A stretch of 52,982 bases of DNA from Gammaproteobacteria bacterium (GTDB taxonomy: Bacteria; Pseudomonadota; Gammaproteobacteria; Steroidobacterales; Woeseiaceae), in the NCBI GenBank assembly GCA_029863705.1, contig JAOTUU010000005.1, positions 1-52,982 of the forward strand, given 5' to 3'. This document shows, piece after piece, positions 1 through 52,982 of this stretch (position 1 is the stretch's first letter; the number at the start of each line of letters is the position of its first letter). The position numbers and the translations under genes are program-made. The notes beneath the pieces are model-generated. The model made no database searches and had not been told where the DNA came from. It was given only the letters and a program-made list of their open reading frames with translations.

Positions 1-566
1 GGAATGTCGTAAGACTTGTGCGCCGCCACCTTGAGGTTTTCAAAGTCGAACACGGCCATCGGCTCGGCCAGGTCCTTTTTCGCCCCTTCCAGAGACAGCG
101 GCTTGTCGGTGAAGCACACAAATACCAGGCCATGAACGGTATCGACCGAGACGGCCTTGAGACCGTACTCAGACTTGTCGAAGTCGTCCGGCATATTGCG
201 CGCTGCCGTCAGATTACCGTCGATGTCGTACATCCAGCCGTGGTACGGACACACGAACTTACGGGTGCTGCCTTTGGACTCGAGGCAAACCAGTGAACCA
301 CGATGGCGGCACACGTTGGCAAAGCCTTTGAGGATTCCGTCACTGCCTCGGACGATGATCGCGGACTCGTTTGCGACGTTCAGCACCTTGAAATCACCAG
401 GCTCAGGCAGCTCGGACTGATGGCCGGCAAGAATCCAGTTGCGGGTAATTATCCGCTCGAGTTCGAGCTCGAAAATGGCCGGATCGGTGTAGAAGCGCTG
501 GTCGAGCGAATAGCCCTGCTTGTGGCTGGAGATCAGCTCCGCAATAGTTCGGGTGTCTTGACGCAT
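1..566 (-). CDS. Rieske non-heme iron oxygenase, alpha subunit (partial, C-terminus off the window)
   Basis: The minus strand is open from an ATG at 566 to the window edge, giving 188 N-terminal residues of an aromatic ring-hydroxylating dioxygenase large subunit. The Rieske [2Fe-2S] signature is complete: CRHRG supplies Cys86 and His88, and CPYHGW supplies Cys106 and His109. The flanking GFANV and MYDIDGNL segments are typical of the family. An AAGG sits directly before the ATG. The catalytic mononuclear-iron domain lies outside the window, so the substrate cannot be read. These enzymes hydroxylate or demethylate aromatic or other organic substrates with O2 and a separate reductase. The aromatic-acid-type MFS transporter and flavin reductase a few kb away fit aromatic catabolism, but that link is inference. 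Confidence 0.9.
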   Translation of the reverse strand, partial: MRQDTRTIAELISSHKQGYSLDQRFYTDPAIFELELERIITRNWILAGHQSELPEPGDFKVLNVANESAIIVRGSDGILKGFANVCRHRGSLVCLESKGSTRKFVCPYHGWMYDIDGNLTAARNMPDDFDKSEYGLKAVSVDTVHGLVFVCFTDKPLSLEGAKKDLAEPMAVFDFENLKVAAHKSYDI

Positions 567-657
567 CCTTAGAAAACTTTTACTCGGCAACTACCTATTC
601 TCAGTCTAAATCTGTTGGCGTAGCTTGGGAAGTGAGCTAGAAAATAGAGGTGCTACT

Positions 658-1269
658 GTGTCCACTCACTCAGGCGGCAGTCATCTCATCGAGATCGACA
701 CCAGCGCGCCAATCTGGGACCGTTTCTTCACCGTTGCCCCATTGGTTCTCATAGGCACTACAGATCCGGACGGCGCTCCCGACCTTGCGCCCAAGCACAT
801 GGTTACGCCGATGGGCTGGCAAAACTATTTTGGTTTTGTCTGTACGCCAGCGCACTCGACTTGCAGCAATATTCAACGCAGTGGCGAATTCACGGTCAGC
901 TACCCGAAGCCATCCCAGGTTCTGTATTCGTGCCTGGCCGCATCGCCCCGGCGCGAGGTCGGTGACAAACCGATTCTCGACTGTTTCGCGACGTTTCCAG
1001 CGAAAAAAATCGAGGGGCAATTTATCGAGGAAGCGTATTTGTACTTCGAGTGCAGGCACTTCAAGACCATTGATGGTTTCGGCTCGAATTGCCTGATTAC
1101 CGGCGAAATTATTGCCGCATATGCAGATAGCGAAGTGTTGCGTGCGAATGAAATTGACGACCAGGAACTCATCCACAGCTCGCCTTTATTCGCCTACCTG
1201 GCACCCGGACGCTTTGCGGCTATCGACAGATCGAACGCCTTTCCCTTCCCTGCTGACATGAAAAAGTAA
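658..1269 (+). CDS. Flavin reductase-like (FMN-binding split barrel) protein
   Basis: A 203-residue cytoplasmic protein of the flavin-reductase-like family. The N-terminal half carries the split-barrel pattern VLIGTTDPDGAPDLAPKHM, followed by a GFVC segment and the NIQRSGEFTVSYP stretch of the FMN-binding fold. I place the start at the GTG at 658 because AGAGG lies at 645-650, 7 bases upstream; an in-frame TTG at 625 has no such site. It is divergent from the Rieske oxygenase, with only about 90 bases between the starts, and is followed 5 bases later by the M20 peptidase, so it probably leads a three-gene operon. It could reduce FMN for a partner oxygenase, but members of this family also act as FMN-binding proteins with no known reaction. 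Family assignment is firm, role is not. Confidence 0.75.
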   Translation: MSTHSGGSHLIEIDTSAPIWDRFFTVAPLVLIGTTDPDGAPDLAPKHMVTPMGWQNYFGFVCTPAHSTCSNIQRSGEFTVSYPKPSQVLYSCLAASPRREVGDKPILDCFATFPAKKIEGQFIEEAYLYFECRHFKTIDGFGSNCLITGEIIAAYADSEVLRANEIDDQELIHSSPLFAYLAPGRFAAIDRSNAFPFPADMKK

Positions 1270-1274
1270 GGGCT

Positions 1275-2450
1275 ATGGGCAAGGTGTTGGCGGATCGCGT
1301 TCTTGAGTACGTCCTGGGACAAGACGGCTATCTGATCGACTTGCTCAAACACCTGGTCGACGCGGAGTCACCCTCAGCACACCCTTCCAGCCACGGACCG
1401 ACGCGCCACGCGTTCATTGGTGCGCTCAAACAGCTGGGCCTCTATGTGCGCGAGGTCGGCCCACCGGGCGGTCCACGCCACATATACGCGCGATCAGAGA
1501 ACAGGGACAGGCACGGCCGTACGCAACTATTGGTTGGCCATTACGACACCGTCTGGCCGGTGGGAACATTGGCAGAGCGGCCGTTCAGCGTGGATGGCAA
1601 CATCATTCGCGGACCCGGTGTCTTTGACATGAAAGGCGGCCTCGTGCAAATCGCTCTGGCATTGAAGGCTATTCAGTACCTCAATCTCGAGGTCGTGAAC
1701 ACGCCCCTCATATTTGTGAACGCAGATGAAGAGATCGGCAGCCGCACGTCTACACGATATATCCGCTGGCTGGCACGCCATGCAGACCGCGCCTTCATCC
1801 TGGAACCAGCCATGGGCGAGGACGGCAAACTCAAAACCGAACGCAAGGGTATTGGCAAGTTCACGGTGACCGTGTTTGGTAAGGCCGCCCATGCCGGTCT
1901 CGACCCTGAATCAGGCGCAAGCGCCATACTCGAGTTGTCACACGTCATTCAAAAGCTCTTTGCGATGAATGATGTGGACAAGGGCATATCAGTTAACGTC
2001 GGTACCGTGGACGGAGGTATTCAAGCGAACGTCGTCGCGCCGCATAGCACCGCTGTTGTTGACGTTCGCGTTCCGACTATCGAAGACGGCAGGCAAATCC
2101 ACGAACGTATTTTTGCCATTGAGCCTGAGGTAGAGGGCGTCCGCCTGAGAATTGAAGGCGGTATCGGAAGACCATCAATGGAAGCCACGCCGGGTAATCG
2201 GGCGCTGTGGCTGCAGGCAGAAAGTATCGGCGAGGAACTCGGGCTTGAGCTGCATCAGGCCATGGCCGGCGGTGGATCCGATGGCAACACGACAAGCCAG
2301 TACACAGCGACGCTCGATGGACTTGGGCCGGTCGGAGACGGTGCTCACGCGAAGCACGAGTTCCTGTACATCGACAAGACCCTTGAACGCACCGCATTGT
2401 TAACGATGCTGATGCTGGCACCTGCGACTACAAAGCCGGCTTTGGAGTAA
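1275..2450 (+). CDS. M20 family metallopeptidase (glutamate carboxypeptidase-like)
   Basis: This 391-residue protein has the di-zinc aminoacylase/carboxypeptidase architecture. Metal-ligand motifs appear in order: GHYDTVWPVGT, GVFDMKGG, the catalytic ADEEIGS, EPAMG, and a C-terminal His in GDGAHAKHEF. A dimerisation (lid) domain is inserted from about residue 190 to 300. The HYDTVWPVGT form resembles the CPG2-like glutamate carboxypeptidase branch, which removes C-terminal glutamate from peptides or folate-like conjugates. There is no signal peptide, so it is probably cytoplasmic. The next gene, a DUF1611 protein, starts 5 bases downstream; the pair suggests turnover of an N-acyl or gamma-linked amino acid conjugate. 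The exact substrate is unknown; amidohydrolase activity on other N-acyl amino acids is equally possible. Confidence 0.85.
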   Translation: MGKVLADRVLEYVLGQDGYLIDLLKHLVDAESPSAHPSSHGPTRHAFIGALKQLGLYVREVGPPGGPRHIYARSENRDRHGRTQLLVGHYDTVWPVGTLAERPFSVDGNIIRGPGVFDMKGGLVQIALALKAIQYLNLEVVNTPLIFVNADEEIGSRTSTRYIRWLARHADRAFILEPAMGEDGKLKTERKGIGKFTVTVFGKAAHAGLDPESGASAILELSHVIQKLFAMNDVDKGISVNVGTVDGGIQANVVAPHSTAVVDVRVPTIEDGRQIHERIFAIEPEVEGVRLRIEGGIGRPSMEATPGNRALWLQAESIGEELGLELHQAMAGGGSDGNTTSQYTATLDGLGPVGDGAHAKHEFLYIDKTLERTALLTMLMLAPATTKPALE

Positions 2451-2455
2451 ATAGC

Positions 2456-3472
2456 GTGAGCCGAACGGTTATTGGATATCTGGCGCGCATCGCCGATTTT
2501 GACAGCCAGCCGTATGACGTCGAGTTGATCGAACACTCCAACTGGGGAAACGGCGACTATGTAATAGGCCAGATAACCGGCCCGGAAAATGATTTGTACA
2601 ACATCGAAACTCGCACAGGCGAAATGCTGCCGGTAGTCGCCGGGGACAAGGTTATTGGGGCGCTGGGGCGGCGCGCAGGGACTTTGCAAGGTGTCGGCGA
2701 CTACCTGAGCGTGAAGAACGGTCACCTTGATGCGCTAACGAATGCCGGTCTTTTTGGCGCCTACACGTCGCTCTCACAGCTGCTGTCTAAACCCATCTCC
2801 TTGCTGTATCGCGGCCATATCGTACGGCACGGCCGCAAGGTGCAAATGTCTGATTTTGCCGTTCGCAACAAAGCGCGCAAGTTTACCGTCCCCACCATTC
2901 TCATTATCGGCACCTCGATGTCAGCGGGAAAAACTGTTTCCGGCACGCTTGCCTGTAAAATTCTTGTGGCCTCCGGACTGAAAGTCGCAGGAGCAAAACT
3001 CACGGGTGCGGGACGATACAGAGACATCCTGAGCTTCCAAAGGGCAGGTGCATCCCAGATCTACGACTTTGTTGATGCCGGACTGCCATCGACGATTGTT
3101 CCAGAAAAGGAATTTCGTGCGGCGATTCGACCGTTGCTTGGCCTCATCGATGAGCACCAACCAGACGTAATGGTTGCCGAGGCCGGCGCATCACCGCTGG
3201 AGCCCTATAACGGCGCAGCACTCATGGACGAGCTTGGAGATGCAATACGCTGCATTGTCCTCGCCGCTTTTGATCCCTATTCCGTCGTTGGTGTGCAACA
3301 GGCATTCGGTGTTACACCCGATCTTGTAACCGGCCCGGCAACAAGCACAACAGCTGCCTGTGCACTGGTCGACAAGCTGACAGGCATACAGAGCATTAAC
3401 GTGCTCGATCCGGCGTCCGTCCCGGCGTTCCGCGATCTGCTCGCAGAAAAACTCGACAGGGAGTTACGCTAG
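2456..3472 (+). CDS. DUF1611 P-loop protein (DgcN-like)
   Basis: 338 residues, GTG start 5 bases after the M20 peptidase. It matches the DUF1611 layout: an N-terminal alpha/beta domain (about residues 1-130) and a C-terminal P-loop domain with the Walker A-like GTSMSAGKT near residue 160, followed by VAEAGASPLEP. Some DUF1611 proteins act as DgcN, a D-glutamate N-acetyltransferase, and others neighbour L-Ala-D/L-Glu epimerases. Here the neighbour is an M20 amidohydrolase rather than an epimerase/racemase, so a role in glutamate or N-acylglutamate metabolism is plausible but unproven. No signal peptide or membrane segment is seen. The family call is firm; the reaction is a guess. Confidence 0.7.
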   Translation: MSRTVIGYLARIADFDSQPYDVELIEHSNWGNGDYVIGQITGPENDLYNIETRTGEMLPVVAGDKVIGALGRRAGTLQGVGDYLSVKNGHLDALTNAGLFGAYTSLSQLLSKPISLLYRGHIVRHGRKVQMSDFAVRNKARKFTVPTILIIGTSMSAGKTVSGTLACKILVASGLKVAGAKLTGAGRYRDILSFQRAGASQIYDFVDAGLPSTIVPEKEFRAAIRPLLGLIDEHQPDVMVAEAGASPLEPYNGAALMDELGDAIRCIVLAAFDPYSVVGVQQAFGVTPDLVTGPATSTTAACALVDKLTGIQSINVLDPASVPAFRDLLAEKLDRELR

Positions 3473-3631
3473 TCGATGCATCGCCGCGAATCATCACGAA
3501 TCCATCATGTATTCCTCAGGAAAATCACGCTGACTCTGACAGCATAAAATACGTATTGCCCTTTCGATTGTATGCGCCGAATCTGGCATTTGATGTCATA
3601 GCTACTTGAACGACATCCTGGAGGTGCTCTC

Positions 3632-4474
3632 ATGAAAATTCGAAATCTCATAATCGCATTACTACTGGCTGCGCTTGCCGGTTGCTCCTCCTTCTGGCTT
3701 GGCCCTGGTTACGAGAAAGTGCGAGAAGGCTCTTCAAGCAGCCTGGTGGACTATCTCTATCCCGACGGCGAAATTCCCCCGGCAGTCGATGGTAATTTGC
3801 CTTATTTGAGTCTGCCTGTTCGTGTCGGTATTGCGTTTATACCGTCGCGCAACAGCGAAGACATTACTGCGGCAGAAAAACAGGAGCTTATGGAGCAGGT
3901 CGCAGACGCATTCCGCGACCGTGACTATGTCCAGTCGATTCAGTCCATTCCCGAGACCTACATGAAGTCGGCCAGAGGTATCCAGGGAATGAAACAGGTA
4001 GCCGCACTATTTGGCGTCGACATCATGGCATTGGTGTCGTACGACCAGATTTCCTTCTCGGGCGAGCGCGACAGCGCACTGCTGTACTGGACGATCGTGG
4101 GTGCGTTGGCCGTGAAGGGCAACACCAATGAAGTCCAGACCATGATCGATACGGCTGTATTTGATGTGGCAACGACAAGGCTGTTGTTCCGTGCACCCGG
4201 CACGCACAACGAGCAGCGTAATGTTACGTTAATGGACAAATCGCGTGATCTGCGCAAGTTGCGAAGCGCCGGTTTTGTCGCAGCGAACGACGATATGATC
4301 CTCAATCTCGATAAGGAACTGGAGGGATTCCGCGCAGCAGTCGAGAGTGGAGAACGTGCCCAGGTTGCCTGGCGTCCCGGCTCTGGCGGCGGTGGTGGCA
4401 TGACACTGCCGATATTAGCGCTATTGCTTGTCCTCGTGGCTGCCGGCAGGGTGCCTGGTCGTCGGTACAGCTAA
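3632..4474 (+). CDS. Rhombotarget lipoprotein with GlyGly-CTERM-like tail
   Basis: 280 residues preceded by GGAGG (3619-3623). The N-terminus is a lipoprotein signal with lipobox LAGC (Cys18). The middle contains the conserved VGIAFIPSR and MKQVAALFGVDIMALVSYDQ regions seen in the rhombotail/rhombotarget lipoprotein family. The C-terminus is the striking part: a Gly-rich GSGGGGG linker, one hydrophobic helix and a terminal Arg cluster (GRVPGRR). That is the GlyGly-CTERM sorting-signal pattern recognised by rhombosortases, rhomboid-like intramembrane proteases. The protein would therefore be lipidated at one end and processed at the other. No rhombosortase gene is visible in the window. The gene stands alone, with 159 bases of non-coding sequence before it and the convergent MbnH-like gene 17 bases after it. 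Confidence 0.8.
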   Translation: MKIRNLIIALLLAALAGCSSFWLGPGYEKVREGSSSSLVDYLYPDGEIPPAVDGNLPYLSLPVRVGIAFIPSRNSEDITAAEKQELMEQVADAFRDRDYVQSIQSIPETYMKSARGIQGMKQVAALFGVDIMALVSYDQISFSGERDSALLYWTIVGALAVKGNTNEVQTMIDTAVFDVATTRLLFRAPGTHNEQRNVTLMDKSRDLRKLRSAGFVAANDDMILNLDKELEGFRAAVESGERAQVAWRPGSGGGGGMTLPILALLLVLVAAGRVPGRRYS

Positions 4475-4491
4475 CCTGCCGTTGCGAGTGC

Positions 4492-5676
4492 CTACAGGAT
4501 TTGCGGCGCAAGTGGCGCTGCGAGGCTGCCCAGAAAAGCCTCGATCTGTTGCAGCTGACGACGACTCAGGCCCAATGGTTTGGCTTCGTTGTGACCGATC
4601 ATTGCGGGGGGTGCCTCGTTGTAATGGCGTAAGGTTTCAGCGATCGTATTGAACTGGCCTTTGTGCATGTACGGCTCGGTATTTTCCAGGTTGCGCAACG
4701 ATGGCGTACGGAATGCGCCGATGAGCTCTGCTCCGGTGCGGGCGTATCTGAGTTCCGTACACTCCGCTTCAGCGCTATCGCTGTGGTTGCCACTGCAGTT
4801 GAACGGATCCGCAAGCACTTCACGTACACCCGCCACCCGGCCCTTATCCGGAACCTCGCCTGGAAACGAAATAACGCCTGTATTGTGAAACTCATTGTTC
4901 GTTAGAAGCGGGCCATTGTGGCATTGAGTGCATCCTGCCTCGCCGATGAATAGCTGCAAACCAAGAATTTCATCGGTCGAAAGCGCCGCAGCCTGCCCAT
5001 CTTCGTTGCCATCAAGCAGCGCTTCGACATAGTCGTCGAACCTTGACGGCGACGGCATAAGCAGACGCTCGAATGCTGCGATGGCTTTGCCAACGTTGGC
5101 GAATGCAGTGTCAATAGCACCGTCCGCGGCAGGATCAAATACGCCGAACAAGATCTCGTAGTCCTCGCGGTACTCGGGACTTTGCGTGACGAGTTCGACG
5201 ACTTTTACTCTGTCGCTGCCATGCTCATTTGGGTCTTCCAGCGGCGCCAATGCCTGCGACCAGAGGCTGTCTTTTCGACCATCCCAATACAACCATGGGC
5301 TGTAAGCGACACCAACAATGCTGCGCGTATTGCGTTTCGAGCTGGCAACACCTTGTCCTTTCGGCAAACCATCGGTGAATCGGCGCTGTGGTTGATGGCA
5401 GCTTGCACACGAAACTACGCCGTTCGCGCTCATTCGAGTATCGAAAAACAGTTGCTGGCCCAGCTTCGCAGCGCGTGGATTGGCAGCGACGGCGTTCGTC
5501 GGATCCGGTGCCAGGGGTGGCAGGCTGGTTATCCATAAAGAACGCAAAACATCGATCTCGGCTTTTGTCCATGGCGCCGGACTAAGCGGACGGATCTGCC
5601 ATGCGGCGGCGGCCAGCGCTGCTATCGCGAGCACCGCAACGATGGTCTTGCCGGCTTTCTTACGGTCTGTGCTCAC
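4492..5676 (-). CDS. MbnH-like di-heme enzyme (cytochrome c peroxidase family)
   Basis: 394 residues from a GTG whose GTGA overlaps the stop of the preceding gene, indicating translational coupling. It has an N-terminal membrane anchor or uncleaved signal (residues about 9-27) and then a di-heme peroxidase domain with two heme c sites, CASCH and CTQCH. The region QLFFDTRMSANG before the first heme and GPLLTNNEFHNTG after the second are typical of the MauG/CcpA/MbnH superfamily. Members either reduce H2O2 or oxidise residues in a partner protein; MbnH modifies a Trp of a copper-binding partner, MbnP. No MbnP homologue is recognised here, although two small exported proteins are encoded just upstream. 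Subfamily (peroxidase versus MbnH) cannot be settled by eye. Confidence 0.75.
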   Translation of the reverse strand: MSTDRKKAGKTIVAVLAIAALAAAAWQIRPLSPAPWTKAEIDVLRSLWITSLPPLAPDPTNAVAANPRAAKLGQQLFFDTRMSANGVVSCASCHQPQRRFTDGLPKGQGVASSKRNTRSIVGVAYSPWLYWDGRKDSLWSQALAPLEDPNEHGSDRVKVVELVTQSPEYREDYEILFGVFDPAADGAIDTAFANVGKAIAAFERLLMPSPSRFDDYVEALLDGNEDGQAAALSTDEILGLQLFIGEAGCTQCHNGPLLTNNEFHNTGVISFPGEVPDKGRVAGVREVLADPFNCSGNHSDSAEAECTELRYARTGAELIGAFRTPSLRNLENTEPYMHKGQFNTIAETLRHYNEAPPAMIGHNEAKPLGLSRRQLQQIEAFLGSLAAPLAPQIL

Positions 5677-6074
5677 AAATCCAGCGCGATAACAGCAGTA
5701 TCGACTTTGCCGTCGGCCTTGACCGTTACCGACACTTCCCAACGGCCATTCATATGAAAACGCATTCCCTCGAGCCGGTACCGTCCTTCGCCCAGGTATT
5801 CAGTGACACGAGGGCGCGTCGGCATTCCATGATCATGCAAAGGCATCCCACCAAGCACTGAAATCTCGGCCGTCGTGACTGGATCTCCAGTCAACGTGCG
5901 CACACTAAGCACCCAGGTATGAATTTTGTTGATCTCGATCGGATCGAGCTCCGCTTCAAAACTAATTTTGTAAACGCCTCGGCGTGACGACCACTCCCGC
6001 TCGGTATCGGCGGCAAGTACGCTCACCTGCAGCACCAGAACGAGTATTGCGAACCAGGTTAATCTGCTGAGCAT
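5673..6074 (-). CDS. FixH/YtkA-like exported protein
   Basis: 133 residues. The ATG at 6074 shares its first base with the last base of the preceding stop codon, so the two genes are coupled. Residues 1-22 form a signal peptide (hydrophobic run ending VLAADT). The mature part is a small beta-rich domain with the MPLHDHGMPTRPRV segment and a closing RFHMNGRWEVSVTV, the hallmark of the FixH/YtkA-like fold. Such domains are found in copper- and oxidase-related periplasmic proteins, and the HDHGM run is a plausible metal site. Its place between an unknown exported protein and the di-heme enzyme suggests a shared periplasmic metal or redox role. No catalytic function can be assigned. Confidence 0.65.
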   Translation of the reverse strand: MLSRLTWFAILVLVLQVSVLAADTEREWSSRRGVYKISFEAELDPIEINKIHTWVLSVRTLTGDPVTTAEISVLGGMPLHDHGMPTRPRVTEYLGEGRYRLEGMRFHMNGRWEVSVTVKADGKVDTAVIALDL

Positions 6075-6646
6075 CAACTTCTCCGGGATCGACGACTCAT
6101 CACCCAGTAATGGAGTTGAATCGCAATCAATATTGCAATGAACCAGGGCCAATAACCAAAGCCCGTAAAACCAACCTCAAACGGGAAGACGGCACGATAG
6201 ATTTTTTCGGCACGGTCAACATTTGCAGTAACGATGCCGATGTAATCACCCTCTTCGTCGAATGTGTGCACGACAGAGAAAACATCCGGTTCGATCACGG
6301 CCTGCTGGTGAAATACAGTGACGCCGTCGAGATCTTCGATCTCCGCAACGTCCTCCCACCGCGCGAAACGACCTTTGCCCGTGACGTCTTTGATAATTCG
6401 AAAATCAATGGGCACGTCACCTAGTTCGCTGTGCAAATACTCCATGACAAATACGGTTTCCGTTGCGTCGGGCAGGTCCTCGCAATATTCATTGTGGCCG
6501 TCGGAACGGGGCTGGTAGATTTTGAAATGTCCACGGAGGTAGTTGACCTTGATCACACACAGGTCACCCTCTTCTACAACGCCACCGTGAGACAGCACCG
6601 CGGGTGATGTAAGCAACAAAAGCAAGAAGACAATTGATCTCGGCAC
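6074..6646 (-). CDS. Exported membrane-anchored protein of unknown function
   Basis: 190 residues from a GTG at 6646, chosen because AGGAAA lies 6-7 bases upstream and the start gives a clean signal peptide (hydrophobic run ending AVLSHG). An upstream in-frame start at 6682 would overlap the transporter gene and spoil the signal. After cleavage the protein begins with His-Gly-Gly. It has two Cys in the soluble part (DLCVI and EYCEDL) and many acidic residues. A single transmembrane helix (GYWPWFIAILIAIQLHYW) and a basic tail RRSRR close it, so the domain would face the periplasm. It is not recognised as a named family. It begins 10 bases after the MFS gene and ends overlapping the FixH-like gene, making it part of the same transcript. 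Confidence 0.65.
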   Translation of the reverse strand: MPRSIVFLLLLLTSPAVLSHGGVVEEGDLCVIKVNYLRGHFKIYQPRSDGHNEYCEDLPDATETVFVMEYLHSELGDVPIDFRIIKDVTGKGRFARWEDVAEIEDLDGVTVFHQQAVIEPDVFSVVHTFDEEGDYIGIVTANVDRAEKIYRAVFPFEVGFTGFGYWPWFIAILIAIQLHYWVMSRRSRRS

Positions 6647-6656
6647 AGCGTGTTTC

Positions 6657-7964
6657 CTACCTAAGGTGCAGGCGATAAGCAATGATCGCGCTTATGGCCA
6701 GCGGCACAGCGAAGATGTAAAAGTTTGCAGCCATATCGAGACCACCGGCAATCAAGTAACCGGCAACAGCCGGGCCCGCAACCGCACCGAATCGGCCTAA
6801 GCCGATAGACCAGCCAATGCCGGTGCTGCGCATCGACGTCGGGTAGGCTTTGGCTGCCGCGGCGTACAGCCCCGTAAACCCGCCCTGCTGCAGAAGGCCA
6901 ATGATAAAGATCAAGGTAAGCAGAAGATCAATATCCCCAGGCATCGCGGCAAAAATAACCATGAAAACGGAAGCAGAGAACATCAACGTAAAGACAATAT
7001 TCGTCAGTTTCCACCGTGTAGACAAGATACCGAGTATCCAGACCCCAATAACTCCGCCAAGGTTGAAAAGGAAGAAAGCTTCACGGGCATCTGCCGCGCT
7101 GAAACCGGATTCTTCAATCAGCATCGGAATCCAGCTCAGCAGAAAATACAAGGCACTAAAGGCCAGGAAAAAAGTCGTCCAGAGTGTCAGCGTAACCTTG
7201 CGGTGTTCCTTGGCCAGCAGTTGCGACATGACCTGGACCATACCCAACGATTGATTCTGGTGCCGCGGCTCGACATCCGGCATTTGTAGCAAGGAATCCC
7301 TATTGAGCTTGGCCAGTATTTTGTTTATTCGTCGCAATGCGTCGCTTGGCCGTCGCTCCAGCAGGTACTTGAGTGACTCGGGAATCAGCAACCATGCGAC
7401 CATTCCCATCGCCAGCGTAGTAGCACCACCAAACCAAAACATGCCGCGCCAACCATAGTCCGGCAGTATCAGGCCGGCAGCGACCGACGTGAGCATGGCG
7501 CCCAGCGCATACCCCGACGTCACGAAAGTTACCGCCAGTGATCTATATTTTTCCGGGCTGTATTCGGCGGCCAAAGTTGCCTGGCTCGCAAGCATGACTC
7601 CGGCGCCCAGACCGCTGATGAAACGCAGCGCGATGAATTCCATAAGCGTTGTTGCATTTGCAGTCAGCAGGATCGATACGCCAACGACAATGATGCTGAC
7701 TACGATCACCTTGCGCCGCCCTACAATGTCGGAGATTGGTGCCAGCAGCATCGCGCCCGCCACCATACCGACCAGCGCGAAGCTGAAAATCCAGCCGACT
7801 TTATCTGCCGGCAACATCATCTCGCGCGAGACCTCTCCAGCCACGACCGCCATCGCGATGATGTCGAAACCGTCAAGCATGTTGAAAAACATGCACAGCA
7901 CAACTACGAGAACTTGCTGACGGCTGATCTTGCCGTTGTCGATAACGTCCGTGATAAAACTCAT
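6657..7964 (-). CDS. MFS transporter, aromatic acid:H+ symporter (AAHS) type
   Basis: 435 residues with 12 predicted membrane helices in two halves. Helix 1 contains the DGFD motif (FNMLDGFDIIA) that marks the PcaK/BenK-like aromatic acid:H+ symporters. The loop between helices 2 and 3 carries the MFS signature DIVGRRKV, and GWRGMFW precedes helix 6, as in AAHS members. It starts 1 base after the MarR gene stop, so regulator and transporter share an mRNA. A MarR regulator, a nearby Rieske oxygenase and a flavin reductase support uptake of an aromatic or other weak organic acid. The substrate itself is not readable from sequence. Confidence 0.85.
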   Translation of the reverse strand: MSFITDVIDNGKISRQQVLVVVLCMFFNMLDGFDIIAMAVVAGEVSREMMLPADKVGWIFSFALVGMVAGAMLLAPISDIVGRRKVIVVSIIVVGVSILLTANATTLMEFIALRFISGLGAGVMLASQATLAAEYSPEKYRSLAVTFVTSGYALGAMLTSVAAGLILPDYGWRGMFWFGGATTLAMGMVAWLLIPESLKYLLERRPSDALRRINKILAKLNRDSLLQMPDVEPRHQNQSLGMVQVMSQLLAKEHRKVTLTLWTTFFLAFSALYFLLSWIPMLIEESGFSAADAREAFFLFNLGGVIGVWILGILSTRWKLTNIVFTLMFSASVFMVIFAAMPGDIDLLLTLIFIIGLLQQGGFTGLYAAAAKAYPTSMRSTGIGWSIGLGRFGAVAGPAVAGYLIAGGLDMAANFYIFAVPLAISAIIAYRLHLR

Positions 7965-7965
7965 G

Positions 7966-8412
7966 TCAGTCGCCCGCCGCTTGCTGCTCGAGGGCGGCCA
8001 CTATCTGCTTGAGCCCGCGCAGCGCCGACGTCCAGCTAGCGGCGTCGACCGTCTGCTTCAGCTCAGCATATGTCGATGCCACGCGCGGCATAATTCGAGC
8101 TTCGAGTTCCTTACCGGCCTCCGTGACGTATACAGAGACCTTGCGACGGTCTGCATCCGAGCGGCGCCGTCCGACGAGATCCGCCTTCTGCAGGCGGTCG
8201 ATAACACCGACCAGGCTCGGCGGCGGTATCAATGTCAACGCGGAAAGTTCGCGAAAGGCTATGCTGTCATGCTCCCACAGCACACGCAGTACCCGGCCCT
8301 GCTGCTCAGTAAGATCGAAATCATTGAATATCTTACGGAATCTTGGCATAACCGCGTCCAGCGCACGGTTTAGCATCATTGGCATGGAGCCGCTGAATTG
8401 GTCTATTGCCAT
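7966..8412 (-). CDS. MarR family transcriptional regulator
   Basis: 148 residues with the winged-helix MarR fold. The recognition region reads LTLIPPPSLVGVIDRLQKADLVGRR, and the wing has the family pattern RRSDADRRKVSVYVTEAG. Flanking helices (about residues 1-30 and 115-145) would form the dimer interface. MarR proteins usually repress their own promoter and a divergent gene until an aromatic ligand binds. Here the protein leads the operon for an AAHS transporter and faces a divergent flavin reductase 54 bases away. That gap holds a perfect 15-base palindrome, so auto-regulation and control of the divergent gene are likely. The ligand is unknown. Confidence 0.88.
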   Translation of the reverse strand: MAIDQFSGSMPMMLNRALDAVMPRFRKIFNDFDLTEQQGRVLRVLWEHDSIAFRELSALTLIPPPSLVGVIDRLQKADLVGRRRSDADRRKVSVYVTEAGKELEARIMPRVASTYAELKQTVDAASWTSALRGLKQIVAALEQQAAGD

Positions 8413-8431
8413 CGCAGAATATCCATTAACG

Positions 8432-8446
8432 TATTAATTATTAATA
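8432..8446. promoter_or_regulatory. Putative MarR operator palindrome
   Basis: The bases TATTAATTATTAATA form a perfect 7-1-7 inverted repeat between the divergent MarR and flavin reductase starts. The surrounding 30 bases are almost entirely A/T, unlike the flanking genes. A single symmetric site of this kind in a short divergent spacer is where MarR dimers usually bind. Binding is inferred, not shown. Confidence 0.5.
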
Positions 8447-8466
8447 TATGAATAAAAACAGTCAGA

Positions 8467-8979
8467 ATGTCAAGCGAAGCTAATCCAGCCGCAACAAGCG
8501 AACTGCGTCAGAGCCTGGGTGCCTTTGCAACCGGCGTGGTCGTCGTGACCTGCAGCGGGTCTGAAGGGCCGTGCGGAATTACCGCCAATAGCTTTAGCTC
8601 CGTTTCGCTGGAGCCACCGTTGGTGCTTTGGAATATCGCGAAAGTATCTAACTCTCTGCAAGCCTATATTGATGCTGAGTATTTTGCGATCAATGTGCTG
8701 AGGGCGGATCAAAGGGCACTATCGGTTCATTTCGCCCAGTCCGACCACGCGTCATTCGCGTCAATTGAGTTTAGTGAGACCAGCGACGGGGTGCCGATAC
8801 TTCCACAAACGCTCGCCTGCTTTGAGTGCCGAACCCACCAGGTGCACGATTGCGGTGACCACCACATTATTGTTGGCGAAATTGAACGGCATAGAATCGA
8901 CCAGGGCGAGCCACTTTTATTTTTCCGCGGACAATACGCAGAGATTGCGAACTCCGCGCGCGGCGAGCCTGTAGTGTGA
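8467..8979 (+). CDS. Flavin reductase family protein (two-component monooxygenase reductase type)
   Basis: 170 residues, the usual length of the HpaC/NtaB-like flavin reductases. The N-terminal FATGVVVVTC and GITANSFSSVSLEPPLVLW segments are the FMN-binding hallmarks, and AINVLRADQ and CGDHHIIVGEIE complete the split-barrel fold. These enzymes use NAD(P)H to make reduced FMN or FAD for a separate monooxygenase. No flavin monooxygenase is next to it; the only oxygenase in view is the Rieske enzyme at the window start. It diverges from the MarR gene across a palindromic spacer and is followed 19 bases later by a sulfotransferase. The reductase call is firm, its partner unknown. Confidence 0.85.
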   Translation: MSSEANPAATSELRQSLGAFATGVVVVTCSGSEGPCGITANSFSSVSLEPPLVLWNIAKVSNSLQAYIDAEYFAINVLRADQRALSVHFAQSDHASFASIEFSETSDGVPILPQTLACFECRTHQVHDCGDHHIIVGEIERHRIDQGEPLLFFRGQYAEIANSARGEPVV

Positions 8980-8998
8980 ACTGGAATGGAACTTGACG

Positions 8999-9574
8999 AT
9001 GAAACGGAAAGTCTTTTGCATAGGATTCCATAAAACCGGCACAACGAGCCTCGAGTTAGCGCTGAAGAAACTGGGCTATCGCGTCACCGGATCGTTTGGC
9101 ACCAAAGATCCTGACATAGCCGATAAAGTTCACGAGATGGCGTATGCCATGGTTGATAAATTCGATGCGTTCGAGGACAACCCCTGGCCAATTCTCTACA
9201 AGGAGCTTGATCGACGATTCCCGGGTAGCAAATTCGTCATGACTCGCCGGCCTGCCGACGCCTGGATTCGCAGTATGGTCAAGGACTTCGCCCTAACCGA
9301 AACACCGATGCGGCGCTGGATCTATGGAGAAGGAGCCGGTTGCCCCGAAGGCAACGAAGACACCTACGTCGCCCGATACGAGCGGCACAACAAGGACGTG
9401 TTGGAACACTTCGCAAACCGCCCGGACGATTTGCTGGTCTTTGACCTGCCAAAAGGTGACGGCTGGAACAAGCTCTGTCCATTTCTCGGGCACGACGTTC
9501 CGGACGAACCATTCCCTCACGCGAACAAGGCAAGCCTGTCGCGAAAATTGAAGAATATCGTCAAGAAGCTGTAG
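8999..9574 (+). CDS. Sulfotransferase family protein
   Basis: 191 residues. The start is taken as the ATG at 8999, with GGAATGGA 8-9 bases upstream, rather than the in-frame TTG two codons before. The PAPS-binding 5'-phosphosulfate loop is seen at residues 9-20 (GFHKTGTTSLEL), and the 3'-phosphate-binding region at about 80-95 (FVMTRRPADAWIRSM). These features define cytosolic or Golgi-type sulfotransferase folds that move sulfate from PAPS to a hydroxyl or amine. The acceptor is unknown. It converges on the TonB receptor, the two stop codons being 11 bases apart. A second, divergent sulfotransferase lies at 14.8-15.6 kb. Confidence 0.85.
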   Translation: MKRKVFCIGFHKTGTTSLELALKKLGYRVTGSFGTKDPDIADKVHEMAYAMVDKFDAFEDNPWPILYKELDRRFPGSKFVMTRRPADAWIRSMVKDFALTETPMRRWIYGEGAGCPEGNEDTYVARYERHNKDVLEHFANRPDDLLVFDLPKGDGWNKLCPFLGHDVPDEPFPHANKASLSRKLKNIVKKL

Positions 9575-9585
9575 CGCAGCTGCTG

Positions 9586-11793
9586 CTATAGACGATAGGT
9601 CAATCCCAGGTACGCAGTGCGCGGAAGTCCGGGCCTGGCGCCGGCAGGACGTAAGGCAGCAACATAAGTTTCATCAAGAAGGTTATCGACTTTGACGTAG
9701 GCCGATAGTTTGGGCGAAAACTGCCAGGCGCTTGCCAGGTCCCAGACCACGCGTGCATCGACAGACTCAGCCTGATCAAACGGACCCTGGCCTGCCGTTG
9801 TGCGTAGCTTGCCAATGTAGCTGGCGGCAATATTGATGCGCCACTGCTCAGTTGTGAGGCCAGCCATCGCGCGCAGCTGATGTTCAGGAATGTACGGAAG
9901 CTCGTCGCCAACACTGACTTCGCCCCATGGGTCAAAGTTGCTGTCGAAGGCACTTTCGAATTCGGCTTGCGTTGTCCACGTGTATTGCAAACTAACCGGT
10001 ACTTCAACGCGTCCAATGCTCCATGCATAACTCGATGTAACTTCGAGGCCGCTGACAACAACCTCACCACCATCGAATTGCTCGCCGACATCGCCACCGC
10101 CCGTTGATTCGGTAACGGTGCCAACAAGGTTGTCGTAGTCGTTGACGAAGTAGATAGCCTCAAAGCTCAGCTTGCCGCTATCGTAGCGGGTGCCCGCCTC
10201 GACATTGAGGCTGGTTTCCTCGGCTGCCGAGCTGCCAGGTGCGGGCGGGTTGAACCCTTTGTGCACGCCGGCGAGAAGCCGCCAGTCAGAGTTGAGCCGA
10301 TACAGTGCACCAAGCCCGGGAATAAGCACTGATACCGAGTTGTCACGCACGCGCGACGGCCCCTGGATACGATCAGGATCGGCTGTAGAATAATCAAGGC
10401 GCTGCATTTTGATATCTTCAAAACGCAAGCCAGGCGTAAGAATCCACTTGCCGTTGCGAATCTCCGTGTCGACAAAAAACGACGTTACATCCGCGCTCGA
10501 AACACGGTTCGTTTTCGAACCGGGTGCGGCCGCCGTTGTCAGCTGCAGCGCTCCATTCTCCATTCGGTACGCATCTTCATGTTGAAAACGATCCTCTTCG
10601 TCTTCGTGAACGCGAACACCACCCGTCAGCGCGATTTCTGCATCGCCGATACCAAAACCCCACTCCATGCTCGCCTGCAAGCCCTGTGAGTAATAGCTGC
10701 GCTTGTTGGCACGCTTGGTAATCGCATCGTCCGGGCTCGTTGCACCCTTAAGCCACGCAAGTTCGTTTGCGAACAGCAGTGGCTCGTCGAGCACGCTGCT
10801 CATACCGACGCCGTTTACAGACTGGAGCTTGTACCAGTTGCGCTTGAAGTCGTTTCGATACGCGGTGATTTCGCCGCGCCAGTTGTTGCCAGGGTCAATC
10901 ACATAACTCAGCTGATATTGCTCGTGCTCGCTGACGAGTTGATCACCTTCTGATGCTGCGTAACGTCGCAAGGGGTCAAGCTCGAAGTCTTCCGTTGTGA
11001 GCCCAAGATAAGCTGTGTCGGATGTCTGCTCGGTGAAACCGGCTTTGAGGCGCAGGCTTTGATAAATCGACGCAGCCGGGTCGCTATCCAGTTGCAGTTT
11101 CGCGACATAGTCTTCGAGCTCGTAGCCGGTGCTGCCGCCGACAGGGCCATCGATATTCTTGAATCCGTCGCTCTGGCTCTGCACCGTTTCGACAAGCCAT
11201 GACACGCGCTCGCCGCGACTGCCGTAATTCAGCAATGCATCGGCAATATTGTGATCGCCAAGGCGGAAATCCAGCGTGCCGCCCGGTTGCTCCGGTATCG
11301 GCGTAGAAATCATGTTGATCGCCCCGCCGGTCGTGCGCGGCCCTACGACCACAGCGGCCGGGCCTTTGAGCACCTCAACCGAATGCATACGGCGTTGCGT
11401 CGGGAAGTAATAGGCGGACGGCGCCGCGTAGGGCGCCGGAGCGATAAGAACACCATCTTCCAACAGCGCGATGCGCGCACTGCGATCAAGGCCGGAACCA
11501 CGAATACCGATATTGGGGCGCAGGCCGAATCCCTCTTCCTCCTGCACATAGACACCGGGAACTGAACGCAACACCCGGAGGATGTCCGCATCGATGAACA
11601 CTGCGAGGTCTTCCTGATCCATCACGTGGGCCGATCCGGGCACATCGGCAACATCGCTGCGGTGACCAATGATCGTCACGGAATCAATCGGCTCCAGCGC
11701 GGCGTCGCCCTCGGCCTCCTGGCCGCGAGCGGCCAGCGATACAAGCAAAACGGCCAGACAAACGGCCATGCGGGTGGTTCCGGGGTACTGCAT
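9586..11793 (-). CDS. TonB-dependent outer-membrane receptor, FecA-like
   Basis: 735 residues from the ATG at 11793, preceded by AGGA; the open frame extends further upstream, but that part has no signal peptide and crosses the promoter. Residues 1-25 form a signal peptide ending AARGQE. The plug domain follows: SVTIIGHRSDVADVPGSAHV (TonB-box region), VLRSVPGVYVQEEEGFGLRPNIGIRGSG, and SVEVLKGPAAVVVGPRTTGGAINMI. The rest is a 22-strand barrel with a final LDETYVAALRPAGARPG section typical of this family. FecA-like receptors import ferric citrate or related chelates with TonB energy. A 7-1-7 palindrome of Fur-box form lies 51 bases upstream, which supports an iron role. No FecIR-type regulator or ABC importer is adjacent. 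Confidence 0.9.
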   Translation of the reverse strand: MQYPGTTRMAVCLAVLLVSLAARGQEAEGDAALEPIDSVTIIGHRSDVADVPGSAHVMDQEDLAVFIDADILRVLRSVPGVYVQEEEGFGLRPNIGIRGSGLDRSARIALLEDGVLIAPAPYAAPSAYYFPTQRRMHSVEVLKGPAAVVVGPRTTGGAINMISTPIPEQPGGTLDFRLGDHNIADALLNYGSRGERVSWLVETVQSQSDGFKNIDGPVGGSTGYELEDYVAKLQLDSDPAASIYQSLRLKAGFTEQTSDTAYLGLTTEDFELDPLRRYAASEGDQLVSEHEQYQLSYVIDPGNNWRGEITAYRNDFKRNWYKLQSVNGVGMSSVLDEPLLFANELAWLKGATSPDDAITKRANKRSYYSQGLQASMEWGFGIGDAEIALTGGVRVHEDEEDRFQHEDAYRMENGALQLTTAAAPGSKTNRVSSADVTSFFVDTEIRNGKWILTPGLRFEDIKMQRLDYSTADPDRIQGPSRVRDNSVSVLIPGLGALYRLNSDWRLLAGVHKGFNPPAPGSSAAEETSLNVEAGTRYDSGKLSFEAIYFVNDYDNLVGTVTESTGGGDVGEQFDGGEVVVSGLEVTSSYAWSIGRVEVPVSLQYTWTTQAEFESAFDSNFDPWGEVSVGDELPYIPEHQLRAMAGLTTEQWRINIAASYIGKLRTTAGQGPFDQAESVDARVVWDLASAWQFSPKLSAYVKVDNLLDETYVAALRPAGARPGLPRTAYLGLTYRL

Positions 11794-11843
11794 TACAGTG
11801 TCCTGTGCGTCTTTTGAGCAAGTAGAGGAAACCGTAATGCAAA

Positions 11844-11858
11844 TGCGAATGATTCGCA
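11844..11858. promoter_or_regulatory. Putative Fur box
   Basis: TGCGAATGATTCGCA is a perfect 7-1-7 inverted repeat lying 51 bases before the TonB receptor start. It matches the Fur 7-1-7 core TGATAATnATTATCA at all positions except the third and fourth of each half, which are changed symmetrically. Iron-responsive repression of the receptor is the likely consequence; this is inference from position and symmetry. Confidence 0.55.
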
Positions 11859-11893
11859 ACTGCGTTAAATACGTATAAATCCCCGCCAAACAC

Positions 11894-13882
11894 CTATTGC
11901 AGGGCAGCGGAGCCCGCAAATACGGGGTCAAACAGGTCTGAAACCAGCACACAGCCTCGAAGCGACAGATGATTGTCATCACGGTACAGCGGTGTCCCGT
12001 CCATCACGACCCTGCAGTTCTGACCGTCGCAAAGCAGCTCGCTCGGGTCGACTATTGTTAAGTTTTGTTCGGCTTGCAACGTGTCGAAGACGCGCGTGAC
12101 GGCCGATGTCCGCTCACGGTATTCCGCGATTGACGGAGCAATCATCGCGTTGACATCGCGGCCCGTCAGCTTCGCCGAGTAAGTAGCTGCTGGTACGTCG
12201 TGCCCAATTTCCGGCACCTGCGTCACGAGCACAATATTCTTTCCCAGCCTTTCGAGCGCCTTGATCGTGCGCCACAGCCCGAGCTCGAACAAAACAGCAT
12301 TGTCCCCCGTCTCTGTTTCGCCTGAATCGAGATCGACCAAGGACATGGATCGGCCCGATTCATTCTTGTAGCGAGTTCCGTTCGATACGAATGCCCATCG
12401 TGCCGCCAGAACCACGGTTTCGATGTCCGGACGTCCACCAACATGCTCGAGAATCGACGCATTGAATTCAGCGCATGATGGTTCGCCCGGGCGATGTATT
12501 GACAGCAGTGGCGGACACGCTGTGCGAACAGCAAGCAAACCGGCGGCGCCCTGTCTACCGGCGCTCAGGTTGACCGCACTCGCCATCGATAGCGCGTGCG
12601 AATCGCCCCACAATAGAAACGTCGGCGGCGAGTCCTGCGCACCAATACCGCAAAGGTTCGAAGTGCCGCCCTCTTTCTCGCCGGCCTCCTCGCAGTTCTT
12701 CCAGTGTTGCCAGCCCGGATCCGCAGCCATGACGTCACTCATCGGCGCTGTCGTGCTTCTTCCGGGAAAGCCGTTCATGAAGACCAGCGTAAGGCTGGCG
12801 CTAATTACTACAGCGGTTACCACGGCGAATCTGACAAACAACCGTTCCCTCGGCCCAAGTAATTGCCGGTTTCTAAACGGTGTTTCAACGAACCGCCACG
12901 ACAATGTCGACAAAAAAATAATGAAGATCAGGATCAGGCCTGTCTCGAGGTCCGTCCACTCATTAATCAAATATTGCTTCGCAAAAACGACGATCGGCCA
13001 GTGCCAAAGATAAAGCGAATACGAAATCAGGCCAAAGAAAACCATCGGCCTGACACTGAGCGCCCGATTCACGAATGTTTTCCCGCCGGCACCGGCATGA
13101 ATGATGAAAGCTGTTCCGACCGTCGGTAGTAGCGCTGCGGCGCCTGGAAACGGCGTATCGTGTGTAAAGACAAACACGCTCGTCAGCATCATCGCCAGAC
13201 CGGCTGTCGACAGTGCATTCCGGGCGGCGGCGCCCTCAAGCTTCGGGATCAGTTGCAGCGCCAGCACGCTGCCGATGAGCAACTCCCAGGCCCTGAACGG
13301 GATCAGGTAAAAAGTGGCGGATCCATTGACACCTGTCCAGTAGATGCAAGCCAGCAGCGAAATGAGGCCGATAGAAATCAGCCAGACCCCAAACCTGCTC
13401 GAGAAGCGCTTTGCGATCAACATAAGAAGAAACGGAAACAGGATGTAATACTGCTCTTCGACCGCCAGTGACCAGGTATGCAGCAGGGGTTTCAGTTCGG
13501 ACGAACCGTCGAAATAACCGGAACCCAGGAAGAAGAAAATGTTTGACGAGAAAACAGAGGTCGCCGTCGCGCTTCGGCCCAATTCCTCGAGCTGCGCCGG
13601 ACTTAGAAACACGAGCCCCGCCAACAGCGTTGCGACAACCACCACAGTCAGTGCCGGCAATATTCTTCGGACACGACGTTCGTAGAACCTTGCAATCGAA
13701 AACTCGCCCGCGGCCAGTTCCCGAACGATTATCGAAGTGATCAGGTAACCGGAGATGACAAAGAAAATATCGACGCCGACATAGCCGCCGCTGAAGTGCT
13801 TGATGCCGACATGAAAAAACAGGATTGACAGCACCGCCACTGCCCGCAATCCATCAATGTCAGGACGATACTTCGGAGTCAT
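11894..13882 (-). CDS. Acyltransferase 3 family protein with SGNH domain (OafA/OatA-like)
   Basis: 662 residues in two parts. Residues about 1-360 form the polytopic acyltransferase-3 domain: RPDIDGLRAVAVLSILFFH carries the conserved DGLR and catalytic-type His, and GGYVGVDIFFVISGYLIT follows, with about ten helices. Residues about 400-660 form a periplasmic SGNH hydrolase-like domain: block I is LLWGDSHALSM, and the closing DDNHLSL provides the Asp/His pair. Such fusions O-acetylate peptidoglycan or surface polysaccharides, moving an acyl group across the inner membrane. The next genes downstream, a glycosyltransferase and a sulfotransferase, support a surface-glycan modification role. The acceptor cannot be read. 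Confidence 0.88.
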   Translation of the reverse strand: MTPKYRPDIDGLRAVAVLSILFFHVGIKHFSGGYVGVDIFFVISGYLITSIIVRELAAGEFSIARFYERRVRRILPALTVVVVATLLAGLVFLSPAQLEELGRSATATSVFSSNIFFFLGSGYFDGSSELKPLLHTWSLAVEEQYYILFPFLLMLIAKRFSSRFGVWLISIGLISLLACIYWTGVNGSATFYLIPFRAWELLIGSVLALQLIPKLEGAAARNALSTAGLAMMLTSVFVFTHDTPFPGAAALLPTVGTAFIIHAGAGGKTFVNRALSVRPMVFFGLISYSLYLWHWPIVVFAKQYLINEWTDLETGLILIFIIFLSTLSWRFVETPFRNRQLLGPRERLFVRFAVVTAVVISASLTLVFMNGFPGRSTTAPMSDVMAADPGWQHWKNCEEAGEKEGGTSNLCGIGAQDSPPTFLLWGDSHALSMASAVNLSAGRQGAAGLLAVRTACPPLLSIHRPGEPSCAEFNASILEHVGGRPDIETVVLAARWAFVSNGTRYKNESGRSMSLVDLDSGETETGDNAVLFELGLWRTIKALERLGKNIVLVTQVPEIGHDVPAATYSAKLTGRDVNAMIAPSIAEYRERTSAVTRVFDTLQAEQNLTIVDPSELLCDGQNCRVVMDGTPLYRDDNHLSLRGCVLVSDLFDPVFAGSAALQ

Positions 13883-13924
13883 AGCGGGCCCTGGAGGGAA
13901 ACTAGCCTAATGCGCTTCTCTGAG

Positions 13925-14809
13925 TCATTGGTCCTGACTCTTGCGAATGAACTTGCGTACCTTGGTGAAGAAAGAATTCTTGTTGTAGCGGCCTTTTACG
14001 ATGTGCCGAATCTGGCATACGTTCGGAATTTCGAGCGGCGTACCGTGGGTACCTATCAGCCAGCGGAACGCGCGATCTTCGTAGGTTTTCATCCAGCGCG
14101 GTGCTGGAGTTTGATAGTACTTTATCGAATCGCAGTACCCGCAGGCACGGGCGATATCCCCGTGTGTAATCTGATGGGGTCCCTTGGCTTTCTTGCGTGG
14201 CCCACCATACGGCGTGAACTGGTCAATCGGAATTTCGAGCAGGTTCGGCCCCTCGCGCCCTTTCTCGAGGATTTCGTCGTCTTCCGGCAGTAGCTTCGTA
14301 CCAAGCCCGATATTCGGATGGACCAGGCCATCATCACGACCCTGCAACAGATCTGCCAGCGTATCGAGACAGTCCTCATGAAAAATGATGTCGGCGTCCG
14401 TAAACCATATCCAGTCTGCGGTGGTGTTTTTGGCTGCTCTATTTCGGCCTATGCTGCGACGAAACAACTCTTCCTTTGCCAGGGGCTGCCAGTTCCAGGT
14501 AACGCCCGGCACTTCCATGCGACCGAAGTAATCCAGCACCGGCACAACGCGGTCATCGTCCGGCACATGAAAGACGGTCATCGTGATATCGAGTTTGTCG
14601 GTGCGATGGTTGACAAGCGAACTAAGTTGATACGTCAGAAAGTGGCCGTACCTCCAGCAGTGGCTGACGATCTCCAGCTTGAGTTTGCCGGTTTTTTTTA
14701 CCTTCTCTACCGTCGCCGGATCGACGTCGCGAAACCAGGCAACGGGCAGTGCGCCCGACACGGCGAGGCGATAGAACATGCTGACAACTGACTCACCGAA
14801 CCCTGACAT
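13925..14809 (-). CDS. Glycosyltransferase, GT-A fold
   Basis: 294 residues. It has a nucleotide-sugar-binding N-terminal half starting LEIVSHCWRYGHFL and the metal-binding DXD motif in WIWFTDADIIFHEDCLD at about residue 135. The C-terminal part contains a conserved EDRAFRWLIG acidic segment, as in GT2-like enzymes. There is no signal peptide, only a weakly hydrophobic N-terminus, so it probably works at the cytoplasmic face. It sits between an acyltransferase and a sulfotransferase on the same strand, 21 bases from the latter, which suggests a small surface-glycan tailoring set. Donor and acceptor are unknown. Confidence 0.75.
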   Translation of the reverse strand: MSGFGESVVSMFYRLAVSGALPVAWFRDVDPATVEKVKKTGKLKLEIVSHCWRYGHFLTYQLSSLVNHRTDKLDITMTVFHVPDDDRVVPVLDYFGRMEVPGVTWNWQPLAKEELFRRSIGRNRAAKNTTADWIWFTDADIIFHEDCLDTLADLLQGRDDGLVHPNIGLGTKLLPEDDEILEKGREGPNLLEIPIDQFTPYGGPRKKAKGPHQITHGDIARACGYCDSIKYYQTPAPRWMKTYEDRAFRWLIGTHGTPLEIPNVCQIRHIVKGRYNKNSFFTKVRKFIRKSQDQ

Positions 14810-14830
14810 GCCGAACTCCGATACAGGAAG

Positions 14831-15610
14831 TCACGCTGACCTGCGCTTTCTGCGATACGTGGCGACTTTTCGCAACGCATTGATATATTGGGAAAAACGA
14901 GCCCAGAAGTATACTTTCTCAGGATAGCGACTTCTAGAAAAATCGGGCTCTACCGACTCCAGAACCTGCTCCCAGTCTGCCGAGGTTTCGTAGCCACACT
15001 CGATGAGCTCCGGTGTCAGCGAGCCGTGAATTTGCTGCTGCCCCTTTATCCGTCCCAGGTGTTTTTTCCAGCCCCCAACACTTGTTGGCGCGATTGGTCG
15101 CACACTGTGCATCGCAGTAACCGACTTCTCCGACACCTGCGCGTACTCGTGATACTCGGAAAACCTGTGTACTTGCTCGAGCCACGGAAACTTCGCCGCG
15201 ATTACTTTCTGTGTCGCATCAGGATCCGTCACGAAATCTTCGTAACGAATTTCGAGGAATCGTTCATGCCCGTACAATGATCGGGCATAGCCGTGCATCT
15301 GGCGCCACAGACGGATATTCGAGTAATACCTGTCTTTATTCTTGCCGTGGCGGCTGACGATGACATCCCGCGGGTCCCGTACGACATAAATGACGTAGAA
15401 CTCCGGGTCGCTCCGCAGGACAGCTTCTGCATACATCGTGTCTTTCGGCCGCTTGGTCAACAGTATCTGCCCATCATCGGCCGACACGAGATGAAATCGA
15501 ATTTCGTGATCGTAGTGCTTGTCGATATTGAAGCACGCCACCATCGCTTCATGTAACAAGGTCGTTCCGCTGCGTGGTGAGCAAGCGACTATGTGCAGGT
15601 GTTTGAACAT
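14831..15610 (-). CDS. Sulfotransferase domain protein
   Basis: 259 residues. The 5'-phosphosulfate-binding loop CSPRSGTTLLHEAM lies at residues 10-23, and the 3'-phosphate-binding motif YVVRDPRDVIVSRHG at about 74-88. RYEDFVTDPDATQ is the common central motif of carbohydrate sulfotransferases. It differs clearly from the other sulfotransferase at 9 kb, so the two are not a recent duplication. It precedes the glycosyltransferase by 21 bases on the same strand and follows hypE by 18 bases, so it could be cotranscribed with the hyp operon even though its function looks unrelated. The acceptor is probably a glycan; that is inference from neighbours. Confidence 0.83.
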   Translation of the reverse strand: MFKHLHIVACSPRSGTTLLHEAMVACFNIDKHYDHEIRFHLVSADDGQILLTKRPKDTMYAEAVLRSDPEFYVIYVVRDPRDVIVSRHGKNKDRYYSNIRLWRQMHGYARSLYGHERFLEIRYEDFVTDPDATQKVIAAKFPWLEQVHRFSEYHEYAQVSEKSVTAMHSVRPIAPTSVGGWKKHLGRIKGQQQIHGSLTPELIECGYETSADWEQVLESVEPDFSRSRYPEKVYFWARFSQYINALRKVATYRRKRRSA

Positions 15611-15628
15611 TCGACCGATGATACGCGC

Positions 15629-16630
15629 TTAGCAAATGCGCGGCAGGGGGTCGTCCTCAAGCTCTTCGAGAAAACGCTCCCCACCAAGCGATGTCTCAAG
15701 TATGACGCGTTTATCGGTGCCGGCTATTCGCCCCACTCTCGCTGCATCACGACCCGCTGGCAGAGCACGCCATACAGCCAGTGCTGCATCGGCCTGGTCG
15801 GGCGAGATAACCGCCAACACGCGACCTTCACAGGCGAGATAGTAAGGGTCGTAGCCGAGCATATCGCACACCGATTGCACCGGCTCTTTGACCGGTATCG
15901 TGGGCTCAAAGCGCACACCCAACCCGGTCGCACGAACAATCTCATGCGCAATGGACGCAATACCACCTCTCGTCGGGTCGCGCATGAATCGTAGCGCGTC
16001 AAATCCGAGCAACGATTCGGTAAGCTCCATGACAGGACCGGCATCGGACACCACGTCGCCACGTAAGCCGAAGTCCTCCCGCGCCAACATGACCGCTGTA
16101 CCGTGATCGCCAACTGTTCCGCTGACGATGATGATGTCGCCATCCACGATCTGGCTGATCGCAGGGCGTACCCCGGGCAAGCGCACACCGACACCGGTCG
16201 TTGCGAGATATAACCCACCTCCTTCACCGCGGCGTAATACTTTCGTATCACCCGCGACAACTTTGACACCGGCATCTGTTGCGGCCTTCGCGAGGCTTGC
16301 AACAATTCGATCGAGGACTTTTATCTCCAGCCCCTCCTCGATAAACGCGTTCAGCGTGAAGTACATCGGCCGCGCGCCGGCGACAGCAAGGTCATTCGTC
16401 GTTCCGTGAACGGCCAACGATCCGATATCACCACCCGGGAATTCGAGTGGCTGCACGGTAAATCCGTCGGTCGTCATCATGACGTCGTCGCTGCCCAACG
16501 AAATCGGCGCCGCATCCGCCTGCACGTCCAGGCCGGAGCCACCCAGGTGCCGGGCGAATATCTCTTCGATTAGTTCGCGCATAAAACGGCCGCCGTTACC
16601 GTGTGCAAGTGCAATGCGATCGTCTTCCAT
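15629..16630 (-). CDS. hypE: [NiFe] hydrogenase maturation protein HypE
   Basis: 333 residues, the usual size. It has the PurM-like ATP-binding fold with LAHGNGGRFMRELI at the N-terminus, DDVMMTTDGFTV, and VVAGDTKVLRRGEGGGLYLATTGVG in the middle. The C-terminus ends exactly in PRIC; the terminal Cys is the residue carbamoylated by HypF and dehydrated to thiocyanate as the source of the cyanide ligands of the active-site iron. It is the last gene of the hypCABDFE series, starting 6 bases after hypF. Complete and apparently functional. Confidence 0.97.
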   Translation of the reverse strand: MEDDRIALAHGNGGRFMRELIEEIFARHLGGSGLDVQADAAPISLGSDDVMMTTDGFTVQPLEFPGGDIGSLAVHGTTNDLAVAGARPMYFTLNAFIEEGLEIKVLDRIVASLAKAATDAGVKVVAGDTKVLRRGEGGGLYLATTGVGVRLPGVRPAISQIVDGDIIIVSGTVGDHGTAVMLAREDFGLRGDVVSDAGPVMELTESLLGFDALRFMRDPTRGGIASIAHEIVRATGLGVRFEPTIPVKEPVQSVCDMLGYDPYYLACEGRVLAVISPDQADAALAVWRALPAGRDAARVGRIAGTDKRVILETSLGGERFLEELEDDPLPRIC

Positions 16631-16636
16631 CGTCTC

Positions 16637-18925
16637 TTATCCGTTGTGGCCGCGGGCCGCGAGTTCTGCTGCTTGCCCGAAACTCAGTGCCGCATCGTTG
16701 CAGGGTAACGCACCAGGCAAGTAAACGCGGAACCCCTCGTCTTCCAGCAAGCTTATCGCTAGTTCGGCAAGCACACGATTCTGGAACACACCGCCACATA
16801 AGCCGACCCTGTCCACCGCGTGTGCGTCGCGAATTGCCTGAGCCTGCTGCAGCAACGCCTGCGCAACGCTCGAGTGAAATATGTCCGCCCTTGATGCCTT
16901 GCTGCGGCTGCGGTCGCCAATGACATCCAGCAACGGTGCCCAATCGCTGCGCCAGGTGCCAGCCTTGTCTTTTGTAAGTGGCAGGTCTATGCCCCTGGCG
17001 CTGTTCTCGCACAGCGCTTCGAGCATCATCGGACCTTGTGCTTCGAAACTTGTGAAAGGGACGTCGCAGATGAGCGCAGCAGCAGCGTCGAACAAGCGAC
17101 CGGCGGCGCTCGTTTCCGGACAATTCAGGTCTTTCTGCCACGCGATTTTCGCGAGGCCGTCCTTGTCCGGACATTGCGGCCAGTCCTTATCGCAGGCCCA
17201 ATGCAAAGCGGCCGCACTTCGCCAGGGCTCGCGGCCCGCCTTTTCTCCCCCAGGCAGGCGGAACGGCCGCAAACTGGCGACGCGACGCCAGTTCCCGGCT
17301 TCGCCAAGAAGCGCTTCGCCACCCCAGAGTGTGTGATCTTCGCCCAATCCAACCCCATCCCAGGTGAAAACAAGCCAACGGCCTGCAAGCGCGAATTCTG
17401 CAGCGAGTGCGCTGGCATGGGCACGGTGGTGGAAGACATTCTCGACCGGCAACGCCTGTGTCCTCGCCCATCGATGGGTGGTGTATCCGGAATGGGCATC
17501 GCAAGCGATGCGCTCGGCGGTCACGCCATAGAGCGCTTGCAGGTCTTTCGCCACCTGTTCGAAGATAGACAAACTTCGGGGGTTATCCATCTCGCCGATG
17601 TGCGGCGACACAACAACCCGGTTGTCCCAGGACAGTGCGAGAGTGCCTTTCATGTGCCCGCCAACCGCGAGCAGCGGTTGTGGCTGTCGCCAAGGCAGTT
17701 CGAACTCAAATGGAGCGCAACCGCGACCGAGACGAAACGGACGCATGGAGCCTGCGATGCGCCGATACACCGGATCATCGGCCGGACGCACGATTGGGCG
17801 GTTGTGATGCAGAAAAACATCAGCGACATCGCCGAGCCTGCTTTCGACTTCGCGATCGTCCGTTAACACGGGCTCGCCGCTAACGTTAGCTGACGTCGCA
17901 ACCAGCGGCGCCTTGAACCCATCGAGCAGCAACTCGTGCAACGGGCTATACGGCAGGAAGGCACCAATCTCGGCCAGTCCGGATGCGACGTTGTCAGCGA
18001 GATCACTGCCTGCCGAACGCGTCACCAGCACGATGGGTCGTGCAGGGCTGGTCAAAAGCGTGGCCTCGACATCGTCCAGGCATGCGTGCTCACGGACCAG
18101 GTCCAGGCCGTCAGCGCCGGCAAATGGAAACATGACCGCCAACGGCTTGTCTGGTCGATGTTTGCGTTGCCGCAAGACGTCAACAGCATTGGCATCGCAC
18201 GCGTCGCACATCAGGTGATAACCGCCAATGCCCTTGACGGCGACGATTGCCCCCACACGAAGGGCATTGAGTGCAGCTTCAAGAGCAGCTTCGGCACTTG
18301 CGGTTGCTTGTCGTTGCACATCGACAAACTGCAGTTGTGGACCGCAGTCAGGACATGCAACGGGTTCCGCGTGAAAGCGTCGGTTCTCGGGGTCGAGGTA
18401 TTCCTGTTCGCACGCGCCGCAAAGCGGAAATTCGGTCATGCTTGTATTGGGCCGATCGTACGGCAATGACTCTATTAATGTGTAACGTGGCCCACATTGG
18501 GTACAGTTGATAAACGGATACCGAAATCGTCTGTCTGACGGTTCTTTCAGCTCCTCACGACAATCGTCACACATGAAATAGTCAGGCGGTACGAATACGC
18601 GAGCATTTGCTTGTGCAGAACTCGTGACGATCCTGAATGCGTCGAAGTCCGAATTAGCATGCGCTTGAACGCTATCGATGGTCGGGCGGGACAAGGGTGG
18701 CGCGTCGTTGACGAGATCCGCTTCGAATTGCTGCAGAGACTGCGACGAACCGCACGCGAGTATCTCGACTTCGCCCAGCCGATTCTGCACCTGCCCGGTT
18801 AGCCCGTGGCGTTTCGCCAGGCGATACACAAACGGTCGAAAACCTACGCCCTGTACGTGGCCGGAAAGAACAAAGCGAAGACTGTTGTTTGTTGCGGCAC
18901 GCACGAGTTCGGCAGGCTCAGCCAA
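16637..18925 (-). CDS. hypF: Carbamoyltransferase HypF
   Basis: About 762 residues. Domains are visible in order: acylphosphatase-like (HVQGVGFRPFVYRLAKRHG), two zinc-finger Cys pairs (CDDC and CTQCG, then CGAC and CPDCG), a YrdC/Sua5-like domain (AIVAVKGIGGYHLMCDA and KHRPDKPLAVM), and a Kae1-like C-terminal domain with FHHRAHASALAAEF. HypF makes carbamoyl-adenylate from carbamoyl phosphate and loads HypE. The open frame reaches 19246, but that runs deep into hypD. A TTG at 18925 (overlapping the hypD stop, with AGGAAA upstream) or a GTG at 18904 are the credible starts; I give the former. Kinship is unambiguous, the start is not. Confidence 0.93.
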   Translation of the reverse strand: MAEPAELVRAATNNSLRFVLSGHVQGVGFRPFVYRLAKRHGLTGQVQNRLGEVEILACGSSQSLQQFEADLVNDAPPLSRPTIDSVQAHANSDFDAFRIVTSSAQANARVFVPPDYFMCDDCREELKEPSDRRFRYPFINCTQCGPRYTLIESLPYDRPNTSMTEFPLCGACEQEYLDPENRRFHAEPVACPDCGPQLQFVDVQRQATASAEAALEAALNALRVGAIVAVKGIGGYHLMCDACDANAVDVLRQRKHRPDKPLAVMFPFAGADGLDLVREHACLDDVEATLLTSPARPIVLVTRSAGSDLADNVASGLAEIGAFLPYSPLHELLLDGFKAPLVATSANVSGEPVLTDDREVESRLGDVADVFLHHNRPIVRPADDPVYRRIAGSMRPFRLGRGCAPFEFELPWRQPQPLLAVGGHMKGTLALSWDNRVVVSPHIGEMDNPRSLSIFEQVAKDLQALYGVTAERIACDAHSGYTTHRWARTQALPVENVFHHRAHASALAAEFALAGRWLVFTWDGVGLGEDHTLWGGEALLGEAGNWRRVASLRPFRLPGGEKAGREPWRSAAALHWACDKDWPQCPDKDGLAKIAWQKDLNCPETSAAGRLFDAAAALICDVPFTSFEAQGPMMLEALCENSARGIDLPLTKDKAGTWRSDWAPLLDVIGDRSRSKASRADIFHSSVAQALLQQAQAIRDAHAVDRVGLCGGVFQNRVLAELAISLLEDEGFRVYLPGALPCNDAALSFGQAAELAARGHNG

Positions 18926-20039
18926 CAGACTGTTTCCTACCCTCCCACTCGTTGTCTCGACGACCCGACGACCACCAGATTCGACACGCGCCTTCATCGG
19001 ACACCATGCACGGGCCGATTGGCTTTCGCGGCGTGCACGCGAGGCCGTACAGGCGGCACTGATTCGGATAGATCTTGCCAAGCACAACACGGGCACAGTC
19101 ACAGCCGGGTGGCATTTCACCGACGCGTTTGCGCGAATCGTCTGCATAGGACGGGAAATGCACACGAGCATCGTGTGCGGCGAATTCTTTGCGCAGGACG
19201 TAGCCAGATTTTGGAATAACGCCGATGCCGCGCCAGTTCGAATCACTAACCTGCATTACTCTGTCCAGTTGCTCGCGCGCCGACGGATTACCGCCTGGAC
19301 GCACAACTTCCGGGTAACAGTTATCGAGGAAATGCCGGCCATCTCTTAGCTGTCTCAGCACAGAGTACATTGCTGCCAACAGCGTATCCGGTCGAAACCC
19401 GGCTACGGCCGCCGGTATATCGTGCTTGTCGACAACGAACTCCCACTCCTCAGGGCCCATTACGGTGGAAACATGCCCCGGCGCAATGAGCGCGTCGAAG
19501 CCGGGGGCTTCTGACTCCAGCAGCATTGCCACCGCCGGCCACGTCAGGCGGCCCGACAAAAGCACGAGCAGATTCTCCGGTGCACCTTCGGCGAGCATCG
19601 CGGCAACCGGTGCGGTCGTTGTTTCGAAACCGGCCGCAAAAAACACGACTGTCTTGCCAGGGTTCTCTTCGGCGATACGTACGGCTTCTGTAGGAGATGC
19701 GATCGGTCGAATATCTCCGCCTGCCGCGCGCGCCTGCTCGAGGGATCTCGGTTCACGTTTCGGTACGTTGACAGGCACTCTCAACATGTCGCCAAACGCG
19801 ACAAGGATAATGTCCTCGTTCAATGCCAGTTGAATGGCTTCGAACACGTCTTCTTCCGGGCAGATGCACACCGGGCAGCCTGGCCCCGGTACCAGCTCGA
19901 TATTGTCCGGGATAGCCGTTCGCAACCCGGCCATGGAAATAGACCGCTCGTGCCCGCCGCAGACATTCATGATACGCACTCGCCGCTCGATGCCGAGCTC
20001 GCGTAGCGCGTGAAGCCAATCCGCGGCTGAGGTAGTCAT
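18918..20039 (-). CDS. hypD: Hydrogenase maturation factor HypD
   Basis: 373 residues; the ATG at 20039 overlaps the hypB stop in ATGA. The CGGHE motif near residue 30 and GPGCPVC near residue 60 provide the Cys residues that hold the Fe(CN)2CO unit, and the C-terminal set CDCARVV, YPNQCRLYGLACTPR, GPCMVSDEGAC binds the [4Fe-4S] cluster. HypD with HypC forms the scaffold where the iron ligands are assembled before transfer to the large subunit. Sequence and length are normal for the family and there is no sign of decay. Confidence 0.97.
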   Translation of the reverse strand: MTTSAADWLHALRELGIERRVRIMNVCGGHERSISMAGLRTAIPDNIELVPGPGCPVCICPEEDVFEAIQLALNEDIILVAFGDMLRVPVNVPKREPRSLEQARAAGGDIRPIASPTEAVRIAEENPGKTVVFFAAGFETTTAPVAAMLAEGAPENLLVLLSGRLTWPAVAMLLESEAPGFDALIAPGHVSTVMGPEEWEFVVDKHDIPAAVAGFRPDTLLAAMYSVLRQLRDGRHFLDNCYPEVVRPGGNPSAREQLDRVMQVSDSNWRGIGVIPKSGYVLRKEFAAHDARVHFPSYADDSRKRVGEMPPGCDCARVVLGKIYPNQCRLYGLACTPRKPIGPCMVSDEGACRIWWSSGRRDNEWEGRKQSVG

Positions 20040-20782
20040 CTGTGACTGGCTGCCGCATCGCGAACCCACTCGAGCCAGGCGTCCATGCCTGTGCCGCTTC
20101 TTGCGGAAAGCACCAATTGCGGTGCCGGGTTTGCGATCTGACGCAAATACGACTCAGCCGTTGCCGGATCGAAGTCGCCTAATACCTCGAGCAGGTCGGA
20201 CTTTGTTATGAGCACCAGTTCGGCGGCCCGAAACATGACCGGATACTTGGCTGGCTTATCGTGCCCTTCCGGTGTCGACAACAATGCAACGTTGCAGTGT
20301 TGGCCCAGATCGAAACTCGCCGGACACACCAGGTTGCCGACATTTTCTATGAAGACGATATCGACACCATCGAGGTCGAGCTCATGCAGCGCTGAATGCA
20401 CCATATGAGCGTCGAGATGGCATGCACTACCGGTGCTTATCTGTATGGCAGGCACACCTTTTTCGCGAATACGCACAGCGTCGTTTTCAGTTTCGAGGTC
20501 ACCTTCTACTACAGCGATGCTCAGATCAGAACCGAGTGCCTCGATGGTCGCCTCCAGCAATGACGTCTTGCCAGCGCCCGGTGACGACATCAGGTTTATG
20601 GCTAGTGTCTTATGCTTGTCAAAATGCTCTCGATTGTGTTGCGCCTGGTGATCGTTCGCATCGAGCAAGCCCTTGAGGACCTCAACAGACTCATTGCCGG
20701 ACGACGTATGGGCAAGGTGACCGCCCGCTGCAACCAGGTGTTCATTGCCAGGCGTTACGTTGCAACCGCAGGTATCACACAT
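20036..20782 (-). CDS. hypB: Hydrogenase nickel incorporation protein HypB
   Basis: 248 residues starting at the ATG at 20782, which overlaps the end of hypA by 8 bases. The very N-terminus is MCDTCGCN, the high-affinity nickel CxxCGC motif. The GTPase domain has the P-loop NLMSSPGAGKTSLLEATI, VVEGDLETENDA and ITKSDLLE. A moderately His-rich linker lies between (HQAQHNREHFDKHK), shorter than the long His tails of some HypB proteins. With HypA it loads nickel into the hydrogenase large subunit in a GTP-dependent step. A longer frame upstream to 20872 lies inside hypA and is not used. Confidence 0.97.
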   Translation of the reverse strand: MCDTCGCNVTPGNEHLVAAGGHLAHTSSGNESVEVLKGLLDANDHQAQHNREHFDKHKTLAINLMSSPGAGKTSLLEATIEALGSDLSIAVVEGDLETENDAVRIREKGVPAIQISTGSACHLDAHMVHSALHELDLDGVDIVFIENVGNLVCPASFDLGQHCNVALLSTPEGHDKPAKYPVMFRAAELVLITKSDLLEVLGDFDPATAESYLRQIANPAPQLVLSARSGTGMDAWLEWVRDAAASHR

Positions 20783-21146
20783 TCTTCTGCTCTCCAGTTT
20801 CGGCGCCATCAAGTACAACGCGCTGCAGCATGAGTTCGTCGCCGCTGACCAGCTGGGTACGCCAATGTCCACATGTCTTGCAGACCAAGCGGTTCACCGG
20901 CACCTCGGATTCTGCACCGCACTCGTTACAATGCACACGAACCGGCGTCGCCTCAAGGTGCAGGTGCGCCTCTTTAGCAACCGTCCCTGCCGCGGCTATC
21001 GGAAACGCGTTTCGCATCAGTGGATGCTCCACGCCCGACAATGGTCCGACGCTTACGTATATATCCGTAACCGACGCGGCCCGTTTTGACCTTGCAACGG
21101 CAGTTACCTCGTCAATCAGCGCCTGGCATATCGCGAGTTCATGCAT
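20775..21146 (-). CDS. hypA: Hydrogenase/urease nickel chaperone HypA
   Basis: 123 residues from the ATG at 21146, overlapping hypC by 8 bases. The N-terminal MHELAICQAL gives the Met1-His2-Glu3 nickel site, and the zinc site is formed by CNEC and CKTC near residues 74 and 91. HypA passes nickel to the large subunit together with HypB. The frame could extend upstream to 21239, but that part lies within hypC and would bury the required N-terminal His. Confidence 0.96.
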   Translation of the reverse strand: MHELAICQALIDEVTAVARSKRAASVTDIYVSVGPLSGVEHPLMRNAFPIAAAGTVAKEAHLHLEATPVRVHCNECGAESEVPVNRLVCKTCGHWRTQLVSGDELMLQRVVLDGAETGEQKNV

Positions 21147-21366
21147 CAGCCGCAAGTATTTCGTCGAAGAGCTGCCATGAGTCGGCGGCCTCTTCCTCGG
21201 AGACCTTTTGAATTGCGTAGCCAACATGTACCAGCACATGATCGCCCGGCAATATCTCTTCGCCCTGCAACATGAAGAGGCTGACCTCGCGCTCGATGCC
21301 GCGCGCCGAACAGACGCACTGAAACCCGTCGATCGATGTTATCTGCATTGGCACTGCAAGGCACAT
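21139..21366 (-). CDS. hypC: HypC/HybG/HupF family chaperone
   Basis: 75 residues beginning MCLAVPM; the Cys2 exposed after Met removal is needed to bind the HypD iron complex and the large-subunit precursor. GDHVLVHVGYAIQKVSEEEA is the conserved C-terminal section. Three extra upstream codons exist but would mask Cys2, so the ATG at 21366 is used. It leads the minus-strand hyp operon (C-A-B-D-F-E) and is divergent from the structural operon across 231 bases. Confidence 0.96.
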   Translation of the reverse strand: MCLAVPMQITSIDGFQCVCSARGIEREVSLFMLQGEEILPGDHVLVHVGYAIQKVSEEEAADSWQLFDEILAADA

Positions 21367-21388
21367 ACACCACACCCTGTTATTTGAA

Positions 21389-21425
21389 TTAAATCCGTAC
21401 GCCTTCGCACGCGCTCAATTTAATC
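21389..21425. promoter_or_regulatory. Inverted repeat in the hyp / hyn divergent spacer
   Basis: The 231-base spacer between hypC and the protease gene must hold promoters for both operons. It contains an inverted repeat, ATTAAAT at 21389-21395 and ATTTAAT at 21419-21425, 23 bases apart, in an otherwise mixed-composition region. No convincing sigma-54 -24/-12 element or FNR box (TTGAT-N4-ATCAA) was found. The repeat may bind a regulator or simply mark an AT-rich promoter; I cannot tell which. Confidence 0.25.
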
Positions 21426-21597
21426 ATAGACGTTCGTTGCGAAGAGTCACTGTACGTAATAACGCCTATTCAGTTGTTACTTTGGCTCAACTACCTTGTC
21501 AATCAGGGGAAGAACCGCGTAGCGGAACTAAACAAGAAACCGCTGCCGGCCAAGATATAGGGATCGGCATGTTCAGGCATACCTCGTGGAGCAGACC

Positions 21598-22086
21598 ATG
21601 ACCAAATCGCTTGTTTTGGGGGTTGGTAACATCCTGCTCGCCGACGAAGGCGCCGGCGTCCACGCCATGCGCTACCTCGAAGAGCACTACGATCTTCCCG
21701 ATACCACGTTCATTGATGCCGGCACGCTGAGCTTTACGCTCGCGGCAGACATCGCCGCTGCCGATAACCTGGTTGTCTTCGACGCAGCACAACTTGATGT
21801 CGAGCCCGGTGCGGTCAAGGTTTTTGAGGGCCCGGACATGGACGAGTTCCTGACGTCTGGTCGCCGCAGTGTTCATGAGGTTGGTTTTTCCGACCTTATG
21901 GATATCGCCCGCCTCGAAGATGTTTTGCCACAGAAATACGCCCTGATTGGTATTCAGCCCGAATTGCTGGGTTGGGGCGAAGCGCCGAGCGAGACCGTCC
22001 GTCGCGCGTTACCGCGGGCTGCCGCAAACGCCGCCGCGCTGATATTCAGATGGGCAAAACCAGGCTCACAAGCGGTGAATCAATGA
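21598..22086 (+). CDS. Hydrogenase large-subunit maturation endopeptidase (HyaD/HupD family)
   Basis: 162 residues. The start ATG at 21598 has GGAG 7 bases upstream; a GTG four codons earlier is less likely. The nickel-sensing residues of the family are present: Glu in GNILLADEGAGVHAM, Asp in NLVVFDAAQ and His in RRSVHEVGF. The enzyme clips the C-terminal extension of the large subunit after nickel insertion, just beyond the DPCxxCxxH motif, and hynL here does carry such an extension. It is unusual to have the protease at the head of the structural operon rather than after it. It overlaps the next gene by 4 bases. Confidence 0.93.
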   Translation: MTKSLVLGVGNILLADEGAGVHAMRYLEEHYDLPDTTFIDAGTLSFTLAADIAAADNLVVFDAAQLDVEPGAVKVFEGPDMDEFLTSGRRSVHEVGFSDLMDIARLEDVLPQKYALIGIQPELLGWGEAPSETVRRALPRAAANAAALIFRWAKPGSQAVNQ

Positions 22087-22478
22087 GCTCGTTGGACGCA
22101 ATTTCGGTCAATGTCGAGGCAGAGACCGGAAATGTCCGGCCTTTGTTGCACGAAATTCGTCACGCTTTGAAGCGCCTGGCGAACGGCGAAGACGGCACTG
22201 TCATCGACCTGCGGCGCCTGCCACTGGCACCGGGGGAAGAAGAACGTCTCGACGCTTTACTCGGCAAAGGCGAAGTTCATGCCGAAGTCGATGCGCTTGG
22301 ACCAACAGGGGTGCAGGAGACGTTGTATCCCGGCGTCTGGCTCATCACTCATTGCAATGCAGAGGGTACGACTGTCGCCCGGTTTATCGAGGTGACTCGC
22401 GTACCTGAATTATTGATGTCGCAGCAAGAAGATATCGATGCGGGCATCAGACGGCTGGAAAAAGAGCTGGAGAATTAG
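22083..22478 (+). CDS. HupH/HyaF C-terminal-domain protein
   Basis: 131 residues; ATG overlaps the protease stop in ATGA. The sequence matches the C-terminal domain of HupH/HyaF hydrogenase expression proteins: a core with GEVHAEVDALGPTGVQETLYPGVWLITHCN followed by ARFIEVTRVPELLMSQQEDI. Full HupH proteins are about twice as long, so this is a single-domain version. HupH-type proteins assist maturation of the small subunit or its Fe-S clusters. It ends 11 bases before hynS, consistent with a small-subunit partner. Confidence 0.8.
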   Translation: MSSLDAISVNVEAETGNVRPLLHEIRHALKRLANGEDGTVIDLRRLPLAPGEEERLDALLGKGEVHAEVDALGPTGVQETLYPGVWLITHCNAEGTTVARFIEVTRVPELLMSQQEDIDAGIRRLEKELEN

Positions 22479-22489
22479 GAGGCAGTAAA

Positions 22490-23551
22490 ATGCACAAAGA
22501 CCAGACCTTGGGTGAATACCTGCGACTGCAGGGCGTTTCCCGGCGGGGCTTCCTCAAGTATTGTTCCGCGACGGCGTCATTAATGGCCTTACCGCCATCA
22601 GCGGCAGGGCTGGTCGCCGACGCTCTCGCGGCCGCGCGGCGCCCTTCTGTTATCTGGCTGTCGTTTCAGGAGTGCACAGGTTGCACCGAGTCATTGACGC
22701 GATCCCACGCGCCGACTGTGGAATCACTGATATTTGATGCTATCTCGCTCGACTATCACCACACGCTGCAGGCGGCATCCGGACACGGTGCTGAAGATGC
22801 CCGGCTGACAGCAATGGAAGAGAACGCAGGCAAGTACGTGCTCGTCGTCGACGGCTCTATTCCCATTGGCAATCCGGCTTTCTCAACCATTGCCGGTATC
22901 AGCAACCTCGATATGTTGAAGGAAACCGCGGCAAACGCCGCTGCTATCGTTGCTGTTGGTACCTGCGCAGCCTTCGGCGGCATCCCGCATGCCAACCCGA
23001 ACCCAACAGGCGCGGTCTCAGTATCGGAGATCATCAAGGACAAACCGATTATTAACGTCTCGGGTTGCCCGCCAATTCCTGTCGTCATTACTGGCGTTCT
23101 TGCTCACTACCTGACGTTCGGCACGATTCCTGAACTCGACGCGCTCGGCCGGCCGGCTGCCTTCTTTGGCCAGAATATTCATGACCGTTGCTATCGCAGG
23201 CCGTTCTACGAACGCGGTCAGTTTGCCGAGACTTTCGATGACGAAGGCGCCCGAAAAGGCTGGTGCCTGTACAAGCTGGGCTGCAAAGGGCCAACGACGT
23301 ACAACGCCTGTGCAACGCTCAAGTGGAATGAGGGAACCAGCTTCCCGATCCAGTCCGGCCACGGTTGTATCGGCTGCTCAGAACCTGATTTCTGGGATAA
23401 GGGCGGTTTCTACAACGCACTGTCGGTAGGCAATTGGGGCAATCGCGATGCCTTGCTCGGCGCTGCAGCTGCCGGCGCAGCCCTCGGTGTTGGCTCAGCA
23501 ATTGCGGCTCGCGCTCGAAAGAAAAAAGCGCAGGCGGCTGAGGAGGTATAA
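22490..23551 (+). CDS. hynS: [NiFe] hydrogenase small subunit, Isp-type (group 1e-like)
   Basis: 353 residues. It has a Tat signal SRRGFLKY at residues 17-24 with a hydrophobic h-region, so the enzyme faces the periplasm. Cluster ligands are visible: proximal CTGC, GTCAAFGG and SGCPP; distal His/Cys in HDRCYRRPF and CLYKLGC; medial NACATLKWN and CIGCSEPDFW. The proximal motif is ECTGCTES, lacking the extra Cys of O2-tolerant enzymes (CTCCSE), so a standard [4Fe-4S] proximal cluster is expected. The C-terminus has an Ala/Gly-rich weak helix and a basic tail, not the strong anchor of HupS. The order hynS-isp1-isp2-hynL is that of the Thiocapsa Hyn enzyme. Confidence 0.95.
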   Translation: MHKDQTLGEYLRLQGVSRRGFLKYCSATASLMALPPSAAGLVADALAAARRPSVIWLSFQECTGCTESLTRSHAPTVESLIFDAISLDYHHTLQAASGHGAEDARLTAMEENAGKYVLVVDGSIPIGNPAFSTIAGISNLDMLKETAANAAAIVAVGTCAAFGGIPHANPNPTGAVSVSEIIKDKPIINVSGCPPIPVVITGVLAHYLTFGTIPELDALGRPAAFFGQNIHDRCYRRPFYERGQFAETFDDEGARKGWCLYKLGCKGPTTYNACATLKWNEGTSFPIQSGHGCIGCSEPDFWDKGGFYNALSVGNWGNRDALLGAAAAGAALGVGSAIAARARKKKAQAAEEV

Positions 23552-23553
23552 AA

Positions 23554-24207
23554 GTGACCCTTCTTGAATTTGCCAGTGGCCCCGGTTTGCAATGGGCGCT
23601 CTGGATATTTGTGTTTGGTGTTGTCTGGCGCCTAATAGGTGCGCTATTCCTGCTCTCAAGGAAGGATCTGACCAAGCCTCGCGAGTACAACAGCGTTGCA
23701 GCTGGAGTCGGTGCAATAATTTCGCGATCTGCACCGGCGCACGCGTTTGAAAAATCAATTCGCTTTCAGCATGTCACGGGCTACGCCTGGCATTTCGCGC
23801 TGTTTATTTCGGTGCTGTTTTTTGCGCCGCACATTCTGTTCTTCGAGTCTGTACTCGGATTTAGCTGGCCACATTTGCCGAATACGATCATCCTCGTAAC
23901 CGCGGCAGTCGCGGTAGCCGTATTAATCGCACTGTTGATCCGCCGCGCGACGCATCCGGTACAACGCTTTATTTCCAACGCGGACGATTACATCAGCATT
24001 TTCGTTGTGCTCATTTCACTTATCACCGGAATTCTTGCATTTGCCCACGTCGGCGCACGCTATGAAACGTTGCTTGCCATCCACCTGCTCAGCGTCGAAG
24101 TCATGCTCATCTGGTTCCCGTTCGGCAAACTGATGCATGCAATCATGACGATGCCGGCTCGCTACCAGGCCGGAACGGCATTCGGGCGCAGGGGGATCAA
24201 GGCATGA
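23554..24207 (+). CDS. isp1: Isp1: membrane cytochrome b subunit of the hydrogenase
   Basis: 217 residues from a GTG at 23554 with GGAGG 7 bases upstream. About five membrane helices carry paired His residues (RFQHVTGYAWHFAL and LAIHLLSVEVMLIWFPFGKLMH), matching the nitrate-reductase-gamma / DsrM-like di-heme b family. In Thiocapsa the isp1 product links the HynSL dimer to the membrane quinone pool. It lies 2 bases after hynS and overlaps isp2 by 4. The call rests on family pattern and on the diagnostic gene order. Confidence 0.88.
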   Translation: MTLLEFASGPGLQWALWIFVFGVVWRLIGALFLLSRKDLTKPREYNSVAAGVGAIISRSAPAHAFEKSIRFQHVTGYAWHFALFISVLFFAPHILFFESVLGFSWPHLPNTIILVTAAVAVAVLIALLIRRATHPVQRFISNADDYISIFVVLISLITGILAFAHVGARYETLLAIHLLSVEVMLIWFPFGKLMHAIMTMPARYQAGTAFGRRGIKA

Positions 24208-25538
24208 ACATAGAAGCAATGTCATTGCAGGACTTCCGCGCCAAGGTGCAGCAACAATGTGAAGGCGTTCCCGGCCAGGAGCTGTCTGACGAAGAACGAG
24301 TGCGGCGCGCCAAGAAAATGTTCATGAAAAAGCTGAACGGACACAGGGCCGTCGACCTTGATTCCTGCCTGCAATGTGGCATGTGCGCCGAAGCCTGTCA
24401 TTTTTACGAAGCAACGCAAAACGAAAAATACGCTCCGGTGTACAAGTATCGGCCATTGCGCCGCTTCTATCGCCGCGAGATGAGCCCGATGCGCTGGTTC
24501 TATCGCCCATTTACGCGCGACATTACGGTTGAGGACCTCAAGGAGTGGCGACATCTCGTATACGACGCGTGCACGGGTTGTGGGCGCTGCGACATGATAT
24601 GTCCGATGGGCATAAAAATTTCGGCGGCCATCAGAGTCGTGCGCCATGGTCTCGCCGCAGCCGGTTATGTGCCGGATGAGATGCGTGTAATCCGCAACGA
24701 ACAACGAGATCAAAACACACTTTTTGGAGTAGGCGCGGAGCAACTTAAAGCCCTCGTCGCCAAGATCAGCGCACAAGGTGTAGACATTCCACTGGACCGC
24801 GAGCAGGCCGATGTGATGTTGCTCACAACGGCTGTCGAAGTATTGCTGTTCCCTGATACGTTGGCCGCGAGTGCCCGGATCCTGAACAAGGCAGGTGTCG
24901 ACTGGACTATCCGAAGTGATGCCTTCGAAGCGGCGAATGTTGGCATCATCACCGGTGATGACCCGACAATGGCCCTCGCAATACGGCGCATTGTCGACAA
25001 AGCAAAAGCCTGCAGCATAAAGACCGTGCTGATGCCCGAGTCAGGTCACGCCTACCAGACCATGCGCTGGGAGGGCGCCACTGAGATGGGCGAGGCACTG
25101 CCATTCGAGGTCCTGTCGATGCCAGAGTTCATCTCGGCTGAGATTCAGGCAGGCCGCCTGAACCTTGAAGCTCGATCGAACGGTGCCTCAGTGACCTATC
25201 ACGACCCATGTCGTCTGGCCCGAAAAGGGGGCGTCATGCAGCAACCACGAGACGTGCTTGCGGCGCTGGGACTTGAGGTGCGCGAGACGCCCACCAACCA
25301 GCGCGAGAACTACTGTTGTGGTGGTGGTTGCGGCGAATTTGTTCTATGCGGTGCAGCGGACTTGCGGCAAAAGGCATTTGAGATAAAGAAGAGAGAATTT
25401 GACGAAACCGGCGCGGACAAAGTTGTTACGGGATGCGCTAATTGCAGGATTAACCTGATGATCGGCGCAGACAACGCCGGTTGGGAAACACCCGTAACGA
25501 GCTTTGTAGAAACCGTTGCAGATCGATTGGCTAATTAG
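24204..25538 (+). CDS. isp2: Isp2: HdrD/DsrK-like iron-sulfur subunit
   Basis: 444 residues, ATG overlapping the isp1 stop by 4 bases. Two [4Fe-4S] motifs lie in the N-terminal third (CLQCGMCAEACHF and CTGCGRCDMICPMG). The C-terminal half carries the CCG-type domains of heterodisulfide reductase D-like proteins: DPCRLAR, ENYCCGGGCGEF and GCANCRINL, which bind a non-cubane or special [4Fe-4S] cluster. There is no signal peptide, so the protein faces the cytoplasm while HynSL is exported. Isp1-Isp2 therefore form a transmembrane electron wire, possibly to a cytoplasmic thiol/disulfide or sulfur compound. Its acceptor is not known even in the studied organisms. Confidence 0.9.
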   Translation: MNIEAMSLQDFRAKVQQQCEGVPGQELSDEERVRRAKKMFMKKLNGHRAVDLDSCLQCGMCAEACHFYEATQNEKYAPVYKYRPLRRFYRREMSPMRWFYRPFTRDITVEDLKEWRHLVYDACTGCGRCDMICPMGIKISAAIRVVRHGLAAAGYVPDEMRVIRNEQRDQNTLFGVGAEQLKALVAKISAQGVDIPLDREQADVMLLTTAVEVLLFPDTLAASARILNKAGVDWTIRSDAFEAANVGIITGDDPTMALAIRRIVDKAKACSIKTVLMPESGHAYQTMRWEGATEMGEALPFEVLSMPEFISAEIQAGRLNLEARSNGASVTYHDPCRLARKGGVMQQPRDVLAALGLEVRETPTNQRENYCCGGGCGEFVLCGAADLRQKAFEIKKREFDETGADKVVTGCANCRINLMIGADNAGWETPVTSFVETVADRLAN

Positions 25539-25557
25539 ATATTAGGTAGGAAGCGAC

Positions 25558-27276
25558 ATGAATGACCGTGTGGTCGTAGACCCGATTACCAGAATAGAAG
25601 GCCATCTGCGTATAGAAGCACAGATGAATGGCAATCAAATTGCTGAGGCTTATTCCTCGGGGACAATGGTTCGCGGTATAGAAATTATCCTGCGCGACCG
25701 AGACCCGCGCGATGCCTGGGCATTCGCACAGCGCATTTGCGGTGTCTGCACATTGGTGCACGGCATTGCATCGGTGAGGTCCGTTGAGGACGCGCTGAAT
25801 TATGAGATCCCGAAGAACGCGCAGCTGATTCGCAACCTGATGATCGGTGCACAGTACGTGCACGATCATGTCATGCACTTTTATCACCTGCACGCACTTG
25901 ACTGGGTTGACGTCGTTTCTGCCTTGTCTGCCGACCCCAAAGCTACTTCGGACCTTGCACAGAGCATCAGCAGTTACTCGAAGAGTTCACCGGGTTATTT
26001 CGCCGACATGCAAAAGAAGGTCAAAGACTTTGTCGAAGCCGGACAACTGGGTATCTTCGCGAAAGCCTATTGGGGTCATCCGGCTTACAAATTGCCGCCC
26101 GAAGCCAATTTGATGGCAGTTTCCCACTACCTCGAAGCGCTCGCCTGGCAACGCGATGTTTCCAAGCTGCATACAATCTTTGGTGGCAAAAATCCGCACC
26201 CGAACTTCCTCGTCGGCGGCGTGCCCTGCGCGATCGACCTCGACTCGGATTCCGCTATAAACATGGCGCGACTCTCGACCGTGAATGGAATCATCACGAA
26301 AATGCGTGAGTTCGTCGATCAGGTTTATGTGCCGGACACTCTCGCAATCGCGAGCTTCTACAAGGATTGGGGCGCGCAGGGAGAAGGCACAGGCAACTTC
26401 ATGTCGTACGGCGACTTTCCTGAAAACGGTACAAATGACGTTTCATCATTCCTGTTCCCGCGCGGCGCCATACTTAACCGGGATCTCTCAACCATCCATG
26501 AAGTCGACCTTAACGCGATGGACGAGGTGAAAGAGTACGTTGCACATTCCTGGTACAACTATAAAGACGGCAAGGATGTCGGCCTGCATCCGTATGAGGG
26601 TGAAACAGAATTCAATTATGACGGGCCAACGCCGCCGTACGAGCAACTGGATGTGGAGAAGAGTTATTCGTGGCTTAAATCCCCTCGCTGGAAAGGCCAC
26701 GCGATGGAAGTCGGGCCGCTTGCCAGGGTTCTCATGCTGTACGCATCCGGGCATGAGCAGACGCAAGAGCTCGTTAACTACACATTAAAGACGCTAAATG
26801 TTCCCGTTGACGCATTGTTCTCGACATTGGGCAGGACCGCAGCGCGCACACTCGAAACCAAGGTTGTCGCCGACAGCTTGCAGACCTGGTACGACAACCT
26901 GGTTGGCAACATCAGGTCAGGTGACACACGTACCTTCAACGAGATCCTGTGGGAGCCGTCATCGTGGCCGAAGAAGGCCCAGGGCGTCGGCTTCATGGAA
27001 GCCCCTCGTGGTGGCCTGGCGCACTGGATCGTCATTGAGGACGAAAAAATCGCTAATTACCAGGCCGTGGTTCCGAGCACCTGGAACGCCGGACCTCGTG
27101 ACGACAAAGGTCAACCCGGCCCGTACGAGGCTGCGCTCGCGGGCCACTACCTGCACGACCCGAAACAGCCCATTGAGATTCTGCGGACAATTCACAGTTT
27201 CGATCCGTGCATTGCTTGCGCAGTCCATGTAACTGACCCGGATGGCGAAGAGCTCGTCAACATCAAGATACGATAG
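25558..27276 (+). CDS. hynL: [NiFe] hydrogenase large subunit, Isp-type
   Basis: 572 residues with AGGAAG before the ATG. The N-terminal RIEGHLRIE opens the fold; the L1 motif RICGVC and the L2 motif DPCIACAVH hold the four Cys that bind the Ni-Fe centre. After the L2 His there is a 15-residue extension (VTDPDGEELVNIKIR) to be removed by the endopeptidase at the head of the operon. Catalytic side chains and length agree with group 1 uptake hydrogenases. With HynS it oxidises H2 in the periplasm and passes electrons to Isp1. Complete. Confidence 0.96.
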   Translation: MNDRVVVDPITRIEGHLRIEAQMNGNQIAEAYSSGTMVRGIEIILRDRDPRDAWAFAQRICGVCTLVHGIASVRSVEDALNYEIPKNAQLIRNLMIGAQYVHDHVMHFYHLHALDWVDVVSALSADPKATSDLAQSISSYSKSSPGYFADMQKKVKDFVEAGQLGIFAKAYWGHPAYKLPPEANLMAVSHYLEALAWQRDVSKLHTIFGGKNPHPNFLVGGVPCAIDLDSDSAINMARLSTVNGIITKMREFVDQVYVPDTLAIASFYKDWGAQGEGTGNFMSYGDFPENGTNDVSSFLFPRGAILNRDLSTIHEVDLNAMDEVKEYVAHSWYNYKDGKDVGLHPYEGETEFNYDGPTPPYEQLDVEKSYSWLKSPRWKGHAMEVGPLARVLMLYASGHEQTQELVNYTLKTLNVPVDALFSTLGRTAARTLETKVVADSLQTWYDNLVGNIRSGDTRTFNEILWEPSSWPKKAQGVGFMEAPRGGLAHWIVIEDEKIANYQAVVPSTWNAGPRDDKGQPGPYEAALAGHYLHDPKQPIEILRTIHSFDPCIACAVHVTDPDGEELVNIKIR

Positions 27277-27288
27277 GAAGTGAGAACG

Positions 27289-27489
27289 ATGATGAGACAA
27301 CTATTGGCCCTTTTTCTGATTCTGGGAATCTCCGGCATTGCAGCTGCACACACGCTCGACGATAAAGATGGGCTGGTGACACAGCTTTATCACCAGGTAC
27401 TGGGGTCACACCACTTGCCGCTTACGATGCTCCTTATCGTCGGCGGCGTCGTGCTATTGTGGCGCTGGCAAAAGGTGCGTCGGCAGTAA
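27289..27489 (+). CDS. Small hydrogenase-linked membrane protein, unknown family
   Basis: 66 residues. The ATG at 27289 has AGGAAG 8 bases upstream; the GTG at 27280 is part of that site. Residues 1-20 form a signal peptide (ending GIAAA-HT), followed by a short periplasmic stretch rich in His (LYHQVLGSHHLPLT), one transmembrane helix and the basic tail WRWQKVRRQ. The His residues at the membrane edge could bind heme or metal. It follows hynL by 12 bases and is probably the last gene of the operon. I do not recognise the family. A frameshifted second copy lies at 36112-36302, on the far side of the NQR operon. Confidence 0.7.
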   Translation: MMRQLLALFLILGISGIAAAHTLDDKDGLVTQLYHQVLGSHHLPLTMLLIVGGVVLLWRWQKVRRQ

Positions 27490-27520
27490 GACCGGCATTT
27501 CAGGCAAGCCGTAAGACCGG
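27486..27520 (+). repeat. Direct repeat GTAAGACCGG, two copies
   Basis: The ten bases GTAAGACCGG occur at 27486-27495 (overlapping the stop codon of the small membrane protein) and again at 27511-27520, start-to-start distance 25. The second copy lies just upstream of a TATAAT at 27537-27542. It may be a regulator site for the prenyltransferase/nqr transcript or a chance duplication. Confidence 0.3.
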
Positions 27521-27577
27521 GGGTATTACATTCCCTTATAATTTCGGTATAAGAGAAGAAATTTCAGGGAGCAACAG

Positions 27578-28567
27578 ATGTCTTCAGAAAACGCAGAGGT
27601 CGTCGAACCGTCCGCACAGCAGTTCGACGGACGGTCGTTTACGCAAACCGCCAAACGGCTGTTTCACGCCACTCGCCCCAAATTCTTCCCGGCCTCAGTT
27701 TTGTCCGTTCTCATCGGTACGGCGTGGGGAGTACAGGCTACCGGCAGTTTCTCGGTATCGGTATTTGCCCTGGCCTTACTGGCAACAGTGTGCGTCCACG
27801 CAGCCAGCAATGTGCTCAACGACGTGGGCGATGACTCCGGCGGTACTGATCGGCAAAACAAAGATCGCATCTACCCATACACGGGTGGCTCCCAGTTCAT
27901 CCAGAAAGGCATCATGAGCGCCCCCGAAATGGCTCGTCTCGGCATTAGCTTGCTGACTGTCGCTGCCATAGCCGGCCTGCTACTCATTATCCTCAAGGGA
28001 ACAATGGTCTTGTATTTTGGCCTTGTCGGCGTTGCGTTGGCGGTACTGTATTCGCTGGGGCCGGCGCGCTTAAGCTCGTTAGGGGTTGGTGAGACTGCCG
28101 TCGCGATCGGATTTGGCGTCGTGCCGGTCGCTGGCGCTGCGTGGCTGCAAGGGGCAACACTCGATTCGACTCTGCTGATCGTCTCCCTGCCTGCAAGTAT
28201 CTGGGTCGCGATGATTCTATTGGCAAATGAGGTACCCGATATAGCCGCTGACGGCGCCACGGGAAAGCGGACGCTGCCTGTTCGCCTTGGCCTCACAGCG
28301 ACAGCGACCATCTACGTCACTATGCACATCGCCGCCGCGATGGCCATCGCATGGCTGACCTATGCGGGAGCCCTGCCACTGCTTGCTCCGCTGCTACCCG
28401 CCGTATTACTGGTGCTCGCGTTTCGAAGTGGTATTGCTATCAAAAAAGGTGTGGAAGACCGAAATAGAATGACCCGAGCAATCGAGGGTACTCTCGCCAT
28501 TCATACAGCAGGTTCTTTGTGGCTTTGTGCATGTATCCTGTACATGCACTGGTGGCCGGCAACTTAA
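27578..28567 (+). CDS. UbiA-family prenyltransferase, MenA-like
   Basis: 329 residues, eight to nine membrane helices. The first Asp-rich motif reads NVLNDVGDDSGGTD at about residue 85, and the second NEVPDIAADGATGKRTLPVRLG at about 220, the Mg2+-diphosphate sites of aromatic prenyltransferases. The RIYPYTGGSQFIQKG segment between them resembles MenA (1,4-dihydroxy-2-naphthoate polyprenyltransferase) more than UbiA. If so it attaches the prenyl tail to a naphthoquinone precursor, which would match the low-potential quinone expected for the hydrogenase and fumarate reductase in this window. No other menaquinone genes are here. It sits between the hydrogenase operon and nqrA. Confidence 0.75.
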   Translation: MSSENAEVVEPSAQQFDGRSFTQTAKRLFHATRPKFFPASVLSVLIGTAWGVQATGSFSVSVFALALLATVCVHAASNVLNDVGDDSGGTDRQNKDRIYPYTGGSQFIQKGIMSAPEMARLGISLLTVAAIAGLLLIILKGTMVLYFGLVGVALAVLYSLGPARLSSLGVGETAVAIGFGVVPVAGAAWLQGATLDSTLLIVSLPASIWVAMILLANEVPDIAADGATGKRTLPVRLGLTATATIYVTMHIAAAMAIAWLTYAGALPLLAPLLPAVLLVLAFRSGIAIKKGVEDRNRMTRAIEGTLAIHTAGSLWLCACILYMHWWPAT

Positions 28568-28582
28568 TTACAGTAGCGCTCT

Positions 28583-29929
28583 ATGCGGATAACAATAAAG
28601 AAGGGACTTGATGTCCCTATCTCCGGATCGCCAGATCCGGTCATCGAGAACGGAAGAGATGTCGGCAGCGTGGCGCTGCTGGGCTGGGATACTCCCGGTC
28701 TAAAACCGTCCATGGCCGTTGCCGAGGGCGATAGCGTCAAGCTGGGGCAGGTTCTGTACAGGGACAAACGCAACCCTGACGTACCGTTCACAGCGCCAGG
28801 CAGTGGCGTCGTTGCCAAGGTCCATCGTGGTGAACGGCGTGCCCTGCAGTCGGTTGTCATCAAGCTTGACGGCTCGGACGAAGAGACTTTTCCTGTTGTT
28901 GATGCCGGCAAAATCGATGCGCTGGACGCCGCCGAAGTTCGCCGGGTTCTTGTCAAATCAGGTTTCTGGAACTCGCTGCGCAGCCGTCCTTTTGGCCGCA
29001 TCCCCCAGCCCGACGCAAAACCTAACTCCATCTTCGTTACTGCGATGGACACCAATCCATTGGCCCTGAACCCGGCCATGGTAATAGCAGAAGATAACGA
29101 CGCTTTTGTTACCGGACTGCGGCTAATTGACAAGCTGTCGGACGGACCGACATTTGTTTGCACCGCACCTGACACAGATATCCCCTGCCCCGACATCGAC
29201 ACCGTCAGGCACGTTGAGTTCGCCGGCCCTCACCCGGCCGGTCTCGTCGGCACGCACATCCATTTTCTCGACCCGGTTAGCGTAAAGAAAACCGTTTGGC
29301 ACATTGGTTACCAGGACACGATCGCGGTCGGTCGCCTGTTCCTGACCGGGCGCATACCGACTGAACGAGTAATCGCTGTCGGCGGGCCGATGGTTACCCG
29401 TCCACGCATACTGCGTACACGCAGGGGCGCCAGCACGACCGATCTATTGGCTAACGAGCTCCGACCCGGCAATTCTCGCGTTGTTTCAGGGTCCGTACTT
29501 GCTGGACATCGCGCCGCCGGCGCGCTCGCGTGGCTTGGCCGCTATCGCAATCAGTTGAGTGTGTTGCAGGAAGGCAGCCCGAGAGAGTTCCTGGGATGGA
29601 TGCGTCCGGGCAGAAACAAATACTCCGCACTCCGGGCGTATGCCTCGACCTTGCTGCACAAAGGCGATTACGACTTTACGACATCGCAAAACGGCAGCCC
29701 GCGCGCGATGGTAGCTACAGGCAGTTTCGAACGCATCATGCCGCTGGACATACTCCCGAGCGTGCTGCTCAAGGCGCTGTTGGTTCGTGACACGGATGGC
29801 GCGCAGGAGCTGGGCTGCCTCGAGCTTGATGAGGAAGATCTCGCGCTGTGCTCTTTCGTTTGTAATGGCAAGTACAACTACGGGCCGCATTTGCGAAAAG
29901 CGCTCGACGAAATCGAGGCAAACGGCTGA
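28583..29929 (+). CDS. nqrA: Na+-translocating NADH:quinone reductase subunit A
   Basis: 448 residues, the usual length, with the N-terminal [15 protein letters not shown] pattern and the barrel-sandwich section [20 protein letters not shown]. NqrA is the peripheral subunit on the cytoplasmic side and contributes to the quinone site. It opens the nqrABCDEF operon; its stop codon shares a base with the nqrB start. Sixteen bases separate it from the prenyltransferase gene, so the two may be cotranscribed. Confidence 0.95.
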
Positions 29930-31137
29930 TGAAACGACTGCGCAAAATGCTGGACAATGTCGAACCACTATTCGTCAAAGGCGGGCGACTCGAGCGCTTC
30001 CACGCCATGTACGAAATGGTCGACACGCTGTTTTATACGCCGCTGGACGTAACTCGCAGCTCACCACATATCCGCGACTCAATCGACTTGAAGCGGGTCA
30101 TGATCATGGTGGTATTTGCAGCGACGCCCTGCGCGCTCGTTGGCTTCTGGAACACCGGCTTCCAGGCAAATACCGCAATGCTGGCAATGGGCATCGATGC
30201 GACGCTCGGCTGGCGGGAAAGCGTGCTTGCCCTGCTCGGCGGCGGTCATGATCCAGGCAGCATCTATGACAACTTCGTTCTCGGAGCGCTTTACTTCCTG
30301 CCGATTTATGCCGTTACGATGGCGGCGGGTGGCTTCTGGGAAATGCTGTTCTCCGGGGTACGCAACCACGAGATCAACGAAGGCTTTTTCGTCACGTCAT
30401 TTCTGTATGCACTCATTCTGCCCGCCACGATTCCACTCTGGCAGGTTGCGATTGGCATCAGCTTTGGTGTCGTAATTGGTAAGGAGATCTTCGGCGGCAC
30501 CGGCAAGAACTTCCTTAACCCCGCTCTCGTCGGTCGCGCTTTTTTGTACTTCGCCTACCCGGCACAAATTTCCGGTGACGCAGTCTGGACGACGGTGGAT
30601 GGCTACACGGGTGCAACGGCGTTAGGAATCAGCGCTATTGAAGGTATCGGCGGCGTTGTTGCCAGCGGGCTAACGTGGAGTCAGGCCTTCTTCGGCCAGA
30701 TGCAGGGTTCGATCGGTGAGACCTCTGCCGCCGCCTGTCTGATTGGGGCGGTTGTTCTGATCTATTCCGGCATTGCATCGTGGCGCATCATTGCTGGTGT
30801 TTTTGCGGGGCTGATCATTCCGGTCGTGGCTGTCGGTTTCATCGACAGCGCCAACCCGATGATGGCCATGCCCTGGCATTGGCACGTCGTACTCGGCGGT
30901 TTCGCCTTCGGCGCGATCTTCATGGCTACCGACCCGGTTTCCGCCGCTCAGACCAACGCTGGTCGCTGGGTGTATGGACTGCTTATCGGCCTAATGACTT
31001 TCGTCATCCGCGTCATAAACCCCGCTTTTCCGGAGGGCATCATGCTCGCGATATTGTTCGGCAATATCTTCGCGCCGTTAATCGACTACTTTGTCGTCCG
31101 CGCAAACGTAAAACGGAGGGTGCAACGCAGTGTCTGA
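29929..31137 (+). CDS. nqrB: Na+-NQR subunit B
   Basis: 402 residues, about ten membrane helices. The FMN-attachment motif is seen as GYTGATALG near residue 227; the Thr in GAT is esterified to FMN by ApbE, whose gene is in this operon. [20 protein letters not shown] and [10 protein letters not shown] are further conserved markers of the NqrB/RnfD family. NqrB carries the riboflavin/FMN step and part of the Na+ channel. It overlaps nqrC by 8 bases. Confidence 0.95.
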
Positions 31138-31801
31138 CTCTGCCCCATCAGCACGGTCGCGCGACAGCATCGGAAATACGTTGTTTGTCGCCATCGGCGT
31201 AAGCCTCATTTGTTCAGTTCTTGTTGCCAGCGCCGCGGTGATGCTTAAGCCGCGGCAATTGAAGAACGAAGAAGAATTCCGGCAACGGATCATCCTCGAT
31301 GTTGCCGGGCTCTATGAGCCGGGCGCCGACATCGCAACCCTGTATGCAGCAATCGAGCCCCGCATGGTTGACCTCGCATCCGGCGAACAGGCTCCTGTCT
31401 ACCTCGTCATGGATGGCAATGAGATCGAACAGGTCATTTTGCCGGTTGAGGGTGCCGGTCTGTGGGCCATGATGTACGGGTTCCTGGCAGTCGAAAACGA
31501 TGGTCAGACCGCTCGTGGCTTGCGCTTTTACGACCATGGCGAGACGCCCGGCCTGGGTGACCAGATTGATAAACCGGCATGGCGTGAACAATGGCAAGGC
31601 AAGAGGCTCTTCGGCCCTGATGGCGAACCGCAAATCACGATCGTCAAGGGCTACGCACCGGATGACAGCGACTTCGAGATCGACGGTCTTGCCGGAGCCA
31701 CGTTGACGGCCCGCGGCGTTACCAGCCTGGTGCAATACTGGATTGGCGAAAACGGCTACGGCCCGTACTTGCAACAGTTAGACGACAAGGAGTCGCGTTA
31801 G
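31130..31801 (+). CDS. nqrC: Na+-NQR subunit C
   Basis: 223 residues from a GTG that overlaps nqrB by 8 bases, with GGAGG upstream. It has one N-terminal helix (residues 19-39) and a periplasmic FMN domain. The FMN-binding motif [10 protein letters not shown] lies at about residue 190, the first Thr of which would receive FMN from ApbE. The length is slightly below that of Vibrio NqrC (about 256), mostly because of shorter loops. Otherwise normal. Confidence 0.93.
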
Positions 31802-31803
31802 TT

Positions 31804-32463
31804 ATGGGTAACGCACGAAAAATTTTACTCGATCCGATTGTCGACAGTAATCCGGTTACGTTGCAGGTACTCGGTATCTGTTCTGCACTGGCGGTTACGA
31901 CATCTTTGTTGCCCGCGCTGCTCATGTGTGCGGCATTGACAAGCGTTATCGCCCTGTCCACAGCCACGATCAGCAGTATTCGAAACCGCATCCCGAATAA
32001 CATCCGAATTATCGTTCACATGACGATTATTGCGTCGTTCGTCATAGTCGTTGATCAGATACTGCGCGCATACGCATTCGAAACCAGCAAGCAGTTGTCA
32101 GTATTCGTCGGCCTGATCATCACGAACTGCATCGTGCTTGGACGTGCCGAAGCCTTTGCAATGAAGAACGGTGTTGGTCTCAGCTTCCTCGATGGACTCG
32201 GTAACGGTCTCGGCTACAGCGCCATCCTTATCATTGTTGCAACGATACGTGAGCTGTTTGGCGCCGGTACTCTGCTCGGCTACAGCATACTGCCACTGGT
32301 ACCCGATGGTGGCTGGTATCAGGCCAACGGACTGATGCTTCTACCGCCCAGCGCGTTCTTTATTATCGGCCTGTTGATCTGGGCCGTACGCAGCTGGAAG
32401 CGCGAGCAGGCAGAACACCCGGATTACCGCATTCACGAAGTTCACAGAACCGAGGTGCTGTGA
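31804..32463 (+). CDS. nqrD: Na+-NQR subunit D
   Basis: 219 residues with six membrane helices. The two conserved Cys, in LGICSAL near residue 24 and [15 protein letters not shown] near 108, help hold the iron centre shared with NqrE in the membrane. The [23 protein letters not shown] segment is typical of the NqrD/RnfE family. It starts 2 bases after nqrC and its stop overlaps the nqrE start in TGATG. Confidence 0.95.
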
Positions 32464-33071
32464 TGGCGGACTATGTGAATTTGTTTATCCAGGCTGCGTT
32501 CGTCGAAAACCTCGCGCTGGCCTTCTTCCTCGGCATGTGCACATTCCTCGCCATCTCCAAGCGTGTAGAAACCGCAATTGGTCTTGGCCTGGCCGTGGTC
32601 GCGGTGCAGATCATCACGGTACCGGTTAACCATCTCATCTACGAACTACTACTGCGAAAAGGGGCGCTGGCCTGGGCCGGACTTCCCGATGTCGACCTGA
32701 GCTTCCTGGGGCTGGTCAGTTACATCGGCGTGATCGCGGCGCTGGTACAAATTCTCGAGATGACACTGGATCGTTACTTCCCGAAGCTCTATAACGCACT
32801 GGGTATTTTTCTGCCGTTGATCACGGTCAACTGCGCCATTCTCGGCGGCACTTTGTTCATGGTTGAACGCCACTACGACTTTGGCGAGACACTCGTATTC
32901 GGTTTCGGCAGCGGCTTCGGCTGGGCGCTGGCACTTATCGGGCTCGCCGGTATCCGCGAAAAACTCAAGTACAGTGACGTGCCCGTTGGCCTGCAGGGCC
33001 TCGGCATTACCTTCATCATCGCAGGCCTGATGTCTCTCGGCTTCATGGGCTTTTCGGGAATCAGGTTATGA
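32463..33071 (+). CDS. nqrE: Na+-NQR subunit E
   Basis: 202 residues; the ATG at 32463 overlaps the nqrD stop by one base (an in-frame GTG one codon earlier is not needed). Six helices are seen, with [24 protein letters not shown] at the start, and the paired Cys in LGMCTFLA and [12 protein letters not shown] that complement those of NqrD. The RnfA/NqrE family signature [18 protein letters not shown] is present. It overlaps nqrF by 4 bases. Confidence 0.95.
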
Positions 33072-34312
33072 ACTTCGACGCGGCCACAATTTTCGAGGTA
33101 GGGCTGGGCGTTGGCTTATTCACGCTGATAATTCTCATTCTTGTGTTCGTTATCCTTGCCGCACGGTCCAAGCTAGTATCGGACGGCTCCATTACGCTCA
33201 ACATTAACGAAGACAAAAACGTGGAAGTTCCCGTAGGCGGGAAACTGATGGGCGCCCTCGCAGAAGCGGGCATTTTCATACCATCGGCCTGCGGCGGCGG
33301 CGGTACCTGTGGGCAGTGCACGGTCAAGGTACTCGAAGGGGGTGGCGCAATCCTGCCAACCGAGACCTCGTTAATCAGCAAGCGTGAAGCCAAAGAACAC
33401 AGCCGTCTGTCCTGCCAGGTTTCTGTCAAGCAAGACATGAAGATTATCGTGCCGGAGGAGATATTCGGAATTCGAAAACTCGAATGCACGGTCACCTCAA
33501 ACCGAAACGTAGCGAGTTTCATTAAGGAGCTCGTACTGGAACTGCCGGAGGGAGAGGAGCTCGACTTCAAGGCTGGCGGCTACATACAGATTGAATGTCC
33601 GCCGCATGATCTTTCGTTCAAGGACTTCGACATAGACGAAGAATTCCGCGGTGAGTGGGATCGATTCAAGCTGTGGCGTTATGAGTCACATGTTAAGGAA
33701 ACAGTATCGCGCGCCTACTCGATGGCGAGCTTCCCGCTGGAGCGAACGACGATCAAACTGAACGTTCGTATTGCGACGCCGCCACCCGGTGCCGATGACT
33801 CGATACCGCCCGGCATCATGTCATCTTACATTTTCAACCTTAAGCCTGGCGATAAAGCAACAATCTCCGGGCCGTACGGCGAGTTTTTTGCCAGGGAAAC
33901 CGACAACGAAATGGTGTTCATTGGTGGCGGTGCCGGAATGGCGCCCATGCGCGCGCATATTTTCGATCAACTGAAGCGACTGCACTCGAAACGCAAGATG
34001 TCATTCTGGTACGGCGCTAGAAGCTTGAAAGAAATGTTCTATGTGCAGGAGTTCGATGACCTCGCGCGCGACAATGAAAACTTCACCTGGCATATTGGGC
34101 TCTCTGAACCCTTGCCGGAAGACAACTGGACGGGCTACACCGGCTTCATTCACACCGTGCTGTATGAAAAATATCTTGCCGACCATCCAACACCGGAAGA
34201 TTGTGAATACTACCTTTGTGGCCCGCCGATGATGAACAGCGCCGTGATCAAGATGCTCGATGATCTCGGCGTTACCAGTGACCATATTCTGCTGGACGAT
34301 TTCGGGGGCTAG
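33068..34312 (+). CDS. nqrF: Na+-NQR subunit F (NADH dehydrogenase flavoprotein)
   Basis: 414 residues. An N-terminal membrane helix (residues 7-30) anchors a [2Fe-2S] ferredoxin domain with [10 protein letters not shown] and a fourth Cys in SRLSCQV. The FAD domain follows with [11 protein letters not shown], and the NADH domain with [15 protein letters not shown] and YYLCGPPMM. NqrF takes electrons from NADH and passes them to the membrane subunits. It ends directly before apbE, with no intergenic base. Confidence 0.96.
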
Positions 34313-35314
34313 GTGAGACCTTTCGCCTGGCTTGCGCTGGTTCTACTTTGCGCCTGCAGCGAGCAGCCAGCGCAACATACGATCACTGGCCACACGATGG
34401 GAACGCAGTTCAGCGTGAAGCTGACGACCGATAGCGTCGACACGGCGGCATTAAGCGAGGCGCTGGAAACCTCGCTGGCCGAGATTAACGACATGATGTC
34501 GACGTATCAGCCTGATTCTGAGATTTCGCGTTTTAACAACAGCAACACTACAGAGTGGCAAGCAGTATCACAGGAGTTTTGTTGGAGTGTCGACGAGGCA
34601 TTGGCATTGAGCGCTTTTACAAACGGTTCGTTTGACATTACGGTTGGCCCGCTCGTCAACCTGTGGGGCTTCGGTCCTGATGGCATCGTACTGGAGCCTC
34701 CGGCAGACGAAGATATTGCAGCAACGAAAGACGCTGTCGGATACAGGCATCTGCAAGCAAACTGCGACACACCGGCTATTCGTAAGGCCGTTGCGAGCAT
34801 TGCCCTCGACATGTCAGCGTTTGGCAAAGGTTATGCGGTGGACCGCATCGCCGAAGAACTGGAGCAAAGGGGTTTTGAGAATTACCTGGTGGAGGTCGGC
34901 GGTGAACTGCGATTCCGCGGCAAGAACGTCAAGGGTGAGAATTGGGCCATCGGAATTGAGGTCCCAAAAGCAGATCAAAGAACGCCATATGCGATCATCC
35001 GATTGACGGATACCGCGATGGCGACATCCGGTGACTATCGCAATTTCTTCGAAGCTGATGGTAAATTGTATTCACACACGATCGACACACGGACTGGACG
35101 TCCCGTAACACACACCCTGGCGTCGGTAACGGTTGTTGACGACGAAGGAGCTCGTGCAGACGCGCTGGCCACAGCATTGCTTGTGATGGGTCCCGTGGAG
35201 GGTCTGGCGTTTGCAACAGCACAGGACGTAGCAGCACTTTTTCTGCTGCGCACGCCGTCAGGAATTGATGAACGTTCGACGCCTGCGTTCGAACAAATAA
35301 GGCAACAACAATGA
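34313..35314 (+). CDS. apbE: FAD:protein FMN transferase ApbE (lipoprotein)
   Basis: 333 residues from a GTG directly after the nqrF stop. The signal has a lipobox LCAC (Cys14), so it is a periplasm-facing lipoprotein. Motifs of the family are all visible: HTMGTQFSV, MSTYQPDSEISRFN, DMSAFGKGYAVDRIAE and HTIDTRTGRPV. It flavinylates the Thr residues of NqrB and NqrC, whose GAT motifs are encoded upstream. Its stop overlaps the start of nqrM. Confidence 0.95.
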   Translation: MRPFAWLALVLLCACSEQPAQHTITGHTMGTQFSVKLTTDSVDTAALSEALETSLAEINDMMSTYQPDSEISRFNNSNTTEWQAVSQEFCWSVDEALALSAFTNGSFDITVGPLVNLWGFGPDGIVLEPPADEDIAATKDAVGYRHLQANCDTPAIRKAVASIALDMSAFGKGYAVDRIAEELEQRGFENYLVEVGGELRFRGKNVKGENWAIGIEVPKADQRTPYAIIRLTDTAMATSGDYRNFFEADGKLYSHTIDTRTGRPVTHTLASVTVVDDEGARADALATALLVMGPVEGLAFATAQDVAALFLLRTPSGIDERSTPAFEQIRQQQ

Positions 35315-35490
35315 CATTGCTAACTACTATCCTAGTGACCTTCGCAATCCTGCTGACCTTTATCGCTGCGATGGCGATCGGCGTCATGAACGGCCGCAAA
35401 CCCATAAGTGGAAGCTGCGGCGGCCTCAACGGTGGTAACTGCGAATTTTGCAACGGTAATGGCAATTGCAAGAGGGAGTCTGAAGAATGA
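35311..35490 (+). CDS. nqrM: Na+-NQR maturation factor NqrM
   Basis: A 59-residue gene nested by 4-base overlaps between apbE (ATGA at 35311-35314) and the CBS-domain gene. One N-terminal membrane helix (residues 4-25) is followed by the Cys cluster GSCGGLNGGNCEFCNGNGNC, with Cys36, Cys44, Cys47 and Cys53. This is the DUF539/NqrM layout, needed to insert iron at the NqrD-NqrE site. Its place directly after apbE matches nqr operons in other gammaproteobacteria. Confidence 0.93.
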   Translation: MTLLTTILVTFAILLTFIAAMAIGVMNGRKPISGSCGGLNGGNCEFCNGNGNCKRESEE

Positions 35491-35894
35491 ATCTCAAATC
35501 ATGTCTCGTGCGCGACTATATGGCGGGCAGCATCGTTTCGTTCAAGCCGGAAACGGATGTCCTCGACGCAATTCACGAACTCGTTCGACACCGTATTGCC
35601 GGTGCTCCGGTTGTCAATGACCGGGGCGAACTCGTGGGCATGCTGTCTGAGCTCGATTGCCTGAAGGTTTCCCTGAACGCCGGCTATTACGGCGACTGGG
35701 GTGGTCCGGTGGCGGACTTTATGACACCGGACGTTGAGACGGTCGATGCAGACATGAACATCGTCGACCTCGCACAGAAATTCGTCGATCACGGTTTTCG
35801 GCGATTCCCGGTGCTGCGGAATAACCGACTCGTTGGCCAGATAAGTCGTCGCGACGTACTTCGGGCGTTGACAACACTGGCCGTATCAGCGTGA
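35487..35894 (+). CDS. Tandem CBS-domain protein
   Basis: 135 residues, ATG overlapping the nqrM stop by 4 bases. Two CBS domains are seen: the first with VRDYMAGSIVSFKPETDVLDAIHELVRHRIAGAPVVN, the second with VADFMTPDVETVDADMNIVDLAQKFVDHGFRRFPVLR and ending ISRRDVLRAL. CBS pairs bind adenosine nucleotides and tune the activity of partner proteins. Being translationally coupled to nqrM suggests it senses energy status for the NQR system; that is inference. No enzymatic domain is attached. CBS proteins are not a standard member of nqr operons. Confidence 0.88.
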   Translation: MNLKSCLVRDYMAGSIVSFKPETDVLDAIHELVRHRIAGAPVVNDRGELVGMLSELDCLKVSLNAGYYGDWGGPVADFMTPDVETVDADMNIVDLAQKFVDHGFRRFPVLRNNRLVGQISRRDVLRALTTLAVSA

Positions 35895-36030
35895 GGACGG
35901 TCTTAATCGAGGCGCTGGTGAATTACTACACGAGTTACAAACAGTAAGCGGCGCATTGCCACGCGCCAACACCAAACAGGTCTTATTGGCAGGATGACTC
36001 AGCAAGAATTGGGGTGTCATTCTGTCCGGG

Positions 36031-36126
36031 CTACACCACGCTGCCAAGCGCAACCCTGATAGCCTCTCCGCTGACGCCACTCGATTCCTCTGATGCGAGG
36101 AAAGCTATCGTTTGCGCGAATTCTTG
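36031..36126 (-). pseudogene. C-terminal remnant of a short-chain dehydrogenase (SDR)
   Basis: The minus strand reads EFAQTIAFLASEESSG then VSGEAIRVALGSVV and stops at TAG 36033-36031. This is the familiar C-terminal stretch of SDR enzymes, where the family pattern is roughly EEIA-x2-VAFLAS-x3-S-x2-TG-x2-IRVDGG. Upstream on the same strand the frame stays open, but the sequence no longer resembles an SDR and there is no Rossmann GxxxGxG. I read it as a 3'-end remnant left by deletion. It overlaps, on the opposite strand, the signal-peptide part of the frameshifted small gene. Confidence 0.45.
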
Positions 36127-36302
36127 TTTCTCTTCGCAGGATTTTCGCGTGTGGCGGTTGCCCATACACCTGGAAACGAAGATGAATTCTGATGCAGCTC
36201 GGACATCAGCTGCTGTGCTTACACCACCTGCCGCTCACGCTACTGCTCATCATGGCGGGAGTCGGTGTTTCCCGGTACTTGAGAAAACGTCCACTCCGTT
36301 AG
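36112..36302 (+). pseudogene. Frameshifted second copy of the small hydrogenase-linked membrane protein
   Basis: From a TTG at 36112 (AGGAAAG upstream) one frame reads REFLFLFAGF...VAVAHTPGNEDEF and stops at TGA 36190. One base short, the next frame starts ATG at 36192 and reads MQLGHQLLCLHHLPLTLLLIMAGVGVS to TAG 36302. Joined, they align along their length with the 66-residue protein after hynL: signal peptide ending AHT, then QL-x-HQ-x-L-x2-HHLPLT-x-LLI-x2-GV and a basic tail. The C-terminal match is strong, the N-terminal one weaker. A one-base deletion, a sequencing error, or stop-start coupling at TGATG could explain it. Confidence 0.55.
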
Positions 36303-36320
36303 TACCAATAATCGATCACA

Positions 36321-37544
36321 TTAGGTGAGCTGCGCCTCGCTCGGTTCCGGGCTCGTTTCCGCATCTTTCCACGGCGGTAGTATCTTCAGGAGCAGCGCCA
36401 GGATCAGGAACGGCAGAACGAGCAGCCCAATGGCGACCAGCAGGCCCTCCTGTCCTCCGAATTCCAGCTTATAGGCGGTCAATCCCCGGAGGCTCTTGGA
36501 GAAGAGCTGTCCGCCGATCACCACGTTCCATCGCGTGCTGAAGATGCCCACCTGCACGAGCACCGCGGCGATGAAATAGATCATCCGCTTCATCTCATTC
36601 GGCAACTCGGAGAAACGCGCCGCCGCCAGGAACACGATCGGCACGATCGTGCCGAGCAGGATCTGGACGATGGTCAGGCTGAGGAAGAGCTTGCCGAAGA
36701 TAAGCTGCTCCAGGATCTCGATCGATTCTTCGGACTCGTAGAGCCGGTGGATGAAATCCAGGGCCTCGAGAGAGAGGTCGATGATCAACGCATAAAACAG
36801 GAAGGAGGCGAGCGCGTTCAGGCAGCTCATGTCCAGCTCTTTGCGCCGCAGCAGGGTCGTAACGTAGTAGATCAACAGCACCATCGATATCCCGGAGACG
36901 ATGGCAGAGAACAAGAATACGATGGGCATGAGGACACTGCTCCACCACGGATTGGCCTTTACCGAACCAAAGATGAAGCCCACATAACCGTGCAGCAGGA
37001 ACGCAGACGGTATGCCGACGATCGTGATGAACTGGACCGCCTTTTTGTCGAAGGCGACCGCGGCGGGCGAAACGTCCCGCGAGCCCAGCGAGATGAGCCA
37101 GTGAACGAGCTTCATCACGGGCTTGTCATTCTTTCTCCACCTCACCAGGTCGGCGCGGTAGTCGAACCAGATCTCCATGAGCAGTACCACCATCAGGTAC
37201 CAGGCGTACACGAAGCCGAACATCGCCATTGCGGAGGCCGAGTTCGGGGTGAGGAAGATCTCGAAAGCGCGCTCGGGGTGTCCCAGATGTGCCTGCAGCG
37301 GCATGGGTGCCACGATCAGGAAGGCGAGCGCCGTGAGCAGCGCGAGACGGTAAGTGGGTTGGAGCGCCTTGACATTGAACACCTTTTCGAGTGAGGCCAG
37401 GATGAACGCTCCCGCCACCAGGCCCGTGAGGTACGGATAGATGACAATCAGGATGCTCCAATGGAGCTCGACTTCGTTCGGATAGATGAAGCCCGAAACC
37501 TGGGCCAGGGCGGCTTCCAATTGAGCGAGATGTTCAGGATCCAT
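36321..37544 (-). CDS. NrfD/PsrC-like quinone-interacting membrane subunit
   Basis: 407 residues with eight to nine membrane helices, of the NrfD/PsrC family that exchanges electrons with quinone on behalf of periplasmic iron-sulfur partners. LHWSILIVIYPYLTGLVAGAFILASL forms the first helix, and the PMPLQAHLGHPERAFEIFLTPNSASAMAMFGF loop is the family hallmark. It is the last of three abutting genes with no base between them: octaheme cytochrome, four-cluster ferredoxin, NrfD. Together they look like a quinone:periplasmic cytochrome oxidoreductase of Nrf/Qrc type, lacking a molybdopterin subunit. Direction of electron flow is unknown. Confidence 0.9.
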   Translation of the reverse strand: MDPEHLAQLEAALAQVSGFIYPNEVELHWSILIVIYPYLTGLVAGAFILASLEKVFNVKALQPTYRLALLTALAFLIVAPMPLQAHLGHPERAFEIFLTPNSASAMAMFGFVYAWYLMVVLLMEIWFDYRADLVRWRKNDKPVMKLVHWLISLGSRDVSPAAVAFDKKAVQFITIVGIPSAFLLHGYVGFIFGSVKANPWWSSVLMPIVFLFSAIVSGISMVLLIYYVTTLLRRKELDMSCLNALASFLFYALIIDLSLEALDFIHRLYESEESIEILEQLIFGKLFLSLTIVQILLGTIVPIVFLAAARFSELPNEMKRMIYFIAAVLVQVGIFSTRWNVVIGGQLFSKSLRGLTAYKLEFGGQEGLLVAIGLLVLPFLILALLLKILPPWKDAETSPEPSEAQLT

Positions 37545-38330
37545 TTAGCGTACCTCGCCATCCAGGGCCGTGTAATAGACCTTGGGATCGGTGTTCATAT
37601 GCGGCTTCAGAACCTCGAGGTGGCTCATCCGCAGCATTCGATTGAGAGGCGTACTTCTGTCCCCGATCTCTCCAAAGACTCGTGCCTGGGTCGGGCATAC
37701 CTCTACGCAGGCCGGCAGCAGACCCTTGGTGATCCGGTGGTAACAGAACGTACACTTGTTGGCGGTGTGCGTACGTGGATCCAGGAAGCGGGCGCCGTAG
37801 GGACACGCCTGGATGCAGTAGCGGCAGCCGATGCAGTAGTCCTCGTCCACCAGCACCACTCCGTCCTGGCTCTTGAAAGTGGCTCCCACCGGGCAGACCT
37901 GGACGCAGGGCGGATTGTCGCAGTGGTTACACAGCTTGGGTACGAAGAAGGTCCGCAGGATCTCCTTTCCAGCCGCGACCGGAGGAAAGGTTTCATCCGC
38001 AACCGGGGGAAAGCCGTCCATGCCGCCGTTGGGGCTGTCCACCTGGACATCTCCGTCGGTGTAGACGATGTAGCGTTCCACCCAGGTTCTGAAGTAGAAG
38101 GGCTCGTCCGGTACATCGTTCTCCAGCTTACAAGCCTGCACGCACTTGCCGCAGCCGATGCACTCCTCGACCCGAATCCCCATCGCGTAGTAGTGCTCGG
38201 TCGGGTCATACTCATCGCCGCCGTCGGCCGCGAGCAGCTTCACCGGGCCGACCAACCCAAGAAGCATGGTGGCGGGAGGGAAATTCAACAACCCGGCCAG
38301 GAATTCTCTTCTCTCGTAGGTCTTCGGCAT
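37545..38330 (-). CDS. Tat-exported four-cluster ferredoxin (NrfC/PsrB/DsrO-like)
   Basis: 261 residues. The N-terminus has a Tat motif ERREFLAG (residues 6-13) and a hydrophobic run ending in LLAADG. Four cluster-binding groups follow: CIGCGKCVQAC, CNHCDNPPCVQVC, CIGCRYCIQACPYGAR and CTFCYHR with CVEVCPTQARVFG. This is the electron-transfer subunit that bridges an NrfD-type membrane protein and a periplasmic redox partner. It starts immediately after the octaheme cytochrome stop and ends immediately before the NrfD start. Confidence 0.92.
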   Translation of the reverse strand: MPKTYERREFLAGLLNFPPATMLLGLVGPVKLLAADGGDEYDPTEHYYAMGIRVEECIGCGKCVQACKLENDVPDEPFYFRTWVERYIVYTDGDVQVDSPNGGMDGFPPVADETFPPVAAGKEILRTFFVPKLCNHCDNPPCVQVCPVGATFKSQDGVVLVDEDYCIGCRYCIQACPYGARFLDPRTHTANKCTFCYHRITKGLLPACVEVCPTQARVFGEIGDRSTPLNRMLRMSHLEVLKPHMNTDPKVYYTALDGEVR

Positions 38331-39170
38331 CTATCTGGCCTCCGGTGAGTGTTGGTAGTGGCACTGCCAGCAAACGAAGGTCCCACCATGGGTGACCAGG
38401 TCGATGCGCGGAATCTCGTACACGGTGAGATCGACGCCACGAATCTCCTCCGGAGCTTCGGCGCCCTTGGCATGGCAAGTGCCGCAGAACGCCCGCTCGA
38501 AGGGCTTCTTCGGCACATGCGCGCGCGGCTGCACTTTGTGTTCCGGCTGCACTTCGTGGCAGGCCTCGCAGTCGAGGGGAGCATGCGGGGAAACAGCCTT
38601 GCTTCGGGCGATCGTGTTATGGCACGCAGAGCACTCTTGAATACTCTCCGGTGGCGTCGGGTCGTGCGCGTCGTGGCAGCCGGTGCAGGCCCGTACCGGG
38701 TTGTGGCGATCCTCGATGACCTGCGGGAACCCTGTCGGCCGGGACGCCAGGTAGCTGTGGCAAACGAGGCAGGGTTCCCTGCCCGTCGGCAGCTCCGGTT
38801 TAAGTCCCATGGGATTGGACGTATGGTCGCTAGCCGGCCCGTGACACGTTTCGCAGCTGACGGTTCTGTGGAAGGATCTGTTCTTCGTCTCTACCTTGTC
38901 CGGGTGGCACATCGCACACTGTTGCCAGCCTGCGTAGTGCGGCTCCAGCTCCGCGTTGGCGGCGACCGCCGCTCCCCTGTAGTGACCCAGGTCCCCGAAA
39001 GTTTCGGGTACGAACTTTTGTCGCATCAGGAACATGCCAACACCGACGGCAAGGAAGATGACGCCGAGCTGAATAACCTGGGTCGGCACCTTCCTGCGGC
39101 TCGAAGCCACGCGCCGTTCTCGGATCCGTGTTCGCAAAGCGACGATCTGTTCGACCAGGGCTCTAAACAT
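38331..39170 (-). CDS. Membrane-anchored octaheme cytochrome c
   Basis: 279 residues. A basic N-terminus and one helix (about residues 32-50, VIQLGVIFLAVGVGMFLM) anchor it; the rest is periplasmic. Eight CXXCH sites are present in order: CAMCH, CETCH, CLVCH, CTGCH, CSACH, CEACH, CGTCH and CWQCH. The heme spacing resembles QrcA/NrfB-like or CymA-independent donors rather than octaheme nitrite or hydroxylamine enzymes, and no catalytic CXXCK is present. It heads the three-gene module with the ferredoxin and NrfD subunits. Upstream lies a stretch of about 330 bases with no gene, then an frdB pseudogene. Confidence 0.88.
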   Translation of the reverse strand: MFRALVEQIVALRTRIRERRVASSRRKVPTQVIQLGVIFLAVGVGMFLMRQKFVPETFGDLGHYRGAAVAANAELEPHYAGWQQCAMCHPDKVETKNRSFHRTVSCETCHGPASDHTSNPMGLKPELPTGREPCLVCHSYLASRPTGFPQVIEDRHNPVRACTGCHDAHDPTPPESIQECSACHNTIARSKAVSPHAPLDCEACHEVQPEHKVQPRAHVPKKPFERAFCGTCHAKGAEAPEEIRGVDLTVYEIPRIDLVTHGGTFVCWQCHYQHSPEAR

Positions 39171-39502
39171 TTTCTTGCCTGTGGAGAATTACAAATTCGC
39201 GTCGATTCTGGCTACGACTGTGTTTTCCTCTCGCACTGAATGTCTGTAACGAGGCCGAGCATATATCGGAATTCCTGAATAAAGGTATACGTGAATATAC
39301 CAAGCGAAAAACAAAAGGATGGAATCATTACTGCAGGTAATAACGCTTAGTCAGATGGAGCAATCGCCCAGCCGACCTGCCTGTTCGACACTTCCTGTCG
39401 CGGCGTCGGCACACTGAACTTTATGCTCGATGCCGAGGGCAGCCGCGAGTCAGGCCGCTGGTTTATCTGCCCAGGGGGAGAAGAACCTCTACACGCCACC
39501 GC
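39171..39502. other. Intergenic stretch without a supported gene
   Basis: About 330 bases between the octaheme cytochrome start and the frdB pseudogene. The first 170 bases are AT-rich and should hold the promoter of the cytochrome module. A plus-strand frame from about 39351 to 39552 has no start codon and reads, in part, VGTLNFMLDAEGSRESGRW; I do not recognise it and it may be another remnant. Nothing else stands out. Confidence 0.4.
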
Positions 39503-39828
39503 CTACAGATTTCTGATCTTTGTCGTCAGCACTTTTCTGCGCAGACACGCGTAGACCTCCAGCAGTGCCAGTTCCTTGGGGCAAACATCATGACACGCCA
39601 TCATGCCGACGAAGCCGAAGACACCATCGCTGTTCTCGACCATCTCCCGGATCCAGGTGCCGGTATCGACGGAAAGATCGACGATCAGCAAGCGAAGTCG
39701 AATTGCGGGCCGGGATCCTGCGTTTGGCGAATCTGATTCAGCGCAATGAACAGCGACATGTATGGCACCTCGTCGAATTCAAATGTCTGCATATCGGGAA
39801 CGGACTCGGAGTCTTTCGGGTTGCGTAA
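39503..39828 (-). pseudogene. Decayed frdB-like iron-sulfur subunit gene
   Basis: Two pieces of a fumarate reductase / succinate dehydrogenase iron-sulfur subunit survive. The 5' piece (39828-39688) reads RNPKDSESVPDMQ, then MSLFIALNQIRQTQDPGPQ and FDFAC before a stop, aligning with residues 19-64 of the intact FrdB at 42.5 kb. After a frame change the 3' piece reads VDLSVDTGTWIREM, jumps in frame over about 100 residues, and resumes GVFGFVGMMACHDVCPKEL to the C-terminus. Most [2Fe-2S] and all [4Fe-4S] ligands are lost. The sequence differs from the intact copy at many sites, so it is an older paralogue, not a recent duplicate. Confidence 0.8.
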
Positions 39829-39869
39829 GGGACATCCACAGTAAAGTAGCGGAAATCAAGCTGAAGATC

Positions 39870-41552
39870 TTATTCCTCAATCTGGTCGCGGCTCAGGAGT
39901 TTTGCCACGAGAAGCAGCGCACTACCAACCAACGCGAGAGCTACGAATAAAGTCGCAGGCTGACCGTTTGGAAAATCCTCAAGGAGTAGTTTGACCCCGA
40001 CCATGAGCAAGACGGGGTATACCAACCAGCGAGCCTCGGGCCACCGTTTGAATCTGCTGGACAACGCCAGTGTTACCGATGCTGCAGACAAGATCGCTGT
40101 CCGCAGCGCGGCCAGGATGGCTGGGTTGGCGTCTGCGCCACCCACAGCAGCCAGAGCCGGTGCCAGGAATACGACCATGAGGCCACCCACCTCCCACACC
40201 GACAGCGCCAGCACGATCAGCTGCGGCACACCGGACAGGACACCCCAACGATCGGAATGCTGGGCCACAGGAATGAAAAGGCAGGCAACTGTAGTCAGCG
40301 CGACGACCAGGTGCCATGGAACCAACGGCGGCCATAACGCCGAGGCCTCTCCCACCAGGGCCCCTAAACCCGTCGCCAGAATACCGGAACCCACTCCAGC
40401 AGCGACTAGCAGGAAAGTACATTGCAGACTCAGAGCAACTCTGCCGAGTCGACCACTGAACCAGGCCATAGTCAATGCCATTAGCGACCAGGCAGCTGCG
40501 GCCATAGCCGGTGACATCACCAGGGCGGTGCCTGCGACAACGAGTGCCAGTCCCAATGTGGAATGGAAGTAGAAATTTCGGCCTCGGGCAGAGCGGGTTT
40601 TCGGCGTGAACGCCAGACTATAGGCACTGGCTCCGAGCACGAGACACCCGGCGCCGACCGTTGCAAGAGCGAGTTGGCCAGCTTGCGCGGCGCCGCTGGC
40701 AGCCCAGAACACAATGCCCGCAACCAACACTGTCTGTGAGGTCTCGAACATACCGACGCTCCGCCCTCGGACGTGCGACCGAAGGGCAAAGCTCACGAGA
40801 TAAGTAATCAGCAACACGGCGCTCATTAAAAACGGTGTCAGTGGCTCTACAGGCCACTGGTCGCTGGTGCTAATCAGGACCAGTACTACAACGCCGGCGT
40901 TAGCCCCTAGCGCCCCCAACCACTGTGGTCCTATCCATTCGCGTACATAAACCGCCCATAGGGAACCGAGGCCCAGGAAGACGAGAAAAGCAGGAACTGC
41001 AACTGCCGCGCGGGAAGCATTAAGCACGACGAACGCAGTCGCGATGCCGCCCGCAATCACAAGCCAACCCAGGCTTCGCAGGTTTCGCGCGACGGCGACC
41101 AGCAAAGCCAACACGCAGAATAACGCGAGGGCGATGACGCCTTGCCGACCGGACAGCAACGCGAACCGCGTGACTGCCTCGGCAAGTAAGGGCAGCGCCA
41201 GAAAGACGGATGCGCCGCCATAAAACATGGCGCTGGCACGCTGATCCTCGATGCCGCCTTTTCGATAGGCCATGAACAGCCAAAGAAGTGCGTAGGATGC
41301 GCCCAGGAGGATTCCAAACGCTGTCGGGACGAAATTCAGGTCGGTGATCGCACGCAGGAGGTAGGCGCCGCCAAAGATAAGCAGTACCCGACCAATGAGC
41401 GTAGAGGCATTCGAAAGAAATCCTTCACCAAGATTTGGTGTAGCGGCTTCCTCAATGGACGTCGACAGTCCTGGTTGCGCACCTTCAAGCACATTCAGCC
41501 GCTGCTCAACAGCGGCAAGACGCGACTCAAGTGCGGCTACGCGATCTTGCAT
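39870..41552 (-). CDS. Large polytopic membrane protein (DUF2339-like), unknown function
   Basis: 560 residues. The N-terminus is a short coiled coil (VAALESRLAAVEQRLNVLE), then a hydrophilic linker and about 14-16 membrane helices with few charged residues. The opening LIGRVLLIFGGAYLLRAITD resembles the start of DUF2339-type proteins. No catalytic motif, transport signature or Cys pair is visible. It lies alone between the frdB pseudogene (41 bases away) and the riboswitch-controlled gene on the opposite strand. Function unknown; a transport or envelope role is possible. Confidence 0.65.
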   Translation of the reverse strand: MQDRVAALESRLAAVEQRLNVLEGAQPGLSTSIEEAATPNLGEGFLSNASTLIGRVLLIFGGAYLLRAITDLNFVPTAFGILLGASYALLWLFMAYRKGGIEDQRASAMFYGGASVFLALPLLAEAVTRFALLSGRQGVIALALFCVLALLVAVARNLRSLGWLVIAGGIATAFVVLNASRAAVAVPAFLVFLGLGSLWAVYVREWIGPQWLGALGANAGVVVLVLISTSDQWPVEPLTPFLMSAVLLITYLVSFALRSHVRGRSVGMFETSQTVLVAGIVFWAASGAAQAGQLALATVGAGCLVLGASAYSLAFTPKTRSARGRNFYFHSTLGLALVVAGTALVMSPAMAAAAWSLMALTMAWFSGRLGRVALSLQCTFLLVAAGVGSGILATGLGALVGEASALWPPLVPWHLVVALTTVACLFIPVAQHSDRWGVLSGVPQLIVLALSVWEVGGLMVVFLAPALAAVGGADANPAILAALRTAILSAASVTLALSSRFKRWPEARWLVYPVLLMVGVKLLLEDFPNGQPATLFVALALVGSALLLVAKLLSRDQIEE

Positions 41553-41874
41553 GGCGATGCCGTCAGGCGTTGCGCAAGAAAGCGTTCAGACACGGCCACT
41601 TGCTACCTTCTTTTTCCCTCACCAGTGAAAGTATGCATACGGAGCATCATCGATTGGCACAATACGTAGAATCCGTAGCGTCCGTTGCCGCCACTGATGA
41701 TTACGTGGGCGCGCCGGCGAGTTGCCGCTGCGACACCTTCATTCAGGCCTCAGCAACGACAATAAGTGCGGATTCTCTTTATCAGGCCCGGGTTCCGCAA
41801 CCCGGATCTGTCAACGCCTGCTAGGTGTTTCTCCGAATTGACGATGCCAGCCAGCTAACAGACGCTAATTGCAA
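41553..41874. other. Intergenic stretch without a supported gene
   Basis: About 320 bases between the divergent membrane-protein gene and the riboswitch. It must contain promoters for both directions. No open frame here looks coding and no strong -35/-10 pair was picked out by eye. Confidence 0.4.
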
Positions 41875-41996
41875 GAGAAGCGACAAGGGCAAACCTGGCA
41901 AAAGCCAGGGACGCAAAGCTGCAGGTCCTCGCTTCCTCCGAGAAGCCACGGAAGACCTCCCGAAGGACCCCAAGATTGCTAGGCTGCCGAATTCTC
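41875..41996 (+). ncRNA. Cyclic-di-GMP-I (GEMM-I) riboswitch aptamer
   Basis: The two most conserved GEMM-I blocks are present in the right order: GGGCAAACC at 41887-41895 and GGGACGCAAAGC at 41908-41919. Between them is a perfect P2 hairpin, CCTGGC (41894-41899), loop AAAA, GCCAGG (41904-41909). A second helix is closed by GGTCCT (41924-41929) with AGGACC (41964-41969), followed by the GCTAGGCTGCCGA receptor-side block. GAGAA (41875-41879) pairs with TTCTC (41992-41996) to close P1. It lies 46 bases before the ATG of a small exported protein. Cyclic di-GMP should control that gene. Confidence 0.87.
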
Positions 41997-42001
41997 GATT
42001 T

Positions 42002-42019
42002 GTCGCATGCAAGTGCGAC
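42002..42019 (+). promoter_or_regulatory. Putative riboswitch expression-platform hairpin
   Basis: GTCGCA (42002-42007) and TGCGAC (42014-42019) form a six-pair hairpin just before the ribosome binding site GAGGAGG (42029-42035). The first arm, GTCGC, could instead pair with GCGAC at 41880-41884 at the base of the aptamer, so the two structures exclude each other. No U-tract follows, which points to translational rather than terminator control. The switch mechanism is inference. Confidence 0.4.
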
Positions 42020-42042
42020 CTGGCAATCGAGGAGGCACGACG

Positions 42043-42456
42043 ATGAGTCTTAAGCGACAATTTTTGATAACGGTCCTGCTTGTATTCGCGGCAAGCATTT
42101 TTCCTGGAACTGTTGCCCACGCTGATGATGACGCCGCATATGGCGTCTATGATGAAGCCGCGTATACGCAATATGTTGAGGATGCGATGAAAAAGCTGGA
42201 TAAGTTGTATCTGGATTTTTGTGACACTTGCGGTACCGATACAGCGACGGCCAGTCAATCGAGACAGGAGTTCCTTGTTACGGTTCGCGATTTGATGCAA
42301 TACATGAATTCGAGGTTTGACGAACTGGACCCCAAAAAAGGGGCAGCTCTATCGCCTACAGAATCACTGGTGAGCATTCATGCGCTCACAATGTTGGTTG
42401 ACATCCTGACGGCCACCCAACTCGAACAGATGGCGGCTCACCCCTACAACGAATAG
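42043..42456 (+). CDS. Small exported CxxC protein under riboswitch control
   Basis: 137 residues, ATG with GAGGAGG 7 bases upstream. A signal peptide (residues 1-26, ending TVAHA-DD) leads to a helical acidic mature protein. A CDTC motif sits near residue 61, with no following His, so it is not a heme site; a disulfide or metal role is possible. The second half is helical (LVTVRDLMQYMNSRFDELD). I do not recognise the family. A c-di-GMP riboswitch in its leader suggests a function tied to surface attachment, sessile growth or electron-transfer lifestyle. It is convergent with frdB, whose stop is 33 bases away. Confidence 0.7.
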   Translation: MSLKRQFLITVLLVFAASIFPGTVAHADDDAAYGVYDEAAYTQYVEDAMKKLDKLYLDFCDTCGTDTATASQSRQEFLVTVRDLMQYMNSRFDELDPKKGAALSPTESLVSIHALTMLVDILTATQLEQMAAHPYNE

Positions 42457-42489
42457 CGAAACGGACGTCAGGCGCGGAAGCGGGAGACG

Positions 42490-43236
42490 CTAGCTGGCCA
42501 TCCCGGACGAAAAAGCTTTTCTGCGCAGGTAGGCATACACCTCAAGGAGAGGTAATTCCTTCGGGCATATGTCGTGGCAGGCCATCATACCGATGCAGCC
42601 GAAAACGCCGTGTTCGTTCGATATGAGCTCAAACCAGTCCGAGTCGCCCCTGGTGTCACGTGGGTCCATCGCGAATCGTGCCATCCGGTTCAGGCCCGCG
42701 GGACCAGCGAACTCGCCATTAATGTTCGCAACACCGCAGGATGCGACGCAGCATCCGCATTCGATGCAACGATCGCTGTCGTAGATTTTCTGCGCCAGCT
42801 TATCGTCCATTCGATCTTCCTTCGCACCCGGATCGAACGCCTCTTGTGCATGAATCCAGGCCTCGGATTTTTCTGCCATTTCGCGAAACCAAACTCCGGT
42901 GTCGACTGACAAATCACCAACGAGTTTGAAAACCGGTAGCGGATGCAGTCGGATCTTCTCTGGCAAGTCGGAGGTCTGTGTACGGCAGCCCAACGCAGGC
43001 CGACCGTTCGCCATCATGCCGCAGGAACCGCAAATCGCGGAGCGGCATGCAAAGTCGAACTGCAAACTCGGATCCTGCTTCTCACGAATTTCGTTGAGCG
43101 CAATGAAAAGCGACATGTACTTCGTTTCTTCGAGCTCGAAACTCTGCATGTGAGGCTTTGACTCCGGATCCATCGGGTTGTAACGAAATATTTCGAAGCT
43201 CAGGAGCCGGCCAGTTTTCGTGCTTTCAAAACTCAT
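42490..43236 (-). CDS. frdB: Fumarate reductase / succinate dehydrogenase iron-sulfur subunit
   Basis: 248 residues; ATG at 43236 overlaps the frdA stop by 4 bases. The [2Fe-2S] ligands are Cys64, Cys69, Cys72 and Cys84 (CRSAICGSCGM and LGC). The C-terminal domain has CIECGCCVASC for [4Fe-4S] and CIGMMACHDICPK for the [3Fe-4S] and [4Fe-4S] centres. The sequence resembles the menaquinol-type FrdB of epsilonproteobacteria rather than the aerobic SdhB of gammaproteobacteria. It is the last gene of the coupled frdCAB set; a decayed relative lies at 39.5 kb. Confidence 0.93.
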   Translation of the reverse strand: MSFESTKTGRLLSFEIFRYNPMDPESKPHMQSFELEETKYMSLFIALNEIREKQDPSLQFDFACRSAICGSCGMMANGRPALGCRTQTSDLPEKIRLHPLPVFKLVGDLSVDTGVWFREMAEKSEAWIHAQEAFDPGAKEDRMDDKLAQKIYDSDRCIECGCCVASCGVANINGEFAGPAGLNRMARFAMDPRDTRGDSDWFELISNEHGVFGCIGMMACHDICPKELPLLEVYAYLRRKAFSSGMAS

Positions 43237-45176
43237 TGTTCCTCCGCCCATTTGCCCCAGCGAATCCGACTGCCCTGAGCTTCTTCGGTTTCCAGCTTGC
43301 CGTGTTTTTCCTGCGCTTGCGCGACGTCTGCATTGTAGGTCTCGATGCTCTGCTCCATATCAATATGCTTCGCGTTGCCATAGCCTCGATGGCCCGGGGG
43401 TAAATCGATCAGGCCGACTGGTTCGTAGCTCAGTTCGGGTTCACTCGCTCCTTGCGGCCATCGCGCCAGGGTACGATTGAGCCAGTTCGCGTCATCACGT
43501 TCCGGGTAATCAATCCGGCAATGTGCACCGCGACTTTCGGTGCGCGCCAGCGCGCCCTTCGCTGTTACGAGCGCCAGCCGCAGCATGCCTTTCAGCCGCA
43601 ATGCGTAGGACAGCTCCGGATTCATGCCCGGTACCTTCGAACGCAGCACAGCGCGATCGCATTGCGACAGCAAATCCTGCAGTCGAACGACAGCTCCGGC
43701 CAGGTCGTCTTCCGTCCTGAAGATGCCCACATCCGCAATCATCGTTTCCGCCATTTCGTCGCGTATTTCGTAAACACTTGGCCCCGGTCCGCTGCGCTCA
43801 AGCCAACTTGATGCGTGCACTTCGGCTCGACGCACTGCGTCCATTGCAACCGTGGTCGCTACATCCAGGCTCGATCGCGACGCAAGTCGCGAGGCGCTTT
43901 TACCAACGAGTCTTCCGGTAACAATCGTCTCTGCAAGGCTGTTACCGCCCAGTCGATTGAATCCGTGCATGTCCCAGCACGCAGACTCGCCCGCCGCAAA
44001 CAGGCCTGCCATGTTGTAAGCCTCGCCGTCCTTGTTGACACGCACACCGCCCATTGAATAATGCTGCGTCGGTCGAACAGGAATCAGTTCCTTCGCGCAA
44101 TTGAGGCCGGCAAAGTCGCGACATATGTCCCAGACCTCCCGTAGCTTGGTGGTCAGATGCTTCTCACCAAGATGCCGGACATCGAGCCACAGATGCGGCC
44201 CATATTCCGTCTCGACACCTTTGCCATCACGCATGCGGCGTGCCATGTGGCGAGACACGACATCCCGGCTGGCAAGTTCCTGCTTTTCGGGTTCGGCCTC
44301 AACCATGAATCGGTCCAGGTTCTTGTCGAGTAAGTACCCGCCGTCGCCTCGGCAACCTTCCGTCACGAGAATGCCGCTTGGCGAGAGCGCAGTCGGATGA
44401 AACTGCACAGCTTCCATATTGCCTAGCGGCACAACGCCGGTGTCGAGCGCAATCGCAGCACCCGTGCCTTCGTTGATCGTCGCGTTGGTCGTGTATTGGC
44501 CGTAAATACGCCCGTGTCCGCCCGTGGCGATGACGGTTGACTTGGCCAATACCGCCGAGTGTTCGCCGGTTCGCAGGCACCGAGAAACAGCCCCCCAACA
44601 GCGACCACCGTCGTGGATCAGAGCGACTGCCTCGGCGCGATCGCGGACGGTCACACCCAGCCGAACGGCCTCACTGTCCACGGCATACAGCGCCGCGTGC
44701 CCGGTACCAGCACCGGCATAACATGCACGCCACTTGGCCGTACCGCCAAAGTCGCGATGCATGATCAAGCCGTCGTTTTCTTCCTTCTCTTCGATCTCGA
44801 CGAGTTCGCCTTTGACGAAGTAGAGGTTCTTGCCGGCCTTAACTCGGGTCCATGGCACGCCAAAATGTGCGAGTTCGCGCACGGCGACCGGCGCCTCCTC
44901 GGCGAAAATCTGCGCAACCTCCTGATCCGCACCCCAGTCCGATCCTTTGACCGTATCCAGGTAGTGCAACGTGGGATTGTCCCCCTCTGCTTTGACGCAA
45001 TTGCCAAGGGATGCCTGCATACCTCCCTGCGCAGCACAGCTGTGACTACGACGTGGCGGCACCACCGATAACATCAGTACTTCGTGACCGGCTGCTGCCG
45101 CTTCGATTGCACAGCGTTCACCGGCCAGGCCACCGCCGATTACGAGCACGTCAGTACTTACGATTTGCGCGCTCAT
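43233..45176 (-). CDS. frdA: Fumarate reductase / succinate dehydrogenase flavoprotein
   Basis: 647 residues. GGGLAGERCAIEAA is the Rossmann FAD motif and HSCAAQGG carries His45, the covalent FAD attachment site. The catalytic region has DMHGFNRLGGNSLAETIVTG and the GGVRVNKDGEAYNMAGLFAAGE substrate section. There is no Tat signal, so it is cytoplasmic. It overlaps frdC upstream and frdB downstream by 4 bases each (ATGA), showing the trio is translated together. With the diheme FrdC the complex can run as menaquinol:fumarate reductase or in the succinate-oxidising direction; sequence cannot decide which. Confidence 0.95.
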   Translation of the reverse strand: MSAQIVSTDVLVIGGGLAGERCAIEAAAAGHEVLMLSVVPPRRSHSCAAQGGMQASLGNCVKAEGDNPTLHYLDTVKGSDWGADQEVAQIFAEEAPVAVRELAHFGVPWTRVKAGKNLYFVKGELVEIEEKEENDGLIMHRDFGGTAKWRACYAGAGTGHAALYAVDSEAVRLGVTVRDRAEAVALIHDGGRCWGAVSRCLRTGEHSAVLAKSTVIATGGHGRIYGQYTTNATINEGTGAAIALDTGVVPLGNMEAVQFHPTALSPSGILVTEGCRGDGGYLLDKNLDRFMVEAEPEKQELASRDVVSRHMARRMRDGKGVETEYGPHLWLDVRHLGEKHLTTKLREVWDICRDFAGLNCAKELIPVRPTQHYSMGGVRVNKDGEAYNMAGLFAAGESACWDMHGFNRLGGNSLAETIVTGRLVGKSASRLASRSSLDVATTVAMDAVRRAEVHASSWLERSGPGPSVYEIRDEMAETMIADVGIFRTEDDLAGAVVRLQDLLSQCDRAVLRSKVPGMNPELSYALRLKGMLRLALVTAKGALARTESRGAHCRIDYPERDDANWLNRTLARWPQGASEPELSYEPVGLIDLPPGHRGYGNAKHIDMEQSIETYNADVAQAQEKHGKLETEEAQGSRIRWGKWAEEQ

Positions 45177-45895
45177 GTGGCTGCCCCCGCAAGCAGAAAC
45201 TCAAATGGTGGCGGCAGCACGCCCGCGAGAACCAGCAGCACAACGACGCCCAGGCCCAGGAAGAACCACAGCAACAGGTGTTCCAGAATCCGCAGCGTTT
45301 TTCGCGTTAGCAAGGTACCGGCGCCCCACTTGATAGCGAGCCGGTAAAGGCCGACGCCAGCGTGAAATTCGACGCAAACAAGCAATATGGCGTACGGCAA
45401 CCAGAGCCCGGCACGAACTCTGGCGATGCTCGTGATCGCCTCAATACCGGGACGCTCTCCGAACAGCGGCGTCAGCGTGTCCATCGCCAACAGGATCAGG
45501 TGAAAGCTGCCGAGAACCAGAATGAGCATGCCGGTACGCACTTGCCAGATCCAGAGCAGCGATTCGACGTGCGGATCGAAACCACTCGACGCCTTGAGGT
45601 CGCGACCGAGCTTGACCATCTGGCGACGCTGGGCCAGCTGTGCCGGGATCTTGCGCCCGGCAAGCACCGCGTGGACGAGAAACAGTATAAGAATAGCCAA
45701 CACCGTTGGCTGCGCGATGTAATAGTCCTCGAGCATGCCCGCCAACCAGTTGAATCCTCGCTCACCGGTGAGAATGGAGCCTACAAGAACCATGTGTCCC
45801 CACATAAAGAGCGCGAGCACGAGCCCGCTGCCGCCGCTCAGGAGTTCGTAGGTGAGTTGTCGAGATGCCTCAACGGATCGTGCGAGGGTCTTCAT
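45173..45895 (-). CDS. frdC: Diheme cytochrome b membrane anchor of fumarate reductase (type B)
   Basis: 240 residues, five membrane helices, the single-anchor type-B layout of Wolinella-like fumarate reductase. Four membrane His residues could ligate two b hemes: LFMWGHMVLVG, FLVHAVLAGR, GSFHLILLAMD and VEFHAGVGLYR. The protein passes electrons between quinone and FrdB. Its ATG overlaps the stop of the upstream NapC-like cytochrome by 4 bases, an unusual coupling of a fumarate reductase to a periplasmic cytochrome gene. Confidence 0.92.
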   Translation of the reverse strand: MKTLARSVEASRQLTYELLSGGSGLVLALFMWGHMVLVGSILTGERGFNWLAGMLEDYYIAQPTVLAILILFLVHAVLAGRKIPAQLAQRRQMVKLGRDLKASSGFDPHVESLLWIWQVRTGMLILVLGSFHLILLAMDTLTPLFGERPGIEAITSIARVRAGLWLPYAILLVCVEFHAGVGLYRLAIKWGAGTLLTRKTLRILEHLLLWFFLGLGVVVLLVLAGVLPPPFEFLLAGAAT

Positions 45896-47298
45896 TCAAG
45901 GTCCAGTACCGTCATTATGTGTGGGTTCTCTTCCTCTTCTGCGAGCAACACATGACATGTGTCGCAGTCACGTGAGATTTCCTTACGATCGGCCGTGCGC
46001 ATCTTTTTGCTATGGCAACGCTCACAGCCGGGCGATTGTTCGTGACCTATATGGTTCGGGTAGGTATCCCACCAGACCTGCATCTGCGGAAATACGTTGA
46101 CCGAATAAATATCACCAAGCGCATTTGCCGCAGCGCTGATCGCATCCGCATTCTCTGCGGCGATCTCCGGGTAATTCTCCGCGTAGAACTTCATGAGCTC
46201 TTCATCAATGACGACGCGCGCCTCTTCATGCGACGGGTACTCCGCGTCGACGATGCGCAGCCCTTCACGTTTTACAAATGGCAGGGAGCGGTCAATCAGG
46301 CCTTCGCGGATGACCCGGTCAACCTCACTGGCCGCAGGCTGGTAAATATGGCTGGGCCGATTGTGGCAATCGACGCAATCCATGGTGCGCCAGACACCAC
46401 CTTCTTCCGGCGCCCTTTTGTCGGCATAGTTGGTAACCGTGCCGTCAATACCTGTGTATTCAACCTCATAAATGTCTTCGCGCGTTTCGTCGGACCGGTA
46501 ACGAATCTCCATGCCCGGGTCGACATGCCAGTGAATGCCATGTGATACGGCTCCGTCAGTGCCGCCGACTTTGAGCAAGAGGGCGGTTGTCAACTCAGTG
46601 TTGGCTTCGTCATCTTTGTAATGTTTTATAACTTTGAGCTTTTCGCCAACGAACTTGGTCGGCCAGTGACACTGTTCGCACGTATCGCGAGCCGGGCGCA
46701 AATCGTGTAGCGGTGTCGGAACCGGGCGCGGGTACAGGTCAAGTGCGACAGACACCAACTGCCAGGCGCCGTCCAGTTTCGATTTCACGAACCAGTCAGC
46801 TCCCGGGCCGATATGGCAATCGGCACATGCGACCCGTGAGTGCGGAGACCGTGCATGGGCAGTGTGCTCCGGCTCCATCACCGAATGACACGCCATGCCG
46901 CAGAATTCGACGGATTCCATCACCTCCACACCTTTGTAGGTCGCACTGGCAAGAATGATAATATTGACCATCGTTGCGGCGACGAAAACCAGAAACCAGT
47001 GGCGTGTATGGGACAAGTTCAGGTCGAAGACGGGGAATAGCGGCATCCCTTCACCGCCGGGCCGTTTGCGCATCTTGCGGCGGTATAACACGGCACCGAC
47101 CGGAATCAGAATCAAGCCGACTGCAAAGATCATCGGCAGAATCAGGAAGGTCAGAATACCCAGGTACGGTCCACCCTCGAAGCCGAACTGCTGCATCGTA
47201 AACAAGCTTGCAATGAGCACCAGGCTTGCGATAGCCAGCGCGGTACCGATCAGGCTGATCGCATTGTGCGTGATGGATGCAAAAAAACGTCTAAACAT
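45892..47298 (-). CDS. NapC/NirT-family multiheme cytochrome, ImcH-like
   Basis: 468 residues. Three N-terminal membrane helices (about residues 12-35, 43-68 and 98-120) precede a periplasmic multiheme part. The first site is CGMACH, a CX3CH form followed by SVMEPE as in NapC/NrfH-like quinol dehydrogenases; then five CXXCH sites follow: CADCH, CEQCH, CVDCH, CERCH and CDTCH. Length, the three helices and the heme count resemble ImcH, the inner-membrane quinol oxidase used for high-potential extracellular acceptors in Geobacter. It is coupled by ATGA to frdC. Upstream lie 142 bases without a gene, then the 11-heme protein. Whether it is an ImcH orthologue needs phylogeny. Confidence 0.82.
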   Translation of the reverse strand: MFRRFFASITHNAISLIGTALAIASLVLIASLFTMQQFGFEGGPYLGILTFLILPMIFAVGLILIPVGAVLYRRKMRKRPGGEGMPLFPVFDLNLSHTRHWFLVFVAATMVNIIILASATYKGVEVMESVEFCGMACHSVMEPEHTAHARSPHSRVACADCHIGPGADWFVKSKLDGAWQLVSVALDLYPRPVPTPLHDLRPARDTCEQCHWPTKFVGEKLKVIKHYKDDEANTELTTALLLKVGGTDGAVSHGIHWHVDPGMEIRYRSDETREDIYEVEYTGIDGTVTNYADKRAPEEGGVWRTMDCVDCHNRPSHIYQPAASEVDRVIREGLIDRSLPFVKREGLRIVDAEYPSHEEARVVIDEELMKFYAENYPEIAAENADAISAAANALGDIYSVNVFPQMQVWWDTYPNHIGHEQSPGCERCHSKKMRTADRKEISRDCDTCHVLLAEEEENPHIMTVLDLE

Positions 47299-47440
47299 AC
47301 TGTTCCTCGATTTCAGCCAGGTTCCCGGGCTCGGGTGTTCTTGTCTGTTTATTCTAATGCAGCGATACGCTGCATGTGTTTAATATTCGATTGCTGTTCG
47401 ACTTCATATCCGGGTTTTCCGCAGTCGTCTATCGATACGG

Positions 47441-49339
47441 TCAATGATCCGGATGGTCCAACACCTGCTCGTCGCGGCCAACTGCCTGCTGCTCGGTCGA
47501 GTCCTCGTGGATAACCTCACCGCGTTCTTCTGCCCGCGAGAAGGGCGGCTTGCCCGTCAGCCAGGCCGTATCCATGGGATACACCGCTGGATCGAAGATG
47601 ACAAAGTAGAAGTGCCAGATGAGGATCGCCAGCGTGGCCAGAATCGCCTCGAGGAAATGCAGGACGGTGGCAGCCCCGGGCACCCAGCCAGGGAGCCATG
47701 TCAGTGTGAAGTTCTCGAACCACAGCACCAATCCCGTGATCGCGGTGATAGCAGTACCCCATAGCGCAGCCCAGTATTCGATCTTCTCCACGTAACCGAT
47801 GCGCACCGGAGCCGGCGGCTCGGGTCGGCGGCCGATGTTGTAGCCTATCCTGTGGGATAACTCTTTGAAGTCGGCAAGACCAGGGAGGAATGCAGCGATC
47901 TGGTATCGAGCTCGGGCACTGATGGCGATATGGGCAAAGTGGAAGAGGCAGGCGCCGATCAGACCAACGGCAGCTATACGATGAATCAGGCCGCGGAGTT
48001 CGCCGCCGTCAAGCTGCACCAGCTCTGCCCACCAGCTCTCGGGGTACTTCAACGCAAAGCCACTGAATACCAGCGCCATGAAGCTCACAGCAGCAACTAC
48101 GTGGGTGATGCGAAATGGCATCGACATGCGTTCTTTGATCGCGCAGTGCTCGGGAGGCCTGCGCAGCCGCGGCGCTGGATAACGCGTCTTCTTCACGAGG
48201 TCGAGCAGGTTGTGGAGCAACATACCGAGGACGGTGACCCAGATCAGCGGAATATAGATGCGCCGGATCCAGTACGCGACGACGTTCGGTTCCTGGTCGG
48301 CCAACATGTGCACAGGGCCGATGGCGAATTGACTGCCTGCTCCGACGTGGCACTGGCCGCAGGTGTCCGCCAGGTTGTCCGGATGGATGTGGGATCCCGG
48401 GTCACTGGACGGCAGGATGTTGTGCACACCGTGGCAGCTCGCACAATTCGCAACTTTCTGCACACCACCACGGGCAGCAAGGCCATGGAAGCTGTCCTCG
48501 TAGGAGGGGACCTTCTCAGCGGCCAGACCGTATTTTTCGCTCAGGCGCAAATCCGAGTGGCAGGGACCGCAGACGCGGATCGGAATGTTGGTCGCCGATA
48601 CCGGCGAGCCCTCCGCGCTCACGGCCAGAATGCGGTGCTCGCCATGACAATCCGTGCACACGGGCGAGTCACCGACGCCGCTGGCGGCGGCCAGGCCATG
48701 AATACTCTGCTCGAACTGCGCCGTGATTTCAGCATGGCAGGAAGCGCATGTGCCTGGAACGTTAGAACGGTGGATCGAAGAGTCAGGGTCTGCGGCCGGT
48801 AACGGCGAGTGGGCCGTATGGCAATCGCTGCAACCGGCGCCATGTTCGCCACTGACCACCGCGGCGGCGTGCACACTGGCGGTGTATGCCTCAATGGGGC
48901 GAATCGTATGGACGCCCGGCGGTGCCGGCTGTCCGCTGCCATGGCAGACCCCGCAGGTCTCTCCCTGACGGCTGGCGTGCACTGGAGAGGATGGCTCGCT
49001 CGTCAGGGTCATGGCATGTATTTCGCCATGACAACCTGAGCATGAGGGCAAATCCATACCAGGGATGCGCTGCACGCCCTCCGGACCGTGCACGCTCACG
49101 ATCTGTTCATCGGCGACCTCGGCATGACAGCCCGCACAATCGACCGGATCGAGCCCGCGCCTGTGCCGACGCTCTCCGCCGACATGGCAATCCAGGCATT
49201 CAGTCGCGCCGTGCGGAGTGCTCTCAAAGAGTCCCACATCGACTTCGTGGCAATCGTTACACGGGTGCTCCTCCTCGGCGTAGGCGGTCTGTAGGACGAA
49301 CAGCAGGCAGGTGACCAGATAGGCGAGGAGTTTGCGCAT
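47441..49339 (-). CDS. 11-heme cytochrome c / cytochrome b fusion (CbcL-like)
   Basis: 632 residues. A signal peptide (ending AYA-EEEH) is followed by about 340 residues with 11 CXXCH sites: CNDCH, CLDCH, CAGCH, CSGCH, CGVCH, CSDCH, CASCH, CTDCH, CGPCH, CASCH and CGQCH. The remaining part has five membrane helices with His residues (LIHRIAAVG, FHFAHIAI, ATVLHFLEA, IWHFYF) of the b561/Ni-hydrogenase cytochrome b type. Geobacter CbcL has the same c-then-b layout with nine hemes. Such fusions take electrons from quinol through b hemes to a periplasmic heme wire. It lies 34 bases after the 19-heme paralogue and matches its last two heme sites and membrane part. Confidence 0.88.
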   Translation of the reverse strand: MRKLLAYLVTCLLFVLQTAYAEEEHPCNDCHEVDVGLFESTPHGATECLDCHVGGERRHRRGLDPVDCAGCHAEVADEQIVSVHGPEGVQRIPGMDLPSCSGCHGEIHAMTLTSEPSSPVHASRQGETCGVCHGSGQPAPPGVHTIRPIEAYTASVHAAAVVSGEHGAGCSDCHTAHSPLPAADPDSSIHRSNVPGTCASCHAEITAQFEQSIHGLAAASGVGDSPVCTDCHGEHRILAVSAEGSPVSATNIPIRVCGPCHSDLRLSEKYGLAAEKVPSYEDSFHGLAARGGVQKVANCASCHGVHNILPSSDPGSHIHPDNLADTCGQCHVGAGSQFAIGPVHMLADQEPNVVAYWIRRIYIPLIWVTVLGMLLHNLLDLVKKTRYPAPRLRRPPEHCAIKERMSMPFRITHVVAAVSFMALVFSGFALKYPESWWAELVQLDGGELRGLIHRIAAVGLIGACLFHFAHIAISARARYQIAAFLPGLADFKELSHRIGYNIGRRPEPPAPVRIGYVEKIEYWAALWGTAITAITGLVLWFENFTLTWLPGWVPGAATVLHFLEAILATLAILIWHFYFVIFDPAVYPMDTAWLTGKPPFSRAEERGEVIHEDSTEQQAVGRDEQVLDHPDH

Positions 49340-49373
49340 TGGAGTGATCTCAGATTTTCGTGTGGCCCGACCT

Positions 49374-52211
49374 CTAGCGGTATCCGAATAGCATTGTGTA
49401 GATGATCAGGCTAAGAAGTACTAATCCGAAGGTGAGCGCCATGAAACCGAATATCCTCACGCCGCGCTCTTTCGACTCTGGGAAGGCTTTCACAAGGTGA
49501 TTCTCCAACTCACCGGATTCCACCATCGCTTCGTACTCGCCGGGCTTGTCGAATTTCAGCTCGTCCACGGACACCCGCCCACTGAATATCACGGGATCCA
49601 TGGGGAACTTGTCGGGCCGGAAGTGCGTGTTGAAGAAGTGAATCGTAAATATGAAACCGACTGCGAGCAGCGCTTCGTCACTGTGGATGATCGTCGCCAC
49701 GTTGACGGCCCAGCCGGGAACGATGTATGTGAACAATTCCGGGAACCACAGGATCAACCCTGTGCTGCCGATTATCGCCACACCCCAGGCCACTGCGAAG
49801 TAGTCGAACTTCTCCCAATAGGTGTAACGGGCGTAATTGGGGCGAGCACCGAGTCCGAAGAACCACTTGATGGACTGGACGAACTCCTTGAAGTCGCGGC
49901 CGTTGAAAATGATGGAGTCCGGCCCGGTAATGATTTGCAACCAGGTATGCCCCGTGGCCTTCTTGTGACGAAGAACATCAATTACGTGCGCAATGAAGAC
50001 GCCGATCAACACGACCGCACCCATGCGATGCAGGAATCCCATACTATCGAAACCGCCAAGTATCCGGGATGTCACCTGTGCCCAGGACATATACGAGAAC
50101 TTCAATGCCATTCCCGTCAATGCCAGCGTGAAGAAGCTGAGCATCATTACGACATGCATGGTGCGCTGGTAGCGGCTAAAACGACGGTAGAACATCTGGT
50201 TTTTGTTGCGCGACATAGCCTTATGCGCCTTCCATTCGTCGCGGTTCAGCAACAATCGAGTAACCCAGGCAAAGGTGTGCAGCAGGGCGAAAGTCAGGGT
50301 ACCTACCAGCAGCGCGGTCATGCCCCAGAAGGACCAGAACAGCCACGGGTAGCGGTCGCGATCATGGTGGGTTGCATGGGTCAGGTAGCCTGCGAAACGC
50401 CGGTGTGACCCCTCGTGACACTGGCCGCAGGTCTCAACGACATTGTCCCTGCTAAGCGCCGAGCCTGGATCGGTCGGGGGAAGAATACCGTGCGTACCAT
50501 GGCAGTCGTAACACTTGGCGACGCCCTCCCCACCCAGGCGCGAGACCTTGCCGTGAAATGTGTCGAAGAAGGTCTCAGTCTGATCTTCGTGACAGCGGCC
50601 GCACTGCTCCATCATCCGCGTGCGGAATCCCAATTGCTCAACGCGCGAAATCGTGTGCGAGGCATGACAGTCCTCGCAAGTGGGATACTCTTTGTCCGCA
50701 TCCGGGTCTTCAGACCAGTGGACACTCGTGCGGAACGTTTCCTCTATGCCGTGGTGGCAGGTACCGCAGGTGCCAGCGATATTCTGTGGGCTCACCCTGG
50801 ACTCCGGATCCCCGGGAGGACGTTCGGAGTGCGCGCCGTGACAATCGGCGCAGGTTGCCGTCACGATGAGACCGGCGTCGATCAAGGCTCGACCATGGAC
50901 GCTATCTTCATAGCTGCCCACGATGTCATCCACTTTGGCGTGAATCCGTGTCGCCGCCTGTTCGCCGATGCGATGACACTGTCCGCAAAGCCTGGGGACG
51001 TTACGCGGATAGCTAGGCGACCCTGGAAATTCATTATCGAGCGTGGCGTGTTTAGCATGACAGTCCTGGCAAGTCGGTGCGTCCGGATCGTCTTGCGCAT
51101 GCAGGGTTCCGTGTGTACTGCTCTGATACTCGGTGACCTGTTCAGCATGGCAGATACTGCAATCCACCTCTGACTGCACCGTTGCACAGGCACGCTCCTG
51201 GGCAACCGTCACATCAGTGTGGCATTGCGCACAGGCGGTATCTGCGTGCTCAGAGCTTTCATAAACCTGTTCATCGACGTACAGGCTGATGATCTCGCCG
51301 GCTCGCGTCATCGTCAGCTCGGGCTGCGCGTGGCAGGTCAGGCAATCCTTGTCGGCCAGACCGTCAGGGTAGAAAACGTTGCGGATCTCGTGCGGTGCAT
51401 GGCAATCGACACAAGTAGGAATCTTGCCCGGATCTTCGGTCCACAACTGGCCTTCGATCACCTTACGGTGCACCTGTTCGATTTGCCCGTGGCACGTCGT
51501 ACAGGTTGCAGCAACATTGTCTGCGTGAATGGTCGATCGTCGATCGGTGTGCGGACGAATGTCGTGGGCCGTATGACAGGAAGTGCAGACGGCCGTGACA
51601 GTGAGGCCCTGACGGAACAGGCCCTCACCGTGAATACTCATCGAGTAATGCTCGAGGATGTTTTCCTGCGATATCTCGTGAGTTCGCGATACGGGAGATC
51701 CCTCTCGGTGGCAACTTCCACAGAGCAGCGGCACGTTCATCACCGCCGTCGGCGAGTCGTGGTCCGAGGCCGGCAGGATATCGTGCTTGCCGTGACAGTC
51801 GGCGCAGACCGGGGCCATTGGATCACCGTCTCTTGCGGCTACACCATGCAGACTGCGTTTGTGAGCATTGGCCTCAGGCCTGTGGCAGCCGCTGCAATCG
51901 ACAAGCTCCAGGTCCTTGCGTGTAGAGTGCCGGCGCTTGGTCGGGTCCAGATCGCTGTGGCAGTCGACGCACGCCATATCGGAGTGAGCGGATGCTGCGT
52001 AGTCCTTTTCGTCCACGAAGACCGATATGTCTTCGCCCGCAAAGGTTCCCGTGAGCTCTTCGTCGGAGTGACACTCGAGGCATTTTTCATTGTCCTGAGC
52101 AGGTGCAGGAGTAGCTGCCAGGCAAAAAATCGCGGCTGTTAAGGCAAGCCAACACCTTCCATGACCGGCCCAGACGGGTCGGCGGTTCGGGGAACGCTCG
52201 CGCGTGCGCAT
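49374..52211 (-). CDS. 19-heme cytochrome c / cytochrome b fusion with internal duplication
   Basis: 945 residues. A signal peptide (ending APAQ-DNEK) leads into about 600 residues with 19 CXXCH sites, then six membrane helices of the b561/Ni-hydrogenase cytochrome b type. The periplasmic part is a duplication: hemes 1-8 and hemes 9-16 form two units, each opening with C-L-x-CH followed by an AGExIS-[VL][FY]-VDE segment and repeating the same spacing. Hemes 17-19 (CGRCH, CYDCH, CGQCH) form a tail shared with the 11-heme neighbour. It should move electrons between quinone and a long periplasmic heme chain. It leads the run toward the 11-heme gene, the ImcH-like gene and frdCAB. Confidence 0.9.
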   Translation of the reverse strand: MRTRERSPNRRPVWAGHGRCWLALTAAIFCLAATPAPAQDNEKCLECHSDEELTGTFAGEDISVFVDEKDYAASAHSDMACVDCHSDLDPTKRRHSTRKDLELVDCSGCHRPEANAHKRSLHGVAARDGDPMAPVCADCHGKHDILPASDHDSPTAVMNVPLLCGSCHREGSPVSRTHEISQENILEHYSMSIHGEGLFRQGLTVTAVCTSCHTAHDIRPHTDRRSTIHADNVAATCTTCHGQIEQVHRKVIEGQLWTEDPGKIPTCVDCHAPHEIRNVFYPDGLADKDCLTCHAQPELTMTRAGEIISLYVDEQVYESSEHADTACAQCHTDVTVAQERACATVQSEVDCSICHAEQVTEYQSSTHGTLHAQDDPDAPTCQDCHAKHATLDNEFPGSPSYPRNVPRLCGQCHRIGEQAATRIHAKVDDIVGSYEDSVHGRALIDAGLIVTATCADCHGAHSERPPGDPESRVSPQNIAGTCGTCHHGIEETFRTSVHWSEDPDADKEYPTCEDCHASHTISRVEQLGFRTRMMEQCGRCHEDQTETFFDTFHGKVSRLGGEGVAKCYDCHGTHGILPPTDPGSALSRDNVVETCGQCHEGSHRRFAGYLTHATHHDRDRYPWLFWSFWGMTALLVGTLTFALLHTFAWVTRLLLNRDEWKAHKAMSRNKNQMFYRRFSRYQRTMHVVMMLSFFTLALTGMALKFSYMSWAQVTSRILGGFDSMGFLHRMGAVVLIGVFIAHVIDVLRHKKATGHTWLQIITGPDSIIFNGRDFKEFVQSIKWFFGLGARPNYARYTYWEKFDYFAVAWGVAIIGSTGLILWFPELFTYIVPGWAVNVATIIHSDEALLAVGFIFTIHFFNTHFRPDKFPMDPVIFSGRVSVDELKFDKPGEYEAMVESGELENHLVKAFPESKERGVRIFGFMALTFGLVLLSLIIYTMLFGYR

Positions 52212-52412
52212 CGGTAATCCAGAAAATAACCAAAAGAAGGCAAATCTATTGTGCGTAATATTTCAATAGAGATGAACTTGCTATCCGGGTTTTCCGAAGG
52301 CGCGTAGCCCATGAGACCGGCACTGAGAGACCGCGTGGCGAATAGGTAGTATCCGGCATAAGAAAGGAATGCTGCTTTTGCTACAAATAAGCCTGCGTTA
52401 CAGGTGTCTGTC

Positions 52413-52982
52413 ATGTCACGAATTAGATTCATGTCCGGGCTTATCTTGCTTTTCTCGTCTTTGGTGTTTTCAGTCAGCACCGAGCCAGCCGAGAATGGCT
52501 GCATCAACTGTCACCGGCAGCCTGATTACTATGCCCAGAATCCCAAACTCCACGAGTACTATCAGCAGTATCTGGGATCACCACACGAGCAGGCTGGCGT
52601 GACTTGTGATGCTTGTCATGGAGGAAATGCGCGCGCCAATTCGGCGCAGAAAGCGCACGTCGGCGTTTTGCCGATGAACAACAAAAACAGCGCGGTACAT
52701 TACCAAAAGCAGCCGGAAACCTGCGGACAATGCCACGGCGACAAGCGCCGACAATTCGTGAAGAGTAAGCACTATGCCGCCCTGATGGATCAACGCGCGG
52801 CGCCAACCTGCACGACCTGTCACCCGGCGATGAGTCGCCGGCCTGAGCTACGGAATATCGTATTGAACGCCTGCCGGAACTGTCATGGCGAGGGTAACAG
52901 CGAAAATCTGCCACTAATCGCGGACCAGGCTGAAGGCGTATTCAGCCAGTTGAATATCGCTGGCGGGTTATTGGGCTGGACG
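52413..52982 (+). CDS. Multiheme periplasmic cytochrome c (partial, runs off the window)
   Basis: The plus strand is open from the ATG at 52413 to the window edge, 190 residues so far. AGGTG lies 6 bases upstream. A signal peptide (hydrophobic run ending VFSVST) is followed by five heme sites: CINCH, CDACH, CGQCH, CTTCH and CRNCH. The spacing in the first 150 residues resembles small tetraheme or pentaheme cytochromes such as the c554/NrfB-like group, and the last motif begins a section (CRNCHGEGNS) like a monoheme cytochrome c domain, so a fusion is possible. It is divergent from the 19-heme gene across 201 bases, which should hold both promoters; I see no clear motif there. Confidence 0.85.
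   Translation, partial: MSRIRFMSGLILLFSSLVFSVSTEPAENGCINCHRQPDYYAQNPKLHEYYQQYLGSPHEQAGVTCDACHGGNARANSAQKAHVGVLPMNNKNSAVHYQKQPETCGQCHGDKRRQFVKSKHYAALMDQRAAPTCTTCHPAMSRRPELRNIVLNACRNCHGEGNSENLPLIADQAEGVFSQLNIAGGLLGWT

Follow-up and report, generated by a model that had tools for sequence, protein, structure and literature searches.

How a membrane-bound cytochrome comes to carry 19 c-type heme motifs on one polypeptide, and where its electrons would go, is the question raised by a gene near one end of the window (the whole 52,982-nucleotide stretch of DNA analysed). The motif scan of all 945 residues of its product counted 19 CxxCH, with CX3CH, CX4CH and CxxCK all absent. Hydropathy analysis revealed six hydrophobic segments at the C terminus and one at the N terminus, and long C-terminal helices are also present in the predicted model; the 19 heme motifs and six helices of the initial annotation were thus recovered. 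The protein is divided as follows.

49374..52211, minus strand: 19-heme c/b fusion cytochrome, 945 aa, ATG start (ORF, motif count, profiles, model)
52098..52154, minus strand: N-terminal hydrophobic segment, aa 20-38, likely signal peptide (hydropathy scan only)
51354..52091, minus strand: octaheme unit 1, hemes 1-8, aa 41-286 (spacing, alignment, tree)
50613..51353, minus strand: octaheme unit 2, hemes 9-16, aa 287-533 (spacing, alignment, tree)
50376..50612, minus strand: three-heme tail, hemes 17-19, aa 534-612 (spacing, alignment with relatives)
49377..50375, minus strand: FdnI-like cytochrome b domain, six helices, aa 613-945, with a putative quinone site (Ni_hydr_CYTB, Foldseek, seven invariant His; formate-DH-gamma below cut-off)

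The gene leads a six-gene run with gaps of 34, 142, -4, -4 and -19 bp, and is the probable head of an operon for an 11-heme fusion, an ImcH-like cytochrome and FrdCAB. A further cytochrome gene is divergent from it.

47441..49339, minus strand: 11-heme c/cytochrome b fusion, a paralogue, 34 bp downstream, tail spacing 29,42,28 (motif scan, profiles)
45892..47298, minus strand: ImcH-like protein with three N-terminal helices, a NapC/NrfH-like part, five CxxCH and one CX3CH
45173..45895, minus strand: FrdC, fumarate reductase cytochrome b subunit (Sdh_cyt above cut-off; NF010072 126 bits, below the cut-off of 187)
43233..45176, minus strand: FrdA, fumarate reductase flavoprotein (NF006383 941 bits, cut-off 663)
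42490..43251, minus strand: FrdB, fumarate reductase iron-sulfur subunit (NF010071 367 bits, cut-off 264)
52404..52982, plus strand: divergent 5-heme c-type cytochrome, truncated by the contig end (ORF, motif and profile scans)

ImcH is defined by three N-terminal helices, the third NapC/NirT-like and accompanied by the first hemes, and by 6-10 motifs; the ImcH-like protein, a candidate member, has three such N-terminal helices, five CxxCH plus one CX3CH, and a PF03264 match at 27.2 bits (cut-off 24.1).

The proposed 8+8+3 layout is borne out by the heme spacings, which are 37,25,30,28,45,28,30 in unit 1, then 23 to heme 9, and 37,24,30,28,45,28,30 in unit 2, then 25 to heme 17. The eight-to-eight register rests both on these nearly equal strings and on the end-to-end alignment of the units. 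The tail was considered as the beginning of a third octaheme unit and provisionally rejected, since its spacing of 25,30,28 matches hemes 2-5 and not the 37-residue unit opening. The self-alignment suggested by the initial annotation found the units alike: 104/239 aligned residues are identical in the global alignment, 80/215 (37%) once the C, C and H of every heme motif are masked, and the score of 505 compares with 86 +/- 23 (maximum 160) in 500 shuffles that kept the heme positions. The opening, middle and closing segments described as common to both units all pair in this alignment.

In a local control with heme residues masked and 300 shuffles per comparison, unit 1 scored 285 against unit 2 (shuffle maximum 51) and 99-148 against the 11-heme neighbour, taken as four windows; one 9-heme and one 11-heme A relative gave 73 apiece. 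Against three MtrA windows of its own genome (25-37), MtrC (30) and the ImcH-like protein (37), it stayed inside the shuffle range. Windows displaced by 1-3 hemes inside the 19-heme protein reached 182-269 because most of unit 2 is shared, and the scan was hence not used for register. The likeness between the units is specific, not general multiheme likeness. CxxCH occurs in all multiheme proteins, and the units might resemble each other merely through this common pattern, by convergence or composition; both masked-heme controls refute such an explanation, which retains a negligible probability, and the shuffles rule out chance as well.

Doubling of an octaheme unit is therefore supported as the probable origin of the 8+8 part, whereas the manner of doubling is less settled. 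The initial annotation spoke of tandem duplication, and unit 1 could instead derive, through gene fusion, from another 8+3 cytochrome, a paralogue. A first tree, in which unit 1 groups with B8, the units of the neighbour (80/64), leans toward fusion and does not favour duplication within one gene; the same tree leaves unrejected both a grouping of units 1 and 2 (AU p 0.295) and one of unit 1 with A8 (AU p 0.253). A second, larger tree separates units 1 and 2 from all others (96/86) and so favours a single gene, although it does not reject a placement of unit 2 among the 8+3 units from other proteins (AU p 0.48). Mean identity is also higher between units 1 and 2 (37.5%) than between unit 1 and B8 (33.2%) or A8 (29.6%), and the masked score of 285 exceeds the 148 at most obtained with the neighbour's windows. 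On balance fusion appears unlikely, if still worth consideration, and we prefer doubling within one gene.

The homologue search proposed for the 8+8+3 organisation returned 18 to 23 strict motifs in 80/80 relatives listed: 57 with 19, 13 with 21, nine with 23 and one with 18. Their hosts are metagenome-assembled genomes (MAGs) whose labels cover about ten phyla. In the trees unit 1 forms a single group and unit 2 another (28/28 sequences each), from which it follows that the doubling would predate the spread of the family. A unique, recent doubling is ruled out by these relatives and by the tree; the enlarged 19-heme form is evidently ancient. The protein is indeed longer than the nine-heme CbcL, as had been noted, but it is not a one-off. 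Four 8+3 cytochromes from a Gemmatimonadota sample (L112, L113, L115 and L116) lack unit 1, have a spacing of 38,24-25,30,28,44,28,30,25,30,28, which nearly matches hemes 9-19, and share 43-47% identity over query residues 286-942 or 429-939. Hemes 9-19 are likewise in register with the 11-heme A relatives (3/3 used). The five proteins counted in the MtoC/MtrH class, names assigned here by inference, have nine motifs in four cases and eight in one; the four 9-heme proteins, 34-38% identical to the 19-heme protein, match its hemes 9, 10, 12 and 14-19 in register, two heme sites being absent in 4/4.

By layout and predicted fold, the 19-heme protein appears to belong with the CbcL/MtoC/MtrH cytochromes, for which the accessible parts of PMC6295460 propose quinol oxidation and/or quinone reduction in extracellular electron transfer (EET). 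That 2018 survey gives the family a range of 3 to 23 motifs and a maximum length of 1034 aa, and long members are thus already counted in it. The several N-terminal CX2CH (19 here), six C-terminal transmembrane helices, HydC/FdnI-like b domain and three conserved His as candidate b-heme ligands (seven invariant here) that mark the family were found. A further mark of the family is BLAST similarity (E < 0.01) to a named CbcL, MtoC or MtrH; the comparison made here was with the four 9-heme proteins of like layout. CbcL of Geobacter sulfurreducens also combines an N-terminal multiheme c part with a C-terminal six-helix b domain; its nine c hemes in one heme part contrast with the 19 hemes in two octaheme units and a tail found here, which places the protein outside CbcL in the narrow sense. 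The statement that CbcL fusions have about nine hemes consequently holds for CbcL itself (PMC9129911, as far as accessible) but not for the family. MtoC and MtrH, from Fe(II) oxidisers and Rhodoferax, have the same layout and occur with mtrAB/mtoAB genes (PMC6295460, accessible parts).

The b domain matches Ni_hydr_CYTB (PF01292) at 31.0 bits, above the cut-off of 30.1, and the formate-DH-gamma profile below its cut-off. In a Foldseek search with the whole model it matched FdnI, the cytochrome b of E. coli formate dehydrogenase N (1kqf_C, prob 1.00, TMt 0.74, E 4.2e-3); the other rows listed had E >= 3, and the search is informative for the b domain only. FdnI shares this membrane fold, is not known to carry c-type hemes and serves a different partner. 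A phmmer search with the b domain alone gave no solved structure at E <= 1. Hemes 9-19 gave weak fold matches to hydroxylamine oxidoreductases and MtrA (6t5e, TMq 0.35; 6r2q_A MtrA, TMt 0.42), none with E <= 0.001. The likeness to MtrA/DmsE decahemes extends to a TIGR03508 match on aa 416-601 at 101 bits, below the cut-off of 192; MtrA, unlike the inner-membrane 19-heme protein, sits in an outer-membrane conduit. The full-length model has a pTM of 0.51, too low to place the two units relative to each other. Across 54 aligned sequences, the invariant residues include 21 non-motif His in the c part, a number sufficient for putative bis-His ligation of 19 hemes, and seven His in the b part (aa 645-863). 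In CbcL, where all nine c hemes are bis-His ligated, ten conserved non-motif His likewise outnumber the hemes (PMC9129911, accessible parts).

No characterised 19-heme member was found in the literature covered, although the supplementary tables of PMC6295460 may list 19-heme members. The doubling was not found described in the papers listed on CbcL, MtoC, MtrH, the Woeseiaceae, Zixibacteria, porin-cytochrome systems and periplasm-spanning proteins, nor in the accessible parts of PMC6295460, PMC12175321, PMC8805035, PMC12977616, PMC4245776, PMC9386147, PMC12307469, PMC9129911 and PMC7399161. Reports of 19 hemes, in the portions available, concern other proteins: Gmet_0600, listed as outer membrane/surface (PMC10989804, PMC10470525), and archaeal S-layer fusions (PMC7082337, PMC10874420).

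Candidate acceptors were sought in the same genome and in relatives. The genome carries mtrC, mtrA and mtrB, which define the MtrCAB pathway, on another contig than the 19-heme gene (TIGR03507 478, TIGR03508 286 and TIGR03509 390 bits, all above cut-off). In three relatives (L103, L104 and L017), the three mtr genes share a stretch with the 19-heme gene, and diheme c-type cytochrome genes lie between it and mtrC (Pfam matches in L017); these intervening genes suggest a shuttle, not direct contact. Among 40 of the 71 loci outside the Woeseia group, MtrB was above cut-off in four hosts, including a Zixibacteria record with the MtrB gene about 7 kb from the 19-heme gene. On this sample of 40 hosts, MtrCAB is rejected as a general partner. 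Other conduit-like genes occur among the 80 listed loci: DmsE/GSU2203-type decahemes (cluster 14) in ten, six of them scanned with NCBIfam, and, mainly in Gemmatimonadota-titled loci, barrel-like ORFs (12 loci) and ORFs with 9-16 motifs (14 loci). A scan of one of the barrel-like ORFs against Pfam and NCBIfam gave no match.

Motif content, doubling, conserved His, b-domain fold prediction, family spread and neighbourhood were computed here; heme loading, direction, partner and geometry are inferred. The 19-heme protein is probably a CbcL/MtoC/MtrH-type quinol:cytochrome c oxidoreductase of the inner membrane, grown from 8+3 to 8+8+3 and feeding EET by the following putative path. Menaquinol would be oxidised at the FdnI-like b domain, and electrons would pass from the b hemes to hemes 19-17 beside the membrane, cross unit 2 and next unit 1, and leave at the distal end for a periplasmic or outer-membrane acceptor. 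In the Woeseiaceae lineage this acceptor would most likely be MtrCAB, reached directly or via a small c-type cytochrome. The 11-heme fusion and the ImcH-like protein may be alternative quinol oxidases.

The same protein might work in reverse, taking electrons from outside and reducing quinone, a direction that has been proposed for the MtoC found in Fe(II) oxidisers. The accessible text of PMC6295460 found no feature dividing quinol-oxidising from quinone-reducing members, and the class member with eight strict motifs (L107) adjoins a 10-motif gene and a 692-aa gene of MtrB size, as in Mto clusters, judged by size and motif count. FrdCAB and the ImcH-like gene in the same run argue against this direction, ImcH homologues being reported in PMC6295460 solely from Fe(III) reducers, and we regard it as improbable. 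Equally improbable, in our judgement, is that electrons from the protein go chiefly to soluble acceptors in the periplasm or to other membrane complexes, the mtr genes being an accident of lineage. CbcL does donate electrons to the soluble triheme PpcA (PMC9129911, accessible parts), and the scarcity of MtrB outside the Woeseia group points the same way; the decahemes and the paired barrel-like and 9-16-motif ORFs at the loci of relatives speak against it. Quinol oxidation feeding EET is thus retained as the preferred function.

CbcL-type proteins act as a gate linking the quinone pool and EET. Doubled heme content with near-constant spacing, conserved in MAGs that bear the labels of many phyla, points to selection on the extra length. 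Improbable, too, is the idea that the 19-23 c hemes form a continuous chain, anchored in the inner membrane and crossing most of the periplasm, that touches MtrA or another conduit directly and replaces soluble shuttles; if true, the natural series of 9, 11, 19, 21 and 23 hemes would represent length adjustment of a membrane-tethered wire. That series is suited to testing periplasm bridging by such heme chains, and a single gene run in a Woeseiaceae-type sediment bacterium brings together two CbcL-like proteins, an ImcH-like protein and fumarate reductase.

The window is the entire contig C202 (52982 bases) of a 3.68 Mb assembly of 402 contigs. Its features discussed here are:

49374-52211, minus strand: 19-heme c/b fusion cytochrome, 945 aa, 19 CxxCH motifs, N-terminal hydrophobic segment, six C-terminal hydrophobic helices
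45892-47298, minus strand: ImcH-like protein, first heme site CX3CH (CGMACH)
36321-39170, minus strand: row of genes for NrfD, ferredoxin-type and 8-motif cytochrome proteins
16637-34312: region with HypF, NiFe hydrogenase large subunit (25558-27276), NqrA (28583-29929) and NqrF-like reductase (33068-34312)

The motifs and helices bear out the initial annotation of 19 hemes followed by six b-type helices, and the eight-heme repeat that it proposed is confirmed by self-alignment. Aligned end to end, unit 1 (hemes 1-8) and unit 2 (hemes 9-16) are identical at 104 of 239 residues (80 of 215 once the heme residues are masked) and score 505, the highest of 500 shuffles being 160. Their heme spacings are 37,25,30,28,45,28,30,23 and 37,24,30,28,45,28,30,25, respectively. 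The masked-heme score of unit 1 is 285 against unit 2 and 182-269 against five windows that are shifted within the same protein and overlap unit 2. Four windows from the 11-heme neighbour give 99-148, and a 9-heme (6+3) and an 11-heme (8+3) A relative give 73 each. For MtrA, MtrC and the ImcH-like protein the scores (25-37) lie inside the shuffle range.

Pfam assigns class III/c7 cytochrome families to the c part; in the b part, its Ni_hydr_CYTB model scores 31.0 bits against a cut-off of 30.1. The NCBIfam model for formate dehydrogenase gamma reached 25 bits (cut-off 116) and that for DmsE-type decahemes 101 bits (cut-off 192), so both stayed below their cut-offs. In an alignment of 54 sequences, comprising the window protein and 53 of the best 80 of at least 574 relatives, both C and H of all 19 heme sites are invariant columns; in row L026, with 18 strict motifs, one site departs from the CxxCH spacing. 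Invariant histidines outside the motifs number seven in the b part and 21 in the c part, the latter for 19 sites, compared with ten such additional histidines reported for the nine bis-His hemes of CbcL (PMC9129911).

The long form is widespread. All of the best 80 of at least 574 relatives retained from the related-locus search carry 18 to 23 strict CxxCH motifs (19 in 57, 21 in 13, 23 in nine and 18 in one), and the spacing strings place the extra two or four hemes of the 21- and 23-motif forms in the opening part of unit 1. The nearest named matches, among those listed, are MAGs labelled Woeseiaceae or Gammaproteobacteria. Titles among the best 80 also include Acidobacteriota, Gemmatimonadota, Zixibacteria, Bacteroidota, Chlorobi/Ignavibacteriales, Hydrogenedentes, Latescibacterota, one planctomycete and two deltaproteobacteria, although individual labels may be wrong because all 80 records are MAG or uncultured. 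Four loci (L066, L073, L085, L089) encode cytochrome b and the 19-heme part in separate adjacent ORFs, an unfused or split form. The minus strand of locus L039 encodes a b fusion of the neighbour's type that has 19 motifs and is left out of the above motif counts; its spacing is quite unlike that of the 19-heme protein, so that 19 hemes were reached there by another, separate route.

Shorter relatives were found alongside. Of 40 genomes near the window, one being the own genome, a match of some kind occurs in 16 and the full-length form in five (own genome, G006, G012, G016 and G022, all of the same genus). In a class sample of 369 genomes that includes the own one, 23 reach E <= 1e-60, of which two match at full length (own genome, G205) and 21 from query residue 406 or later only; five of these 21 were motif-counted, four having nine motifs and one (G120) eight. 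In the phylum of G417, host of the Gemmatimonadota-titled record L044, 13 of 121 genomes reach E <= 1e-150: in eight the match covers most of the query, and in five it starts only at residue 286 or later. Four of these five partial proteins carry 11 motifs (spacing 38,24-25,30,28,44,28,30,25,30,28), the fifth 10 strict motifs. All three 11-heme A relatives align with all 11 sites of hemes 9-19, and all four 9-heme relatives with sites 9, 10, 12 and 14-19, at 34-38% identity. These forms make up a heme series of 9 (6+3), 11 (8+3), 19 (8+8+3), 21 and 23, which may reflect a historical order. Two 17-motif cytochromes adjoining 8+3 genes (L115:4311-6317, L116:514-2583) have a partly repeated spacing string.

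How the two units arose is less settled. In an unrooted tree of 78 units, unit 1 (28/28; support 100/99), unit 2 (28/28; 100/97), the neighbour's octaheme units, B8 (17; 100/93), and the A-type units, A8 (5; 100/100), each form one group. That tree places unit 1 with B8 (80/64), but constraining units 1 and 2 together (AU p 0.295), or unit 1 with A8 (p 0.253), is not rejected. When four 8+3 units were added, units 1 and 2 split from all others with support 96/86; neither grouping both with the four 8+3 units (AU p 0.19) nor unit 2 alone with them (AU p 0.48) was rejected. Since these alternatives stand, the trees have no root and one B row is long, the units' origin by ancient duplication within the gene is favoured, not proven; the tandem origin initially proposed is to that extent upheld.

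Parts of the protein have solved relatives, and none found spans the whole, the matches being partial. The full-length AlphaFold2 model, built without hemes (mean pLDDT 78.1, pTM 0.51), gave no Foldseek row against PDB at E <= 0.001, its best match being FdnI (1kqf_C; TMt 0.74, E 4.2e-3). Hemes 9-19 modelled alone, likewise without hemes (pLDDT 88.3, pTM 0.82), best matched hydroxylamine oxidoreductase 6t5e (E 5.7e-3, TMq 0.35), with MtrA 6r2q_A at E 0.13 and TMt 0.42. The profile of this part found four solved chains at E <= 0.001, namely 28pb_A (named merely 'Cytochrome c'; E 2.1e-10, profile positions 3-136), 6i5b_A, NrfB 2ozy_A and 3ov0_A; single-sequence search gave NrfB at E 1.7e-7 and 28pb_A at E 1.2e-4. 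Sequence search with the b domain alone returned no solved chain at E <= 1.

Downstream of the 19-heme gene, on the same strand, follow the 11-heme b fusion (gap 34 bp), the ImcH-like cytochrome (142 bp) and FrdC, FrdA and FrdB (overlaps 4, 4 and 19 bp), an arrangement that probably constitutes an operon. For Melioribacter, sets like the NrfD/ferredoxin/cytochrome row have been put forward as quinol:acceptor complexes (PMC9386147). Among the best 80 of at least 574 loci, the neighbour-type fusion recurs in 38 (11 motifs in 30, 13 in seven, 19 in one) and an ImcH-like ORF in 31, both lower bounds because contig ends cut many loci; a looser neighbour-type count of 46 loci takes in 9-motif proteins without a b domain. 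A CX3CH occurs in 31/31 ORFs of the ImcH-like cluster (cluster 4).

Genes for mtr components lie close by at some loci. One 16 kb stretch (L104) holds FrdA, FrdC (by position), the ImcH-like, 11-heme and 19-heme genes, a 2-motif ORF, mtrC, mtrA and mtrB; L017, of which L111 is probably the same contig, has this order for the genes held, with the 11-heme gene on the opposite strand. On the single contig L103, mtrA, mtrB and two ORFs of mtrC type with 10 motifs each, one of which was scanned, are located ~6 kb from the 19-heme gene. The Zixibacteria record L074 has an MtrB gene, recognised by TIGR03509 at 259 bits (cut-off 240), and a truncated decaheme ORF, both ~7 kb from its 19-heme gene. Contig C54 of the own genome carries mtrB, mtrA and mtrC, and mtrABC is reported in sediment Woeseiaceae (PMC12175321). 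Outside the Woeseia group (71 loci), PF11854 exceeded its cut-off in four of 40 other hosts tested, which counts against MtrB as a general companion. Decahemes of the DmsE/GSU2203 kind (cluster 14) occur in 10 of the best 80 of at least 574 loci, and two of five scanned outside the Woeseia group (L070, L072) pass the DmsE cut-off. At these Zixibacteria loci with a 19-heme gene, the GSU2203-type decahemes (L070:13113-13928, L072:4650-5639; 323 and 332 bits, cut-off 325) may belong to a further outer-membrane conduit. Some Gemmatimonadota-titled loci, L044, L051 and L057 among them, have a barrel-like ORF, called by eye, 3' of the 19-heme gene, then a 9-16-motif cytochrome; the one barrel-like ORF scanned has no Pfam or NCBIfam match, and the pair is a candidate for an unrecognised porin-cytochrome conduit.

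The CbcL-type family is known, and long members were already counted in 2018 (PMC6295460); in the portions of the literature examined on CbcL/MtoC/MtrH, Woeseiaceae and porin-cytochrome systems, no description of the 8+8+3 layout, the age of the doubling or the length ladder was found. Menaquinol is reported to be oxidised by CbcL at low and by ImcH at high potential (PMC6295460, PMC12307469). By analogy, the 19-heme protein most likely oxidises quinol and feeds outward electron transfer, this direction of flow, like the partner and contact of the protein, being inferred; the two CbcL-like proteins and the ImcH-like protein would then serve as alternative quinol oxidases.
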